Assembly: GCF_011317445.1 (NCBI RefSeq)
Contig: NZ_JAAAPL010000001.1
Span: 1,755,001 to 1,819,000 of the forward strand
DNA: 64,000 nt
Direction of reading: 5' to 3'
Source: Chelativorans multitrophicus
GTDB taxonomy: Bacteria > Pseudomonadota > Alphaproteobacteria > Rhizobiales > Rhizobiaceae
Shown: piece after piece, positions 1-64,000 of the stretch
How the letters are laid out: each line of letters opens with the position of its first letter
How positions within the stretch are numbered: position 1 is the first letter of the stretch
The notes under the pieces: model-generated
What the model saw: only the letters and a program-made list of their open reading frames with translations
What the model was told of the DNA's origin: nothing
Databases searched by the model: none
Made by a program: the position numbers and the translations under genes

Positions 1-583
1 CGAGCTTGCCCAAATGGTTCGATATGTTCTGCGCTTCCTGCATGTGGTCGAAGCGGTCGCCCATCGTGACAAACAGGTGCCCATCCGGCGAGAAGGCAAG
101 GCGTGAACCGAAATGGTTTCCGCCGGAAACCGCCGGCTCCTGCCGGAAAATGACCTCAAAATTCTCAATAGCCGTAGCATCTTCGTTCAGCCGGCCTCGG
201 CCAGCGGAAGTTCCCGCCCCCTCGCCACGCGCTTCGGAGAAGGTAAAATAGACCAGGCGGTTCTGGTCGAACTGCGGATCGAGCGCCACATCCAGGAGCC
301 CGCCCTGTCCCCGGGCCACGACCTCCGGCGTACCCTGGATCGGGCTCGAAATCTCGCCCTCGGCGCTGATCCTGCGCAAGGTTCCGCTGCGTTCCGTCAC
401 CAGCATGGAGCCGTCGGGCAGGAAGACAGCTCCCCACGGGCTGGAAAGCCCGTCCGCAACGGTTTCCACACGAAGCGAGCCGCTCTCGCTTTCCAGGCTC
501 GAACGCACGTCTTGAGCCCATGCGCAGGAGACGAGCAGCGGGACGGCGAAAATGCTCAGGGACTGGATGATCTTCGATGACAT
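1..583 (-). CDS. PQQ-dependent aldose sugar dehydrogenase, 5' part only
   Basis: The reading frame starts at an ATG at 583 and stays open to the left edge, so the 3' end lies outside the window. The first ~24 residues form a signal peptide (hydrophobic core, then VSCAWAQ), so the mature protein is periplasmic. Downstream are the motifs SSPWGAVFLPDGSMLVTER, GGLLDVALDP and NHFGSRLAFSPDGHLFVT, typical of the soluble PQQ glucose/sorbosone dehydrogenase beta-propeller family (Asd/YliI type). Family members oxidise aldose sugars in the periplasm and pass electrons to the respiratory chain. About 194 residues are visible of a family length near 370-400. It is divergent from the neighbour at 820. The family call is firm; the substrate is not determined. 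Confidence 0.85.
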   Translation of the reverse strand, partial: MSSKIIQSLSIFAVPLLVSCAWAQDVRSSLESESGSLRVETVADGLSSPWGAVFLPDGSMLVTERSGTLRRISAEGEISSPIQGTPEVVARGQGGLLDVALDPQFDQNRLVYFTFSEARGEGAGTSAGRGRLNEDATAIENFEVIFRQEPAVSGGNHFGSRLAFSPDGHLFVTMGDRFDHMQEAQNISNHLGKL

Positions 584-819
584 GAGGCAGGTCCTCTCTT
601 GGGCGCGTCGATACGCGAACCTTTGAGCGAGATGCGCGGTTCCCATCGTAAGGAGCAATCTGCACAAAACAAGCGTCTGTCCCAACCCGTCTGTATTAAG
701 CGAGACGTCCACCCCCCTTTTCCAAACCCAGCTTCCGCAAAAAGCCCGCGGTGGCAACTTTCGAAAATTCTTGCGCGAGAACGGGATTCGCCCTCGACTA
801 TCGAAAATAAGGAGATGGC

Positions 820-1425
820 ATGGGCAATATTCTCAACCCAAGAGGTGCAGGCGGATCGGGAAAGACCGAACTTGTCCGCAGAATTCTCTATCGATATGGG
901 TGGAAGGCAGGAGAAAGATACGGCGGCAGCCTGGTTGAGTGTCTTTATGTTTCGGGCCGCAGCCGCCCGTTTGCATATCGTCTCCCCCACCCTTTCGGTG
1001 GCCGGCCGCTTGTCGTGATCGGTCACTACGAGGTCACGAGCGGGGGATGCGACACCATCCGGCAGGCGGATGGCGGTTTGGTGGAGGTGGCCCGTTCAGC
1101 GGATGCATTCACCGCCACCGGCCACGACGTGATCATCGAGGGCTTGAGGCTGAGCAGTGACGTGGAGCACTCAATGGCGCTGGCGCGTTCCCGTCGGCTC
1201 CTTGTACTGCGATTGAGAACGCCGCTCCGCCGGTGTGTTTACAATTTGGCTTCGCGCCGCCGCGTAGGACCTCGCGCCCACCCCGCCATTGAAAGAGCCG
1301 TGAAGGCGGAGCACGCCCGGATCGAGCAAGCCTGCCAGTGGCTGCGCCCGCATGCATATGTGGAGGATGTCACCTTTGACGAGGCACTTGCCCGCGCCGG
1401 CGCTCTGCTGGGCCTGACATCTTAA
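820..1425 (+). CDS. Small P-loop NTPase / kinase-like protein
   Basis: This is a 201-residue protein with an excellent Shine-Dalgarno (AAGGAG at 809-814) ahead of the ATG. A Walker A motif (GAGGSGKTE, residues ~9-17) sits at the N-terminus, and a basic RRRVGPR stretch in the last third looks like a nucleoside/nucleotide-kinase lid. A hydrophobic strand ending in Glu (VIIEG, ~residues 106-110) may be the Walker B. The size and layout resemble AAA_33/dNMP-kinase-like P-loop proteins, but I do not recognise a specific family and the substrate is unknown. It stands alone, with about 80 bp before the membrane protein downstream. The gene call is safe; the function is only a fold-level inference. 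Confidence 0.75.
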   Translation: MGNILNPRGAGGSGKTELVRRILYRYGWKAGERYGGSLVECLYVSGRSRPFAYRLPHPFGGRPLVVIGHYEVTSGGCDTIRQADGGLVEVARSADAFTATGHDVIIEGLRLSSDVEHSMALARSRRLLVLRLRTPLRRCVYNLASRRRVGPRAHPAIERAVKAEHARIEQACQWLRPHAYVEDVTFDEALARAGALLGLTS

Positions 1426-1505
1426 ACCAGATCGGCCGGCCGCTTCGGAACCTGCCTTCCCCCTTCCCGTTACCAGAAGGATTTCCGTTACAGGCGGGAC
1501 GCAGC

Positions 1506-2576
1506 ATGAAGCAGGATGCCAGCTCCGATCTGCATTCCCGGGATCTCCCGGTTCGATGGAGTTTCTTTTTTCGCCTCTTCTTGCTGGCCGCCGCCATTGT
1601 CGCTGCCGGGCTTCTGGTGTGGAGCCTATCCAACCTGCTTCTTCTGGCCTTCGGCGCCATCCTCGTGGCGGTGCTGACCAGATCCTTCGCTTCCCTGATC
1701 GAGCATCATACACCCCTGCGTTCCGGGGCTTCACTCGCCGCGGCGGCAATAGCCATCGGCCTGTTCATAACCGGGTTTGCGATCCTCCTCGGCTCGCAGC
1801 TACAGGCACAGTTCGGCCAGCTCATCGAACGCGTGCCCGACCTGCTTCGCGCCTTGGAGGACCGCTTCGGCATCGATAATTTGGAAGGCCGGCTTGTCGA
1901 GCAGATACAGCAATCGATGGCGCGCACATCGTTGCTGTCCAATGTCGCCGGCTTTTCCTCGGCCATCTTCGGCAGTCTCGCCAATCTTCTTCTCGTAATG
2001 GTGGCCGGCATCTATCTCGCGGCCGACCCGCGAAGCTATCGCCGCGGTTTCTTCCTCCTGTTTCCAAGGCGCGCCCGCCGCGAGGCCGCCGAAACGCTCG
2101 ACGTTCTCTATATGGCTCTTCGCCTCTGGCTGCTCGGGCAGCTTCTGAGCATGTTTCTGGTCGGAGCAGCCTCTGCGGTGGGTCTCTGGCTTCTTGGGGT
2201 ACCCTCAGCCCTCGCCCTTGGTGTTATCGCGGGCCTGCTGGAGTTCGTACCGGTGATAGGTCCCATTCTCGGCGCTGCACCGGCGGTGGCCGTGGGGCTT
2301 GCGGAAAGTCCCGTTACCGCCGCATGGGTGGCGCTGCTTTATCTCGTCATCCAGCAGCTGGAAGGCAATCTGATCATGCCGCTCATACAGCAACGCATGG
2401 TGCGGCTTCCCCCAGCGCTCACCATCTTTGCGATTATCGGCTTCGGCCTGCTGTTCGGTCCGCTTGGCATCCTCTTCGCAACGCCGCTCCTGGTTGTCGT
2501 CTTCGTTTCGGTAAAGAAGCTGTGGGTTCGCGACACGCTGGACGAGGACACCGAATTGCCGGGAGAGGAAGAGTGA
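1506..2576 (+). CDS. AI-2E family (PerM/YdiK-type) membrane protein
   Basis: The 356-residue protein is strongly hydrophobic, with about seven to eight predicted transmembrane helices. An N-terminal helix pair (~residues 20-60) is followed by an amphipathic region (~80-150) rich in Q/E/R, then a block of helices. Near the C-terminus, FAIIGFGLLFGPLGILFATPLLV is characteristic of the AI-2E transporter/PerM family. Despite the name, most members have no proven role in autoinducer transport, and several act as Na+/H+ antiporters or as permeases of unknown substrate. The tail is short and acidic (DEDTELPGEEE). The Shine-Dalgarno is weak (GGCGGGAC). It converges on nadC with only about 10 bp between the stops. 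Confidence 0.9.
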   Translation: MKQDASSDLHSRDLPVRWSFFFRLFLLAAAIVAAGLLVWSLSNLLLLAFGAILVAVLTRSFASLIEHHTPLRSGASLAAAAIAIGLFITGFAILLGSQLQAQFGQLIERVPDLLRALEDRFGIDNLEGRLVEQIQQSMARTSLLSNVAGFSSAIFGSLANLLLVMVAGIYLAADPRSYRRGFFLLFPRRARREAAETLDVLYMALRLWLLGQLLSMFLVGAASAVGLWLLGVPSALALGVIAGLLEFVPVIGPILGAAPAVAVGLAESPVTAAWVALLYLVIQQLEGNLIMPLIQQRMVRLPPALTIFAIIGFGLLFGPLGILFATPLLVVVFVSVKKLWVRDTLDEDTELPGEEE

Positions 2577-2586
2577 ACTCGTCGCC

Positions 2587-3441
2587 TCAGGCGCGATAAT
2601 CCAACCCGATATCCAGCACCGGCGCGCTGTGGGTGATCCAGCCGACCGAGATGAGATCAACGCCCGAAGCGGCAATTGCGGGCGCGGTTTCCCGTGTTAC
2701 CCGGCCTGAGGCTTCGGTGATCGCGCGGCCGGCCGTCAGCTCTACAGCGCGCGCGAGCTGCTCGGGCGACATATTGTCGAGCAGAACCGCATCGACTTTC
2801 CGGGCGAGCACCTCTTCGAGCTGGGCCAGCGTATCGACTTCCACCTCGATCTTGACCATATGGCCCGCATGCGCCCGCGCCCGCTCAATGGCAGGGCGGA
2901 TACCACCGGCGATCGCAATATGGTTGTCCTTGATGAGGATGGCGTCGTCCAGCCCGAAGCGGTGGTTTGAGCCGCCACCGGCCCGCACAGCGTATTTTTC
3001 GAGCGCCCGCAGGCCAGGAGTCGTTTTGCGCGTGCAGACGATCTGCGCCTTGTGGCCCCTGACGACCTCGACGATCCCAGCAGTGGCCGTGGCGATGCCG
3101 CAGAGATGACAGAGGAAGTTAAGCGCCGTGCGCTCGGCAATCAGCAGGCCGCGCGCGGGCCCGCTGACACTGGCAATCACATCTCCCGGAGCAATCGCGC
3201 TGCCATCGGGCCGCTCGATCTTCACCGAGATCGCCGGATCGATAAGGCGGAACGCAAGCGCAGCCACATCGAGTCCCGCGACAACGCCCGGCTGGCGGGC
3301 GGTCAGCGTCAGTTCGGCATGAAGGCCGGCGGGAACGACTGCATCCGTGGTGAGATCGCCCGCGCGGCCAAGATCCTCCAGCAACGTTGAGCGAACCAAC
3401 GGCTCGAACATGACGGTGGGAAGCGGAGGAATATTCATCAT
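2587..3441 (-). CDS. nadC: Nicotinate-nucleotide pyrophosphorylase (carboxylating)
   Basis: NadC converts quinolinate plus PRPP to nicotinate mononucleotide, PPi and CO2, the third step of de novo NAD synthesis. The 284 residues match family length. The active-site block TRKTTPGLRALEKYAVRAGG is followed by NHRFGLDDAILIKDNH, and the C-terminal barrel has IEVEVDTLAQLEE and VDAVLLDNMSPEQL, all hallmark NadC segments. The ATG overlaps the nadB stop by four bases (ATGA), so translation is probably coupled. It is the last gene of nadABC, and the whole operon should answer to the operators upstream of nadA. Confidence 0.97.
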   Translation of the reverse strand: MMNIPPLPTVMFEPLVRSTLLEDLGRAGDLTTDAVVPAGLHAELTLTARQPGVVAGLDVAALAFRLIDPAISVKIERPDGSAIAPGDVIASVSGPARGLLIAERTALNFLCHLCGIATATAGIVEVVRGHKAQIVCTRKTTPGLRALEKYAVRAGGGSNHRFGLDDAILIKDNHIAIAGGIRPAIERARAHAGHMVKIEVEVDTLAQLEEVLARKVDAVLLDNMSPEQLARAVELTAGRAITEASGRVTRETAPAIAASGVDLISVGWITHSAPVLDIGLDYRA

Positions 3442-4991
3442 GCGCTCCTGGCCATCGGGATTGCAGGCTCGGGCACGAGACTCCGCGCCGTCTCGAATGC
3501 GTTGGCCAGCGTAAGGCGCGAATGCACCGCATACTCACTGCGCCGGGGGAAATCGGCGCGGAAATGCCCGCCCCGGCTTTCCTCGCGCGCCAGCGCGGAG
3601 ACAACCATCATCAATGCGACCGCCGCGGGATCAGAAGCGGGTCCTTTGCGCTCGGCCAGAGGAAGGAGCGAAGCAATTGCATCCCGCATTGTGTCCGCAT
3701 CGCGGATGACGCCCAAGGCACGCGAGACGACCGGACGCACGACTGAAGCATCCGCACTGCCGGGCATGGCGAAGGAGCCCGGCCGATGGCGCATCGCATC
3801 GCCCGCGCCGGCGATGCTTTCCGCCACCCAACGGCCAAAGACGGCCGCCTCGATCAGCGAATTGCTGGCGAGCCGGTTCGCGCCGTGAAGGCCGGTCGAG
3901 GCTACCTCGCCGCACGCCCATAGGCCGCGCACGGAGCTGCGGCCTTCGCCGTTAACGGCAATGCCGCCCATGTGGTAATGGACGGCAGGGCGAATGGGGA
4001 TCGGCACACGCGACGGATCAAGGCCCGCGGCTCTGCAGAAGGCGTAAATACTGGGAAAGCGGAGAGCGAAGCTGGTCCCGATGGCCCCCCGCGCATCGAG
4101 AAAAACGCGATGGCCCATGGAGAGATGCCACGCCACCGCGCGCGCCACCACGTCGCGCGGCGCAAGCTCGGCGCCCGGCGTGCCCTCGAGGAAACGACGG
4201 CCAGTCTCGTCGATGAGAACCGCGCCCTCCCCGCGCACGGCCTCGCTGACGAGGCGCATCGGACGCCCGGTCCCATCGAGCGCGGTGGGATGGAACTGCA
4301 CGAATTCCAGATCGCGAAGCGCCGCGCCGGCATGTGCGGCAAGCGCAAGCCCTTGGCCGAAGGAACCCAAAGGCGTTGTGGTATCCTCGTACAAACCGCC
4401 GATACTGCCGGTGGCGATCACAACGCGGCTGGTAGCAAGCAGCACCGGACTGTCCGGCCCGGCGGCGACAACCCCGGAAATGGCACCGTCTTCCGTGAGG
4501 AGCCGCCGCGCTTCGAAACCTTCCAGCACGGTGATCGAGGGAGTCCGGCGCACCGCGGCCACAAGCGCGCGCATGATTTCGCGGCCCGTGGCGTCTCCTT
4601 CCGCATGGATGATGCGGCGGCGGCTATGCGCCGCCTCAAGTCCAAGGAGCAGCGGACCGTCCTCTGCCTTGTCAAAGCGGACGCCGAAGCGTGCCAGGTC
4701 CTCGATCGCCCGAGGTGCTGCTCGGACGACCTTGCCGACAATGTCGGGATCGCAAAGCCCGTCCCCTGCGGCGAGCGTATCGGCCAGATGAAGGTCGGGA
4801 TCATCGTCCGGCCCCATGGCTGCCGCGAGCCCGCCCTGCGCCCAGGCGCTCGATGCCTCCTCGCCGAGAGGTGCCTTGGAAAGCACCACGACAGGCATGG
4901 GTGAAAGATGAAGCGCGGTTGCGAGCCCAGCAAGGCCAGCGCCGATAATGACCGGGCGGCCGCTGAGGTCGTGAAGATCAAAGCCGTTCAT
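3438..4991 (-). CDS. nadB: L-aspartate oxidase
   Basis: NadB is an FAD enzyme that oxidises L-aspartate to iminoaspartate, which NadA condenses with dihydroxyacetone phosphate. The 517-residue protein has an N-terminal dinucleotide fold ([14 protein letters not shown], ~residues 15-28), the [14 protein letters not shown] flavin-contact segment, [23 protein letters not shown] and the [16 protein letters not shown]-terminal FAD motif, as in the succinate dehydrogenase/fumarate reductase flavoprotein superfamily. It overlaps nadA and nadC by four bases on each side, giving a tightly coupled operon. Its closest paralogues are SdhA/FrdA, but the nadA/nadC context settles the identity. Confidence 0.97.
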
Positions 4992-5962
4992 TTGACAGCG
5001 AGCATCCGCTCCACGGCGCGCCGCGCGCGCTCGGCCACCTCAGGATCGACCGTCACCACGTGCTGGTTCTCCTCCAACGCCTTGCGGATATTGGCAAGCG
5101 TGATGCGCTTCATATGCGGGCAGAGATTGCAGGGGCGGACGAACTCGACATCCGGATGAGCCACCGCGACATTGTCGCTCATGGAGCATTCCGTCATCAG
5201 CACGACGCGATGCGGCTTTTCCCGTCCCACATAGTCCGACATGGCGGCCGTGGAGCCGGAGAAATCCGATTCCGCGACCACTTCCGGCGGGCACTCGGGA
5301 TGCGCGAGCACCACCACGCCGGGATTGGCCTCCCGCAATTCGCGGATATCAGCCCCGGTGAAGCGTTCATGCACCTCGCAATGCCCTTTCCAGGCGATGA
5401 TCTCCACGTCCGTTTCAGCGGCAATGTTCTTTGCCAGATACTCGTCCGGGATCATGATCACACGCGGCACGCCAAGCGATTCCACCACCGCGCGCGCATT
5501 GCCGGAAGTGCAGCAGATGTCGGATTCCGCCTTCACCGCCGCCGACGTGTTGACGTAAGTGATCACGGGAACGCCCGGATAATGCTGGCGCATCAGGCGC
5601 ACATCTTCTGCCGTGATGGAATCGGCCAGCGAGCACCCTGCCCCCATATCCGGGATCAGCACCGTTTTTTCCGGATTGAGCAGTTTTGCCGTCTCGGCCA
5701 TGAAATGGACGCCGGCAAGCACGATGACATCGGCATCCGTGTTCACCGCCTCGCGGGCGAGCGCCAGGCTGTCGCCCACGATGTCGCCAACGCAGTGGAA
5801 GATCTCCGGCGTTTGATAGTTGTGCGCCAGTATGACCGCGTTGCGCCTGCGCTTCAGCGCGAGAATTGCCTCGATATCGTCCACGAAAGCCGGCCATTCG
5901 ATCGGCGGGATCACTCGCTTCACCTTATCGTAAAGCGCGTCGGTGCGGGGGATATCGAGCAT
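4988..5962 (-). CDS. nadA: Quinolinate synthase A (4Fe-4S enzyme)
   Basis: NadA condenses iminoaspartate with DHAP to quinolinate, using an oxygen-sensitive [4Fe-4S] cluster. The protein has the three expected cysteine contexts: [19 protein letters not shown] and [10 protein letters not shown]. It also has [20 protein letters not shown] and [16 protein letters not shown] prefer the ATG at 5962 (MLDIPRTD, 324 aa) over a TTG at 5968, because GGAG lies seven bases before the ATG, whereas it would sit two bases before the TTG. It is the first gene of nadABC; two NadQ-type palindromes lie just upstream. Confidence 0.96.
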
Positions 5963-5976
5963 GGACAATCTCCAAT

Positions 5977-5995
5977 TATGCTCCGATTGAGCATA
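5977..5995. promoter_or_regulatory. Putative NadQ operator, nadA-proximal copy
   Basis: This is a perfect 19-bp dyad, TATGCTC-N5-GAGCATA, centred about 24 bp upstream of the nadA ATG. A second copy lies 26 bp further upstream. The position between nadQ and nadABC, and the two-copy organisation, make it a strong candidate operator for the NadQ regulator encoded by the next gene. The palindrome is directly visible; the assignment to NadQ is inference from context. Confidence 0.75.
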
Positions 5996-6002
5996 TCATA
6001 TA

Positions 6003-6021
6003 TATGCTTGCGCTGAGCATA
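6003..6021. promoter_or_regulatory. Putative NadQ operator, distal copy
   Basis: This is a second 19-bp dyad, TATGCTT-N5-GAGCATA, with one mismatch between the arms. Its centre is 26 bp (about 2.5 helical turns) from the first copy. It ends eight bases before the nadQ stop codon, so the whole nadA control region is squeezed into about 66 bp between the two genes. Confidence 0.7.
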
Positions 6022-6028
6022 AGTCTTG

Positions 6029-6970
6029 TCAAGCCCGAATAACCGGTAATTTTGTTCCTGCGGCAGTACGTTCCATCAGCACGACCGGCCGGAAGCGGAA
6101 GAGCTTTGCAGGCCGCCCCCGCGTTTCCGAGGTAGTTTCGCCGGTTTCCTCGACCAGTTCCTGCTGCTCGATGAGCCGACGAAAATTCTGCTTGTGGACC
6201 AATCGGCCGGAGAGCGCCTCTACCGCGCGTTGCAACTGCAGGAGCGTGAAGACGGGAGGCATGAGCTCGAAAACCACCGGACGGTATTTGATCTTGGTGC
6301 GCAGCCGCGCAATCCCGGTCGCGAGGATGCGCCGATGGTCGGCGATCATCGATCTGCCCGGCACGGGCGGTGTGTGACTGCCTTTCCTGCCTCGTAAAGC
6401 CTCGTCCACCAGGCCAGCCTCATAGAGCAGCTCGTATCGCTGCAGCACCAGCTCCTCGTTCCAGGGCCGCCCGTCCAGCCCGAACGCGACCGCGATGCGA
6501 TGGTACCGCTCCTCGCCGGCTTCTTCGCCGGGCCCTTCGGCCCAGACCTTCAGACGCGGCAGGATAAAATCCGCCAGAATGGCGGGCGGGCCTTTCCGAT
6601 GGTCCTCCCACGGAAAATAATCATACCAGCTCCGCCAGTCGCGCGGCGCCTGCCCGTCTTTGCGCTCGTCGCGCGTCAGCCCCAGATAGCTGATCGAGAT
6701 TGCGCGCTCGGGCTCATCCGCCATACGGTCCCGGTCGGCAAAGGTATAAAGCTGCTCGATGTAACCGAGCCGATGGCCGGTCTGCTGTTCCACCCAATCC
6801 CGGAGGCCAGCCTGGAGCGAGCGGTGGCCGAGTTCGAACGGGCCGGATGGCAGGGCTTTCCCCTGCTTAATGGTAAGCGCGCGCGGGCAATTATCGATCA
6901 CCGCGGCGACGACTGCCATCAGGTCAACCTTGACTTCATGGCGCTGGTGAGGATCCTGCGTCACGTTCAT
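6029..6970 (-). CDS. nadQ: NadQ/NrtR-like Nudix-related transcriptional regulator
   Basis: The 313-residue protein has two parts. Residues ~15-190 look like a Nudix-type ligand-binding domain (LPSGPFELGHRSLQAGLRDW), but the catalytic REXXEE core is missing, so it is probably a sensor rather than a hydrolase. Residues ~215-300 resemble the NrtR winged helix (FTLLQLQRAVEAL, then GRPAKLFRF). This matches COG4111/NadQ, described in alphaproteobacteria as a regulator of nadABC. The gene lies directly upstream of nadA in the same orientation, with paired palindromes between them. It is divergent from panB. The family call is strong; the ligand is not visible in the sequence. Confidence 0.88.
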   Translation of the reverse strand: MNVTQDPHQRHEVKVDLMAVVAAVIDNCPRALTIKQGKALPSGPFELGHRSLQAGLRDWVEQQTGHRLGYIEQLYTFADRDRMADEPERAISISYLGLTRDERKDGQAPRDWRSWYDYFPWEDHRKGPPAILADFILPRLKVWAEGPGEEAGEERYHRIAVAFGLDGRPWNEELVLQRYELLYEAGLVDEALRGRKGSHTPPVPGRSMIADHRRILATGIARLRTKIKYRPVVFELMPPVFTLLQLQRAVEALSGRLVHKQNFRRLIEQQELVEETGETTSETRGRPAKLFRFRPVVLMERTAAGTKLPVIRA

Positions 6971-7149
6971 CGGCTCTGGTTACGTCCTGCTTCGTTCGAA
7001 AAGGATTTGTACCAGCATGTATCAGCAGCCGCCGTCCGGCGAAACCGGCCGTGCAGCCTGACCGGCAGAAGTGAAGCAAATTTTTCTTCGCAAGCGCACA
7101 AAACTGTGCGAAATGGCGGCACCAGCAGTTGCCTCTGGAGGAAATAGTC

Positions 7150-7995
7150 ATGAGTGCAACCGGAGGAGCGAAATCCTTCACCCCGCCGGACATCGCCAAG
7201 GCCAAAGGCAAGGCGCCGATCGTTTGTCTCACTGCCTACACGACGCCCATTGCGCGCCTTCTCGATCCGCATTGCGACGTGGTTCTCGTGGGCGACAGCG
7301 TGGGCATGGTGATGCACGGGCTGCCCTCCACGCTGGGCGTGACGCTGGACATGATGATCATGCATGGGAAAGCGGTGCGCCGAGGCCTGGAAAGGGCCTT
7401 GATGGTCGTCGACATGCCCTTCGGCAGCTATGAGGAAGGGCCGGAACAGGCTTTTCGCAATGCAGCACGCGTGATGGCGGAGACCGGCTGCGCGGCTGTC
7501 AAGCTCGAAGGCGGAGAGAGCATGGCCGAGACGATCCGCTTCCTGACCGGCCGTGGCATACCGGTGATGGCCCATGTGGGTCTGACGCCACAGGCCGTGA
7601 ACGCTTTCGGCGGTTATCAGGTCCAAGGACGGGGCGAAGACGGCGACCGCGTGATGCGTGACGCGCAAGCAGTGGCCAAGGCCGGCGCCTTCTCCGTGGT
7701 CCTGGAAAAGGTGCCCGAGCCGCTCGCCCGCCGGATCACCAAGGAAATCCCTATCCCCACCATCGGCATCGGGGCTTCCCCCGCCTGCGACGGGCAGGTT
7801 TTGGTGGTAGACGACATGCTCGGGATGTTCACCGATTTCCGCCCGAAATTCGTCAAGCGCTATGCGGAACTGGCGGAAGCCGCCGAGGCCGGAATCGCCG
7901 CCTATGCAAAAGATGTGCGGCAGCGCCGTTTTCCGGCGCCGGAACATGTATTCAGCGATATGCCCAAGCCGGTGAAGGGAGGCGAGGCAGCGTGA
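7150..7995 (+). CDS. panB: 3-methyl-2-oxobutanoate hydroxymethyltransferase
   Basis: PanB transfers a hydroxymethyl group from 5,10-methylene-THF to alpha-ketoisovalerate, giving ketopantoate for pantothenate/CoA synthesis. Diagnostic segments are [57 protein letters not shown] and [21 protein letters not shown]. The start is the ATG at 7150 because GGAGGAA lies at 7137-7143; an upstream in-frame alternative at 7129 would put that ribosome site inside the gene. The result is 281 residues, normal for the family. The stop overlaps the panC GTG start by four bases. Confidence 0.97.
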
Positions 7996-8846
7996 GTGTC
8001 CCAATTTTCCGCACGGTGAAGGAATTACGCGCGGCGGTGGCGGATTGGCGCCGTGATGGGCTTCGCGTCGGCGTCGTACCTACGATGGGTGCGCTGCATG
8101 AAGGGCATCTGAGCCTCGTGCGCGCGGCCCTGGCGAACACGGACCGGGTAATCGTCACTCTGTTCGTCAATCCGAAACAATTCAACAATGCAGGCGATCT
8201 CGCCGCCTATCCCCGCACGGAAAAGGAGGATGCCGCCAAGCTCGCCCCGCTCGGCGCCCACATGCTCTATGCACCGGATGGCGCAGAGATGTATCCGAAC
8301 GGATTTTCCACAACGGTCTCGGTGAGCGGCGTGAGCGAGGGCCTTTGCGGCGCCTTCCGGCCCGGCCACTTCGACGGGGTGGCGACCGTGGTCACGAAGC
8401 TGCTCCTGCAGACCGGGGCCGACCTTGCCTTTTTCGGCGAGAAGGATTTTCAGCAGCTGCACGTGGTGCGCCGGCTAACCCGAGACCTCGATATACCCAC
8501 GCAGATCATCGCTTGCCCGACGGTGCGCGAAGCGGATGGGCTTGCCCTCTCTTCCCGAAATGTGCGGCTTTCGGCTGACGACCGCCGCAATGCTCCGAAG
8601 CTCGCCGAAGCGCTCTTTGCCGCCGCCGGCCGCCTGGCGGAGGGCACGCCTGTAGCCGAGGTGCTGCCCAATGCCCGCGATGCGATACTCGCAGCGGGCT
8701 ATCAGGAGGTTGAATATCTCGAACTGCGGGGAGAGGATGACCTTGCTCCGCTTTCCGGCCTCGATAGGCCGGCGCGGCTGCTCGTTGCCGCGTGGATCGG
8801 TGGAGTTCGCCTCATCGACAATCTGCCGGTTGCGCAGCCTGCCTGA
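7992..8846 (+). CDS. panC: Pantothenate synthetase (pantoate-beta-alanine ligase)
   Basis: PanC activates pantoate with ATP and condenses it with beta-alanine. The nucleotidyltransferase-fold motifs are all present: [52 protein letters not shown] and [11 protein letters not shown]. The protein has 284 residues and a GTG start in a GTGA overlap with the panB stop, so the two are translated as a coupled pair. A TPP riboswitch for the next operon follows, so the pan pair probably ends here. Confidence 0.97.
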
Positions 8847-8904
8847 GAGGCCAATCACTGCTTTCGCTGCTTGACAAGCCAGGGCACTCCTCGCAAGATC
8901 AAAC

Positions 8905-10951
<2,047 letters not shown>

Positions 10952-10994
10952 GGACAGGTGGATTTGCTATGCTTGGGAAAGCCGGTGGCCTTAT

Positions 10995-11153
10995 ACCCCC
11001 CTCTGCCCGGCCGGGCATCTCCCCCTCAAGGGGGGAGATTGGGCCGGCGGTGTGGGTCGCGCCTCTTTCTGCATCGCTGCCGGTTGGCGAAAGCTTTGAT
11101 GACTGCCAATCTCCCCCCTTGAGGGGGAGATGTCCGGCAGGACAGAGGGGGGT
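10995..11153. repeat. Long interspersed inverted repeat (RIME-like) inside the thi operon
   Basis: Two arms of about 48 bp (10995-11042 and 11105-11153) are reverse complements with about three mismatches, separated by a ~62-bp loop. Each arm contains its own small palindrome, CTCCCCCTCAAGGGGGGAG. The arms read ACCCCCCTCTG at one end and GAGATTGG at the other. As RNA this would form a very stable cruciform-like hairpin between thiC and thiO. This CCCCTCAAGG-type element resembles short interspersed palindromes I associate with Mesorhizobium-like genomes; the family assignment is from memory. Confidence 0.85.
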
Positions 11154-11222
11154 GCGCAAGAGCACAATCCTACCCGTCTTGCCCGCTTTATTCGAACCCT
11201 CCATCTGCGCGAGGACCCCCTG

Positions 11223-12218
11223 ATGCGCATCCTCATCAAAGGTGCGGGCGTGGCGGGGCTGGCGACGGCGCATGAGCTGGCGGCGCGCGGCGGCGAAATC
11301 ACCGTCATCGAAAAGAGCGCCTCCGTGGGCGGCGGAGCGTCCTGGCTCGCCGGCGGAATGCTCGCGCCATACTGCGAGCGGGAGAGCGCCGAGGAGGAGG
11401 TCATCCGGCTCGGAGAGCATGCCGCGCGGTGGTGGGAAACGGTACTACCCGGTACGGTGAGCTTCAACGGCACGCTGGTGGTGGCTCCGCCGCGTGATGC
11501 GACCGAACTCCGCCGCTTTGCTGTCCGTACCGAGGGGTACGTGCATCTCGGCGCGGAAGAAATCGAAGCACTGGAGCCCGACATTGCCGGACGGTTCCGC
11601 ACCGGCCTTTTCTTCGCCGCGGAAGCGCATCTTGATCCGCGCGGGGCGTTGGACCGGCTCCATGCCAAGCTGGAAGCATTGGGTGTGCGATTCCTGTTCG
11701 ATTGCACGGCGGCTCCCCAGCGTTTCGACCATGTCGTGGATTGCACCGGCTTTGCCGCGGCAGCCACTCTCTCCGAACTTCGCGGCGTGCGCGGCGAAAT
11801 GCTCTATCTGGAAACCCGTGACGTGAAGCTGTACCGCCCGGTACGGCTCATCCATCCGCGCTTCCCCGTCTATGTGGTGCCGCGCGGCGATGGCCGTTTC
11901 ATGGTTGGCGCAACCATGGTGGAGAGTGCGGACGATGGGCCGGTCACGGCACGCTCTATGATGGAACTGCTCAACGCCGCCTATACGCTGCACCCGGCCT
12001 TTGGCGAGGCGCGCATCCTGGAAGCCGCGGCAGGCATACGCCCGGCCTTCCCTAATAACCTGCCGAAGATCGAGCGGCGTGGCGATACGCTCTTCGTCAA
12101 CGGCTTCCATCGTCACGGTTTTCTCCTGGCGCCGGCGGTTGCGCGGCAGGCCGCCGAACTGATCATCTCCAACGAGGCGCATCGCAATGAAGCTCATCGT
12201 GAACGGGCAAGCGCTTGA
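11223..12218 (+). CDS. thiO: Glycine oxidase ThiO
   Basis: ThiO is an FAD-dependent D-amino-acid-oxidase-family enzyme that oxidises glycine to dehydroglycine for thiazole formation. The start is the ATG at 11223 (MRILIKGAGVAGLATAHEL), because the nucleotide-binding GxGxxG must lie at the very N-terminus and GAGGA precedes it; the reading frame continues upstream into the inverted repeat but is not credible there. Other marks are SWLAGGMLAPYCERE, HPRFPVYVVPRGDGRFMVGATM and the C-terminal FVNGFHRHGFLLAPA. It has 331 residues. It overlaps thiS by 32 bases, placing it firmly in the thi operon. Confidence 0.93.
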   Translation: MRILIKGAGVAGLATAHELAARGGEITVIEKSASVGGGASWLAGGMLAPYCERESAEEEVIRLGEHAARWWETVLPGTVSFNGTLVVAPPRDATELRRFAVRTEGYVHLGAEEIEALEPDIAGRFRTGLFFAAEAHLDPRGALDRLHAKLEALGVRFLFDCTAAPQRFDHVVDCTGFAAAATLSELRGVRGEMLYLETRDVKLYRPVRLIHPRFPVYVVPRGDGRFMVGATMVESADDGPVTARSMMELLNAAYTLHPAFGEARILEAAAGIRPAFPNNLPKIERRGDTLFVNGFHRHGFLLAPAVARQAAELIISNEAHRNEAHRERASA

Positions 12219-12384
12219 GAGCCAGGCACGGACACTTTCCGAACTGATGACCGAACTCGGCCACACGGGAAACTGGTTCGCGACGGCCATCAATTCCGAA
12301 TTCGTGCCAGGCAGCGAGCGCAACGAAGTCAGGCTTTCCGAGGGCGACCGCGTGGAAATCCTGACGCCCAGGCAAGGAGGCTAA
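12187..12384 (+). CDS. thiS: Sulfur carrier protein ThiS
   Basis: This 65-residue beta-grasp protein ends in the mandatory Gly-Gly (TPRQGG), which is adenylated and thiocarboxylated to carry sulfur to ThiG. The N-terminal [11 protein letters not shown] and the internal [10 protein letters not shown] are typical. It overlaps thiO at its start and is followed two bases later by thiG, whose Shine-Dalgarno (AGGAGG) overlaps the last thiS codons. Confidence 0.95.
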
Positions 12385-12386
12385 AA

Positions 12387-13163
12387 ATGCCGCTCACCGT
12401 CTATGGAACCGAACTTTCCTCCCGCCTGCTGCTGGGCACCGCGCAATATCCCTCGCCCGCCATCCTTTCGGAAGCAGCGAAGTCTTCCGGTGCGTCGGTT
12501 GTCACCGTATCGTTGCGGCGCGAGGGCATTCAGGGGGAAACGGGTGGTCGCTTCTGGTCGCTTGTCCGCGAGCTCGGCCTGCGCGTGCTGCCCAACACGG
12601 CGGGTTGCCACACGGTCAAGGAAGCGGTGACCACGGCCAAAATGGCGCGGGAAGTGTTCGGGACGAACTGGATCAAGCTTGAGGTGATCGGCCATCACGA
12701 CACGCTGCAGCCCGATGTTTTCGGCCTAGTGGAAGCCGCGCGCATCCTCACCGAGGATGGCTTTGCCGTCTTCCCTTACACGACCGAGGACCTCGTCGTG
12801 GGCGAGCGGCTGATCGAGGCGGGCTGCGAAGTGCTGATGCCCTGGTGCGCACCGATCGGCTCGGCCAAGGGTCCGGTCAATCTCGACGCGCTGCGCGCCT
12901 ACCGAGCACATTTTCCGGACACGTCGCTGATTGTCGACGCCGGGCTCGGGCGGCCTTCGCATGCCGCAGCCGTGATGGAACTGGGCTTCGACGGCGTACT
13001 GCTCAATACGGCGGTCGCCAAGGCAGGGAACCCCGCCGCCATGGCCATCGCCTTCGCGCAAGCGGTGGAGGCGGGACATGCGGCCTACGGCGCCGGCATA
13101 TTGGAGCCGCGCGACATGGCCGTGCCTTCCACGCCCGTGATCGGCAAGGCGGTGTTCTCATGA
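12387..13163 (+). CDS. thiG: Thiazole synthase
   Basis: ThiG forms the thiazole phosphate ring from 1-deoxyxylulose-5-phosphate, dehydroglycine and ThiS thiocarboxylate. The 258-residue TIM barrel has the Schiff-base lysine context [37 protein letters not shown] and [30 protein letters not shown]. An ideal AGGAGG precedes the ATG. The ATGA overlap with thiE suggests translational coupling. Confidence 0.97.
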
Positions 13164-13780
13164 GGCTCGACCCGTTTTATCTCATCGTCGATTCTGCAGC
13201 CTGGATCGAGCGCCTCGTGCCACTTGGCGTAAAGCTGCTGCAACTTCGCATCAAGGAAATTGACGAAGCAGAGCTCCGGGCGGAAATCCGCCGCGCGAGA
13301 AAAATATGCGCAGGGCATGATTGCCAGCTCATCGTGAACGATTACTGGCAGCTCGCCATCGAGGAGGGCTGCGACTTCGTCCATCTGGGCCAGGAGGATT
13401 TGGCGACCGCCGACCTTGCCGCGATCAAGCGGGCGGGGCTGAAATTTGGGATCAGCACGCATGACCACACGGAACTTGCGACAGCGCTGAAGGCCGAACC
13501 CGACTATATCGCGCTCGGGCCGATCTACCCAACCATCCTCAAGAAGATGAAATGGGAGCCGCAAGGGCTCGACCGTATCGCCGAATGGAAGGAACGCGTA
13601 GCCCCAGTGCCGCTCGTCGCCATCGGCGGCCTGACGCCGGAGCGCATCCCCGGCGTTTTCGAGCGCGGCGCGGATTCGGCGGCCGTGGTGACGGACATAT
13701 TGCGCAATTCCAACCCCGAGGCGCGCACACGGGAATGGTTAGAGGCGACCGCATCATGGAGGGAAAAAAGCCGAGCATGA
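13160..13780 (+). CDS. thiE: Thiamine phosphate synthase
   Basis: ThiE joins HMP-PP and thiazole phosphate to thiamine phosphate. The start is the ATG at 13160, which overlaps the thiG TGA; the frame is open further upstream but that part lies antisense to sense in thiG and is not coding. Motifs are [41 protein letters not shown] and [11 protein letters not shown]. It has 206 residues, typical for ThiE. It overlaps thiD by four bases. Confidence 0.94.
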
Positions 13781-14547
13781 GTGTCAGGCCGCATGTGCTT
13801 GTCGTCGCCGGCTCTGATTCCTCCGGAGGAGCAGGAATCGGCCGCGACATCGAAGTCCTTGCCAGCCTGGGCGTTAACGCAGCGCTCGCCATTACCGCCG
13901 TGACGGCGCAGACGCATAGTCGCGTGGCGGCGGTTGAACCCATGTCGCCTTCGCTCGTTTCGGCGCAGATGGAAGCTGCGCTGGAAGCAGAGCCCATAGA
14001 CGCGATCAAGATCGGCATGCTCGGGACGAGCGACATAGTGGAGGCAGTCTCGACCGTTCTCCGCAGGCATCTGCCGATTCCCGTCGTCCTCGATCCCGTG
14101 CTCGCCTCCTCCTCTGGAGGACGGCTCATGGAAGAAGCAGGGATTGCCGTGCTGAAGCGTGAACTTCTACCGCTCTGCCGCCTCGTCACGCCCAATTGGC
14201 TGGAGCTTGCCATTCTCGCTGCCACGGTGACCGCAGGGAGTGAGGAAGAGGCGCTTGATCAAGGCAACTTGCTCCTTGCAAGCGGGTGTCACGCCCTGCT
14301 CGTGAAGGGCGGGCATGCGCCGGATAAACGAAATTCGACAGATATTCTGCTGCGTCGAGGCCATGCGCCGGAACGCTTCGAAGCGCCGCGGCTTGATAGC
14401 CGGATGCGCGGCACGGGTTGCGCGCTCGCCAGTTCCATCGCCGCCGCCTTGGCGCGCGGGCTTTCGCTGGAAGAAAGCATCGCGTTTGGCAAGCGGAAAG
14501 TTTACCACTTATTACGCGAAGCCGATGCCGAGCACCCAGCCGCCTGA
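13777..14547 (+). CDS. thiD: Hydroxymethylpyrimidine (phosphate) kinase
   Basis: ThiD phosphorylates HMP-P to HMP-PP (and HMP to HMP-P). The ribokinase-family hallmarks are VLVVAGSDSSGGAGIGRDIE at the N-terminus, IPVVLDPVLASSSGGRLM, TPNWLELAIL, LLVKGGHAP and the anion-hole motif RMRGTGCALASSIAAALARG. The ATG at 13777 forms an ATGA with the thiE stop; an in-frame ATG at 13756 would add seven residues. It has 256 residues. It is the last gene of the thi operon, and a strong hairpin follows 66 bp later. Confidence 0.93.
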   Translation: MSVRPHVLVVAGSDSSGGAGIGRDIEVLASLGVNAALAITAVTAQTHSRVAAVEPMSPSLVSAQMEAALEAEPIDAIKIGMLGTSDIVEAVSTVLRRHLPIPVVLDPVLASSSGGRLMEEAGIAVLKRELLPLCRLVTPNWLELAILAATVTAGSEEEALDQGNLLLASGCHALLVKGGHAPDKRNSTDILLRRGHAPERFEAPRLDSRMRGTGCALASSIAAALARGLSLEESIAFGKRKVYHLLREADAEHPAA

Positions 14548-14613
14548 TGAGATTTGGTGATAGCGGTCGGCGTCAGCATGATAAATGTTTTAGAACATCT
14601 ACGCCGGTGAAGA

Positions 14614-14652
14614 AATATCCGCAAAGAGGCAGGTGGGCCTCTTCGCGGATAT
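14614..14652. terminator. Bidirectional hairpin between thiD and the porin gene
   Basis: The near-perfect inverted repeat AATATCCGC-AA-AGAGGC / GCCTCT-TC-GCGGATAT has a six-base loop and sits between two convergent genes. It lacks a long T-run on the thiD side, so it may act with Rho or as a 3' end stabiliser. Confidence 0.7.
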
Positions 14653-14660
14653 GCTAGGCT

Positions 14661-15365
14661 CTAGAACTTATAGGACAAACCAACCCGCATTGTGTGCGAA
14701 TGCGAGCTCAAATCAGCCGATCCAATATCGAGATCGTAAGACTTCTTTCCGAAATCCATAAACTGGTACTCGACCTTGCCGATCCATTTTTCGGTTATGG
14801 CGTAATCAAGACCCGCGCCGAGCGTATAACCCACTCTAGTCTTGTTATCCCGAGCAACGACTTTACCATCCTTTTTTGAGGAGATTTCCAGGTTCTCGAA
14901 GGCGGCACCGCCGGTGACATAGGGCAGGAAGCGATCCATCGCATAGCCGAGACGCACACGCGCCGATCCGAATCCCCTGGATGCTGCGAAACGGCCGTTC
15001 CCGGAGGCCGCGGCCTTGTCTTTACCACCGAAATAGAGTTGAGCGTCCCCTTCCGCGCCGATAACCCAGTTATCGATCTGATAGTTGTACCCCAGATAAA
15101 CACCACCGAAGGTACTGTTCATCTTGAAGGCATCACCTTTGATGCCTGCCTTCTTGGCGACGGAATTGGGATCAAACTTAAGGCTGTTCCACTTATAGCC
15201 GCCGTCAACACCAAGATAAATGCCGCTCCAGTCATAGGACTTGGCCGGAGCTGCGACCACAGGCGCCACCGGGACTGGATCGTCCCGTTGAATGATGGCG
15301 TCCGCGGCAAAGCCAGCAGAAGTGCCGAACAGGCCGATAAACGCAAGGGATAAAATGGATCGCAT
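14661..15365 (-). CDS. Omp25/Omp31-like outer membrane beta-barrel protein
   Basis: The 234-residue protein begins with a clean Sec signal peptide (MRSILSLAFIGLFGTSAGFAA). After a short Pro/Val-rich linker comes YDWSGIYLGVDGGYKWN, the first strand of the eight-stranded OmpA/Omp25-type barrel common in Brucella and rhizobia. Alternating hydrophobic strands follow (VRLGYAMDRFLPYVTGGAAF, RVGYTLGAGLDYAITEKWIGKVEYQF), and the last residue is Phe (GLSYKF), the usual BAM recognition signal. It should be an abundant envelope protein that tethers or shapes the outer membrane. AGAGAGG precedes the ATG. Confidence 0.92.
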   Translation of the reverse strand: MRSILSLAFIGLFGTSAGFAADAIIQRDDPVPVAPVVAAPAKSYDWSGIYLGVDGGYKWNSLKFDPNSVAKKAGIKGDAFKMNSTFGGVYLGYNYQIDNWVIGAEGDAQLYFGGKDKAAASGNGRFAASRGFGSARVRLGYAMDRFLPYVTGGAAFENLEISSKKDGKVVARDNKTRVGYTLGAGLDYAITEKWIGKVEYQFMDFGKKSYDLDIGSADLSSHSHTMRVGLSYKF

Positions 15366-15719
15366 GAAAACCTCTCTTAACTATGTTTACGAACGCGCCG
15401 GCTTATAAACGCATAAGAAATACAGATCAACCCTGCAGAACGAGCCGCATATGCACGGCCCACAAAAGGCGGCATCCATCACCCGAATAACGTAAACAAC
15501 GCGCCGGACGCAGTGCATTCAGAGCCGATGCATCGCGTTCGTTGCTGGGCAACCATTCGAGCGGGACTCTATCCCGCGGTTCCGAGGACTTATCTGACGC
15601 TTATCGGAAAATAGGGGACGGCTTTGGCGCTCGTCAGCGTCTCTCGCCTCTGCGCAGCTGCGCCTGACCCCAAATACGGGATCTTGCTACTCGAGCCGAA
15701 TGGGTGACGATTCTTGGCG
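15366..15719. other. Intergenic region, porin promoter side
   Basis: About 350 bp lie between the start of the porin gene and the end of the DapA-family gene, both on the minus strand. The stretch next to the porin ATG is the expected promoter region. I see no convincing gene or RNA here. Confidence 0.5.
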
Positions 15720-16634
15720 TTATAAGCCGTATCTGCCCAGATCGGGACGGTTCCTGAGCCCTGTCTCCACCACAGCGCGGACCTCCGCCTCTTCCTGCCC
15801 GATAAGTTGAAGGCGCGGCTGGCGCACCACCGGTGAGGTGCCGCGCACGATGTGCTCGCAAAGCTTGATCTTCTGGACGAATTTTGGCCCGATATCGAGG
15901 TGGAGCAACGGCAGGAACCATCGGTAGATCTCCAGCGCCTCTTTGAGACGGCCCTCTTCCACGAGCTTGTATATCGCAACCGTCTCCTTCGGGAAGGCTA
16001 CGACCAGGCCTGCTATCCAGCCGGAGCAGCCGAGGACCAGGCTTTCCAGCGCCAGATCGTCCACGCCGGTCAAAAGCTGATAACGGTCGCCAAGCGCGTT
16101 GATGGTCTCGTTGATGCGCCGCGTATCGCCGGTGGATTCCTTAATGGCGACGAATTTGGCTTCGTCCGCCATCTCCTTCAGCATCGCAGTTGTGATGTTG
16201 ATGCCGTAGGCAAGCGGGTTGTTATAGACGATGATCGGCAGGTTCGAGGCGGCCGCCACGGCGCGGTAGTGCGTCACCACTTCGCGGTCGTCGGCGAGAT
16301 AGCGCATAGCCGGCAGCACCATGAGGCCGTCGACCCCGATCTTTTCGGCCTCTGCAGCGAGCGATGCACCCGCAGCCGTCGAATCCTCCGCGATTGTTAG
16401 GATAATCGGCACGAGCCCCCTCGCCTCCTCCTTCGCAGCCTTGGCGATGGCGATCTTCTCTTCGCGTGTCAGGCTCGAAGCCTCCCCCAAGGAGCCGCAA
16501 AGGACGACAGCGTCCACCCCGCTCTCGATCTGGAAGGCAATATCCGCCCGGACGCCGTCGAGATCCACTTGCTGATCAGCCGTCATCTTGGTGGTTATTG
16601 CGGGGAAGATGCCGCGGAAGTCGCTCTTTTGCAT
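15720..16634 (-). CDS. DapA-family (dihydrodipicolinate synthase-like) lyase/aldolase
   Basis: The 304-residue protein is a class I aldolase-type TIM barrel. It has GIFPAITTKMTADQQVD at the N-terminus, LCGSLGEASSLT in place of the DapA GTTGE loop, IVYNNPLAYGINI with the proton-relay Tyr, and FVAIKESTGDTRR with the Schiff-base Lys. Members of this group cleave or form keto acids such as HPC, KDG or N-acetylneuraminate. The true dapA role is unlikely, because the gene sits beside a GntR/FCD regulator rather than lysine genes and has a changed GTTGE loop. The pair looks like a small catabolic unit. AGAGGA precedes the ATG. The substrate is unknown. Confidence 0.85.
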   Translation of the reverse strand: MQKSDFRGIFPAITTKMTADQQVDLDGVRADIAFQIESGVDAVVLCGSLGEASSLTREEKIAIAKAAKEEARGLVPIILTIAEDSTAAGASLAAEAEKIGVDGLMVLPAMRYLADDREVVTHYRAVAAASNLPIIVYNNPLAYGINITTAMLKEMADEAKFVAIKESTGDTRRINETINALGDRYQLLTGVDDLALESLVLGCSGWIAGLVVAFPKETVAIYKLVEEGRLKEALEIYRWFLPLLHLDIGPKFVQKIKLCEHIVRGTSPVVRQPRLQLIGQEEAEVRAVVETGLRNRPDLGRYGL

Positions 16635-16797
16635 ACCATTCCTCTTTCGAACGCGAACCGGCGCATGCTTCAGCTTATTAGCTTGTATTTAGTTTGTCGA
16701 CACAAAACCGATGCGTGCCGGATGCGCGGCGATGTCGGCGGGCTGATACAAATGTTGGAATCGCAGCTGTAGGCCAGTGGCACCCAATTCCAGGGCG

Positions 16798-17553
16798 CTA
16801 GGCCTGCTGGTCGAGCGTTATGTGGGACGCCCCATCGCGAACGATATAGCTCTGAATCTGCCGCACGATCTGTGCGGCATGCGCAGTAGCCAGCTTATCG
16901 CAGAGCTCAGCATCCCCAGCCTCGATTGCGGCGATTATCGCATCGTGCTCTTCCACATATTGCTTCGGCAGACGGTCATCGAAGGATGAATAATAGACCC
17001 GCAGGATCCTACGGCCTTCATCGAGCAGCCGCGCAAAGAGCGTTGTGAAATAGTGGTTTCCCCCTGCTTCGGCTATCGCCACATGGAAATTCCGGTTTGC
17101 ATCGATCATGGCGAGTGCATTGCGGCGGCGGACGGAGTCGGCAAAATGCGCCTGAAGGCTGCGAATTTTTGCTAGGTGCTCCGGCTTATGGTGACGCGCC
17201 GCGGAAAGTGTGGTGACGCGGTACATCAGCGTCAGCGCTTCGAAATAGACAGGAAGCCGCACGAAATCGATTGGTGCAACGATGGTGTTGCGGTTGGGCA
17301 GCGTATGAACGAGCCCTTCGGCCGCAAGCCGCACCAGCGCCTCGCGAATGGGCGTACGCGACATTTGGAATTGCTCGGAGAGCCTCACCTCATCGAGCCC
17401 TGTGCCGGGCGCGAGCTCAAGCTCCAGAATTGCCTTTCGCAGCGCGTGGTAAACGGCCTGGCCTCCCGCGCCCCTGACCCGCTCGCTTCCTGGCTGGGCT
17501 GCAGCGGCCGCGCCCAGCCGGCCCTTTGTCTTCTTCTCACCGATGCCGCGCAA
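16798..17553 (-). CDS. GntR family (FadR/FCD subfamily) regulator
   Basis: This is a 251-residue two-domain regulator. The N-terminal winged helix runs over ~residues 30-95 (QAVYHALRKAILELELAPGTGLDEVRLSEQFQMSRTPIREAL, typical GntR). It is followed by the all-helical FCD ligand domain with NRNFHVAIAEAGGN and a late EEHDAIIAAIEAGD, which supply the metal/acid-binding positions. The reading frame begins at a TTG at 17553. It lies 163 bp upstream of the DapA-family gene in the same orientation, so it probably controls that gene. The intergenic part contains a short TGTCGACA palindrome (16695-16702), a weak operator candidate. Confidence 0.9.
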   Translation of the reverse strand: MRGIGEKKTKGRLGAAAAAQPGSERVRGAGGQAVYHALRKAILELELAPGTGLDEVRLSEQFQMSRTPIREALVRLAAEGLVHTLPNRNTIVAPIDFVRLPVYFEALTLMYRVTTLSAARHHKPEHLAKIRSLQAHFADSVRRRNALAMIDANRNFHVAIAEAGGNHYFTTLFARLLDEGRRILRVYYSSFDDRLPKQYVEEHDAIIAAIEAGDAELCDKLATAHAAQIVRQIQSYIVRDGASHITLDQQA

Positions 17554-17786
17554 TGGCAGTTCTCTGCTTAGGTCTTGAATGGCTTCAGCCCATTAAGCAC
17601 GTCCCCGCCCTCTGCTCAACAATCGGGTTTTTATGGCCGTGCCTGATGATCCTTCGAGCGAATTCATTGGCTCCATGCCGCCGATTGTAAACACGTTCAC
17701 TTTTCCGTTATTTTGATCCTGCGACACGCTGGCTTAATTTCACGTCTCCAGGACTGCAGCAGATCGAATGGGAACAGGAGGAGACG

Positions 17787-18563
17787 ATGACCTTTACGAG
17801 GCGTAAGACTTTGCAACTCGGTGCAACCGGCTTGGCCGCGGTCGGAGCGACGATCATCATGCCTTTTTCCACCCGGGCGCAGGAATCCCAAGGCGACAGC
17901 TACGACAGCGAAAACGGGAAGATCACCATCTCCCCCATCGCGCATGCCTCTTTCGTGATGACCGTTCCCAATATGGTCATCTATGTCGATCCTGTTGGGG
18001 GTGCCGCGGCGTTTGAGGGCAATCCTCCTGCGGACCTCATACTCGTCACCCACGAGCATGGCGATCATTTCGAGCCGGATACACTGACTGCGCTTGCAGG
18101 AGAGCAGACACAGCTCGTCACCAACCCGTCCGTCTTCGATAAGCTGCCCGAGGCGCTGAAGAGCAAGGCAACCTCGATCGGCAATGGAGAAAGCACGACC
18201 GTGGGCGAAATCGGGATCGAAGCCATTCCTGCCTACAACACCACGCCCGACCGGTTGCAGTACCACCCCAAGGGCCGCGACAACGGCTATGTCCTGAGCG
18301 CCGACGGGCGCAGGGTCTATATTGCGGGCGACACGGAAGACATCCCGGAAATGCGCGCTCTTAGCGACATCGACATCGCCTTCGTCCCGATGAACCTGCC
18401 CTACACCATGGATAGCGATCAGGCGGCTTCCGCTGTGGCCGAGTTCGCTCCCAAGGTTGTCTATCCCTACCATTATCGGGGCAGCGATCCCGAGGCCTTT
18501 GCTGCAAAGGTTGCCGAGGCAGGCGCGGAGATCCAGGTGGTGCAGGGGCCTTGGTATAGCTGA
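17787..18563 (+). CDS. Tat-exported metallo-beta-lactamase-fold hydrolase
   Basis: The 258-residue protein starts with a twin-arginine signal (FTRRKTLQLGATGLAAVGA), so it is probably exported folded with its metals. The core contains the zinc motif VTHEHGDHF (HxHxDH), a later IAGDTEDIPEM Asp and a C-terminal YPYHYRGSDP His, as in UlaG-like/beta-lactamase_2 hydrolases. These act on phosphoesters or lactones; the substrate here is unknown. GGAGGAGACG precedes the ATG. It is followed by a convergent cupin gene. Confidence 0.88.
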   Translation: MTFTRRKTLQLGATGLAAVGATIIMPFSTRAQESQGDSYDSENGKITISPIAHASFVMTVPNMVIYVDPVGGAAAFEGNPPADLILVTHEHGDHFEPDTLTALAGEQTQLVTNPSVFDKLPEALKSKATSIGNGESTTVGEIGIEAIPAYNTTPDRLQYHPKGRDNGYVLSADGRRVYIAGDTEDIPEMRALSDIDIAFVPMNLPYTMDSDQAASAVAEFAPKVVYPYHYRGSDPEAFAAKVAEAGAEIQVVQGPWYS

Positions 18564-18590
18564 CGCTTAAAGAGCCCTCGGCCTTGCCGG

Positions 18591-19078
18591 TCACCAGGCC
18601 CGCAAAAGCGGGCCTTCCCGGCCGTAGAAGGGATCGCTCTCGGGGCGCGCCAGTTCAGGCATCGATTGCACTTCCGCCTTGTTGCGGCAGATCGAGTAAT
18701 TCTCCTGCCCCGGCGGGTAGGCGCCAATTACCAGAAGGTCGTCGCTTGCTGAGAGATTTTTGTGGCCGGTGCCAGCCGGCAGCACGACGAGATCGCCTGC
18801 TTTCAGCTCGAAGCGCTTACCCGTCTCACCACCAAGCTGCACTTCGACCATGCCGCGGGCGATACCTAGAGCTTCGTGCGCATCCGGATGGAAATGATGG
18901 TAGCGGAAGATGCCGTTCCGCCATGTGCCGCCCCAGCCGCTCCCAATAAAGCGCTGTTCGAAAGCACCTGCCCTGTCGGTGACGCGATCGCCCAGCACCT
19001 GCGGGTAGATCAGCACCGGCAGATCGGGGTTGTTGGGCACATCGGGCCCTTCCTCCAGGAAAAATCTTTGCGGCTCGA

Positions 19079-19091
<13 letters not shown>
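18591..19091 (-). CDS. Cupin-domain protein (YjlB-like)
   Basis: This 166-residue single cupin has HHFHPDAHEALGI (the HxHx3-4E metal-binding motif) and AGDLVVLPAGTGHKN (second motif with the distal His). The flanking GGTWRNGIFRYHHFH and VIGAYPPGQ resemble the Bacillus YjlB group. It is most likely a small metal-binding enzyme or sugar/auxiliary-binding protein; no reaction can be assigned. It overlaps the 3' end of the pobR gene by 13 bases and runs in the same direction, so the two are probably co-transcribed. Confidence 0.82.
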
Positions 19092-21261
<2,170 letters not shown>

Positions 21262-21302
21262 CGGACAAGCGTCATAGGCCTGGACGCCATCGTCCCTTAG
21301 AA

Positions 21303-21334
21303 CTGGGCCCCGCAGCATTCGATGCGGAGCCCAG
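21303..21334 (+). terminator. Hairpin downstream of pobA
   Basis: The stem CTGGGC-C-CCGC / GCGG-A-GCCCAG has an ~11-base loop, 42 bp after the pobA stop. No T-run follows, so it may be a Rho-assisted or mRNA-stabilising hairpin. Confidence 0.55.
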
Positions 21335-21485
21335 ATAGCTTCGCCCGCCGACTTAGAAGATCAAGCTGCGACTGGGACTGCCGCTTTAGGCCAGCCAATC
21401 CCGGTACAATCAGAATCAATGACGGTACGCCTAACCGAAAACCCCCGCGCTCCGTCGTAATTATTGTTTGTGTCATGGTTGTCGG

Positions 21486-22247
21486 TCAGGACATCATTTC
21501 TCGGATCTTGTAAGCTACCTCCGTGCGATTGGTCGCATTGAGCTTCTTCATGATATTGCGGATGTGCACTTTCACCGTGCTCTCGCAAAGTTGCAGCTCA
21601 TAGGCGATGATCTTGTTGGCCTTTCCGCGTCTTAGGGCTTCGGCTACCTCTGCCTCACGCGCGGTGAACAGGTTTCCGAGCCCTGCAGTGCGATTGGTGG
21701 TCGAATTGATGACATCGCGCATCGCAAGCACACCACTTGCGGGAACGAAGACGCCACCCACCTGGGCAAGGTGAATTGCCTCGGCAGCCACGCTCACACC
21801 CACATTGCTCGGTATGTAGCCGCGTGCGCCGGAATCGAGCGCGGTCAAGATCTGACCGAGATCGTCCGAGTCAGCGACGACGATGACCGGGCTGTCTTCA
21901 AAAATCCCGGCAAGATCTTGTATTTCGGAGCGAACGCCTGAATCGGCGATCTTCCTGCTGCCGACGATGAAGAGCACCGCCGACGGCTCCCTGCTATCCC
22001 CCAGTTTACGCCACTCGTCGGCCGAGCCGACGGCAACGATCTCCATTTCAGGACTTTGGGTCCTCAAACTTTGCGCCAGGCATTCCCTGCCTAACGCCCT
22101 GGGGTCGATCAAAAGTATCAGATCCTCCTTTGTCCCTCTGTCGAGTTCCGCCTCCGTTGTGAAATTGCCACCCGCCCGAAAGTCGACTGGCAATGTAGAC
22201 GCCGATTTTAGGCCTGGCGCCTGTGAAAAGCCATTTTCTAGTTCCAC
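21486..22247 (-). CDS. LuxR/FixJ-type regulator with degenerate receiver domain
   Basis: The 253-residue protein has a receiver-like N-terminal half (ILLIDPRALGRECLAQSL, ~residues 43-60) and a C-terminal LuxR/GerE helix-turn-helix (FTAREAEVAEALRRGKANKIIAYELQLCESTVKVHIRNIMKKL). Where a response regulator carries the phospho-acceptor Asp, this protein reads AVLFIVGSRK, with no acidic residue. It therefore probably works without phosphorylation, as an orphan or pseudo-receiver regulator. It begins with GTG behind GGGGAG. It lies at the edge of the exopolysaccharide region next to a Crp/Fnr regulator, so a role in EPS control is plausible but inferred. Confidence 0.85.
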   Translation of the reverse strand: MELENGFSQAPGLKSASTLPVDFRAGGNFTTEAELDRGTKEDLILLIDPRALGRECLAQSLRTQSPEMEIVAVGSADEWRKLGDSREPSAVLFIVGSRKIADSGVRSEIQDLAGIFEDSPVIVVADSDDLGQILTALDSGARGYIPSNVGVSVAAEAIHLAQVGGVFVPASGVLAMRDVINSTTNRTAGLGNLFTAREAEVAEALRRGKANKIIAYELQLCESTVKVHIRNIMKKLNATNRTEVAYKIREMMS

Positions 22248-22434
22248 AATACGCTCCCCTTACTTGTGTGAATAAACAAGCCGCATGCAGCTGACGTACG
22301 AAAGCATCGTCCCGTCCCAGCCACCGTACGTTTGCAGCGGCTCCGGAGACCCGCGAATGAAATAGCTGTGCTGGTCTTCCGAGGGAAAATATCTGCATAA
22401 TTGTGGATAACGCGCACTAACCTAGATTAAGCCC

Positions 22435-22469
22435 TTATCAATTTATTCACCATTTGATAAAAAATTGAT
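22435..22469. repeat. Nested AT-rich inverted repeats between two regulator genes
   Basis: TTATCAA (22435-22441) and TTGATAA (22454-22460) form one dyad. ATCAATTT (22437-22444) and AAATTGAT (22462-22469) form an overlapping one. The site lies ~30 bp past the end of the Crp-type gene and ~190 bp upstream of the LuxR-type gene. It could be a regulator-binding site (the arms contain the TTGAT/ATCAA half-sites used by FNR/FixK proteins, but with wrong spacing) or alternative 3' hairpins. Confidence 0.4.
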
Positions 22470-22498
22470 TCAACTTAAAGTTTACGAAGAATAAAGTC

Positions 22499-23221
22499 CT
22501 ATTTTACTGTTCGAAGAGTCAAATAAGACGCATCGAAATCCACAAGTTCGGTAAGCCGGTCGACATCCCGGATCTCAACGATTCCATTTCGAAACGAAGC
22601 CAACCCATTTTCCCTCAGCTCCTTAAGCACCCGGTTCACGTGGACTGCGGTGAGGCCCAGAGCGTCCGCCAGATCCGCCTGGGTGAGCGGGCATTGGAAT
22701 CGAACCCTGCCGTTATCGGGCTTGATCTCAAGGCGGCAGGCCAGTTCGAGGAGCAGATGCGCGGTACGCTCAACAGCACCGCGTCGTCCGATGCTGACCA
22801 TATGTTCCGCGATTCTGGCGTTGTGCCGGGCAACGTTTCTTATAAGGGCCCTCGAGACGGTCTGCGGCGCCTTTAGCAACGTTTCCAGCGGCGCGCCGGG
22901 GACCTCCATAGTGCTGACTGGTGAGAGAGCCGTGATCACCTCTCTCGCCCATTCGGTGGCGCCGATCCCGACAACATCGCCCGGAAGGAGGAAATCAAGA
23001 ACGATTCGCGAGCCGTTCGTCAGCATCTTGCCTGACGCGACCCAGCCGGATGTGATCAGAAGGAAGGCTTGCTTATTCTCCTCATCTTCGGCAATCGTTT
23101 CTCCTACCGCATAATTGCGGCGCCAGACTGTAGGACCGCCCTCTTCCTTGCGGCCCCTCCCCGCCGGCGATGAAACGCCCGCGTCAAGCGCCTTCAAAAA
23201 TTCCCCGAAATGTTCCGCCAT
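22499..23221 (-). CDS. Crp/Fnr family transcriptional regulator
   Basis: The protein has a cyclic-nucleotide-binding-like beta-roll (~residues 40-130: VGETIAEDEENKQAFLLITSGWVASGKMLTNGSRIVLDFLLPGDVVGIG) and a Crp-type winged helix (LTQADLADALGLTAVHVNRVLKELRENGLASF). There is no FNR cysteine cluster, so oxygen sensing through an Fe-S centre is unlikely. I placed the start at the ATG at 23221 (MAEHFGEF, 240 aa); the frame is open to 23356. It sits at the left end of the EPS region, downstream of the pyruvyl transferase and Wzy-like genes in the same orientation but with a ~200-bp gap, so it has its own promoter. Confidence 0.88.
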   Translation of the reverse strand: MAEHFGEFLKALDAGVSSPAGRGRKEEGGPTVWRRNYAVGETIAEDEENKQAFLLITSGWVASGKMLTNGSRIVLDFLLPGDVVGIGATEWAREVITALSPVSTMEVPGAPLETLLKAPQTVSRALIRNVARHNARIAEHMVSIGRRGAVERTAHLLLELACRLEIKPDNGRVRFQCPLTQADLADALGLTAVHVNRVLKELRENGLASFRNGIVEIRDVDRLTELVDFDASYLTLRTVK

Positions 23222-23420
23222 ATGATAAGTATACCCTTCATCCACACCTAAGGATATGCATGACACGCTAAATTGTTTTATACTCAATATGTGCAACAAA
23301 TACTCTTTAAACAAACTAAAGTGGTATCCGCTCCCCGGCACGCAAGGAGACTGCATGGGGAACCATTGATCACAACTTCGTGAGAGTTGGGGAAGGAAAG
23401 ACTAAAACAGTCTTAATAAA

Positions 23421-24641
23421 CTATAGTACGGCTCGGTCCGACGCCGGCCGGAAAGTGGCGCTGCGCAATTTTTCGATCATATGGAACAAGCAGAACCTGG
23501 CCTTTCTGACCAATCTTGCTTGCTTTAGGGGATCCAATCCTTCCTGCAATGCACGAAGCGCTGTTTCACCGACCTGTGCGGGACTTACCCCTTCGCCGCT
23601 GATAACAAATGCCTCGCGGTTTATTTCGCTGAAGAAACCGTCGACCTTTTGGTCCCAGCTTAGGCCGACGCAAGGTACTCCAAGCGAATAGGATACGATA
23701 CTTGCATGCAACCTATGCGCGATAACAACGCTGAGTCTGCTGATGTTCGTCACCAGCTCCTCCGGCGTCTTCGGGTGCGGCATCACGCTGAGGGAGCCAT
23801 CTCGCAACCATGCCTGGGCGCTTCGGTCGTCCAAAATGGCCCTTAAGAATTGCTCATCCTCCTCCGCACCATTTGTGAAAAGCGCCACACGGCATCCTGC
23901 GTCGAGGAACCACCTTATAAGCAGGCGGTAATCGGCGTTCTTGCTCAATGGAATTTGAGCCTGCTCAATTGCCGCATGCCGCCGCAACACCAACGGATGA
24001 ACGACGCCAATCCCCACCAAAGGGGCTTTACCGGAATGAGAGATCGTGCCCCCAATGAGACTGGCTGCGAGAAGCGCTGGATCGGGGGATACTTCCACCG
24101 GGAAAAAATGGCCGAAATGCTTGAGCCAGTTTTCGCGCGCGCCGTGATCGCGGACGGAAACATGGACGACCTTGCAATCGCGTAGCCTGTCAAAGAGAAC
24201 CTTGGCGCGCTCGGACCAGTGTCCGGTAGCGCCAACCGCGAAAATCGCCAGCGGCTTCTGCGCGCGTTGCACCTGATCAAGGACGGCAGCGATCTTCAGC
24301 GGGAAATTAAGATCGTCGTCCTGAAAGAGATTGCCGCCACCGATAATTACTGCGTCGGCCTCATCGATCCGGCGGTGCCAATGCTCCTTGAGGGCGGCGA
24401 ACCGGCGCCGTAACGCGAGCTCCACCATCGCCCCGCGTAAGCCTTTGGGCAATATTTGAAGCAAGGACAGCGCATAAAGTCGTCGCGACCGAGGCGCGCC
24501 GAAATCGCAGCGCCCGGCCAGATCCAGTGTTTCGACCGAGATGTCGGGCCCGCCTTGCCTCAGCCCGCGCTCAAGGCAGGAGGCCAGAACACCGTCACCC
24601 AGATTTGGGCTGTATTTGACATTGAAGACGACGAGCTTCAC
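23421..24641 (-). CDS. Polysaccharide pyruvyl transferase family protein
   Basis: The 406-residue protein opens with FNVKYSPNLGDGVLASCLERGL, the NxGD motif of the CsaB/WcaK family. It continues with ADAVIIGGGNLFQDDDL, FAVGATGHWSERAK and, late, VIAHRLHASIVSYSLGVPCVGLSWDQK, the family's signature RLHA/Y substrate loop. Such enzymes attach a pyruvate ketal to sugars of a surface polysaccharide using PEP. The GTG start overlaps the upstream Wzy-like gene by four bases (GTGA), so the pair is co-translated. Its presence suggests an acidic, pyruvylated EPS. Confidence 0.88.
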   Translation of the reverse strand: MKLVVFNVKYSPNLGDGVLASCLERGLRQGGPDISVETLDLAGRCDFGAPRSRRLYALSLLQILPKGLRGAMVELALRRRFAALKEHWHRRIDEADAVIIGGGNLFQDDDLNFPLKIAAVLDQVQRAQKPLAIFAVGATGHWSERAKVLFDRLRDCKVVHVSVRDHGARENWLKHFGHFFPVEVSPDPALLAASLIGGTISHSGKAPLVGIGVVHPLVLRRHAAIEQAQIPLSKNADYRLLIRWFLDAGCRVALFTNGAEEDEQFLRAILDDRSAQAWLRDGSLSVMPHPKTPEELVTNISRLSVVIAHRLHASIVSYSLGVPCVGLSWDQKVDGFFSEINREAFVISGEGVSPAQVGETALRALQEGLDPLKQARLVRKARFCLFHMIEKLRSATFRPASDRAVL

Positions 24642-26086
24642 GAACGACTCCCGCCGAGAGGGGTAAGTCCTGTTACTTCGTCGATTGGCGTCTCAGGCGT
24701 GCTCTCCCTTTGCGAAGCGCGCAGAGGCACCACTGCTATCGTTCCCGCCAGCACATAGAACAATAGGCCGAGGTCATAGACCGTGCCGGCGGCGAACGCC
24801 TCAGCAAGCGCTGCAACAAGTCCTGCCTTGCAAGCCCGGACAATCTTGGCGTCCAGGTCTATGCCGGTCTCGCTGCCTGGCCGAGGCAAAAGAATGGAGC
24901 CGATGAAAATTGCAAAAAGCGCGGTGCCTAGCAGGCCGACATTGGAAAGAAGCACGAGCAGATAACTTGACGCCCGCGCGCTTCCAAGCCCGGCGCCCCA
25001 CCCTCCGGTATCGATGAAAACCTGGTATGCGACCGCGTTCCACATGAACCTCTCCCGGCCGGAGTGGCTCTCGAGCTTGGAAAAGAGGATCTCGTCCAGG
25101 TAACTTGCCACGCTATCCAGCAGGTCTGGCATGGCGAGCAGGACAAAAAGACTTACGAGAGGGATTGCCAGAACGGTCGAGGCCAGGAAGGCGGGTCTTC
25201 CAATCGGGCTTTTGCGTATCGATTCTCCGACCGATCTGAAGGCCAGATATACGGCCACAACCGCCAACGCCACCATTCCGGTGGCCGAGGTGGAAAGGAG
25301 GAGGGCGGCGAGCAGAAGCACCGCGACGCTGCCCGTTAAAAGCGAGCGCACCCGGTCGAGCCAGAGACTGCCGATAAAAGCAAAGAGCACCGAGGTGTAG
25401 CCTGCAAAGGCCGAAGCTTCGGAGAAGGTGCCGGAAATGCGCTTGAAGCCAGCTTTCTCGGAGCCCGTCAGCAGTGCGTAGTTGGCTGTCCGCACAAAAT
25501 CGAAGATGTGAGCCGCGCCCGCGTAGTAAGTGACCACATCGAGAACCGCAAACCCCAGATTTGCAGCGGACAGCGCGAGCATGGCATAGACGAGACGCGC
25601 GGGCGAACCTGCCGAACGCAGATAGGCGAAGGTGAACGCAAAGCAGGCAAGTCCTCCCAATGCATAGAATGCCTGCGTGATGTTGTTCGTCGACGGTTCC
25701 AGGGCAATAAGCGAAATAGAACTGCGGCCGCCGGCAAGCCGCTGAACCGTCATGGTCTCGGTTACATCCTCCATGAGACGCGGCAGGAAGAACGCGCTCG
25801 CGACCGCGTAGGCTGTCAGAAGCAGGAGCCAGAACCCGGCCCGAGGCGGCGCCAGGGACTCAAGGATAGGACCTTCGCCAAAGGCGAGGAACATGCGCAG
25901 GCCGTAGAAGACAAGAAAGAGGCTTGGCACGAGAACAGATGCCCCGCCCAGCCCCGGCAAGCTGAAAGCCGCGCCGGCGCCAAACAGGGTGGACAATACC
26001 ATGATCGAGAATGCGCGATGAACGGGGGCAAGAAAGGTCATCATGCCCAGAGCGATCGTCAAAAGGCCGATCAATTCGATCTTCAT
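24638..26086 (-). CDS. O-antigen polymerase/ligase-like membrane protein (Wzy or ExoQ type)
   Basis: The ~482-residue protein has about 11-12 hydrophobic helices spread over its length. A large periplasmic-type loop at ~residues 310-360 (after DLLDSVASYLDEILFSKLESHSGRERFMWN) contains the GRERFMWNAV motif typical of Wzy_C/O-antigen ligase family members. It probably polymerises lipid-linked repeat units in the periplasm. The ATG at 26086 is preceded by GGGGGTGG; an ATG at 26107 would add seven residues. It overlaps the pyruvyl transferase gene and is divergent from the GH16 gene. Confidence 0.85.
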   Translation of the reverse strand: MKIELIGLLTIALGMMTFLAPVHRAFSIMVLSTLFGAGAAFSLPGLGGASVLVPSLFLVFYGLRMFLAFGEGPILESLAPPRAGFWLLLLTAYAVASAFFLPRLMEDVTETMTVQRLAGGRSSISLIALEPSTNNITQAFYALGGLACFAFTFAYLRSAGSPARLVYAMLALSAANLGFAVLDVVTYYAGAAHIFDFVRTANYALLTGSEKAGFKRISGTFSEASAFAGYTSVLFAFIGSLWLDRVRSLLTGSVAVLLLAALLLSTSATGMVALAVVAVYLAFRSVGESIRKSPIGRPAFLASTVLAIPLVSLFVLLAMPDLLDSVASYLDEILFSKLESHSGRERFMWNAVAYQVFIDTGGWGAGLGSARASSYLLVLLSNVGLLGTALFAIFIGSILLPRPGSETGIDLDAKIVRACKAGLVAALAEAFAAGTVYDLGLLFYVLAGTIAVVPLRASQRESTPETPIDEVTGLTPLGGSRS

Positions 26087-26253
26087 GCCAGCCACCCCCG
26101 CGACCATTTTCGCAGTGCGAGTGAGGTTAGCATGCGCCCGGCGCGCAGTCGTTCCACCGCCCGCTACCTCTTATGATGGACCGGCGAGCGGCTTTCGCGT
26201 GACTACTGGCCTTCTGCTGTCCGGCTATAATGATGGCTGGAGGTTCCGCGCCG

Positions 26254-27087
26254 ATGTTTCATGGACCGTATCCTTGCAGCCGGAAACAAGCGCTGCCGCG
26301 AATGGCCACGCTGATTGCGTCGGTTCTCACGCTGGCGATCTCCAGCGCCGCGTCCGCCATAGCTGCGGAAGAAGATGAGCTCGACCTCGGCCAGATGAGC
26401 CTTTCATTTGAGGAGGAGTTCGATACGCTCAGCGTCTCCGCATGGGGACCCGGCACGCGCTGGATCGCGCATACACCCTGGTCTGGCGACTTCGGAGGCG
26501 CTCGCTTCGCCAATCCGGAAGAGGCATTTCCCTTTACCATTGAGGACGGGGTTCTTCGCATCGAGGCACGTAAGGATGCCGAGGGCGAGTGGCAGTCCGG
26601 CCTGCTTGCGTCGGTCGATCCGAAAGGAAATGGGTTTGCCCAGCAATACGGCTATTTCGAAATGAGAGCTCGCCTCCCGGAAGGCCCGGGGCTTTGGCCC
26701 GCCTTCTGGCTGATTGGCAAGGACCGCTCAGAATTCACCGCAGAAATCGATGTGATAGAGTTTTACGGCGACAAGCCGGAAGGCTATTCATCCGTCGTGC
26801 ATGTCTGGTATCGCGATGGGAACCATTATTCGCGTTTCAGGCGAAACGAAGTCTTTCCAGCCGCCGATCCCAAAGACTTCCATACCTATGGCGTTCACGT
26901 GGGCCCGAATTGGATCCGCTTCTATTTCGACCAGAAGTTCATGTGGAAGACTGAGACGCAGGCGGAACACAGGCAGCCGCTTTATCTCCTCCTCAACCTC
27001 GCAATGGTCGATGGACCGTCGAAGGATCAGGCGCCCAATCCCTCCTACATGTATGTGGATTATGTCCGAGCCTATCGCTTGGACTGA
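26254..27087 (+). CDS. Secreted GH16 family glycanase (ExoK-like)
   Basis: The predicted product has a signal peptide (MATLIASVLTLAISSAASAIAA, preceded by a ~16-residue basic extension) and a beta-jelly-roll catalytic domain. The signature EIDVIEF contains the nucleophile Glu164, Asp166 and acid/base Glu169 (numbered from the ATG at 26254). QYGYFEMRARLPEGPGLWPAFWLIG just upstream is also classic GH16. Such enzymes cut beta-1,3/1,4-glucans or EPS; ExoK/ExsH cleave succinoglycan in Sinorhizobium. I chose the ATG at 26254 because GGAGG lies at 26239-26243. It probably trims the EPS made by this locus. Confidence 0.9.
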   Translation: MFHGPYPCSRKQALPRMATLIASVLTLAISSAASAIAAEEDELDLGQMSLSFEEEFDTLSVSAWGPGTRWIAHTPWSGDFGGARFANPEEAFPFTIEDGVLRIEARKDAEGEWQSGLLASVDPKGNGFAQQYGYFEMRARLPEGPGLWPAFWLIGKDRSEFTAEIDVIEFYGDKPEGYSSVVHVWYRDGNHYSRFRRNEVFPAADPKDFHTYGVHVGPNWIRFYFDQKFMWKTETQAEHRQPLYLLLNLAMVDGPSKDQAPNPSYMYVDYVRAYRLD

Positions 27088-27351
27088 CGGCATGCCTGAG
27101 CCGGGCAGGTAGCCTATCAAACACTCCTCTTCGCCGAAGGGCCTACCTCGTCCGCGGCATACAGCTTCCGGTCAGGCAATGCTCATCCGGATGAACATCT
27201 GTTTCTTTTCCATCCTGCGTGAAATCCTTTGCATGCACGGCGTGGGGAAATCCCTCCGAAGTCTTTGAATTAAAACGAGCTGTGCCGCTACGAAGGGGGC
27301 TTTCTGGCATTTTCGGAAGCTGGCGCAAGCCGCCCCGGCAAGGGTGCTGGA

Positions 27352-29301
27352 ATGATTATGAGAGAACGACAACTCGAGCCTATGCCGCGACGCGGGAGTG
27401 AAGCACCCGCGTCACCCGCTTTGGCACAGGCTCGACCCTCCGGCGGGTATGACCGGGACAGCAATCTGCATGACCAGGTTGCCCAGCATGCAATCGCGAG
27501 ACCGGATGCAATTGCCGTCGAGTTCGGGGAAGACCGGCTCACCTATGGAGAACTGAACCAGCTCTCTTCTGCCTTGGCCTTGGAACTCGCGATGCTCGGC
27601 GTGAAGAAGGGAGATACTGTCGGCCTGCTCCTGCCGCGATCGCTCGAAACGGTCCTAGCTATACTTGCGATCCTCAAGGCGGGTGCCGCATACGCGCCTT
27701 TCGATCCGGCCTATCCCGTTGAGCACCTACGCTATATGGCGGATGACTGCCGCCCCAAAACAATCCTCACTGACGGCAAGGAAACGCCAGCGATCCGGGA
27801 GATTGAACGATGGCATGCCGTTTCCAGTTTGGGTGCTCTCCTTACCCGCTCAGCGCAACGTCATTCTTCCGATTTGCCCACGGTCGAAGGCGGTGATGCT
27901 GCCTATGTGATGTACACCTCTGGCTCCACCGGGCGGCCTAAGGGTGTGATCATTCCCCACAGGGGCGTAGCGAGGCTTGTGCGCGAGCAGAATTATATCC
28001 GCTTCGAGCCGAGCGATGTGGTGCTGCACACGGCCACCATCTCTTTCGACGCAGCGACATTCGAGATCTGGGGCGCTCTGCTCAACGGCTGCAAGCTGGT
28101 GGGGATCGGCGACCAAACCTTATCGCTCCAGCGCATCGCTGAAACGATCGAGCGGAAGCGAGTGACGGTCATGCTGTTGACGACCGGCCTCTTCCACCTG
28201 CTCGTTGACTACAGGCGCGAAGGTTTTCCCTCGCTGAGACACGTCCTTTTCGGCGGAGAGGTGGCATCGGCCGATCATGCACGGCGCTTTCTACGCGCCA
28301 ATCCCGGCTGCCTTCTTACCAATGCCTACGGCCCGACCGAAGTGACTGTGATGGCGTCCGCCTACACGATCCCCCCGGACTTTGCGGGAGACGAAATCCC
28401 CATAGGCCACAGCATCGCGCATAGCCATATCCATATCCTTGACGAGGAACTTAACGAACTGCCGGTAGGGACGGAAGGACAACTCGCGGTTTCCGGCGAC
28501 GGGCTGGCCATCGGTTACCTCAATCGCCCCGCGCTCACCAACGAGCGTTTCGTCACCATCGACACCGCCGGTGAAGGCTCGGTCCGCTGCTATCTTACGG
28601 GCGACCTCGCGGTGATGGACGCGAACGGACTGCTGCATTTTCGCGGCCGCCGCGACCGGCAGATCAAGATCGACGGCAAACGCATCGAGCTCGATGAAAT
28701 CGAGGCGGCGCTGCGGCGAGATCCGCGGCTGGCCGATGCAGTGGTCATCTGCCGCGAAGACCAGAGCATCAAGCGGATCGTGGCCTATCTAAAGCCGCAC
28801 CCGCCTTTTCCGGCCTCGAAGGAAGAATTCGCAGGAATGATCCTCTCGACGCTGCGGAGGGTCCTCCCCAAGCACATGATCCCCAGCAGCGCGATCGTGC
28901 TCGAAGAGTTTCCGATGAATCAGGCGGGCAAGATCGATCGCTCCAAGCTTCCGCCGCCGCAGCCGGATGCCGCGCCACAGTCGATCACGCCCGCGGCTGG
29001 CACGGAAGCGGTTCTGCGCAGCATCTGGGAGCAGGTGCTCGGACGAGCGGCAATCGGGCTCGACCAGAATTTCTTCGACCTGGGCGGCACCTCTCTCCAA
29101 CTCATGCGTGTTCATGCGGCGGTTGAAGAGGCAATCGGCAGAAAGGTGGATGTGGTGGAGGTGTTCCAGCATCCCACCGTCCGCGCGCTCGCAGCCCGCC
29201 TCGACAATGCGAGAGCCGACGCTGAAATTACAGCCGCCGCCCGTTCGCGCGCGGACCTCCGCAGAAGCAGCATCGCGCATTTCCGCCGGAGCGCTCCATG
29301 A
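27352..29301 (+). CDS. NRPS loading module: adenylation - thiolation
   Basis: The 649-residue protein is an A-T didomain with no condensation domain, so it is a starter module. The A domain (~35-520) has core A3 YTSGSTGRPKGV (~residue 188), A5 NAYGPTE and A10 NQAGKIDR with its Lys. The T domain has DLGGTSLQL with Ser581 as the phosphopantetheine site. Reading the ten-residue specificity code by eye against GrsA gives approximately D-A-F-M-L-G-A-V-M-K, closest to leucine codes; this is a prediction only. A spacing of ~265 bp separates it from the GH16 gene. AGGG precedes the ATG. The stop overlaps the next gene by ATGA. Confidence 0.95.
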   Translation: MIMRERQLEPMPRRGSEAPASPALAQARPSGGYDRDSNLHDQVAQHAIARPDAIAVEFGEDRLTYGELNQLSSALALELAMLGVKKGDTVGLLLPRSLETVLAILAILKAGAAYAPFDPAYPVEHLRYMADDCRPKTILTDGKETPAIREIERWHAVSSLGALLTRSAQRHSSDLPTVEGGDAAYVMYTSGSTGRPKGVIIPHRGVARLVREQNYIRFEPSDVVLHTATISFDAATFEIWGALLNGCKLVGIGDQTLSLQRIAETIERKRVTVMLLTTGLFHLLVDYRREGFPSLRHVLFGGEVASADHARRFLRANPGCLLTNAYGPTEVTVMASAYTIPPDFAGDEIPIGHSIAHSHIHILDEELNELPVGTEGQLAVSGDGLAIGYLNRPALTNERFVTIDTAGEGSVRCYLTGDLAVMDANGLLHFRGRRDRQIKIDGKRIELDEIEAALRRDPRLADAVVICREDQSIKRIVAYLKPHPPFPASKEEFAGMILSTLRRVLPKHMIPSSAIVLEEFPMNQAGKIDRSKLPPPQPDAAPQSITPAAGTEAVLRSIWEQVLGRAAIGLDQNFFDLGGTSLQLMRVHAAVEEAIGRKVDVVEVFQHPTVRALAARLDNARADAEITAAARSRADLRRSSIAHFRRSAP

Positions 29302-32300
29302 CCCAATCCGTTCTACCGGACATCGCCGCCATCGACGAGAATGTGGGACGGATCGCTATCGTAGGCATGTCCGGCCGCTTTCCCGGTGCGCCCTCGGTAG
29401 ACGCACTTTGGGATCTCGTGAGCAAGGGCAAGCACGCCTTCGCCCACTTCCGGCCGGAGGAGCTGGAAGACGCGTTCGAAGACGCTGTCCGCGCCTCAAA
29501 GGATTATGTGCCGGCCAGGCCATACCTTGATGACGTCGACCTGTTCGATGCCGAATTCTTCGGCATGTATCCGCGCGAGACAGCACTCATCGACCCCCAG
29601 TTCCGGGTATTCCTGGAAATATGCTGGGAGGCGATCGAAGGCGCGGGCTATGACCCCTATTCGCTGCCGGGCCAAGTGGGCGTCTTCGCCGGCTCCGCGC
29701 TCAGCACCTACTTGATCAACAATGTACTGTCGGACCGCGAAAAGGCGGAGGCTTTTGCCTCCAACTACCAGGTCGGCATGTTCTCCGAGCTGATTGGCGC
29801 GATCAACGACACGCTTGCCACCCGCGTAGCCTATAAGCTCGATTTGCGCGGGCCTGCCTTCACCATTCAATCTGCCTGCTCAACCTCTCTGCTTGCGGTC
29901 GCACAGGCTTGCCAGAACCTGCTTACCTATGCCTGCGATATGGCGCTGGCCGGGGGCGTTTCGATCACCTTCCCGCAAAAGCGCGGCTATATTCACCAGG
30001 AAGGTGGAATGGTCTCGCAGGACGGCTTTTGCCGTCCCTTCGATGCCGACGCGGGAGGCACCGTCTTCGGCAGCGGCGCCGGTGTCGTGCTGTTGAAACG
30101 CATGGAAGACGCGCTAAAGGACGGCGATCACATCCATGCAGTGATCCTCGGCTACGGCGTCAACAACGACGGGTCGAGCAAGGTTGGCTACACGGCCCCA
30201 AGCGTCGACGGCCAGGCGGAAGCGATTTCCGCCGCGCACGCCAGCGCCGGCATTGATCCTGGCACCATTGGCTATATCGAGTGCCACGGCACGGCCACGC
30301 CGCTCGGCGACCCTATCGAGTTCGCCGGCCTGAGAAAGGCGTTCGGCGATGCATCGATGGGGCAAAGCGTCTGCGCGCTGGGTTCGGTCAAAGGCAATTT
30401 GGGGCATCTCGACGCGGCTGCCGGCGTCACGGGGCTTATTAAAGCGGTGCATGCGCTAAAGCATGCAAAGATTCCGCCGATGGCGAATTTCCAAAATCCT
30501 AATCCTCGCATCAAGCTTGAAGATAGCCCTTTCTACATTCCGCGCGAATTGCATGACTGGCCGGCCCAGGATCATCCGCGCCGGGCAGGCATAAGCTCTT
30601 TCGGTGTAGGCGGCACCAATGCTCACCTTGTGGCTGAAGAAGCTCCACCTTCACCCGACCTTCAAGAAGAAGAAAAAGAAGAAAACTCCAGCTTCATCAT
30701 ACCTTTATCGGCCCGCAATGAATCATCTCTTCGGGCTGCGCGGCGGAATCTGGCGGCAATGCTGAAAAGCGGTCCGCATATGCCGATCGCCGCAGTTGCC
30801 CACACGCTCCAGCACGGACGGCACCATTTCTCGCATCGCGCGGCGGTGATCGCAGGGAATATCGAGGAGGCAATTGCCGGGCTTGAAGGTGAGCGTCCGA
30901 TTACCGGCAAGGCCACCGAGACATCACCACCGGTCGTCTTCATGTTTCCAGGTCAGGGGGCACAATATGTCGGCATGGGCCTCGGCCTTTATGAACGAGA
31001 GCCCGAATACGCCCGCTGGATCGACCACGGCGCGCGGTTGCTGGAGGAACAGGCGGGAATAGACATCCGCAAGTTTCTCTGCCGGAACAACGTGCAGGGC
31101 GAGGAACTTTCGGCCGCGCTCAAGGATACCCGTATCACGCAGCCTGCCCTTTACCTCGTCGAATATGCGGCGGCGCGCCTCTGGATGAGCCGGGGCCTGA
31201 AGCCTGACGCCATGATAGGCCACAGCGTCGGGGAATTCGTCGCCGCCACGCTTGCCAATGTGATGACCTTCGATGACGCGCTGCTTCTGGTCGCGGCCAG
31301 GGGCCAGCTCATGCAGGAGCAACCGAAGGGAGCAATGATCTCCGTCCGGGCCGATGCTGAGACGGTGAGGGATTTCCTCGATGATGGCGTCGAGATCGCC
31401 GCCATCAACGCCCCGAAACTCTGCGTCGTCTCCGGTACTTTCGAGGCTGCGGACGTCATCTGCAAGAAGCTGGAAGCTGCCGATATCGCCTTCAGCCGCC
31501 TCCATACCTCCCACGCCTTCCACTCGGCCATGATGAATGAGGCGGCGGCCGCCTTGCGGGAGCAAACGGATAAAATTGCCTACGGCCGGGCAACAATCCC
31601 CTACATCTCCTGCTTGACCGGGGAGTGGCAGACGGACGAGCTTGGCACCTCGCCCGAATACTGGGCGCGGCACTGCCGCGATGCCGTCCGTTTTGCGGAA
31701 GGGCTTGTCACCGTCTGCCGCGACCGGAAACCGGCGCTCCTGGAGGTCGGCCCCGGCCGCACGCTCTCGACCTTCGCCGCGCAGACGATCGGCCGGAGCG
31801 ATCTTGCTGCCGTAATCCAATCCCTGCCCGAGCATGATCGGGCTTCGCAGGCTGCATCCGCCTTCGCTGAAGCGCATGCGCGGCTGTGGGTTGCCGGCTG
31901 CACGCTGGAATGGCCAGCCCTGCCCGCTGAGGCTCGGCGGCGCGTACCCCTCCCGACCTACCCGTTCGAGCGCAGGCGGCATTGGATCGATCCTCCGCCG
32001 CCAATCCGCAGGGCAATACCAAACGTCGAAGCATCCCCCACGGGGCAGGCCGCTTCCCAAGACGGTCCGCCTTATCCAACCCCCTCTTTTGGAAACACAC
32101 CAATGAACGCTGTGACACCCGCTCCTTCGCCGAGCAGGATTGAAAAGCTTGAAAATGCACTGCTTGCACGGCTTGCGGAGATGTCGGGAGAGGAGATGAC
32201 GCCGGACGCCCTCTGCGCCACCTTCCTGGAGCTGGGCTTCGACTCGCTTTTCATCGGCCAGTTCGCGCAGAAGATTGAGAAGGAATACAAGGTAAAGCTC

Positions 32301-35300
32301 TCCTTCCGCGAACTGCTGGGAAACATTCCTTCCGTTTCCGCCCTGGCGCGGCACCTGGATAAGGAAATGCCGCCCGAGGCGGTGCAACAGCCGCTGCCTG
32401 CCCAAACGGCGCAAGGGCCTGGCCAAGCGGTTTCGTCTCCGGCGAGGCAGCAACAGGCAATTACCGCCCCGCCGCCTACCGCCGGCGCGGTTGACGCGAT
32501 CTTCCAATCGCAGATGCTGATGATGCAGCAGCTCTTTGCACAGCAGATCCAGGCGCTCCAGGCGATGGGCGGGGCACAGGCCGCTCAACCGCCAGAAGAA
32601 CTTCCCGCTCCAACCGCGCAGGCTCCTGCTGCCCTTCCCCCATCTTCTGTACCTGCGAAGATGGCGGACCGGGAAATCGGCGGCGAGCGTCTCCGCCTCC
32701 ACAAGCCGGGCGCGCGCGCCAGCGATGGAGAGCTTTCGCCTGAAAAGCGGAAATTTATCGCCGATCTCGCCGAGAGCTATGCGGCGCGGAATGCCCGCTC
32801 CAAGGCCTTCACGGCAGCACATCGCAGCCGACTGGCTGACCCCCGCACAGCCGCGGGCTTCCGGCCCGAATGGAAGGAACTTGTTTTCCCGATCGTCTCC
32901 GATCGTTCCAAGGGCTCGCGCATCTGGGACATCGATGGCAACGAGTATATCGACCTGGTCAACGGCATGGGCCAAACCGCCTTTGGCCATGCCCCCGATT
33001 TCGTCGTCGATGCGATCAGGGCTCAAACGGAGAAGGGCTTTGCCATCGGCCCGCAGACGCCGCTTGCCGGCGAGGTGGCCGACCTCATCAGCAAGATGAC
33101 CGGCCACGAGCGCGTGACTTTCTGCAACACCGGCTCGGAAGCCGTGATGGCTGCGATGCGCGTGGCCCGTGCTGTGACCGGGCGCGAGAAAATCGTCGTC
33201 TTCGGCAACGATTACCACGGCCAGTTCGATGAGGTGCTGGTAAAGGGCAGGACCCGCAACGGCTCGCCCGTGGCGCTGCCGATCGCGCCGGGCATCCCCC
33301 CGAGCTCGCTTTCCAACATGACCGTTCTTTCCTACGGCAGCTCCGAAAGCCTCGATTGGATTCGCGCCAATGCCGAGGACGTGGCGGCGGTCATTATCGA
33401 GCCGGTCCAGAGCCGGCACCCGGAGTTGCGGCCCGTCGAATTCGTCCGGGAGCTGCGGCAGATCGCGAATGAGCGCGAATTCGCCCTTGTCTTCGACGAG
33501 GTCGTTACAGGGTTCCGGGTGCATCCGGGCGGCATCCAGGCCGTCTGGGGCATCCGGGGAGACATGGCGACCTACGGCAAGGTGCTGGGCGGTGGAATGC
33601 CCATCGGCGTCCTGGCAGGAGACAGCCGCTTCATGGACGCGCTCGACGGCGGCAGATGGAATTATGGGGACGATTCCGCTCCCATGGTGGCGCCGACCTT
33701 CTTCGCCGGCACCTTCGTGCGCCACCCGCTGGTGCTCGCGGCAGCCAAGGCGGTGCTGCGGCACTTAGAGGGCGACGGGCAAGCTCTCTACACTCGTATC
33801 GCCGACCGCACGAAGCTCCTCGTCGATGAGCTCAGCGCCGATTTGGCGGCGCGCGGCATCGAGGGCTGCATCAACCATTATTCAAGCTGGTTCGTAACGG
33901 ATTTCAGCAGCCGCGACCCCCTGGGAATGCTCTTTTATCCAAAGGCGCGGATGCTGGGCCTTCATATCCAGGATGGGTATCCCTGCTTCCTCACAACCGC
34001 CCATGCGGAAGAAGATTTCCGGCGGATCGCCGAAGTGTTCAGGGAGACTTTGGACGCGCTCCAGCGCGTCGGGATTCTCGCTCCTGCCGGAGAGCGCGCC
34101 TCCCCGCAACCCGCACCGGTCGCGCGCCCTGCGGCAGAAAATGTCATCACCTCGGCCGGGCTGACGGAGTCCCAGAAAGAGATCTGGCTGGCCGCCCAGG
34201 CAGGAGACGAAGCCTCCTGCTCTTTCAACGAATCTTTCAGCCTCAACCTCCAAGGGACTCTCGACAAAGAGATTTTCGTCCAGGCGATCGAAATGGTGGT
34301 TGCCCGCCACGATGCGCTTCACATCCGTTTCTCGCGGGCGGGGGACCGTTTCGAGATGATTCCTGATTTCAGGATTCCGCTCGAAACCATTGATTTGACT
34401 CACAACAACACGCCTGAAGCGGCACTTGAAGAGATCGTAGCCGAGGAGGCCTCGACACCCTTCGACCTGGCGAACGGACCTCTCGCACGCGCCCGGCTCC
34501 TAAGCCTTGCGCAGGACCGGCACGTCTTAATCTTCACGGCGCACCATATCGTCTGCGACGGCTGGTCGGCGAATGTGATCCTGGAGGAGTTGGCGTCTGC
34601 CTACACGGCTCTTTGCGACGGGAGGACGCCCGACCTTCCACCGGCGCTCTCCTTCGCCGCCTATGCGGACGACGTCGCAGCACGGGAGGCGCAACCCGCG
34701 ACTGAGGAATTCTGGCTCAAGCAGTTCGAGACGATCCCCGAGCTGCCGGAGATGCCAACCGATCGGCCGCGGCCGGAGCAGCGGACTTTCGCCGGCGGCA
34801 CCTGCACCGCCTTTGTAGAGAAGGATGTCTACAAACGGCTCAAAATGGCCGGAGCAAAGAGCGGCGCCACCTTGTTCTCCACGCTTCTGGGAGCGCTGCA
34901 GGTAATGATATCGCGGCTGTCGGGCAGCACCGATATCATCATCGCCATTCCATCGGCCGGTCAGAGCCTCGTTCCCGACCAGACGCTGGTCGGTCACTGC
35001 GTTAATCTCCTGCCGATCCGGCAGCAGATCGATGCCGAGGCCAGATTCGAAGAGCACCTTCGCCAAACCCAGCAGCTCGTGCTTCAGGCCTTCGAGCATC
35101 AGGACTACACCTATGGCACCTTGGTGCGAAAGCTCGGCCTGAAGCGCGACCCCAGCCGGCTGCCGCTCACCGAGATCCAGTTCAATCTCGAACGGGTCGC
35201 CCGCAATGCCGTCTTCAAGGGGCTGTCGGCCAAGGTCACTCCGAATCCCAAGGCTTTCTCCAACTTCGACATGTTCCTCAACATGGTGGAGGGGAACGAC

Positions 35301-37337
35301 GGGATACGCATCGACATCGACTACAACGGCGACGTGTTCGATCGCGCGACCATAGAGCGCTGGCTGGGCCATTTCACGATACTTGTGTCGGTGCTGGCCG
35401 ATGGCATGGGCGCGAAGATCGCCGATCTTCCCATCCTCTCCGAAAACGAGATGCGCTGGCTGATCGAAGAGCTCAATGAGACCGACGCGGACTACGAGCG
35501 AGACCGGTTCATGTTCGAGCTTTTCGCGGCAAAGGCAGCGGAACAGCCGAAGGCGATTGCTGCCGTGCATGAGGGCAAGTCGATCACCTACGGCGCGCTG
35601 GAAGCCAGGAGCAACCAGCTTGCTCGCCATCTCCAGACAAAGCTCTCGATGCCTGGCCTTCGCGTCGCGCTCGCGCTCGACCGCTCCATAGATATGCTCG
35701 TAGCGTTGCTGGCGATCATGAAGGCGGGGCATACCTATGTGCCGCTGGACCCCGGCCATCCCCCTGCCCGCCTGGCCCAGACTATGAAGACCGCCCGCGT
35801 TTCAGGCGTGATCTGTGCAAGCGGGGAGATTGGAAAGCTTGGCGAGCCAGACACGAGCGTCATCCGGATGGACACGGAAAGCGAGGAGATCGCCCGGCAG
35901 GATTCGCGTCCGCTCGACCTGCAGCTCCTCGATACCGAAGCACCCGCCTATGTGATCTTCACCTCCGGCTCAACGGGCACGCCTAAGGGCGTGGAGATTT
36001 CCCACCGGGCACTGGTGAATTTCCTCAGCTCTATGGCAATGGAGCCTGGCTTCTCCTCTGAAGATACATTGCTGGCCGTAACAACCATCTCCTTCGACAT
36101 AGCGGGATTGGAGCTTTACCTGCCGCTCATCATGGGAGGGCGGGTGGTCATCGCCAACCGCACCGAGGTGCAGGACGGCTTTGCCCTGGTAAAGCTGCTC
36201 AGGGCCAGCGGCGCAAACGTCCTGCAGGCAACACCGACACTCTGGCAGATGCTGGTGGAGGCTGGTCTTTCCAATCAACCCAAACTCAAGATGCTCTGCG
36301 GTGGCGAGCCGCTGCCGAAGGATCTTGCCCGGAAACTGCTCACGATCGGCGGAGAGCTGTGGAACATGTACGGGCCGACGGAGACGACCATCTGGTCATC
36401 CGTTGCCCGCATAGTGAATGCCGACGACCCGATCCATATCGGCCGCCCAATCGCCAACACGCAGCTCTACATCCTGGATGGGCATGACCGCATCGCGCCT
36501 GTCGGCGTGACCGGCGAGCTTTACATCGGCGGAGAAGGCCTTGCGAACGGCTATTTCGACCGGCTGGATCTCACCCAAGCCGCCTTCCGCTCGGTCAGGA
36601 TTGGGGACGGCCTGCCCCGCCGTCTCTACAAGACCGGCGATGTCGGCCGCAGGCTACCCGATGGAACGCTTCAGCTCCATGGCCGCCGCGACAACCAGAT
36701 AAAGCTCCGCGGTTTCCGGATCGAGCTTGGCGAGATCGAAGCCGTGATCGGCAAGAAGGCTGGTATCCGGCAATGCGCGGTGGTGGCCGCTCGCAACAAG
36801 AACGGCGATAGGCAGCTCGTCTGCCATTTTGTGCCGGACGGTCAGGAGCTTTCACCTGACGAGCTATCAACCCATGCCAAGGAGCATCTGCCCGCCCACA
36901 TGGTTCCGAGCTTCTGGGTCGCGACAGCAGATCTCCCCAAGACGGCGAACGGCAAATTGGACCGGAAGACGCTGGAAGAACGCGGCGTTCCGCAGCGCCA
37001 CAGCGCCGCCCCTGTCCGCATCAAACCACGCACGCCCATGGAACAGAAGCTGTCCGTCATCTGGCAGGAAGTTCTGCAGGTCGGCGAGATAGGCATCCAT
37101 GACAATCTCTACGCGCTGGGAGCGGATTCGCTCAGCATCTTCCGCATCGCCGCCCGCATGATGGATGACGGCCTGCCGCTGGAAGCCAAGCACCTCATGC
37201 GCCATCCAACTGTCGCGGGCCTGGCCGGTTTTGCCGAGGAGCAGGGCAATGCCGCGGCCAACGGCGCGGTGGCTCCGATCCCCTCGCTACGCGATTTCCG
37301 ACACGGCGCGCGCCGCCGGCTTGAGAGGCTCACATGA
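29298..37337 (+). CDS. Hybrid PKS-NRPS: KS-AT-ACP-aminotransferase-C-A-T
   Basis: This 2679-residue megasynthase has, in order: KS ~16-445 (Cys194 in QSACSTS, His330, His370); AT ~545-895 (GHSVG Ser643; HAFH at 739-742, the malonyl-CoA type); ACP around Ser983 (GFDSL); an Ala/Pro/Gln-rich linker ~1035-1145; a class III PLP aminotransferase ~1150-1590 with Lys1428; condensation ~1615-2050 (HHIVCDG, His1750); adenylation ~2070-2560 (Lys2553 in NGKLDR); and T around Ser2611. The KS-AT-ACP-AMT-C-A-T order matches the mycosubtilin/iturin-type module that makes beta-amino acids. By eye the A-domain code is close to D-I-L-Q-L-G-M-I-W-K, near the glycine code. ATGA overlaps couple it to both neighbours. 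The module reading is strong; the product is inferred. Confidence 0.96.
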   Translation: MTQSVLPDIAAIDENVGRIAIVGMSGRFPGAPSVDALWDLVSKGKHAFAHFRPEELEDAFEDAVRASKDYVPARPYLDDVDLFDAEFFGMYPRETALIDPQFRVFLEICWEAIEGAGYDPYSLPGQVGVFAGSALSTYLINNVLSDREKAEAFASNYQVGMFSELIGAINDTLATRVAYKLDLRGPAFTIQSACSTSLLAVAQACQNLLTYACDMALAGGVSITFPQKRGYIHQEGGMVSQDGFCRPFDADAGGTVFGSGAGVVLLKRMEDALKDGDHIHAVILGYGVNNDGSSKVGYTAPSVDGQAEAISAAHASAGIDPGTIGYIECHGTATPLGDPIEFAGLRKAFGDASMGQSVCALGSVKGNLGHLDAAAGVTGLIKAVHALKHAKIPPMANFQNPNPRIKLEDSPFYIPRELHDWPAQDHPRRAGISSFGVGGTNAHLVAEEAPPSPDLQEEEKEENSSFIIPLSARNESSLRAARRNLAAMLKSGPHMPIAAVAHTLQHGRHHFSHRAAVIAGNIEEAIAGLEGERPITGKATETSPPVVFMFPGQGAQYVGMGLGLYEREPEYARWIDHGARLLEEQAGIDIRKFLCRNNVQGEELSAALKDTRITQPALYLVEYAAARLWMSRGLKPDAMIGHSVGEFVAATLANVMTFDDALLLVAARGQLMQEQPKGAMISVRADAETVRDFLDDGVEIAAINAPKLCVVSGTFEAADVICKKLEAADIAFSRLHTSHAFHSAMMNEAAAALREQTDKIAYGRATIPYISCLTGEWQTDELGTSPEYWARHCRDAVRFAEGLVTVCRDRKPALLEVGPGRTLSTFAAQTIGRSDLAAVIQSLPEHDRASQAASAFAEAHARLWVAGCTLEWPALPAEARRRVPLPTYPFERRRHWIDPPPPIRRAIPNVEASPTGQAASQDGPPYPTPSFGNTPMNAVTPAPSPSRIEKLENALLARLAEMSGEEMTPDALCATFLELGFDSLFIGQFAQKIEKEYKVKLSFRELLGNIPSVSALARHLDKEMPPEAVQQPLPAQTAQGPGQAVSSPARQQQAITAPPPTAGAVDAIFQSQMLMMQQLFAQQIQALQAMGGAQAAQPPEELPAPTAQAPAALPPSSVPAKMADREIGGERLRLHKPGARASDGELSPEKRKFIADLAESYAARNARSKAFTAAHRSRLADPRTAAGFRPEWKELVFPIVSDRSKGSRIWDIDGNEYIDLVNGMGQTAFGHAPDFVVDAIRAQTEKGFAIGPQTPLAGEVADLISKMTGHERVTFCNTGSEAVMAAMRVARAVTGREKIVVFGNDYHGQFDEVLVKGRTRNGSPVALPIAPGIPPSSLSNMTVLSYGSSESLDWIRANAEDVAAVIIEPVQSRHPELRPVEFVRELRQIANEREFALVFDEVVTGFRVHPGGIQAVWGIRGDMATYGKVLGGGMPIGVLAGDSRFMDALDGGRWNYGDDSAPMVAPTFFAGTFVRHPLVLAAAKAVLRHLEGDGQALYTRIADRTKLLVDELSADLAARGIEGCINHYSSWFVTDFSSRDPLGMLFYPKARMLGLHIQDGYPCFLTTAHAEEDFRRIAEVFRETLDALQRVGILAPAGERASPQPAPVARPAAENVITSAGLTESQKEIWLAAQAGDEASCSFNESFSLNLQGTLDKEIFVQAIEMVVARHDALHIRFSRAGDRFEMIPDFRIPLETIDLTHNNTPEAALEEIVAEEASTPFDLANGPLARARLLSLAQDRHVLIFTAHHIVCDGWSANVILEELASAYTALCDGRTPDLPPALSFAAYADDVAAREAQPATEEFWLKQFETIPELPEMPTDRPRPEQRTFAGGTCTAFVEKDVYKRLKMAGAKSGATLFSTLLGALQVMISRLSGSTDIIIAIPSAGQSLVPDQTLVGHCVNLLPIRQQIDAEARFEEHLRQTQQLVLQAFEHQDYTYGTLVRKLGLKRDPSRLPLTEIQFNLERVARNAVFKGLSAKVTPNPKAFSNFDMFLNMVEGNDGIRIDIDYNGDVFDRATIERWLGHFTILVSVLADGMGAKIADLPILSENEMRWLIEELNETDADYERDRFMFELFAAKAAEQPKAIAAVHEGKSITYGALEARSNQLARHLQTKLSMPGLRVALALDRSIDMLVALLAIMKAGHTYVPLDPGHPPARLAQTMKTARVSGVICASGEIGKLGEPDTSVIRMDTESEEIARQDSRPLDLQLLDTEAPAYVIFTSGSTGTPKGVEISHRALVNFLSSMAMEPGFSSEDTLLAVTTISFDIAGLELYLPLIMGGRVVIANRTEVQDGFALVKLLRASGANVLQATPTLWQMLVEAGLSNQPKLKMLCGGEPLPKDLARKLLTIGGELWNMYGPTETTIWSSVARIVNADDPIHIGRPIANTQLYILDGHDRIAPVGVTGELYIGGEGLANGYFDRLDLTQAAFRSVRIGDGLPRRLYKTGDVGRRLPDGTLQLHGRRDNQIKLRGFRIELGEIEAVIGKKAGIRQCAVVAARNKNGDRQLVCHFVPDGQELSPDELSTHAKEHLPAHMVPSFWVATADLPKTANGKLDRKTLEERGVPQRHSAAPVRIKPRTPMEQKLSVIWQEVLQVGEIGIHDNLYALGADSLSIFRIAARMMDDGLPLEAKHLMRHPTVAGLAGFAEEQGNAAANGAVAPIPSLRDFRHGARRRLERLT

Positions 37338-40141
37338 ACAGAACAGATCCGGCCGGCCTGCGCCCGCAGAGCGAACACAAGGTCATCGCCGAGTTTCCCT
37401 GCACGCAGACCCAGCTTCGCTGCTGGTTCCTTGATCAGCTCAAGCCAGGCAATCCCGCCTTGAATGTTGCCGTGCGCTGGGAGATCCGCGGCAATTTCAA
37501 GACTTCGTCCATTGAAGAGGCTTTCCGGCAGGTCATTCATCGCCACGAAATACTGAGAACACGCTTCATCGATATGGGTGGCCGGCCCGTTCAGCAGGTC
37601 GTTGAGAGCGTCGACTTCCGCATGTCGGTCATCGACCTGAGGAATGTCCCCGAGTCCCAGCGCGACGAGCGTGTCCAATCCATCAGCCGGGAAACGGCGG
37701 CGGTGCCCTTCGATCTGCGGGAACCCGGGCTCTTCCGCGTCACCTTCCTCATCGTCGAAAACAATCGCGGGCTGATCTTGATCACCGCGCACCAGACTTG
37801 CTTCGATGGCTGGTCCATCCGCGTGCTCGGCCGCGAAGTGGGCGAAATCGCTTCCGCACTGGATGCCGGCAGGACGCCGAATTTGCCCGAGCTTCCATTG
37901 CAATACGGAGATTTTGCGCTCTGGCAGGCCGAATACCGGCAGAGCTACGGGTTCGAAGCGGAGAAGGATTACTGGAGCAGGCAGTTGGCCGGCGCTCCCT
38001 ATTTCGAGATCCGCCCAGATCGCCCGCGCGGCGCCATCAAGACAAATCGCGGCGATATTGTTTCCGCCGCCATGCCGCCGGAGTTCAGCGAGCGCATAGA
38101 CCAGGCCGCCCGTGGCCTGCAAGTCTCGCTGTTCAGCTATGGCGCTGCGGTCATCAGCGCCGCACTTCAGCGCTTTTCCGGCGAGCGGCAAATTCTCTTC
38201 GGAACGCAGATCGCCGGGCGTGAGGATGTCGATCTCGAGAACCTCATCGGCGTATTCATCAACAATCTGGTGCTGCGCTTCGACGTCACCAGCGAGCGGC
38301 CCTACGCCGACCACGTGCGCAGCGTAAGCGACACGGTCGAAGCGGCGCTAAATCATCAAAGAATGCCATTCAACAATCTCGTCGAGCTCATAAATCCGGT
38401 GCGCGATCCCGCGCGCAATCCGCTGGTCTCGATCAATTTCAACCAGCAGAAGGCATTTCTCGAAGATGCGCGCTACGGCGGATTCGAACTCATCAGCTCG
38501 CCCTCCCAATCGCCCGGCGTGATCTACGACCTAAACTTCATCATGATCGGCAGGCCCGGTGGCTGGCGCATGTCCGTCGAATACAACATGGATCTGTTCG
38601 ATACTGCCACCGCGAAGGAATTGCTGCGTCTCTGGCAGGAGACCTACGAGACGGCGCTCGCAAACCCGGAAGGCACGTTGGCGTCCTTCGGCACGCCTGC
38701 CAGCGCAAGGCGCGGTCCGGTTGCGGCCGCCTCGGGCCGGCTCGGCCTTCTGGAGGCGGCGCTGGCCGGTCACTCGGACGTGGCCGAAGCTGTCGCGATA
38801 GATACCGCCGGCAACGGCGCATATGCCTTCGTATCGCCGTCTCCCGCCCTGGCGCGACCCCTGGAAGCGCTTCCGGAAGAGCTCATGACCTATCTCTCCA
38901 CCCGGCTGTCGCCAAAGGACATGCCGGACGGTATCAGCGTGCTGCTCGCATTCCCTCGCACCCCCGCAGGGGATCTCGATCGGTCGGCGCTGAAGGCTCC
39001 CTCGCCGGGTCCACGCCCGGCGAGGGAGCACCCCGTTTCCAAACCAATCCCAAACGTTGAAGCTGCACCCGCTCGCGAGCAGGAACTTGCGAAGATCTGG
39101 GCGGACGTTCTGGGTGTTGAACAGGTCAAGGGCTCCGACGATTTCTTTGCCCTTGGCGGACATTCGCTTCTGGCCCTGCGCATGTTCTCCGCCATGCGCG
39201 AGACGTTCGGAACCAAGCCGGACCTGGCCCTGCTCTTCAGAGCGCCCACACTGTCCGCCTTTTGCCGAGCATCCTTCGGCGACGAAGCGCCGATATCGGA
39301 GCCGGAGCCTTCGCCGGCACAAGCGGGTGGCGCCCGTTCCCGTTACTGGGAAAAATCCGTCTATCGTGAGGGAAGTGGCGACTGCACGGTTTACACGCTG
39401 AATCATCCGCTTCTCTACTACCACATGGCCAACTCATTGGCCGAGGGCCCGGCTGTAGTGAACCTCCATATGTTCGGCGCCGAGCTCAATGAGGAAATCC
39501 GCAATCAGCCGCTGGAAGAGATCGTGGCCGATGCCATACGCGCGATGGATTTTCGCGCGGATTCCGGTCCGGTCGCGCTGGTGGGACTATGCGTGAACGG
39601 TATTCTCGCCATCGAAATGGCGAGGCAGCTTCGCACCCTCGGCAACCAGGTTCTATGCGTGGCCATCATAGACAGCTGGGCGCCTGGTTATTTCCGCTCG
39701 CTGCCACGCATGCGCCAGGCGCGCTGGAAGATGGAGACACGCATCAAGCGCGCATTCTATTTCACCGGAAAGCTGCTGCGCGGGCGCATCAAGCTCGTCG
39801 ATTACCTCAAGGAATTCAATGCCTCCCAGAAGCTTCTGCAACGTTTCAGCAAAGCTGGAGAATTGACGCAGGAAGAGCTGCTTACCGAATCCGTCACGCA
39901 GCTTCTCGTGGATGCATCGAGAGGATACGAGCTTCGGCCCGTCATGGAGGAAGAGGTTCTCCTTTTCCGCAGCCGAGCCCACCATAAGAGGGCACGAAAG
40001 CTCCTCTTCGGCTGGCGCGGTCTCATCCGCGAGGATTCCGCGGTCCATGACATTGATGGCTGGCACGAGGATTCGCTGACCAATGCGGGCATAGACGGTC
40101 TGGCGGCGGTTCTGTCGAAACGCCTTGCAGCGGGAGACTGA
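37334..40141 (+). CDS. NRPS terminal protein: C(degenerate)-A remnant-T-TE(Cys)
   Basis: The 935-residue protein has a condensation domain at ~20-450 in which HHxxxDG is read AHQTCFDG: His153 is present, but the catalytic second His is replaced by Gln154. From ~470 to ~555 only the small C-terminal adenylation subdomain survives (FPRTPAGDLDRSALK), lacking the large substrate-binding core and the A10 Lys. A normal T domain follows (GGHSL, Ser611). The C-terminal ~675-935 is a type I thioesterase with VGLCVNG, so the nucleophile is Cys753 rather than Ser; Asp780 and His911 would complete the triad. It is coupled to its upstream neighbour by ATGA. Confidence 0.93.
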   Translation: MNRTDPAGLRPQSEHKVIAEFPCTQTQLRCWFLDQLKPGNPALNVAVRWEIRGNFKTSSIEEAFRQVIHRHEILRTRFIDMGGRPVQQVVESVDFRMSVIDLRNVPESQRDERVQSISRETAAVPFDLREPGLFRVTFLIVENNRGLILITAHQTCFDGWSIRVLGREVGEIASALDAGRTPNLPELPLQYGDFALWQAEYRQSYGFEAEKDYWSRQLAGAPYFEIRPDRPRGAIKTNRGDIVSAAMPPEFSERIDQAARGLQVSLFSYGAAVISAALQRFSGERQILFGTQIAGREDVDLENLIGVFINNLVLRFDVTSERPYADHVRSVSDTVEAALNHQRMPFNNLVELINPVRDPARNPLVSINFNQQKAFLEDARYGGFELISSPSQSPGVIYDLNFIMIGRPGGWRMSVEYNMDLFDTATAKELLRLWQETYETALANPEGTLASFGTPASARRGPVAAASGRLGLLEAALAGHSDVAEAVAIDTAGNGAYAFVSPSPALARPLEALPEELMTYLSTRLSPKDMPDGISVLLAFPRTPAGDLDRSALKAPSPGPRPAREHPVSKPIPNVEAAPAREQELAKIWADVLGVEQVKGSDDFFALGGHSLLALRMFSAMRETFGTKPDLALLFRAPTLSAFCRASFGDEAPISEPEPSPAQAGGARSRYWEKSVYREGSGDCTVYTLNHPLLYYHMANSLAEGPAVVNLHMFGAELNEEIRNQPLEEIVADAIRAMDFRADSGPVALVGLCVNGILAIEMARQLRTLGNQVLCVAIIDSWAPGYFRSLPRMRQARWKMETRIKRAFYFTGKLLRGRIKLVDYLKEFNASQKLLQRFSKAGELTQEELLTESVTQLLVDASRGYELRPVMEEEVLLFRSRAHHKRARKLLFGWRGLIREDSAVHDIDGWHEDSLTNAGIDGLAAVLSKRLAAGD

Positions 40142-40142
40142 T

Positions 40143-41789
40143 GTGAACGTGTCCAACCGGCTCTATGTCCAGCCCTTTGTGGAATGGACAAACCCGAACG
40201 GGAAATCGCCATTGCGTATTGCCGTGCTCGTTGGTCGGGAAAAGGGCCTCGCTCCATGGGAGTTGCAGCTTCTCGATCGGCTGCTGGCAGATCCTCGCTT
40301 CGAGCTTGTGGCTTTGCTGGTCAATCCTCGCCCTTTCAGCACAAAAGCGACGGCTCTTTTCAAGTTCGTCGCCCATATAGATCGACGTCTGTTCGCCCGC
40401 CTGCCGCCTTATACCCCAACCTATTTCGCGCATACTCGCGAGCGCATCGAAATCATCCGCCTCACCAGGCGGGCATCGGACCGGAAACCAGATCTGCCGC
40501 CAGGCATATTGGAGCGGCTGCGGCTTGATCTTGTCCTGCGCACGATTCCCGAAGGCCTGGCGGACGACATCGTCGCTGAGCTTCCCTTTGGGGAATGGGC
40601 ACCAAACGTCGCCGACTTGCAATCGGGTGAAGCCGAATGGTGCGGCTTTTCCGAGGTGGCCAGCAACGCGCCGACGATAAGCCTATCGATTTATGCGCGG
40701 CGCGGATCCAAGCGACCGCCGCAGGAAATCGATTCCGCTTCATTCAACCCGAAATTCAGCGCAGCGCGAAGTGCGGCTTTCCTCAAGGAAAAATCGGTCT
40801 TTCTCATCATGAGGGAATTGCGGCGGCTGGCCGACACGCGCCAGCTTGCCACAAAGCCGATACCTCCCGAACCCGCTGCATCGCCCGGAAAAGCCGAGGT
40901 GGGGCGTTACATTGCCGGATTTGCACGCGCCGCCGCCACGCGCCTGAGATGGGAATTGATGAGAAAGGCGGGCTGGCAGGCGGCGGTATGGACGCTTTAC
41001 GCCGGCGAGGGAACTGTCGAGGACTTTGAGCCGGGCACGAGCACGGAGTTGCCGCCGGCGCGAAACTCGATCAAGGCGGATCCCTTTCTCTTCAATCGTA
41101 ACGGGCGCTTCTATGTGTTCTATGAGAATTATGCGGTGGGCGACAGCAAAGCCCATATCGCGGTAGGCAGGCTGAAGCAGGGCACGATAGAGCCGCTGGG
41201 TATCGCGCTAAGAGGCGACGGCCACCTCTCCTTTCCTTTTGTTTTCCAAAGCAAAGGGGAAATCTTCCTGATGCCGGAGACTCATCAGCAAAAGCGGATC
41301 GAAATCTGGCGCTGCGTGAAATTTCCTCTCGAATGGGAGCTTCATGCCACCGCCATGGAAGGCTGCTCCGCTGCCGACAGCACGCTTTTCCGTCATCGGA
41401 ACAAGTGGTGGCTGCTCACCAATCTTTCGGACCACCACGCCTTCGAGGATCATTGCAGCGAGCTTTACGCCTTCGAAGTCGACGGGCCCTCCCTTTCACG
41501 CATCGAGCCTCATCGTCGCAATCCTGTCGTGATCGGCAGCACTGTGGCGCGCAATGCGGGCCGCGTCTTTTCCCGTCATGGCCGGCTTTTCAGGCCCTCG
41601 CAGAACAATGCCTATGGCATCTACGGCTACGGTCTCAATATCATGGAGATCGAGGAGCTTACGCGGGAGACCTATCGGGAGCGCTGCATCAGGACCATAC
41701 TGCCCGACTTCAAACCGGGCCTCATAGGCTGCCACCACTTCGATGCCAGCGGCGGGCGCTACATCCTGGATGCGCGGTTAAACAGGTGA
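40143..41789 (+). CDS. Formyltransferase-like / GINT1-like beta-propeller protein
   Basis: This ~548-residue protein begins at a GTG at 40143, right after the NRPS stop and behind GGGAGA. The first ~220 residues resemble a formyltransferase fold (IAVLVGREKGLAPWELQLLDRLL; LDLVLRTIPEGLADDIV) but I see no HPS-type catalytic motif. The second half (~275-548) has repeated blades with ADPFLFNRNGRFYVFYEN, SFPFVFQSKGEIFLMPE and STLFRHRNKWWLLTN, the five-bladed propeller of glucosamine inositolphosphorylceramide transferase-like (GINT1_N) proteins. Such modules often accompany polysaccharide genes. It is the last gene of the NRPS operon, and its 3' end overlaps the PPTase gene on the opposite strand. 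The role is unknown. Confidence 0.78.
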   Translation: MNVSNRLYVQPFVEWTNPNGKSPLRIAVLVGREKGLAPWELQLLDRLLADPRFELVALLVNPRPFSTKATALFKFVAHIDRRLFARLPPYTPTYFAHTRERIEIIRLTRRASDRKPDLPPGILERLRLDLVLRTIPEGLADDIVAELPFGEWAPNVADLQSGEAEWCGFSEVASNAPTISLSIYARRGSKRPPQEIDSASFNPKFSAARSAAFLKEKSVFLIMRELRRLADTRQLATKPIPPEPAASPGKAEVGRYIAGFARAAATRLRWELMRKAGWQAAVWTLYAGEGTVEDFEPGTSTELPPARNSIKADPFLFNRNGRFYVFYENYAVGDSKAHIAVGRLKQGTIEPLGIALRGDGHLSFPFVFQSKGEIFLMPETHQQKRIEIWRCVKFPLEWELHATAMEGCSAADSTLFRHRNKWWLLTNLSDHHAFEDHCSELYAFEVDGPSLSRIEPHRRNPVVIGSTVARNAGRVFSRHGRLFRPSQNNAYGIYGYGLNIMEIEELTRETYRERCIRTILPDFKPGLIGCHHFDASGGRYILDARLNR

Positions 41790-42571
41790 TCGTCGGCCAA
41801 CGGCGGTGCCCGGCGCAGCGGGCGCAGAGGCTCGGGCCACTCGCTTCCGTTTTGATCCTCGGTGACAGAGCGATAGCGCAACCAAATCCTGTTGCCGCCC
41901 GTCGATGCCGCCACCGCCCCGATATACCCGTAGGGCATTGCAATCTCGGCCAGCCGCCACCGAAGCGGCGCCCGAGGGTCGCCTTCCAGCCTCAGGAGCT
42001 TGGGCTCGCTGGCGTCATCTATGGATACGTCGAACGCGTCGAGCGGAAGCGAAAGGCCGGCGCCATGGGCCTTCACAAAGGCTTCCTTGCGTGTCCAGCA
42101 ACGATAGAACGCCTCTAGGTATTCGCTCGGCGGCAGGGTCCCGAGCGCCTGCTGCTCGGCGGGAGAAAAGAAATGCTGCGCTACGTCTTCCTTCAGAGGA
42201 AGCGCCTGCTCGATATCCACGCCCACCTGATACCGGTCCGACACCGCAAGCACTGCCATACCGCCGGAATGGCTGAGATTGAAGTGAAGCGGCGGTTTTG
42301 CACCCGCAAGACGCGGCTTGCCGAAAGCATTATAGGTGAAGACGAGCCGCTTGGCGGGAAGACCGAGATAACGCGCCAGGATCTCCCGAAGCCGTCCGCG
42401 CCCTACCAGAAAACGCAGTCGATCACGTTCCTGCAGAAATCGGCCGGCACGGGCGAATTCCGTATCGCTCAGCGCCTCCACATATCGCGGCAGTTCACCG
42501 GCAATGACATCGAGAGGCCATCTCCAGAGATCGATGACGTCCGGTCCGATCGTGACGGGGCTATACCGCAT
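41759..42571 (-). CDS. Sfp-type 4'-phosphopantetheinyl transferase
   Basis: The enzyme attaches the phosphopantetheine arm to ACP/T domains. It shows the Sfp-group motifs NLSHSGGMAVLAVSDRYQVGVDIEQ and FYRCWTRKEAFVKAHG (WxxKEA), with KPRL at ~residue 90. Starting at the ATG at 42571 (behind AGGTG) gives 270 residues. It lies directly after the DegT gene, overlapping its end by 11 bases. Being beside a megasynthase with four carrier domains, it most likely activates them. Its stop lies inside the convergent GINT1-like gene, a 31-bp overlap. Confidence 0.93.
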   Translation of the reverse strand: MRYSPVTIGPDVIDLWRWPLDVIAGELPRYVEALSDTEFARAGRFLQERDRLRFLVGRGRLREILARYLGLPAKRLVFTYNAFGKPRLAGAKPPLHFNLSHSGGMAVLAVSDRYQVGVDIEQALPLKEDVAQHFFSPAEQQALGTLPPSEYLEAFYRCWTRKEAFVKAHGAGLSLPLDAFDVSIDDASEPKLLRLEGDPRAPLRWRLAEIAMPYGYIGAVAASTGGNRIWLRYRSVTEDQNGSEWPEPLRPLRRAPPLADDHLFNRASRM

Positions 42572-43748
42572 AGGACACCTGCCTTGCTGCCTCGCCACCG
42601 CTGGCGAGCCGCCGGGCGACATAAGCCACAAGCGGCAGAGGATAGTTTTCGCCGAGGCTGATGCGGCAGCTGCGCTGCAGGATGTCGAGCGTGCGCGCGC
42701 ACATATCCGGCGCATATTCGACTTTCCGTGAGGCCCATGCGAACGGGTTCATTTCAGGATGGGCCGCGCGCTGCTCAAGCACCGGCAGCCAGTTCGTATA
42801 AACGTGCCGGCTTGAATCGTAGAGCCGGTAGACGCCGCGCTTGTTCCGGGCCGCAAAATCTGCGGCCTCTTCCGCTGTATTGAAGATCACATGCAGTCCG
42901 ACGGCATTCTCGACATCGTTATGCGGACCGATCCTGAATGCGGACGAGGCCGCCAGCACCCGGGTCATCAACCGATAGCGAGCCCGCATGCGAGCCAGCA
43001 TTGGATCGAGCTTGGCGAGCTGGACGTTGAGCATGGCACCCTGAATTTGGCTGGCCTTGAAATTGACCCCGAAGAAATGCGGCTCGTTTTCATTATCGAG
43101 GTGACCGCGAAAGATGGAACCGACATCGTGATACATACGGGCGCGGACGTAATACCGGTCCTCATTTGTGACGACCGCCCCACCCTCGCCGACGTTCATG
43201 TTCTTGAACTGGTTGAAGCTGTAGGCGCCGATATCTCCGATGGTGCCCACCCGCCGGCCCTTATATGTGACACCGACCGCCTGACAGGCATCCTCGATCA
43301 CGAGAAGCCCACGCTCACGGGCGATCTCCATGATCCGATCCATGTCGCAGACCATATTCGCCATATGCACCGGCAGGATAGCGCGCGTGCGCGGCGTGAT
43401 CTTGCGCAGGATGTCCGCGGGATCAATGGTCAGCGTCTGGTCGATATCGACAAGCACCGGAACGGCGCCGACCGCCAGCGGCGCGGCCGCGGTGGCGATC
43501 CAGGTATAGGCGGGCACCAGAACCTCGTCGCCCGGCCCTACGCCCGCCGCAGCGAGCGCCGAGATGAGTGCGGCGGTGCCGCTGCTCACGGCGAGCGTGT
43601 GCTTGACACCGAATTTCTCCGAATAATCCGCCTCAAATCGCGTTAGCGGTCCTTCACCCACGCCGCTATACCGCGCCAGGTGCCCGGATGCGATAACCCG
43701 CCCGACCGCAAACCACTCCCGCAAACCGACCTTTGCCATCCCGGACAT
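42561..43748 (-). CDS. DegT/DnrJ/EryC1/StrS family PLP aminotransferase
   Basis: This ~395-residue fold-type I aminotransferase has the Schiff-base lysine in YSFNQFKNMNVGEGGA (Lys182). VLVPAYTWIATAAAPLAVGAVPVLVDID and LLVIEDACQAVGVTYKGRRVGT are the usual cofactor and substrate segments. It could aminate an NDP-keto-sugar for the EPS, or make an amino precursor for the NRPS; the overlap with the PPTase gene argues for a shared operon. The start is uncertain: I use an ATG at 43748 (MSGMAKVG), but the frame is open to a TTG at 43859, with another ATG at 43739. Confidence 0.86.
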   Translation of the reverse strand: MSGMAKVGLREWFAVGRVIASGHLARYSGVGEGPLTRFEADYSEKFGVKHTLAVSSGTAALISALAAAGVGPGDEVLVPAYTWIATAAAPLAVGAVPVLVDIDQTLTIDPADILRKITPRTRAILPVHMANMVCDMDRIMEIARERGLLVIEDACQAVGVTYKGRRVGTIGDIGAYSFNQFKNMNVGEGGAVVTNEDRYYVRARMYHDVGSIFRGHLDNENEPHFFGVNFKASQIQGAMLNVQLAKLDPMLARMRARYRLMTRVLAASSAFRIGPHNDVENAVGLHVIFNTAEEAADFAARNKRGVYRLYDSSRHVYTNWLPVLEQRAAHPEMNPFAWASRKVEYAPDMCARTLDILQRSCRISLGENYPLPLVAYVARRLASGGEAARQVSYAV

Positions 43749-44007
43749 CCCGAATCTGAAACGAGAAAGGCCGCCGAGCGAAAGTTCTCCCGACGAAGCC
43801 CCCCAATTCCCAACCAATTTTCGATTTCCAAGACTATTTCTCGGGCGAGATTTATTCAAATAAGCCTATGATATAATCCACTTTCCACCCGCTCTAATTC
43901 AGTTGGCCGAAAAGACTATAAAGCCTCTCCCTGTAGGGAATTCGGCTAAGTTCGGCAGAAAGATGTTCTTTGTTACTATCGCCAAAACGCAAATGGCGGG
44001 ACGGAGC

Positions 44008-45672
44008 ATGAAAATCCTTGATCTGCGGTCCATGCCTGCGGGACAGCTCCTCCAGGCCGATCTCGCCATTATCGGAGCCGGGCCAGCAGGGCTGACAATA
44101 GCGCGGGAACTCGCCGGCACAAGAATCCGCGTGCTCGTCCTCGAAAGCGGCGGCCGTGATTTTGAACCGGACATTCAGGCCCTCAACGAAGTCGAAAATA
44201 TCGGTGAGCCGGTGGACCGCGGCGCAGCAGCGCTCGGACGCGGTTATTCGGACGAGCTTTCCTGGCTAAATGAGATCCCCGCCTTCGAGCTTCGCAACCG
44301 CCTGATCGGCGGCAGCACCCATACCTGGATCGGCAAATGCGCGGCCTTCGACGAGATCGATTTTGCCGAGCGTCCCTGGGTGCCCAATTCCGGCTGGCCA
44401 ATTGATCGCAGATCCCTGTCGGACGCGCTGGACCGCGCCGCGGCGCTGCTCAATCTGGGGCCCAACATTTACGACGAGGGCCTAGACCGCCTGCTTCGAT
44501 CGCCGCCCGTGAAGCTCGGCCTCGACCGGAACCTTCTCCGGCCGTTCTTTTGGCAGTTCAGCCACTCGCGCGAACGCCGGGGCGAACCGCTACGCTTCCG
44601 CGAGGAATTCAAGCGATTGGAAGCCGTCAATGTCGATACCGTGACCAACGCAACGGTAACGCGCGTCAAAGTCGACAAAAGGGGCCACGCGCCCTTTTCG
44701 CTCGAGATGCGCACGCTTCATGGGAACCACGCTGTGGTTCAGGCACAGGTCGTGGTGCTCTGCGCCGGCGGCATTGAAAACGCGCGCCTCCTGCTCGCCT
44801 CAGGCATCGGCAACGAACGGGATGTGGTCGGGCGCTACCTGGCCGACCACCCCCGGACGGTCATTGCTCGTTTCGACAAGCGAGGGGCCGCGGCAGTCGC
44901 CCGGCATTTCGGCTTCTTCGGCCTTGCTGAGGGCCGGCCCGCCCGCTTTTATTTGCGAGGGCTGGCGCTCAGTCCGCGGCTGCAGGAGCGCGAGGGCCTG
45001 CTCAACTGCGCGGCTTATCCCGTTCAGGAACTGGCGGAGGACGATCCGTGGATTGCGCTCAAGCGCTTTCGTCGTAGCGGCCGTTTTCGGCATGCCTTGA
45101 ACGTGCTTTCATCGCCGGATCTCCTTGCGACAGGCCTCTATCGCCGGCTCATCCAGAAGCGGGCTCTGCCGCGCAAGCTCGATGGACTCCGCTTCGATGT
45201 CATGGTGGAGCAGCAGCCCGATCCTGAAAGCCGCGTCACACTTTCCGCGCGCCGAGATGTGCTGGGCGTTCCGCTCCCACGCGTTGACTGGAAAATATCG
45301 GGACGGGAGGGGACAAGCATCATGCGGCTTGCCCAATTGATGTCGGAGGAATTCAACCGTGTTGGCCTGCCGCAGCCCCAGCTCGCCGGCTGGATTGCCC
45401 GCAACGATCCCACTGCCGCTTCCTTCAGCGACATGGCGCATCCGGCCGGTACGACGCGCATGGGAACCGACCCGGCAACGAGCGTGGTTGACGAGAATGC
45501 CTGCGTTCATGGGATCGAAGGGCTGTATGTGGCTGGCAGCTCGGTCTTTCCGACCCCGGGGCATGCCAATCCCACGCTGATGATCGTAGCGCTCTCCATC
45601 CGTCTTGCCGATCATCTGAAAGGCCGGTTCACCCGCTCGCCCAGGACGCCGGCGCGAATGGAAACGGTTTAA
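44008..45672 (+). CDS. GMC-family FAD oxidoreductase
   Basis: The ~554-residue flavoprotein has an N-terminal Rossmann motif ([18 protein letters not shown], ~residue 17-34), GGSTHTWIG, VVLCAGGIENARLLL and a C-terminal HPAGTTRMGTDPATSVVDENACVHGIEGLYVAGSSVFPTPGHANPTLMIVAL, the two halves of the glucose-methanol-choline oxidoreductase fold. It would oxidise an alcohol to an aldehyde or ketone, or a sugar hydroxyl. I chose the ATG at 44008 because the nucleotide fold starts right after it; the frame is open to 43903. It is divergent from the DegT gene. Its 3' end overlaps the next gene by four bases. Confidence 0.88.
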   Translation: MKILDLRSMPAGQLLQADLAIIGAGPAGLTIARELAGTRIRVLVLESGGRDFEPDIQALNEVENIGEPVDRGAAALGRGYSDELSWLNEIPAFELRNRLIGGSTHTWIGKCAAFDEIDFAERPWVPNSGWPIDRRSLSDALDRAAALLNLGPNIYDEGLDRLLRSPPVKLGLDRNLLRPFFWQFSHSRERRGEPLRFREEFKRLEAVNVDTVTNATVTRVKVDKRGHAPFSLEMRTLHGNHAVVQAQVVVLCAGGIENARLLLASGIGNERDVVGRYLADHPRTVIARFDKRGAAAVARHFGFFGLAEGRPARFYLRGLALSPRLQEREGLLNCAAYPVQELAEDDPWIALKRFRRSGRFRHALNVLSSPDLLATGLYRRLIQKRALPRKLDGLRFDVMVEQQPDPESRVTLSARRDVLGVPLPRVDWKISGREGTSIMRLAQLMSEEFNRVGLPQPQLAGWIARNDPTAASFSDMAHPAGTTRMGTDPATSVVDENACVHGIEGLYVAGSSVFPTPGHANPTLMIVALSIRLADHLKGRFTRSPRTPARMETV

Positions 45673-46487
45673 AGCCGGAAATAAAACCCTTCGCTGCTGC
45701 TTGCGCCCAGTTCGGGATGCGTTTCGATCACATGCGAAAGCGAGGGGATTTTCCACCGGTCGACAAGCGCATAGCCGAGAGCCTCGATTTCCGCGAGAAA
45801 AGAGGCCTCGTTCCTGATCTGATAGGGAACAAGGGCCCTACCGATCTTTTCCAGTGTAACGACGGTGCGCCCCCGGCGCAGCGCCACCTTGTTGAGGATG
45901 ACGTGACGCGGCAACTGGGGAAGCCTGCCCAGGAGATCCGGAAAGGAAACATCGAGATATTGGAGGAGGCCTGAACCCAGGAACAGGTCCACGGCTCCTG
46001 AATTCTCCACCTGGTCGACGAACCGGAGATTTTCGAGCCCGTCCCTTTCCGCACGCTGGCGGCCTGCCCGCACGATGGCCGGCAGGTCGTAGACCGTCCA
46101 GCGTAGTTCCGGAGCTATGGGCAAAAGGTTCTGGAAGGCGCGGTATTTGGTGCCCATGTGCCCGCCTGCATCCACCAGCGAGGAAATTTCGCCGGATAGC
46201 CGCTGCATCCAGAAAAGCACGGGATAGTCCCATGGCGCGACCTCGCACATCCGCTCGAAGGCTACGTCCGCCACGTCCTCGTGATCGTATCCGGCAATCC
46301 CGCTTCTTTGGGCCGCCGCAAGCGCCTGCGCATAGGAAGCGTAAGCGCCTGAGAAGCGGCGGGGAACGGGCGCGAGATAACGAAGTCGCCCCCGGACTAG
46401 ACGCAATGGGAGAAGCGTTGAGCGAAGCGTCGCCACCGCGATTTTAGAAAACGTCCGCGGGCGAGCAAGAACATTAGATCGGATCAT
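45669..46487 (-). CDS. TIGR04325-like putative methyltransferase
   Basis: The ~272-residue protein begins at an ATG at 46487 behind GAGGAG. The frame extends upstream but that part lies within the wzx 3' end. The core ~90-230 has SLVDAGGHMGTKYRAF, a SAM-binding-like GxG loop, LRWTVYDLPAIVRAG, and LFLGSGLLQYL. These match TIGR04325, a small methyltransferase-like family found in polysaccharide clusters. It overlaps wzx by 14 bases and should be its operon partner. It may methylate a sugar of the repeat unit. The exact reaction is unknown. Confidence 0.78.
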   Translation of the reverse strand: MIRSNVLARPRTFSKIAVATLRSTLLPLRLVRGRLRYLAPVPRRFSGAYASYAQALAAAQRSGIAGYDHEDVADVAFERMCEVAPWDYPVLFWMQRLSGEISSLVDAGGHMGTKYRAFQNLLPIAPELRWTVYDLPAIVRAGRQRAERDGLENLRFVDQVENSGAVDLFLGSGLLQYLDVSFPDLLGRLPQLPRHVILNKVALRRGRTVVTLEKIGRALVPYQIRNEASFLAEIEALGYALVDRWKIPSLSHVIETHPELGASSSEGFYFRL

Positions 46488-48000
46488 CGATGCTCCTCGT
46501 CGGCCAATGCAGCCATGCCAAGCCCGCGAACCTCCAGAGGGCGAAAACCGCTGCGAGATAGGTGATCGCACCCACCCCCACCTGCAGGAGGAAGACGAAT
46601 GTAGGCCGCAACTCGAAGAAACTGGTGACCCGGCCAAGATAGAGGATGGCGACGAGCATTGCTCCGAGCGCAAAGAGCAGGAGCGCGCTGTTCCTTGCGA
46701 TCTCCCACCAATTCAGCCCCCCGTGGCGCTGCTGCACCCAAATGGAGGTGGCCAGCGCGATGGCTGCGGCCACGCACTGCCCGAGAGCCACCGCAACCAC
46801 GCCAAAAGGCGAGAGCAGGATTATGAGTCCCACTGAGACCAGCGCATTGAAAAGCGATATCGGTGCTAGAGCTTTGAGTTTGCCTCGGACCGCCAGCAAG
46901 GGCTCCGTCGGATAACTGGTGACAAGCAGCAGCTGTTTTGCCGCGAGCACACCAACCAGCAGCGCAGCCGGTTTCCATGCCTCCCCGAGAGCCACTTCCA
47001 CGAAGCTTTCCGATACCACCGCCAGCCCAAGATAAACCGGCGCAGCAACCGCGATGAGGACAGGAAAGAAACTCGCGCCGGCGTTTCGAACGAGGTCCTC
47101 GTGGTCCGCCGCCTTTTCTTGCCGTTCCTTGGCGCGACGGAAGAGCACCCAGCCGAGCAACCGTGCCGGTTCGCCGACAAGTTCCGAAAAGGCAGCTACT
47201 ATGCGCTCCGCGGCCCGATAATAGCCAGCCTCCGTAAGGCCGAGAAAACCGCCGACGGCAAGCGTTCCCGAATAGGAGCGGAAGAAGACGATCAGACGAT
47301 TGAAGATAATCTGCTGAGAGAAATGCAGGACCTCGCGCAAAACTGTCCGGGATGGCCTGGCAAGCCCCACGAACCCAATCGCCGCAACGGAACCTGAGAG
47401 GAGAACCATCTGCATTGCGAGCCGCCCGGCCGCAAGGGCGAAGACATTCCAGCCTTCCCTGAGGCCGAACACGATTAGGGCAAGGCCGGCCAGCTCGGCG
47501 GTGATCCGGATCATCGCCTGCCGTTTCAGTTTTCCCTGCTGCACAAGAACGCCGTCATAGACGGTGGTGAGCGCGGCCGGCAGGATCCAGCACGAAAAGA
47601 GCGCCAGCAGGAACGCCTCCCAGCTTTTGCCGAACGCGCCATGCAGAACGCCGGCGGTGAGAAGACCGACAATCATGAAAAAGAGACCGCTTGCGAGCGA
47701 CATGCCAGCGATCTGGTCGAGATGAGCTTCGCCTTCGGAAGACCTCATGACGAATTCCGCCCATCCACCTTCTGCGAGCATAACGAGGAGGATTGCGATG
47801 GCGGAGCAGAAGGCAAAAAGGCCGAATTGCGCGGGAGTAAGCACATGGGCTGCAATGATGAAGGCCGCAAGCTGGCAAACCTGGGTCACCAGCTTTGCCG
47901 ACAGCGCCCAAAGGCCGCTGCCGACGATCGAGGGAATACGGAGTGAAAACCGTCTTCCCGGCGCTCGCGCGCCTTCCAGCCGCTCCGTCTTACCCGACAT
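46474..48000 (-). CDS. Wzx-type polysaccharide flippase
   Basis: The ~508-residue protein has about 12-14 hydrophobic helices. The N-terminal half begins with GSGLWALSAKLVTQVCQLAAFIIAAHVLTPAQFGLFAF, typical of the MOP-superfamily lipopolysaccharide flippases (polysacc_synt). It should flip the lipid-linked repeat unit to the periplasm for Wzy. ATG 48000 is preceded by GGGGGTGAAA; a GTG six bases upstream is an alternative. It overlaps the methyltransferase gene by 14 bases and ends the minus-strand EPS block. Confidence 0.9.
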   Translation of the reverse strand: MSGKTERLEGARAPGRRFSLRIPSIVGSGLWALSAKLVTQVCQLAAFIIAAHVLTPAQFGLFAFCSAIAILLVMLAEGGWAEFVMRSSEGEAHLDQIAGMSLASGLFFMIVGLLTAGVLHGAFGKSWEAFLLALFSCWILPAALTTVYDGVLVQQGKLKRQAMIRITAELAGLALIVFGLREGWNVFALAAGRLAMQMVLLSGSVAAIGFVGLARPSRTVLREVLHFSQQIIFNRLIVFFRSYSGTLAVGGFLGLTEAGYYRAAERIVAAFSELVGEPARLLGWVLFRRAKERQEKAADHEDLVRNAGASFFPVLIAVAAPVYLGLAVVSESFVEVALGEAWKPAALLVGVLAAKQLLLVTSYPTEPLLAVRGKLKALAPISLFNALVSVGLIILLSPFGVVAVALGQCVAAAIALATSIWVQQRHGGLNWWEIARNSALLLFALGAMLVAILYLGRVTSFFELRPTFVFLLQVGVGAITYLAAVFALWRFAGLAWLHWPTRSIDDPI

Positions 48001-48257
48001 TTTCACCCCCGCGCCCGCTGCTTATCAACATCCTCGCCAGTGGCTTGCATCTCCATATTCACGGTTGCCCTTTCATCCGCTAGATTCCCTTGCAGATTGC
48101 TGGTGATTCGACATTGCCAGCCGCAGGAAAGCTTCGGAAAACCGCCGCATGACGCTGCGTGACGCCAGATGTGAAGCACGATGGCTTGCCGCCTGGGCAA
48201 GCATGGTTTCCGGGAGCGATGCGCCCTCCCCTCCACTGGCGAACGGATCCTGAGCGG

Positions 48258-48410
48258 ATGGCGCGAGACGCTGGCAAGGAAACCCTTCTGGAACGACTCT
48301 TCCCCGCGTGGCCGATTAAATCCTTCAGCGTCAGGGCCATCGCCTGGTGGCTCGTCATCTTGTTCTGCCTCGCCATCTGGATCGTCATTCTCATCGCTTG
48401 GCTCCGATAA
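48258..48410 (+). CDS. Small single-pass membrane protein (uncertain)
   Basis: A 50-residue frame from ATG 48258 (GAGCGG just upstream) has a basic/acidic N-terminus and ends in a long hydrophobic helix (WWLVILFCLAIWIVILIAW) with a final Leu-Arg. It is on the strand opposite to the flanking EPS genes, five bases from the end of exoY. Such small membrane proteins are known near polysaccharide loci, but short hydrophobic frames also occur by chance. A longer in-frame start at 48159 exists. Confidence 0.4.
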   Translation: MARDAGKETLLERLFPAWPIKSFSVRAIAWWLVILFCLAIWIVILIAWLR

Positions 48411-48415
48411 CGCGA

Positions 48416-49093
48416 TCAGCAGCCGTTCCGATCGAACAGAAGCACGCCGACGGTTCGCCAGATGATTTTGAAATCCAGCGCCAGGGAGCGTGTCGCATAA
48501 TAGCGGGCGTCCAGTTCGACGCGATCGTCATAAGACGTATCGTTGCGGCCCGATACTTGCCACAGGCCGGTGATCCCCGGCGTCAGCATCAAATAGCAGT
48601 GCGCACGCTCGCCATAGCGCGCGAGCTCTTCCTCCACGACCGGGCGAGGGCCGACAATGCTCATCTCGCCCCTGAGCACATTCACGAACTGCGGAATTTC
48701 GTCGAGGCTGGTCATTCGGAGGAAACGGCCCATGGAGTGCACCCGCGGATCGTCTCGCAGCTTGCGGTTCATCTCCCATTCGCGGCGCGCGGCCTCGTTA
48801 GCGCAGAGAAATTCCTGCAGGCTCCGGTCGGCATCTCGGCGCATGGTGCGAAACTTTAGGCAATCGAATTCCCGGCCATATCTGCCAATCCGCTTATGGC
48901 TATAGATAAGCGGCGATCCATCCTGAATGAAAAGAAGAATGCATATGACAGCTATCACAGGAAAAAGAAACAGAAGCGCACAAATTGAGAATACGAAATC
49001 AAAGACTTTCTTTATAATGTCTATAATACTTCGTCTTTGCCGGTTACGTGAGCGAACTGAGTCACGAACCGCGCCTTCCAGCGCAGAAAGCAT
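48416..49093 (-). CDS. Undecaprenyl-phosphate sugar-1-P transferase (ExoY-like)
   Basis: This 225-residue initiating transferase puts the first sugar phosphate on undecaprenyl phosphate. It has one N-terminal membrane segment (VFDFVFSICALLFLFPVIAVICILLFI) and the ExoY/WbaP catalytic core: KRIGRYGREFDCLKFRTM, MTSLDEIPQFVNVLRGEMSIVGPRPVVEEE, TPGITGLWQVSGRND and the ARYYATRSLALDFKIIWRT tail. It is the short one-TM (ExoY) version. GGGGATCAACT precedes the ATG. It should start EPS repeat assembly. Confidence 0.93.
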   Translation of the reverse strand: MLSALEGAVRDSVRSRNRQRRSIIDIIKKVFDFVFSICALLFLFPVIAVICILLFIQDGSPLIYSHKRIGRYGREFDCLKFRTMRRDADRSLQEFLCANEAARREWEMNRKLRDDPRVHSMGRFLRMTSLDEIPQFVNVLRGEMSIVGPRPVVEEELARYGERAHCYLMLTPGITGLWQVSGRNDTSYDDRVELDARYYATRSLALDFKIIWRTVGVLLFDRNGC

Positions 49094-49328
49094 AGTTGAT
49101 CCCCAATATTTTCCCCGCCGACCATACGTCAGCTTCTAGCAAAAATATTATCTCGGGCCTGTTTGCGCGCCTATAATTCTATTGGGGTATTGCTACAGAT
49201 ATTTCGATGCGCTTTGACAGGTTCCGTACTCCTCTTATCATTCATCCACCCCACGGCGCTGACCCACCGCCGCCTCTTTCCGCCTTCCAGCACGAAAGTG
49301 TTAATCGCGTCGAAGCGCATCTCATCCG

Positions 49329-50561
49329 CTAGTGGAGAGTCAAGCGCGATCGCTCCAGAACCGAGGCATAGAGCGTCATCAGGGCGTCGGCCCATCCCTT
49401 TGCGGTGTTACCCATATGGGGGGCTGCGCAGAAGCCGATGCGCCCCATACGGCGCACGTGGCTGTCGTCTGAAGCCAGGCGGCGCATGGCATTGGAAAGG
49501 CCTTGCACATCTCCCGCCTTGAAGCTCAGTCCGCATCCCGCTTCGACGATCTCATTGCTGAGCAGCGCCTCGGCTGGCAGAATTACGGGGATTCCGCTCC
49601 CGAGCGCCTCCAGCGCGGCAAGGCCGAACGGCTCCGGCACGCGCGAGGAGATGACAACGGCGCGCGCGCGCTTGATAAGCGGGATAATCTCCTCACGTTT
49701 TTTCCACCCGTGCAGGACGATCTCCGGATAGTCCCTGTTCAGCAGGCCGCGCCCGGCGCCATCTCCAATAACTTGAAGCGGAACGCCAGCCATGCGCGCG
49801 GCACGGGCCGCGTCCTCGAAACCTTTTTCAGGCTCCAGCCGGCCGATGAAGAAGAAATCGCTGGAGCTTGCCGGCTCGGCTGGCTCCGGGAGAAATGGTT
49901 CAACGGGGTTGCGGACTGTGACGATATGCTCCCCCGCCACGCCCGCGAGGTCGAAATAACGTCGCATCCCCTCATGCACCAGCACGATATGCGCGGACTT
50001 GGCGCGGATATCGAAGACTGCCTGGCGCACCGCGTGCCTTGCCGAGCGCCAAAGCTTCTGGTGGAAACCGCGCTTGTCGCATTGGGTCGTCAAGCAAGCC
50101 ATAGACATCGGCCTGAGATTGCATACAGACAACCCCGGATAATTGACGAAGCCTCCGTTCGGGCAGACCAGGAAATAGTCGTGTGCGTGGAGCACCACGC
50201 GCTGGCGCACGGAGCCCAGCGCACGAAAGATTGCCGGCGAAAGGATCTTCGACCATCCATGCACGTGATAGATGGTGGAGGTCGTGTCGGACGAACGGAT
50301 GAACTGCTCGAGCGCGGCGTATGCGGAGCTGTTGTAAATGCCCGCGGCAAAAGCTGCTAACCTGCTTTGCTCGAGCAAATGCAGCCCGTTCAAATTGATC
50401 GTGTCGGCACCAGAGGCAGCCGGACTGGCTTGATCGCCTGCAAAAAAGGTAACGGGCACACCCTTCTCCTGAAGGGATGTGCGAAGGAGGAGCGAGAGGT
50501 TGGAGGCTCCACCCACCGCAGCGGACCGGTCATTGATGATGACGACGCGATCCGGCTTCAT
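49329..50561 (-). CDS. Glycosyltransferase family 4
   Basis: The 410-residue GT-B protein starts at ATG 50561 (MKPDRVVIINDRSAAVGGASNLSLLL). The frame stays open beyond that but overlaps the next gene. Motifs are VVLHAHDYFLVCPNGGFVNYPG, EPEKGFEDAARAARMAGVPLQVIGDG, and VVISSRVPEPFGLAALEALGSGIPVI, the EX7E-type retaining GT4 signature. It probably adds one sugar of the EPS repeat. It follows the GT2 gene by seven bases in the same direction, with a 235-bp gap to exoY downstream. Confidence 0.9.
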   Translation of the reverse strand: MKPDRVVIINDRSAAVGGASNLSLLLRTSLQEKGVPVTFFAGDQASPAASGADTINLNGLHLLEQSRLAAFAAGIYNSSAYAALEQFIRSSDTTSTIYHVHGWSKILSPAIFRALGSVRQRVVLHAHDYFLVCPNGGFVNYPGLSVCNLRPMSMACLTTQCDKRGFHQKLWRSARHAVRQAVFDIRAKSAHIVLVHEGMRRYFDLAGVAGEHIVTVRNPVEPFLPEPAEPASSSDFFFIGRLEPEKGFEDAARAARMAGVPLQVIGDGAGRGLLNRDYPEIVLHGWKKREEIIPLIKRARAVVISSRVPEPFGLAALEALGSGIPVILPAEALLSNEIVEAGCGLSFKAGDVQGLSNAMRRLASDDSHVRRMGRIGFCAAPHMGNTAKGWADALMTLYASVLERSRLTLH

Positions 50562-50568
50562 GGCGAGC

Positions 50569-51489
50569 CTATTTGAGCGAGAGGATGTTCTGTGGGGCAA
50601 GCCGTCCGCGAGCCAAGTCCCCCAAGGCACGAAGATTGCCGTGAAAGCGGCCGCGCCTGTCGACCCACGGCTCGGGCGCCGCGAGCTTCGCGGTATTGGC
50701 GGCAAGGTTCCGCGCGACCTGAACCGCGGCATGCCTCAGGCTCATTGTTTTCTTGCGAACCAGATAGATGGGATTTGCAATCTGCGAATATCCGAAGCGC
50801 AGGCCGGATGTGCGCCCCGACTTCGTCCCGAGATGCACGCCGATAAGATTCGCTGACCGCACGATCTTTCCGTAACGCGCCATCTGCCGGCTGAAATCCA
50901 CATCTTCCAGCCAGCCGTAGAGCGGCAGATTTTCGTCAAAGGCGAGGTTATGTGCGCGGACCGGCCCCATGCGCACGGCCATGTTGCAGCCATAACTGTT
51001 GTAGATCGGCGTGATTTCCGTTTGAGCCGGCTCCGTCTGGCGGTCGAGAACCGCCAGCGCATCTTTCATCGCAAGCCCCGGACCGGTGATACCGTCGGCC
51101 ATGACCGTCCCAGTGCACATCACGATCGACGGGTCAGCGCGAAACACCTGCTCCATCCTGGCCAGATAGGAAGGCGCCATCAGGAAATCATCGTCCAGGA
51201 ACAGGACGATGTCTGCATTTGAAGCCGCCCGCAAGATTTGGTTCCGCTGGCGGCAGAGCCCACGCTCCGAGAACAGGGCGCGGATCGTCATGCCGCCGCC
51301 ATCGAGCATTGCGGGATCGATATCACTTTCGTCGGCCGCACATATGATCACTTCGTCGGGTTGCCGGCACTGTCGCGACAGATGAGGAAGGACCGCGTGC
51401 AGCGTCTCACGTCGGCCGCTGGTCGCGATGCCGATCGCGACGCGGAAGGAGCGGCTAGCGCCCCCAAAATCTGCTGCTGACTCTTGCAT
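50569..51489 (-). CDS. Glycosyltransferase family 2
   Basis: This 306-residue inverting GT-A enzyme begins RVAIGIATSGRRETLHAVLPHL, has IVLFLDDDFLMAP (the DXD metal motif, residues ~94-98) and YGWLEDVDFSRQMARYG (the ED acceptor-base motif). It lacks membrane helices, so it is cytosolic or peripheral. The gene overlaps exoP by 35 bases and precedes the GT4 gene by seven. It probably adds one sugar of the repeat unit. The sugar cannot be predicted. Confidence 0.9.
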   Translation of the reverse strand: MQESAADFGGASRSFRVAIGIATSGRRETLHAVLPHLSRQCRQPDEVIICAADESDIDPAMLDGGGMTIRALFSERGLCRQRNQILRAASNADIVLFLDDDFLMAPSYLARMEQVFRADPSIVMCTGTVMADGITGPGLAMKDALAVLDRQTEPAQTEITPIYNSYGCNMAVRMGPVRAHNLAFDENLPLYGWLEDVDFSRQMARYGKIVRSANLIGVHLGTKSGRTSGLRFGYSQIANPIYLVRKKTMSLRHAAVQVARNLAANTAKLAAPEPWVDRRGRFHGNLRALGDLARGRLAPQNILSLK

Positions 51490-53827
51490 CGAGCTGCCTC
51501 CACGACGTCACGAGTCTTACCAACAAGGCATTGATCCCTCTCAACCTCGCCGCGATCTGCTCGCCGCGCCCCATATTGCGGTTGAAGACCACGCCAAGAA
51601 TGCCCACCCGCGACTTGCCGAACGTGGCGAGGGCATCCGCCAGCCGTTCAACCGTCAATTTCTCGCAATTGCCCAGGACAAGCAGGAGCCCGTCGACATA
51701 GGTGCTGGCCACTCGTGCGTCGACGGAGTTCTCGAAAGCCGCAAGGTCGAGGATGATCACGTTATAGCGGCGCCGCAGCAGCTCCAGCTGCACTTTGAGG
51801 GCCGGGAGATAGGCAAAACGCCGCGCGGGGTTCGCCGCGTCCCTGATCTGGTCCGCTGTAAGTACCGGCACCATCGGCGCCTCTTCGGCCGCCGCGACAG
51901 TACCGCTTTGCACTTCCTTTAGCGCCAGTTCGCCCGGGACTTGAGCCGTCATGCCGTTGGGTGCGCGCTTGCGCCCTCCCTTCGGCCCCTGCATCGGTGC
52001 GGGCTGTGCCACCGCAAGCCCCAGTTCCTCGCCGTGAAGCTCCGCCAATCTGCTCAGATGAGGATCGGAAAAACAGGCGTCCACCAAAACCGCCGGTATT
52101 CCCTCATTGATATAGAGTTGGGCCAGGTTCGCGGAGATTGTGCTCTTACCCTCCCCCGCATTGACGGATGTAACGCCGATAACCATGGCGCTGTTCGGCG
52201 GGAACATCGCATCGATGGAGTTTTTCACGCTGCGCAGCGCCTCCGAAAAATTGGAATAGGGTGCGTCGAGCACATGCCGCATCGAGGGATTCGCCACCTG
52301 GCCACCGGGAGCTCGTGATGTGAAGCGAGTCGCCGGTACGCGGCCGAGGATCGGCAGCCCCAGTTCCTGGCCGAGGCGCTGCCCCGATCCGACACGGCGA
52401 TCGAGAACCTCCCGCAGTGCCGCAAGGCTCACGCCGGCGGCAAGCCCGAGCAGCATGGAAAAGGGTATGACCAAAGTGGTCTTCGGCCATGTCTTGGCGA
52501 GCGGCGGCGTGGCGGCGGTGACCATGCGCACCTCGCCCACCGGAAACGACTGCTTCTGAAGGGCGATGATGAGCTGCTGCAAAAGGCTTTCATACATGCG
52601 CCGGTAGGTGGTGGCCCGGCTTTCCAGCTCCGCCAGCTCCACGCGGGCAAGATTGGTGCCGGCCGCCGTCTTCTTCAGGGCGTCAAGCTGCTCGCTCAGA
52701 AGCTTCTCGCGCGTCTTCGCCGTTTCCAGGTTTGATCTATAGACGCCCTGTATGCGCAGGAGTTCACGGCGGATTTCGCCTTGAAGACGGTCCATCTCCT
52801 CTTGCGCGGCAATAACAGGCGCGCCATCCGGGCCGTAGCGGCCGCTCAATGTTTCGAGCTTGGCCGCGGCCACACGCAACTCGTCGCGCAGCTTGACTAT
52901 CTCGGAGTTGTTCAGTGCCTCTCCGACATAGCCATTGTCGATATTGCCGGCGAGCAGCCGGTCGATCGTGGCGAGCTTGGCAGCCTCCGTCGCCGTATTG
53001 GCCTGCGCGACAAGAAGCTGTGAGCTGATATCGGCGAGTTGCTGGTGATCGAGAGAAGTCGCCTGGCCGATCTGGGTAATGTCGTTTTTGTTACGGTACT
53101 CCTCCACCTGGAGCGCCGCCGCATGGGCCTGCTGCCCCAGATCCACAAGTCGGCTTTCAAGCCACGCCCCGCCACGGGTCAGAGCTTCCGCCCGAGACTC
53201 CAGATTGGAACGCATATACGCTTCGGATATCGCATTCGCCACGCGCGCCGCCTTGTCGGGGTCTGTCGAAGTGTATCCGATCTCGATGACATAGGACTGT
53301 CCAACCCGGCGCACGGTCATCCGCCCCAGGAAGCCAACCATGGTACGGCGCATCAGTGCTTCCTGGTCGGGCAGAGCGCTGGCTTCCTCTTCCGGCTTGC
53401 GAAACAGGGAGAGAACTGAAGCGATTGCGGATCGAACCGCGGATCTCCAGGACCGGCTCTCCAGGATCTCCGGATCGCCGACCATATTTAGCTCTTGGAT
53501 GACCGCTCTTGCGATTGCCTCGGATTTGACGATCTCCACCTCGCTCGCGATCTCCGCGGCTTCGATGATGATTGTTCCGGTCGATGCATCCTGCGAGGCG
53601 ATCCGCGCCTGCTCGCGATCGATGACGAGACGCGCCACGGCTGAGTAAGTGGGCACGGTCTTAATGGTGTAGAGCGCTCCGAGGGCAATGCCCGCCATGG
53701 CCGCCAGAATGAGGATGATCAAATGCCGGCGAAGGAACAGCCAGATGTCACGGAAAGAGAGATATTCTTTCCCCTGGGCCGAAGCGCCACGCTCTCCGCC
53801 GAACTTGCGAATTTCCTGAATAACCAT
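51455..53827 (-). CDS. ExoP-like Wzz/BY-kinase chain-length regulator
   Basis: The 790-residue polysaccharide co-polymerase has a Wzz domain: first TM ~31-54 (LIILILAAMAGIALGALYT), a long coiled-coil periplasmic region (~190-420) and a second TM (~450-470). The cytosolic part has the P-loop VNAGEGKSTISANLA with Lys561, and VLVDACFSDPHLSR as Walker A'. The usual Walker B Asp is followed by LAAF rather than TPP, a ~70-residue Ala/Pro/Lys-rich insertion lies between the motifs, and there is no C-terminal tyrosine cluster; so its autokinase activity is doubtful. GGGGGAACC precedes the ATG. It sits 36 bp after exoF. Confidence 0.9.
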   Translation of the reverse strand: MVIQEIRKFGGERGASAQGKEYLSFRDIWLFLRRHLIILILAAMAGIALGALYTIKTVPTYSAVARLVIDREQARIASQDASTGTIIIEAAEIASEVEIVKSEAIARAVIQELNMVGDPEILESRSWRSAVRSAIASVLSLFRKPEEEASALPDQEALMRRTMVGFLGRMTVRRVGQSYVIEIGYTSTDPDKAARVANAISEAYMRSNLESRAEALTRGGAWLESRLVDLGQQAHAAALQVEEYRNKNDITQIGQATSLDHQQLADISSQLLVAQANTATEAAKLATIDRLLAGNIDNGYVGEALNNSEIVKLRDELRVAAAKLETLSGRYGPDGAPVIAAQEEMDRLQGEIRRELLRIQGVYRSNLETAKTREKLLSEQLDALKKTAAGTNLARVELAELESRATTYRRMYESLLQQLIIALQKQSFPVGEVRMVTAATPPLAKTWPKTTLVIPFSMLLGLAAGVSLAALREVLDRRVGSGQRLGQELGLPILGRVPATRFTSRAPGGQVANPSMRHVLDAPYSNFSEALRSVKNSIDAMFPPNSAMVIGVTSVNAGEGKSTISANLAQLYINEGIPAVLVDACFSDPHLSRLAELHGEELGLAVAQPAPMQGPKGGRKRAPNGMTAQVPGELALKEVQSGTVAAAEEAPMVPVLTADQIRDAANPARRFAYLPALKVQLELLRRRYNVIILDLAAFENSVDARVASTYVDGLLLVLGNCEKLTVERLADALATFGKSRVGILGVVFNRNMGRGEQIAARLRGINALLVRLVTSWRQLDARVSSRFWGR

Positions 53828-53863
53828 TGGTTCCCCCGCCTCTAGCGCCTTCCTGGTCCTACT

Positions 53864-55192
53864 TCACCGCGAAAGAAGGTTGACGGATGCCGCAGGCGCG
53901 GACGGCGCGGTTCCCGCGGCCATCTCCGGAAAATCCAGGCGCACCTCAAGCACATCGCCCGGTTCCAGGCGCGTTGCAGGCGACGCCTGAAAAGTCTCGC
54001 CATTGTCACCGCCGCGCACGATGAAAAAGCTGAGCGTCTGATTGTCCATCATCAGCTCCATGCCGCGCCTCGAGATCGAGGCTCCTGTGGCCTGGAGGAG
54101 CTGCCGCGAGATCTCGCGCCTGAGCCGAAGCTCTTCAAGCTCGGAATTCACGACCTGAAGATCGCGGACGATCTCCGTCTTGCGCTGGCTCTTCAGGTTT
54201 ACGATATCGCGTTCCGTCTCGCTCAGTCTCTGTTTGGCCCGCATCGAAGCGATAGCGAGATCCAGCCGGTCGCTCTGCAGGTCAGCCAGAATGCGCTCCA
54301 GGCTCGTTTCCCGCGATTTGGTCACCGTGCCGCTGTTCACCAGCTTCGAAATGTCCTTCAGCTCGGCTTCGGCGATGCTCACCTGCCGGTCCTGCGCCGC
54401 CATCTTCTCTTCGAGAACCTTGATTTCTTCCGCGAACAGCGCCGAAAGCTCCTCAAGTGAGCGGAGCTGCCGCGCGAAAGAATCCGTGCGGGCACTGAAA
54501 ATAGCCTCCTCCTCCCGAAGGATCGCCTCAACGGACTGCTTGGCGCTCCCTTGCTGGAGCTCCGCCGGCAGTTCGATCGTGGATTTCTCCTGCAGCTCGG
54601 CTTCCAGGCGCGCTTGCTTGACGGCGCTGCGATTCATTTCGAGCTCCGCGCGACCGAGTTTGCCCACATATCGGATCTGCTCCAGCTCGGAATAGCCGCC
54701 GAGTGGATCGGTCCTTCTTACCCGCCCGCCAGCCATGGCAAGCGCCTGAAGCACGGTTAGCCCCGGCCGGTATTCGAACTCGCCAGGCCGGTCGACGCTG
54801 CCATTCACATATATGGAGGGATACCGCACCACCTCGACCGAGGTCGCTGGCGGATTGACCAGACCGGTCTGCTGCCGCAGCGCCTCGGCAATGCGGCCCG
54901 CCACCTCCAGCACTGTGCGTCCGTCGGCGGACACCTCGCCCACCAGAGGCACCGATATGGAACCTGCTGTCGAAACCACATATTCGCCGTTGAGCGCGGT
55001 CCATTCACGATATTCGCCGGCGGTGGGCATCCATTCGAGGACGGTCACTTTCACCCGTGTCTGCGGCCGGAGCAGGAACAGTTCCTCAGCGCTTGCAGCT
55101 ACGGAGCCAACACAGGCCATAAGAGCGATGGCGGCAGGAGCCAGTCGCGCCAAGGAGAATACAGGCTTCCTATCCGTATCGATCCCGCACAT
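53864..55192 (-). CDS. ExoF-like outer membrane/periplasmic polysaccharide export protein
   Basis: The 442-residue protein has a signal peptide (ARLAPAAIALMACVGSVAASA) and a Wza/poly_export-type N-terminal domain (TALNGEYVVSTAGSISVPLVGEVSADGRT), then an SLBB-like segment (YPSIYVNGSVDRPGEFEYRPGLTVLQAL). A long coiled coil covers ~170-360. A Ser/Pro/Ala tail ends it. This is the ExoF architecture, the partner of ExoP. GGGGG sits six bases before the ATG. It is the first gene of the minus-strand operon, facing the divergent GT4 gene. Confidence 0.88.
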   Translation of the reverse strand: MCGIDTDRKPVFSLARLAPAAIALMACVGSVAASAEELFLLRPQTRVKVTVLEWMPTAGEYREWTALNGEYVVSTAGSISVPLVGEVSADGRTVLEVAGRIAEALRQQTGLVNPPATSVEVVRYPSIYVNGSVDRPGEFEYRPGLTVLQALAMAGGRVRRTDPLGGYSELEQIRYVGKLGRAELEMNRSAVKQARLEAELQEKSTIELPAELQQGSAKQSVEAILREEEAIFSARTDSFARQLRSLEELSALFAEEIKVLEEKMAAQDRQVSIAEAELKDISKLVNSGTVTKSRETSLERILADLQSDRLDLAIASMRAKQRLSETERDIVNLKSQRKTEIVRDLQVVNSELEELRLRREISRQLLQATGASISRRGMELMMDNQTLSFFIVRGGDNGETFQASPATRLEPGDVLEVRLDFPEMAAGTAPSAPAASVNLLSR

Positions 55193-55504
55193 GAGAGCCC
55201 CCCTGAGGCATCAGCATTGACCGGGCATGCGACGAGCCCTGGCCGTTACCGATCTTCCTTCGTTTCCCGGCGCGGTAAAGCCCGCGGGGCCTACTCACTT
55301 TCGGCGAGAATGGGCGTGCGGGATTCCACTTTGGGACAGAAAAGGCCGAGCAAAACGGGTGCCGAAAACCGATCGGAGGAGGCGCGCGAACCTTTGCGCG
55401 GGCCAAGTGATCTTTCGGCGGAGAGAGCCGTCAGGATGGACAACATGCCTCGCGCGGCGCTTTTTGCCCATGATTGCCATTCGGGCGCTTTGGGGGAAAA
55501 GAAC
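55193..55504. other. Divergent intergenic region (exoF / GT4)
   Basis: About 310 bp separate the starts of two divergent operons, so both promoters should be here. An in-frame ATG at 55436 could give the GT4 protein a longer N-terminus. I see no further gene. Confidence 0.5.
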
Positions 55505-56635
55505 GTGCGGGTTGCAATCGTCCATTACTGGCTGGTGTCGATGCGTGGCGGGGAGAAGGTGGTGGAAGCCTTCTGCGACATGTATCCCGACGCGGATATC
55601 TTTACTCTGGTCTATGATGAGCGAAAGGTTTCGGAAAAGATCCGCCGGCACAAGGTCACCACCTCTTTCCTTCAAAAGATTCCAGGGGCGGTGAAGCACT
55701 ATCAGTCGCTATTGCCTCTGATGCCCTTCGCCCTCGAAAGCTTCGATCTATCGGGCTATGATCTCATACTTTCCAGCGAATCCGGTCCGGCCAAAGGCAT
55801 CGTGCCCGGCCCGCAGGCGGTGCATATCTGTTATTGTCATTCACCCATGCGCTACCTCTGGGATCACTACCATTTCTATCGGGCGAATTCGGGGATGCTC
55901 GCTCGCGCCCTCCTGACAATGATGGCTCCGCCGCTGCGGGCCTGGGACGTGAGCACCAGTGCTCGGGTCGACCATTTCGTCGCCAATTCGCGTCATGTCG
56001 CCGATCGTATCGAAAAATACTATCGGCGCAGCGCCACCGTTCTGAGTCCGCCGGTTTCGGTGCATGAATTCGCCCCCACCGCGGCTACCAAGGACTTCTT
56101 CCTGCTGGCGGGGCAACTCGTTGGCTATAAGCGCGCCGACCTGGCAGTCGAGGCATTCACGAAAATGGGGGAAAACCTGGTCGTCATCGGTGAAGGCAGC
56201 GAAATGGACAAGCTGAGACGAATTGCCGGTCCGACCGTAAGCTTCCTCGGCCGCGCGCCCTTCCCCCTTCTCAAGGAGATGCTAGCGAGGTGCCGAGCGC
56301 TTGTTTTTCCCGGGGAAGAAGACTTCGGTATCGTTCCCGTGGAAGCCATGGCCAGCGGCCGGCCGGTGATTGCCTATGGGCGGGGTGGCGCGCTGGACAG
56401 CGTCAGTCCTGGGCGCACAGGGATTCTTTTCCACGAGCAGACCGTGCCAAGCCTGATCGAGGCGGTGCGGCGCTTCCAATCGATGGAGAGAACATTCCGC
56501 CCCGACGTCATCCGGGACCACGCGGCACAATTCAGCGAGGCCAACTTCAAGGCCCGGATGCAACAGATCATCGACGCCCAGTCGAACCGACACCCGCCGG
56601 AAGAATCGATCTTCCCCAGCCAGGCAGCGGCATAG
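55505..56635 (+). CDS. Glycosyltransferase family 4 (WbaZ/mannosyltransferase-like)
   Basis: The protein has VAIVHYWLVSMRGGEKVVEAF at the start, HICYCHSPMRYLWDHYH in the middle, GQLVGYKRADLAVEAF and PGEEDFGIVPVEAMASGRPVIAYGRGGALD, a GT4 signature seen in WbaZ-type mannosyltransferases. I prefer the GTG at 55505 (376 aa), behind GGGGGAAAA, because homologues begin near VAIVHYW; an ATG at 55436 would add 23 residues. It probably adds a sugar to the EPS repeat. An intrinsic terminator follows 68 bp after the stop. Confidence 0.9.
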   Translation: MRVAIVHYWLVSMRGGEKVVEAFCDMYPDADIFTLVYDERKVSEKIRRHKVTTSFLQKIPGAVKHYQSLLPLMPFALESFDLSGYDLILSSESGPAKGIVPGPQAVHICYCHSPMRYLWDHYHFYRANSGMLARALLTMMAPPLRAWDVSTSARVDHFVANSRHVADRIEKYYRRSATVLSPPVSVHEFAPTAATKDFFLLAGQLVGYKRADLAVEAFTKMGENLVVIGEGSEMDKLRRIAGPTVSFLGRAPFPLLKEMLARCRALVFPGEEDFGIVPVEAMASGRPVIAYGRGGALDSVSPGRTGILFHEQTVPSLIEAVRRFQSMERTFRPDVIRDHAAQFSEANFKARMQQIIDAQSNRHPPEESIFPSQAAA

Positions 56636-56702
56636 GCCGATCGAAGCGGCTTCCGTCCGCCACGTCTCGGGCACGAAAGAATCTCGTACGAAAAGAGGAT
56701 GG

Positions 56703-56730
56703 GCAGGGCAGCGGAAGCGCCCTGCTTTTT
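56703..56730 (+). terminator. Rho-independent terminator after the GT4 gene
   Basis: GCAGGGC (56703-56709) pairs with GCCCTGC (56719-56725), followed by TTTTT (56726-56730). It is the clearest intrinsic terminator in the window. Confidence 0.85.
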
Positions 56731-56932
56731 CCATTCCAGCCTGTTTCGAAGGCCGGCGCGGCCTGCTGCCAATCCTAAAATGATTAGATCAGGATATCAG
56801 TTACGCTCACTAGATGAGACCGCTAACACCTATGCGTTGGTAATTTTGCCCAAATATCCGGTCTACATCAAAAAAATGCGGCTCTATGATTTGCTTCGCT
56901 AATGCACCGATGGGGGGACAAAGCGAAAATGC

Positions 56933-58120
56933 ATGAGCGATAAAGCCTTACGAGTCCTGAGGTTTTTGCAAAACTCCGGTGAGCCGCTTCACCGAGGGGG
57001 AATTTATGCGGCCAAGGCCGGCACAGCAGGAGCAAAGGCAGATGAGTATCGGCGAGACGGGCGCGAGCGGGTGATGTGGCACGCAAGCAGCTCCCAACGA
57101 TCGATCTCACAAACGGATATGCCCTTGATGCTTTCGCTCATTCATCGAATGATTGAGAGCTTCGATCTCAATCTAGCCGGCCTCAACCTGGTCGTGCCTG
57201 CGGCAAGTGGCTATATGGCAGCGGCGGCGACGATTGCACTGCTTGGGGGAGCGCAGAGCGTAACCGCCGTCACCCGTCCTTCCAATCGGTACTACTCGGC
57301 TCAGGAAGCTGCCGATATCACCCATTCGCTCGCTGCGCTTGCGCGGGTTGATGGCCGGCTCAGCATGCGAGAGCGCATCGACCATCAGACCTGCACCAAC
57401 ACCAATCTCCTTTTCAACAGCGAGCCGATACGTCCGATCACGCGCTCCATCATCGAGCGGCTGCCGCGGCATGCTGTCATTGCCACCATGCGTGAAGCAT
57501 GGATGGTGCTGCCGGATGATCTTGACATCAAGGCGGCTCGGGAACACCAGGTTCCCGTTGCCGCGGTCAATCAGTCTCATGCCCTGGTCGGCGGGGCCGA
57601 TTTCCAACCGGCGCTTCTTTTGAGGATGTTCGAAGCTGCGGGCATATCGGTCGACAGGGCCGTTATCGCGCTCATTTGCGACAATCCTCTGGCTTACCAT
57701 CTCCAGCGCGGGCTCAGGGAGGCCGGAGCGCAGGTCGTAGTGTTCCAGAGCCCAGACGTTGTTTTCACGCATCCTTGGGACGCCATCGTGCTCGCGCAGC
57801 GTCCGGCAGATAAGGCGCGCCTTGACATCGGCGCCCTGGGTAAGCTCGCAAAGGCGTCCGCCGGCGTCGCCATCATCCAGTATTGGGGCGACATTGACCG
57901 AAAAGCCGCGCGCTACTTTGGTCTCAAGGTTTGGCCGCCGCGCAGCCCTGGCAAAGGTCAGATGGGGATGCCGCTGGAGATGCTCGGCCCCGAGCCCATG
58001 CTTCGCCTGACTGCCGGAGCTTTCAAGGCGGCGGAACTGGTGCTTGCCGGACAGCCGCTTGATCCTGAAGGGCTCGCACAGCGGCTTAATGGCGACGAGG
58101 CGGCACCGGAGGGTCCCTAG
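56933..58120 (+). CDS. Uncharacterised protein with two Rossmann-like halves
   Basis: I do not recognise this ~395-residue protein. The region ~80-110 (LNLVVPAASGYMAAAATIALLGGAQSVTAVTR) looks like a nucleotide-binding strand-loop-helix, and a second similar block starts near ~240 (VDRAVIALICDNPLAYHLQRGLREAGAQVVVF). A third conserved-looking segment is PWDAIVLAQRPADKARLDIGALGKL. The two-lobed pattern recalls 2-hydroxyacid dehydrogenase or SAHH-type enzymes, but no catalytic motif can be named. Starts at 56933 (weak GGGGGG) or 57074 are possible. It lies after the EPS genes with a terminator between, so it need not belong to them. Confidence 0.7.
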   Translation: MSDKALRVLRFLQNSGEPLHRGGIYAAKAGTAGAKADEYRRDGRERVMWHASSSQRSISQTDMPLMLSLIHRMIESFDLNLAGLNLVVPAASGYMAAAATIALLGGAQSVTAVTRPSNRYYSAQEAADITHSLAALARVDGRLSMRERIDHQTCTNTNLLFNSEPIRPITRSIIERLPRHAVIATMREAWMVLPDDLDIKAAREHQVPVAAVNQSHALVGGADFQPALLLRMFEAAGISVDRAVIALICDNPLAYHLQRGLREAGAQVVVFQSPDVVFTHPWDAIVLAQRPADKARLDIGALGKLAKASAGVAIIQYWGDIDRKAARYFGLKVWPPRSPGKGQMGMPLEMLGPEPMLRLTAGAFKAAELVLAGQPLDPEGLAQRLNGDEAAPEGP

Positions 58121-58130
58121 AGTCTGACCG

Positions 58131-58616
58131 TCAGGATATTGGAAATTCGTACTTCCGGGCGACTGCCCAGATAGTCTTGTTGAGCTCGATCAGGGAAGCG
58201 ATGCTTTTCCTGATCCTCGCCAATTCCCGCTCATCAAGGCTTTCCACCTTCCCGTATTTTATTTCGTCTCTGCTCTCGAAAATGCGCATCAGCTGCGTGA
58301 TGCCGCGCCCGCTTTCCGGGTCGAACGAATAGATGCAGTGGTTGAACTTGTTGCGGAGCACCGCTTCCTTCGAAAGACGGCCTGTGACTTGCAGGATATC
58401 CGCCCGGCATTCCGGCGGCGTCTTCTGCATTTTCGCCAAGCGTTCGACAAGGTCGATGCGCGCGCGCGTCGTGTTGAGCGTCAGGAAAACGACGATCGCC
58501 GTTTCCTTGTCCACCCCTGCGAGCCCGCCGATGAGATAGATGAGCAGGCTTTCGGTATTGGTCCACGTATAGTTGAGCTGCCCGACGAGAAGAAGGATTT
58601 CCTGGAGTTTGGGCAT
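58131..58616 (-). CDS. Uncharacterised all-helical protein
   Basis: This ~161-residue protein has no signal peptide. It begins MPKLQEILLLVGQLNYTWTNTESLLIYLIGGLAG and looks largely helical, with mixed charge and a conserved-looking FNHCIYSFDPESGRGI. I find no recognisable family. ATG 58616 is preceded by GGGGG with good spacing; ATG 58622 is an alternative. It converges with the gene at 56933 (10 bp between the stops). It sits between the EPS region and the secretion locus. Confidence 0.7.
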   Translation of the reverse strand: MPKLQEILLLVGQLNYTWTNTESLLIYLIGGLAGVDKETAIVVFLTLNTTRARIDLVERLAKMQKTPPECRADILQVTGRLSKEAVLRNKFNHCIYSFDPESGRGITQLMRIFESRDEIKYGKVESLDERELARIRKSIASLIELNKTIWAVARKYEFPIS

Positions 58617-59110
58617 TGGCATCCCCCGCATTGCCGCCCAGGGCGGAACAGCCAAGTGTAGCGGATCGAGGCACCGGCGAAATCCATCGATTGGCGTAGT
58701 CGCCCGGCCTTTTAGCTCTTATGGGGGGCGTCTTGCGGCAGGCCGGCGTCGATTTTGATAAGGCAGCTCATTCCCGCGTGGGGGGAACCCCTAGTCCGTC
58801 ATCCGCCTCTTTTTAGAACCTTTAGGTCGAACTGCCGTCTTCTTTTGAAGCCGCAGCAGCGTGACACTTTCGGCGTTGGAGCGGAATCGCCCCTGGAACT
58901 TCGTTGTCATGCGTCCAGCGAGCCTCCGCTCAATTTTCGCTCAGGAGCAAAAGGGAGGACTGCAGAGAACACCGTCACGAAACGGCGTCCGCCGCGCGCC
59001 GATGCGCGCTCGGCCGTCTGATTGATCTATTTTCAACGGCCCGCACAGCGAAGGCCCTAAGAAGATGAATAGCGGTCAAGCTGTCGCGGCCTCGCTTGAG
59101 GACACGACAA
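58617..59110. other. Divergent intergenic region upstream of the secretion locus
   Basis: About 490 bp separate two divergent genes. This holds the promoter of the Gly-rich gene on the right and of the helical protein on the left. I looked for GGAAC-type -35 elements and found none with a proper partner. I see no gene or RNA here. Confidence 0.5.
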
Positions 59111-60829
59111 ATGGGTAACAACAACAACCACATTTTCGGCTGGCTCGATCCTTCGCAGGAACAGGAACAGCAGCAACAACAGCAGCAGCGTGAGCAGCAA
59201 CAGCAGCAGCAAACGCAGTCTAGCACGAACACCAACAACAACACGAATACGACGGATAGCACGTCGGACAGCACGTCAGACAGCACCGCGGGTGCAAATG
59301 CCGCGAGCAGCGCCACCAGTACTGGTGACAACACCAATCTGAATGGCAACGGCAATCTGAACGGAAACCTCAACGGCAATCTGAACACCACCACAAACGA
59401 CAACACCGTCACGAGCAACACGAACAGCACCACGACGGTCACGGTCGATGTCGGTGTCGACCTGACCGGCTATGAGCCTTCGGACGACGACTTTGCCGAT
59501 ATCGACAACAGCACGATCGAGGGCATGTTCAACATCAATTTCGAGAACATCCTGAACGAAGCGCTCGACGGAGCCGGCAACGACGTCGCCAATGTCATCA
59601 GCCAGGCAGCCAATATTTCTGACGATGACACCCTCAACAATGCCGAGGTCAGGAACGACGACTATTTCGGCCAGGAAATCGAATCCCACGGCGGCTTTGC
59701 CAAGGCTGACGACGGCATTTCGGCCGGCGGCGGCGGAGGAGACGGCGGCTCGGATGCCGACGCTGACGGTGGTGATGGCGGCTTCGGCGGTATAGCCGGG
59801 GCAACTGGCGGCACGGGCGGCAATGGCAGCGGAACCGCAGTCAGCGGCGCAGCCGGCGGCGACGCCGCGGGTGGCGCTGCGACTGGTGGCAGTTCCACTG
59901 GAGGCAACGGCGACAGCGGCCGGGCCGATGGCGGGCGCGGTGACGGCGGTCGCGGCGGCGACGGCGGTATCGGCACAGGCACCGGCCTGGGGCTCGGGCT
60001 TGGCCTTGGCATCGGCGCAGCTTTAGCAGGCGACGGCGATGACGGCGGCGACACCGATGGTGGCGACGGCGGCGACGGCGGGTCAAGCGGAGACGCTAAC
60101 GGTGGGGACACGGAAGATGCCAACGGTGGCGACGCTACCGCCGGCGACGGGGTCGATGCTATCGATGCTATAATCCCGATCCTGAACTTCGGCGGCGATA
60201 CCGGAGATGCCGGCGCAGGCGGAACCAATACCGCGGGTACGGGCGGCACCACCACTGGTGGGGCTGGCGGTGCCGGCGGAGCAGCCGGCCCGGGTGGCGC
60301 CGGTGGAGCTGGTGGCGCGGCGACTGGAACCGGCACTGGTGACGGTACCGGCACCGGTAGCGGCTTCGGAACCGGCGGCGCTGGTGGCGCCGGCGGCGCA
60401 GGCACCGGCGGCGCAGCCGTTAGCGGCGCGGCGACGGGTGGCGATTCCACAGCTGGCGATGCAACAGCCGGCGGTGGTGTAGGTGGCGGCGCGTTGAGCG
60501 GCGCCTGGGTAAGTGGTGATGGCGGTGACGGACTTGGCGGCTGGGCGTCAGCCGGAGGCGGCGGCGCAGGCGGCATGGGCGGCACGGCCCTCACGGGCGC
60601 GGGCGGCGCAGGCGGCGATGGCGGAAGCTGGGGGACGGGCAATGGGGACGATGGCTATGTCTACGGACACAGCACGGCCAGTGCCGATTCTGCCGTTAGC
60701 ACAAGCGCCTTCAACCAGGAAATCGTGATGGGTGCCAACCTGCAACAAAACGCGATCGACATGACCGTTGTAGGTGGTGATCTCACGAGCACCGTGGCAG
60801 GCGAAGACTTCGACGACGCAACCACCTAA
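59111..60829 (+). CDS. Gln/Asn-rich and Gly-rich fibroin-like protein, probable T1SS substrate
   Basis: This ~572-residue protein has no Sec signal peptide. It has a polyglutamine tract (~residues 17-40), an Asn/Thr/Ser-rich stretch with repeated NGNLNG units (~75-100), and an acidic mid-region (GYEPSDDDFADIDNSTIEGMFNINFENILNEAL). A ~320-residue Gly/Ala/Asp-rich part follows (GGDGG, GGAGGAGG, TGTGTGDGTG), and a non-repetitive C-terminus ends at DFDDATT. ATG 59111 follows GAGGA. The location upstream of a type I ABC exporter, the lack of a signal peptide and the C-terminal end suggest secretion by that exporter. Function is probably structural or adhesive; this is inferred. Confidence 0.75.
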   Translation: MGNNNNHIFGWLDPSQEQEQQQQQQQREQQQQQQTQSSTNTNNNTNTTDSTSDSTSDSTAGANAASSATSTGDNTNLNGNGNLNGNLNGNLNTTTNDNTVTSNTNSTTTVTVDVGVDLTGYEPSDDDFADIDNSTIEGMFNINFENILNEALDGAGNDVANVISQAANISDDDTLNNAEVRNDDYFGQEIESHGGFAKADDGISAGGGGGDGGSDADADGGDGGFGGIAGATGGTGGNGSGTAVSGAAGGDAAGGAATGGSSTGGNGDSGRADGGRGDGGRGGDGGIGTGTGLGLGLGLGIGAALAGDGDDGGDTDGGDGGDGGSSGDANGGDTEDANGGDATAGDGVDAIDAIIPILNFGGDTGDAGAGGTNTAGTGGTTTGGAGGAGGAAGPGGAGGAGGAATGTGTGDGTGTGSGFGTGGAGGAGGAGTGGAAVSGAATGGDSTAGDATAGGGVGGGALSGAWVSGDGGDGLGGWASAGGGGAGGMGGTALTGAGGAGGDGGSWGTGNGDDGYVYGHSTASADSAVSTSAFNQEIVMGANLQQNAIDMTVVGGDLTSTVAGEDFDDATT

Positions 60830-60874
60830 GGGGGGCGTTTTGTCGGCTTCGCCTCCGCAAGCCGATGAAACTGG

Positions 60875-60900
60875 GACTGCGCGGGCTTTCCCGCGCAGTC
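60875..60900 (+). terminator. Perfect hairpin between the Gly-rich gene and the 657-aa gene
   Basis: GACTGCGCGGG (60875-60885) and CCCGCGCAGTC (60890-60900) form a perfect 11-bp stem with a CTTT loop. There is no T-run (TTAATG follows), so it may attenuate rather than end transcription, lowering expression of the genes behind the Gly-rich protein. Confidence 0.6.
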
Positions 60901-60944
60901 TTAATGGCCATGCGATCAGCCGATCTTGAGAGGAGATGGCACTC

Positions 60945-62918
60945 ATGCACATGGATCGGATCACTGAAGCCATTGCCCATTTCATCGGGTTCTTCGACCT
61001 CACGGTCGAGGAAGCGCGCTTAAGAGAGGCTTACCAGGAGTTCAAGGCCGGGAAAGCTCTGAACGCTCCTCATCCCGACCTGCCTGACACGCGCCTTTCC
61101 TTCGAGGCGCCTTATCAGCTTTTAGGCTACGAGCCCGGGCTTGCCTACCAGGCGCCCCCACAGCCGATCGTTCCAATCGAAGCAGTTCACAAGCTCACCT
61201 TTTCCCGGCCCGAGGTGCCGCTTTCCGGCCCCCCCGATAGCGCTATATCCGGCGAGTTTTCCTCCGCGGCCGCGACGGTGGTTTACGCCGCTTCCTATCG
61301 TGTTCACCTGCCGGAGATCGAGCCGGTCGGCTCCGTGGCGAACTATTTTCACCAGGGCATCGGTCTTTCCGATGACGACTATTTCAGCGTCGGCGGCAAT
61401 GGACTGGTTTTCGCCCCCCATCCCGTAAGTGATGCCGCACTCATCGAGCTTGCGGAGCAAGCTTCCGAGTTCATGCATCTCGACCAGCTTGAAATGCCCA
61501 GGACGGCGGAAGAGATCGCGGGCTTCGTCAAGACCGCCGCCAACATCCTTGAGGGCGTGCCGGAGGATCAGCAGGACAATGTCACCGTCGCCCAAGAGGA
61601 ACAGATCGAAGGTTCCTTCGTAAATGGCGAGAGGGTTGATGGGGACATACCGAGATTCGAGGACTATCACAGCTTCGAGGACGAGACTGACAATTCCAAT
61701 AGCAGCGGCAATGCCAGGATTACGGAGAATGGCATCGAGATCGACGTGTCGGTTAGCGTCGAGGCCGGCGGCAATATTCTTATTAACAATGCGATTCTGA
61801 AGAGTTTCTGGACCGCCGCGCCCGTCACTGCGGTTATGGGTGAGCATATCGAGGTCAACGCGATCATCCAGATCAATGCCTGGTGCGATAACGACTATGT
61901 CACCTCCGCTGTTGGCGACTGGATTCGCCAGCCTGACCCGACGCAGTCTTTCAATATCGCCACGTTCGAGCGGTTCGACGACTTTGGGAAGCAAAACGAG
62001 GTCTCGAGTCCCGAACCCGATTTTCCGCAACATTGGGTGGTCACCCGGATCGAAGGCGATCTCATGATCATGAACTGGCTGCAACAGTTCACGTTCATGA
62101 GCGATAATGATATCGGTATCGCCTCCTCCTCAGGCGTCACCAGCCGGATCTATTCCGGTAACAACACCGCCTATAACGATATTTCGCTGAATGAGATCGG
62201 CTTCGGCTACGACCTCATCATCATCGGCGGCAATGTCTATGACGCCAGCATCATTCAACAGATGAACATCCTCTGCGATAACGATTTGATCGGCGCCGTC
62301 GAGGGCTTCGAAACCACCGGCAAAGGTTCGTTATCGACCTCTGATAACCTGCTCTGGAACCAGGCTCACATCTACAATGTGGGCGGCGCAAACCGGTTCG
62401 AGCAGATGCCCGAGGCCTATCGCCAGACGGCAGAAAAGCTTGCGGCCGGCGAGGATTACGTGAGCGATGGCATCCTGTCTGACCCCGCCTTTGCAGGTAC
62501 CGGCGCGCTCCGTGTGCTCTATATCAGCGGCGATCTGCTTAACCTGCAATACATCAAGCAGACCAACATCCTAGGCGACAGCGATCAGCTCGCCTTAGCG
62601 ATGAACGCCATCAAATCGCACCCGGATGCCGAATGGTCCGTCACGACCGGCAAAAACGTCCTGGCGAACAATGCTGCGATTATGGATCTCGACGCCCTCG
62701 GCAAAACCTATGTGGGCGCCGGGCAATATTCGACCGATGTCCTGATTCAAGCGGAGATCATTGGCACCGGCTCGGACCTCGGCGGCCAAAACCCGGACAT
62801 TCTGGTCAATGAAGCCATCGCCTTTCTGGATGACGAGGTGGCGGGACATTCCGAACACGTTCCGACGCATCACGGCGAGGCAGATTACCTCCACTCCGAC
62901 AGCACATTGCTAGGATGA
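60945..62918 (+). CDS. Repeat-containing protein of the type I secretion locus
   Basis: This ~657-residue protein has no signal peptide. After a non-repeated N-terminal half it carries two alternating degenerate motifs. Motif A is G(G/N/K)N-x-(L/A)-x-N-x-A-I near residues 275, 405, 466 and 568; motif B is GDL-x4-I-x-Q-x-N-I-L-x-D-(N/S)-D near 298, 369, 426 and 526. The D-N/S-D ends may bind calcium. I do not recognise a named family; the pattern suggests a beta-solenoid or adhesin-like fold. ATG 60945 lies nine bases after GGAG. The stop overlaps the ABC exporter by ATGA, so it is the likely partner or substrate of that exporter. Confidence 0.8.
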   Translation: MHMDRITEAIAHFIGFFDLTVEEARLREAYQEFKAGKALNAPHPDLPDTRLSFEAPYQLLGYEPGLAYQAPPQPIVPIEAVHKLTFSRPEVPLSGPPDSAISGEFSSAAATVVYAASYRVHLPEIEPVGSVANYFHQGIGLSDDDYFSVGGNGLVFAPHPVSDAALIELAEQASEFMHLDQLEMPRTAEEIAGFVKTAANILEGVPEDQQDNVTVAQEEQIEGSFVNGERVDGDIPRFEDYHSFEDETDNSNSSGNARITENGIEIDVSVSVEAGGNILINNAILKSFWTAAPVTAVMGEHIEVNAIIQINAWCDNDYVTSAVGDWIRQPDPTQSFNIATFERFDDFGKQNEVSSPEPDFPQHWVVTRIEGDLMIMNWLQQFTFMSDNDIGIASSSGVTSRIYSGNNTAYNDISLNEIGFGYDLIIIGGNVYDASIIQQMNILCDNDLIGAVEGFETTGKGSLSTSDNLLWNQAHIYNVGGANRFEQMPEAYRQTAEKLAAGEDYVSDGILSDPAFAGTGALRVLYISGDLLNLQYIKQTNILGDSDQLALAMNAIKSHPDAEWSVTTGKNVLANNAAIMDLDALGKTYVGAGQYSTDVLIQAEIIGTGSDLGGQNPDILVNEAIAFLDDEVAGHSEHVPTHHGEADYLHSDSTLLG

Positions 62919-64000
62919 CTGGTCGAGAACCCGTAATGTCGGAAATCATCCCTGCATCTACACCCATGTGGCAATGGCAGCAGAGCGATGGTCTCTCCCG
63001 GCCGGCCAATCAAGGCGACGGCTATTCGGCCGGCCGCGACCGGCTTTCGCACCCGGGACGGCTTGCCGTGACCGAGGCGCTGATTGACCAATTGGTGCTG
63101 GAGGTTTTCACCACCGTCGATAACGAAAGGCGGGAACACAGCGTTGTCGAGGCTCAGGAAAGCCCGAACGCGGTAAATGTGAATGCCATCCCAGCGAGCA
63201 CCGAGACAGATCTAAAGCCGGAGGAGGACCAGTTGTCCGGCGCCGATGAGCCCCAAAAACCCTTTGAGAGGCAGGAAGAGGTGCTAATTGAAGAACCGGC
63301 CCGGAAGGAAAGCAACGAAGGATCGCGCCTTAAAGGAATGGTCCCGATGGATGAAGACGGGGTTCCTGTCGAGGCAAGAAAGCGCACTCCCGCCGAACCG
63401 GCGGCTACGGCCGGCGGCGGACCGAGGAGCCAGCCTGCCGGCGGCGGTGACGGCGTCTTTCACAAGCGCCTTGGCCCGATCGATTTCGCCGCCTGCCTGA
63501 AGGCAGGCCTTAACGCGGTCCGCAAGAATCTGGCCATCGTGATGCTTTTCACGGTGGCCACCAACGTCCTTGTTCTGGCCATCCCGATATATCTCTTCCA
63601 GATTTCCGATCGTGTCATGACAAGCCGGTCGCTGGATACGCTTGTGATGCTGACCGTCGTGATCGTCGCCGCCGTAATCCTGCAGGCGGTGTTCGATGCC
63701 ATCAGGCGCTTCATTCTGATGCGAACTGCGGTGGAATTTGCCGCCCAGCTCGGCGCGCCCATCCTGAGCGCCGCGGCACGCGCTTCCCTCTACAGCAATG
63801 GTCGCGAGTACCAGACCCTGGGTGACCTGCAGCAGGTTCGTTCCTTCCTTGTCTCGCGCACGCTGCTGGCCTTTCTTGACGCACCGATCGCGCCGCTCTT
63901 CGTCCTTGCAGTGTTCCTGATCCACCCGCATCTGGGCTTTATTGTCGTTCTGACGGGCCTTCTGCTTCTAGCCTTCACCCTGCTCAATCAGCGCGCGACG
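62915..64000 (+). CDS. Type I secretion ABC transporter (PrsD-like), 5' part only
   Basis: The frame is open to the right edge, so only ~362 residues are visible. The first ~180 are an unusual acidic, low-complexity extension (Glu/Pro-rich). From ~181 comes the core FHKRLGPIDFAACLKAGLNAVRKNL, then TM segments (NLAIVMLFTVATNVLVLAIPIYLFQI and the following ones) and the loop LGDLQQVRSFLVSRTLLAFLDAPIAPLFVLAVFLIHPHLG. This is typical of PrsD/AprD-type exporters, whose ATPase domain should lie just outside the window. ATG 62915 overlaps the upstream stop; ATG 62936 is an alternative. It would need an MFP (PrsE) and an outer membrane channel. Confidence 0.87.
   Translation, partial: MTGREPVMSEIIPASTPMWQWQQSDGLSRPANQGDGYSAGRDRLSHPGRLAVTEALIDQLVLEVFTTVDNERREHSVVEAQESPNAVNVNAIPASTETDLKPEEDQLSGADEPQKPFERQEEVLIEEPARKESNEGSRLKGMVPMDEDGVPVEARKRTPAEPAATAGGGPRSQPAGGGDGVFHKRLGPIDFAACLKAGLNAVRKNLAIVMLFTVATNVLVLAIPIYLFQISDRVMTSRSLDTLVMLTVVIVAAVILQAVFDAIRRFILMRTAVEFAAQLGAPILSAAARASLYSNGREYQTLGDLQQVRSFLVSRTLLAFLDAPIAPLFVLAVFLIHPHLGFIVVLTGLLLLAFTLLNQRAT

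Follow-up and report, generated by a model that had tools for sequence, protein, structure and literature searches.

A short hybrid NRPS-PKS assembly line within an EPS locus, probably of Wzx/Wzy type, of Chelativorans multitrophicus and its proposed link to the polysaccharide

Domain organization of the three-gene line

The window analyzed here, a stretch of 64,000 nucleotides from Chelativorans multitrophicus, harbors three plus-strand genes (27352-40141) that overlap by 4 bases at both junctions and encode a hybrid NRPS-PKS line. The domain order read there in the initial annotation, A-T / KS-AT-ACP-AMT-C-A-T / C-(A remnant)-T-TE, is confirmed by Pfam matches and motifs. The first protein (649 aa, 27352-29301), matched by AMP-binding, AMP-binding_C and PP-binding, is an A-T starter with a branched-aliphatic (Leu-like) code; its A domain (A1) lies at about 27484-28932 and its T domain (T1), with the carrier serine kept, at about 29011-29202. 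A fatty acyl ligase loading domain is absent, and the A-T protein has an amino-acid-type code in its stead.

The second protein (2679 aa, 29298-37337) matches ketoacyl-synt, Acyl_transf_1, Aminotran_3, Condensation and AMP-binding in Pfam, together with two PP-binding stretches. It comprises a KS (29349-30491; motifs SACSTSL and HGTATPLGD), an AT (30936-31898; motifs GHSVG and HAFH, the latter of which we take to be a malonyl-type signature), an ACP with approximate limits 32160-32402 and its carrier serine in LGFDSL (residues 979-984), a class III aminotransferase domain of MycA type (AMT, 32883-33848), a C domain with an intact HHIVCDG motif (34158-35462), a second A domain (A2, 35523-36956) and a carrier with its serine kept (T2, 37047-37232). 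The third protein (935 aa, 37334-40141) is matched by Condensation, AMP-binding_C only, PP-binding and Thioesterase, corresponding to a terminal C domain (37391-38698), an A remnant reduced to the C-terminal subdomain (38750-38971), a carrier (T3, 39080-39268) and a thioesterase (TE, 39416-40102).

All four carrier serines of the line are kept, as are the A10 lysine in A1 and A2, the Cys-His-His motifs of the KS and the conserved motifs of the AMT. KR, DH, ER and methyltransferase domains are absent from the line according to Pfam and, among the matches listed, NCBIfam. A search of the 4.82-Mb own genome with the large second protein gave 20 matches, with no second multi-domain match; those outside the cluster are single-domain-sized and at most 35% identical. 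Because full-length relatives are many, chance can be excluded as the source of the line.

For a comparison with relatives, the best 80 of 577 confirmed stretches, making up 79 loci, were taken, and 73 KS..AMT lines were read, the window included. Own-genome loci (L001-L008) were excluded from neighborhood work, and open reading frames were called mechanically, with some loci (for example, L013 and L028) misread. Among the matches listed, such lines occur in Alpha-, Beta- and Gammaproteobacteria, Acidobacteria, Bacteroidota, Planctomycetota and Verrucomicrobiota. One PKS-like match, in genome G013 (L095), was discarded; it is a single aminotransferase-like stretch of 251 aligned residues.

An A domain stands directly before the KS in 58 of these 73 lines from the best 80 of 577 matches, and the 15 in which none was read include contig ends and ORF-calling faults. 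The aminoacyl start, which had been considered unusual, is thus common; as the common form in the relative loci compared, it was dropped as a point of novelty.

Substrate codes, aminotransferase and terminal module

The code of A1 reads DAFLLGAVMK by GrsA-style hand alignment and DAFLVGAVMK with MAFFT columns, shifted one place at site 299. We take it to specify a branched-aliphatic amino acid, two positions off a Leu code, so that of the earlier Leu-like assignment the branched-aliphatic part stands, and Leu itself is a reasonable candidate substrate. The A2 code, DILQLGMIWK, is presumably that of glycine by substrate tables, in agreement with the earlier Gly-like reading. The first A domain after the AMT has a DILQ* code in 56 of the 73 KS..AMT lines (window included; best 80 of 577 matches), with other codes in 15 and none read in 2. 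Starter codes differ among relatives, including DAFWIGGTFK, DFWNVGMVHK and DVQFVAHV, which we assume to be Val-like, Thr-like and Pro-like, respectively. Since malonate, AMT and usually Gly are constant across relatives while the starter code varies, the fixed core appears to be a β-amino acyl-Gly unit with a variable amino-acid starter.

The initial annotation had tied its product model to an AMT of the MycA/ItuA type, and among solved structures the AMT is indeed closest to the MycA aminotransferase. The query (32748-34067) aligns with PDB 6kfm over 440 of 440 residues (E 3.5e-120) and matches 6kfr (E 3.5e-120) and 6kfu (E 6.5e-120) equally well or nearly so; the next family among solved structures is glutamate-1-semialdehyde aminomutase (best E 2.1e-54). 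The order KS-AT-ACP-AMT-C without a ketoreductase is also that of the MycA/ItuA type. In PMC3870968, MycA is described as moving an amine from Gln onto the β-keto thioester on the ACP. As far as the glycine step, the favored prediction for the product is still a 3,4-diamino acid built on a Leu-like starter, to which Gly is added.

The third protein holds several features absent from the initial annotation. The motif of its terminal C domain is HQTCFDG, with the second His replaced by Gln; its A domain has lost the A10 Lys and reads GDLDR instead of GKxDR; and its TE motif, GLCVNG, has a Cys nucleophile. In the survey of the best 80 of 577 matches, the C domains that directly follow an AMT in one ORF retain the second His without exception (62 of 62). 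It is present in none of the 15 third proteins of the Rhizobiaceae-Phyllobacteriaceae clade (window included; L013 unreadable), which have HQSCFDG or HQTCFDG. In Rhodobacterales the terminal C domain has HQ in four loci (L031, L037, L043 and L064), HY in L075 and HH in L048; HQ is also found in Xanthobacteraceae (L017 and L073), Nevskia (L016 and L019) and L018. Elsewhere, HAxxxDG occurs in three Reyranella-type loci, HSxxxDG in Paraburkholderia and HH in others, among them a Proteobacteria MAG (L028).

The terminal C domain is nonetheless of full length, and an alignment of 18 proteins shows no variation at Thr151, His153, Asp158, Gly159, Trp160 or Ser161. Over the same number of aligned proteins, the TE motif glycines 751 and 756 and Asp780 are invariant, and His911 nearly so. 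Among the matches listed, the TE nucleophile is Cys in 35 of 45 motifs read and Ser in 10, one of the latter being a stand-alone gene (L074, minus strand). The A remnant looks like a reduction, because relatives in Nevskia, L018 and Marinobacterium have a complete A domain in its place. Judged by these features, the third module appears to be inactive in chain extension, and its terminal C domain may not condense at all.

Other arrangements were seen at the end of the line. In Bradyrhizobium and Acidobacteria relatives, domain search found tandem condensation domains, two in number, and no adenylation domain in the third protein (L030 19965-23849, L055 18081-22008, L074 19905-23822 and L078 15753-19766; Pfam agrees for L030). 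A PAF-acetylhydrolase-like protein (family f16, 12 loci; for example, L016 23439-24935) is often encoded where the third gene ends, or close by, in loci that lack the propeller protein described below.

The surrounding polysaccharide locus and its distribution

The line is set within an EPS locus, probably of the Wzx/Wzy type. Upstream lie a LuxR-type regulator at the edge of the block (21486-22247, minus strand) and a Crp-type regulator (22499-23356, minus), both of which accompany the block in many relatives, followed by a polysaccharide pyruvyl transferase (23421-24641, minus), a Wzy/ligase-like membrane protein (24638-26107, minus), whose match to Wzy_C (O-antigen ligase) scores 20.6 bits, below the Pfam cut-off of 31.7, and a GH16 glycanase (26230-27087, plus; Pfam). 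Downstream, the start of a propeller protein (40125-41789, plus) overlaps the NRPS stop. Next come a phosphopantetheinyl transferase of the ACPS superfamily (41759-42715, minus; best NCBIfam match HetI, below its cut-off), a DegT/DnrJ sugar aminotransferase (42561-43859, minus), a GMC oxidoreductase (43903-45672, plus; Pfam) and a TIGR04325 methyltransferase (45669-46673, minus; above its cut-off). The remaining genes encode a Wzx-type flippase (46474-48006, minus), an initiating sugar transferase (Bac_transf; 48416-49093, minus), a Wzc-like co-polymerase/kinase (51455-53827, minus), a Wza-like export protein (53864-55192, minus) and three glycosyltransferases: GT4 (49329-50732, minus), GT2 (50569-51489, minus) and GT4 (55217-56635, plus). 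As the own genome has five Bac_transf genes, one such neighbor would be expected by chance at about 3% (a simple distance estimate) and is weak evidence by itself; the weight lies on conserved co-occurrence.

The propeller protein has two domains, an N-terminal alpha/beta part and a C-terminal beta-propeller (GINT1_N; GH43/GH130-like fold). For its N-terminal part, Foldseek placed a formyltransferase (4iqf) at rank 27 with an rmsd of 15.6, and a second structural look returned rows almost only for residues 298-554. The propeller proteins of L057 (23419-26052) and L065 (20939-23557) extend into a glycosyltransferase-like C-terminal part, and beside that of L057, a Lysobacteraceae locus, lies a sugar transferase of XrtA/PEP-CTERM type that scores above its cut-off.

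Beyond the last glycosyltransferase, a 395-aa protein (56933-58120) without a Pfam match adjoins the block. Two further products without Pfam matches, one very rich in Gly, Asp and Asn and of low complexity by reading (59096-60829) and one with recurring CDND segments by reading (60936-62918), are possibly surface or secreted proteins.

Within the genus, the third protein is found in 6 of 16 genomes, own included. The same six hold the third protein, the propeller protein, Wzy (at least 68% identity), GMC (at least 70%) and TIGR04325, and at those levels none of the five occurs in the other ten; a Wzy relative in G009 and G013 reaches 32% only, and weak GMC relatives occur in all 16. The gene order between LuxR and the final glycosyltransferase of the block is preserved on a plasmid of Ensifer canadensis T173, with 20 of 20 block genes, and likewise on a plasmid of S. 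fredii NXT3 (L101), with 19 of 20 genes and no Crp match. In Rhizobium sp. SL42, all 20 are present on a RefSeq-annotated plasmid, where the polysaccharide half has been relocated to a position upstream of the regulators. The line is also found on plasmids of Loktanella and Rhodobacter, among EPS genes ordered in other ways. The stretches of these searched, which for Rhodobacter begin at the start of a circular record and cover one side of the line only, gave no match to DegT, GMC, the pyruvyl transferase or the propeller protein. Records with at least 80% coverage of the propeller protein number 15 in the plasmid collection, and every one of them also has the third protein; the third protein itself is found in 19 records at E 1e-90.

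Across 297 genomes sampled over the order, the third protein was matched in 8, in 6 of them by the C domain only; matches over most of its length are confined to 2, own and G242, and the line is rare in the order. In G242 it has the same kind of EPS neighbors in a different gene order. The propeller protein was likewise matched in 2 of the 297 genomes (own and G225), and the EPS locus around its relative (35%) in G225 gave no NRPS match above 80 bits in 36 kb. Given this locus, and the Loktanella and Rhodobacter stretches in which the propeller protein was not found, the candidacy of that protein as an obligatory transferase of the NRPS product was lowered. For DegT and GMC, making an acceptor amino sugar is a possibility only; since the stretches searched in Loktanella and Rhodobacter yielded neither these two nor the propeller protein, none of the three can be the general acceptor maker.

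Over the best 80 of 577 matches, window-seeded profiles detect at least two polysaccharide families in 35 of 80 loci and fewer than two in 45; the scan is lenient, as two classes of glycosyltransferase suffice, and it misses families that are unrelated. An AMT tree was built from 72 rows out of the 80 loci with the window, namely those in which a single ORF combines a KS with an AMT match longer than 330 residues. At least two EPS families accompany 23 of the 25 rows in its Rhizobiaceae/Phyllobacteriaceae/Rhodobacterales clade and 11 of the 47 other rows. The EPS label changes 11 times on the tree, the shuffled mean being 24.1, and none of 500 shuffles is as tight, a result that near-copies help. 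The Reyranella-type loci L021, L038, L042, L044 and L045 show no EPS family with the window-seeded profiles. A relative on a Variovorax RA8 plasmid has no annotated polysaccharide gene in 44 kb and adjoins RND/TolC efflux genes. TIGR04325 methyltransferases recur beside the line, also in places that lack annotated polysaccharide genes nearby, three of them in Variovorax RA8 (L103 27971-41154), and may act on the assembly-line product.

Proposed role and comparison with known systems

Overall, the initial interpretation is partly supported, and what is new here is the third module unable to load its own residue (His-less C, Cys-TE), the finding that the aminoacyl start is common, and the conserved EPS-locus setting. 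We propose that this short hybrid NRPS-PKS makes a diamino-acyl-Gly unit for the polysaccharide of the EPS locus in which it lies, a reading to which we give a probability of about 0.48. The domain order, active-site motifs, reduced A domain, missing His, TE-motif Cys and conserved EPS block can be read directly in the DNA; the substrates, product, acceptor and attachment we infer as follows. A1 would load a branched aliphatic amino acid, probably Leu, which the KS would extend by one malonate; the AMT would convert the 3-ketone to an amine, so that a 3,4-diamino acid results (a 3,4-diamino-6-methylheptanoyl chain in the case of Leu), and C-A-T would then attach Gly. The third protein, unable to load a residue of its own, would, in the manner of the glidonin C-A*-T-TE module, pass the completed chain on to an acceptor outside the line or else release it; the last catalyst would probably be the Cys-TE, and the acceptor probably a sugar of the co-encoded polysaccharide. 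The location inside an EPS gene block, here and in many relatives, points to a possible attachment of the small product to that sugar polymer, and the conservation of the EPS locus with the line makes use in a polysaccharide-linked unit likelier than use as a free metabolite. More tentatively, the line may define a class of EPS with a 3,4-diamino-acyl-Gly side group, in which the His-less C-A*-T-TE(Cys) module moves the chain to a repeat-unit sugar before Wzx export.

A less likely competing explanation is that a small free diamino-acyl-glycine, or a cyclic form made by the TE, acts as a diffusible metabolite or signal and that the genes merely travel with the polysaccharide block. The LuxR and Crp regulators at the block edge would suit such a product, as would the Variovorax relative with its efflux genes, the near-complete conservation of the TE columns, and the 45 loci with fewer than two EPS families. 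Against this, the line and the EPS genes co-occur in the same six genomes of the genus, and their association survives rearrangement of gene order.

Two alternatives concern the third module itself. Its terminal C domain might be non-catalytic and dock T2 only, leaving the Cys-TE alone to hydrolyze or transfer the chain. We consider this improbable: the loss of the second His in several forms (HQxxxDG in the clade of the window, HAxxxDG and HSxxxDG elsewhere) and the prevalence of Cys in TE motifs fit it, as does the requirement of A* and T13 of glidonin for folding and stability described in PMC10587159, but the full length of the domain and its six invariant residues suggest a kept function. 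Still less probable is condensation of a further residue, loaded in trans on T3, to give Leu-diamino-Gly-X. The kept T3 serine would allow it, and complete C-A-T-TE modules stand there in relatives from Nevskia, Marinobacterium and a gammaproteobacterial MAG; however, in the own-genome search with the second protein, adenylation-type matches outside the cluster are at most 28% identical to A2, the A10 Lys is lost, and the second His is gone from all 15 third proteins read in the clade.

If the polysaccharide-linked proposal is correct, the assembly line would serve to acylate a sugar and not to produce a free metabolite, and NRPS-PKS enzymes would have a role within polysaccharide synthesis. 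The surface polymer would gain positive charge, in carriers that include Rhizobium, Ensifer and S. fredii nodule isolates. The line would also supply a 3,4-diamino acid building block, and its third protein would be a natural case of a C domain with the fold kept and the second His and adenylation core lost, beside a Cys thioesterase. A search of open-licence PubMed Central with narrow terms, which is not proof of absence, found no paper tying AMT-type NRPS-PKS to polysaccharide loci.

Among known systems, mycosubtilin MycA has the same KS-AT-ACP-AMT-C order without a KR as the line described here, and so does iturin ItuA. The AMT is alignable with that of MycA over all 440 query residues. However, MycA starts from a fatty acyl chain via an acyl ligase, whereas the present line receives an amino acid from an A-T protein and adds only Gly after the AMT module. 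AB3403 of Acinetobacter baumannii is a complete C-A-T-TE protein without an AMT module. Its TE motif in the printed alignment, GWCFGG, has a Cys nucleophile, as found here (PDB 4zxh). The PDB entry 8z0q, 'Special condensation domain in NRPS', aligns to query residues 21-451 (E 4.2e-50) and is, in the printed alignment, also without the motif histidines.

The third protein shares its layout of C, adenylation C-terminal subdomain only, T and TE with glidonin C13-A*-T13-TE, for which PMC10587159 describes a C domain that condenses free putrescine onto the chain and an A*-T that is structural. The same paper reports that C13 needs its second His, activity being lowered in the H9721A mutant. Glidonin has a working second His and GXSXG TE motifs, in place of which the present protein has Gln (HQTCFDG) and Cys (GLCVNG), and the absence of the second His, unlike in C13, counts against our own proposal; the likeness is one of working principle, not of membership. 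With Wzx/Wzy-dependent EPS loci, finally, the present locus has in common the sugar transferase, flippase, Wzc, Wza and glycosyltransferases, with a candidate for the Wzy polymerase in the Wzy/ligase-like protein of sub-threshold score, and unlike the usual loci of this kind it contains a complete NRPS-PKS and a phosphopantetheinyl transferase.
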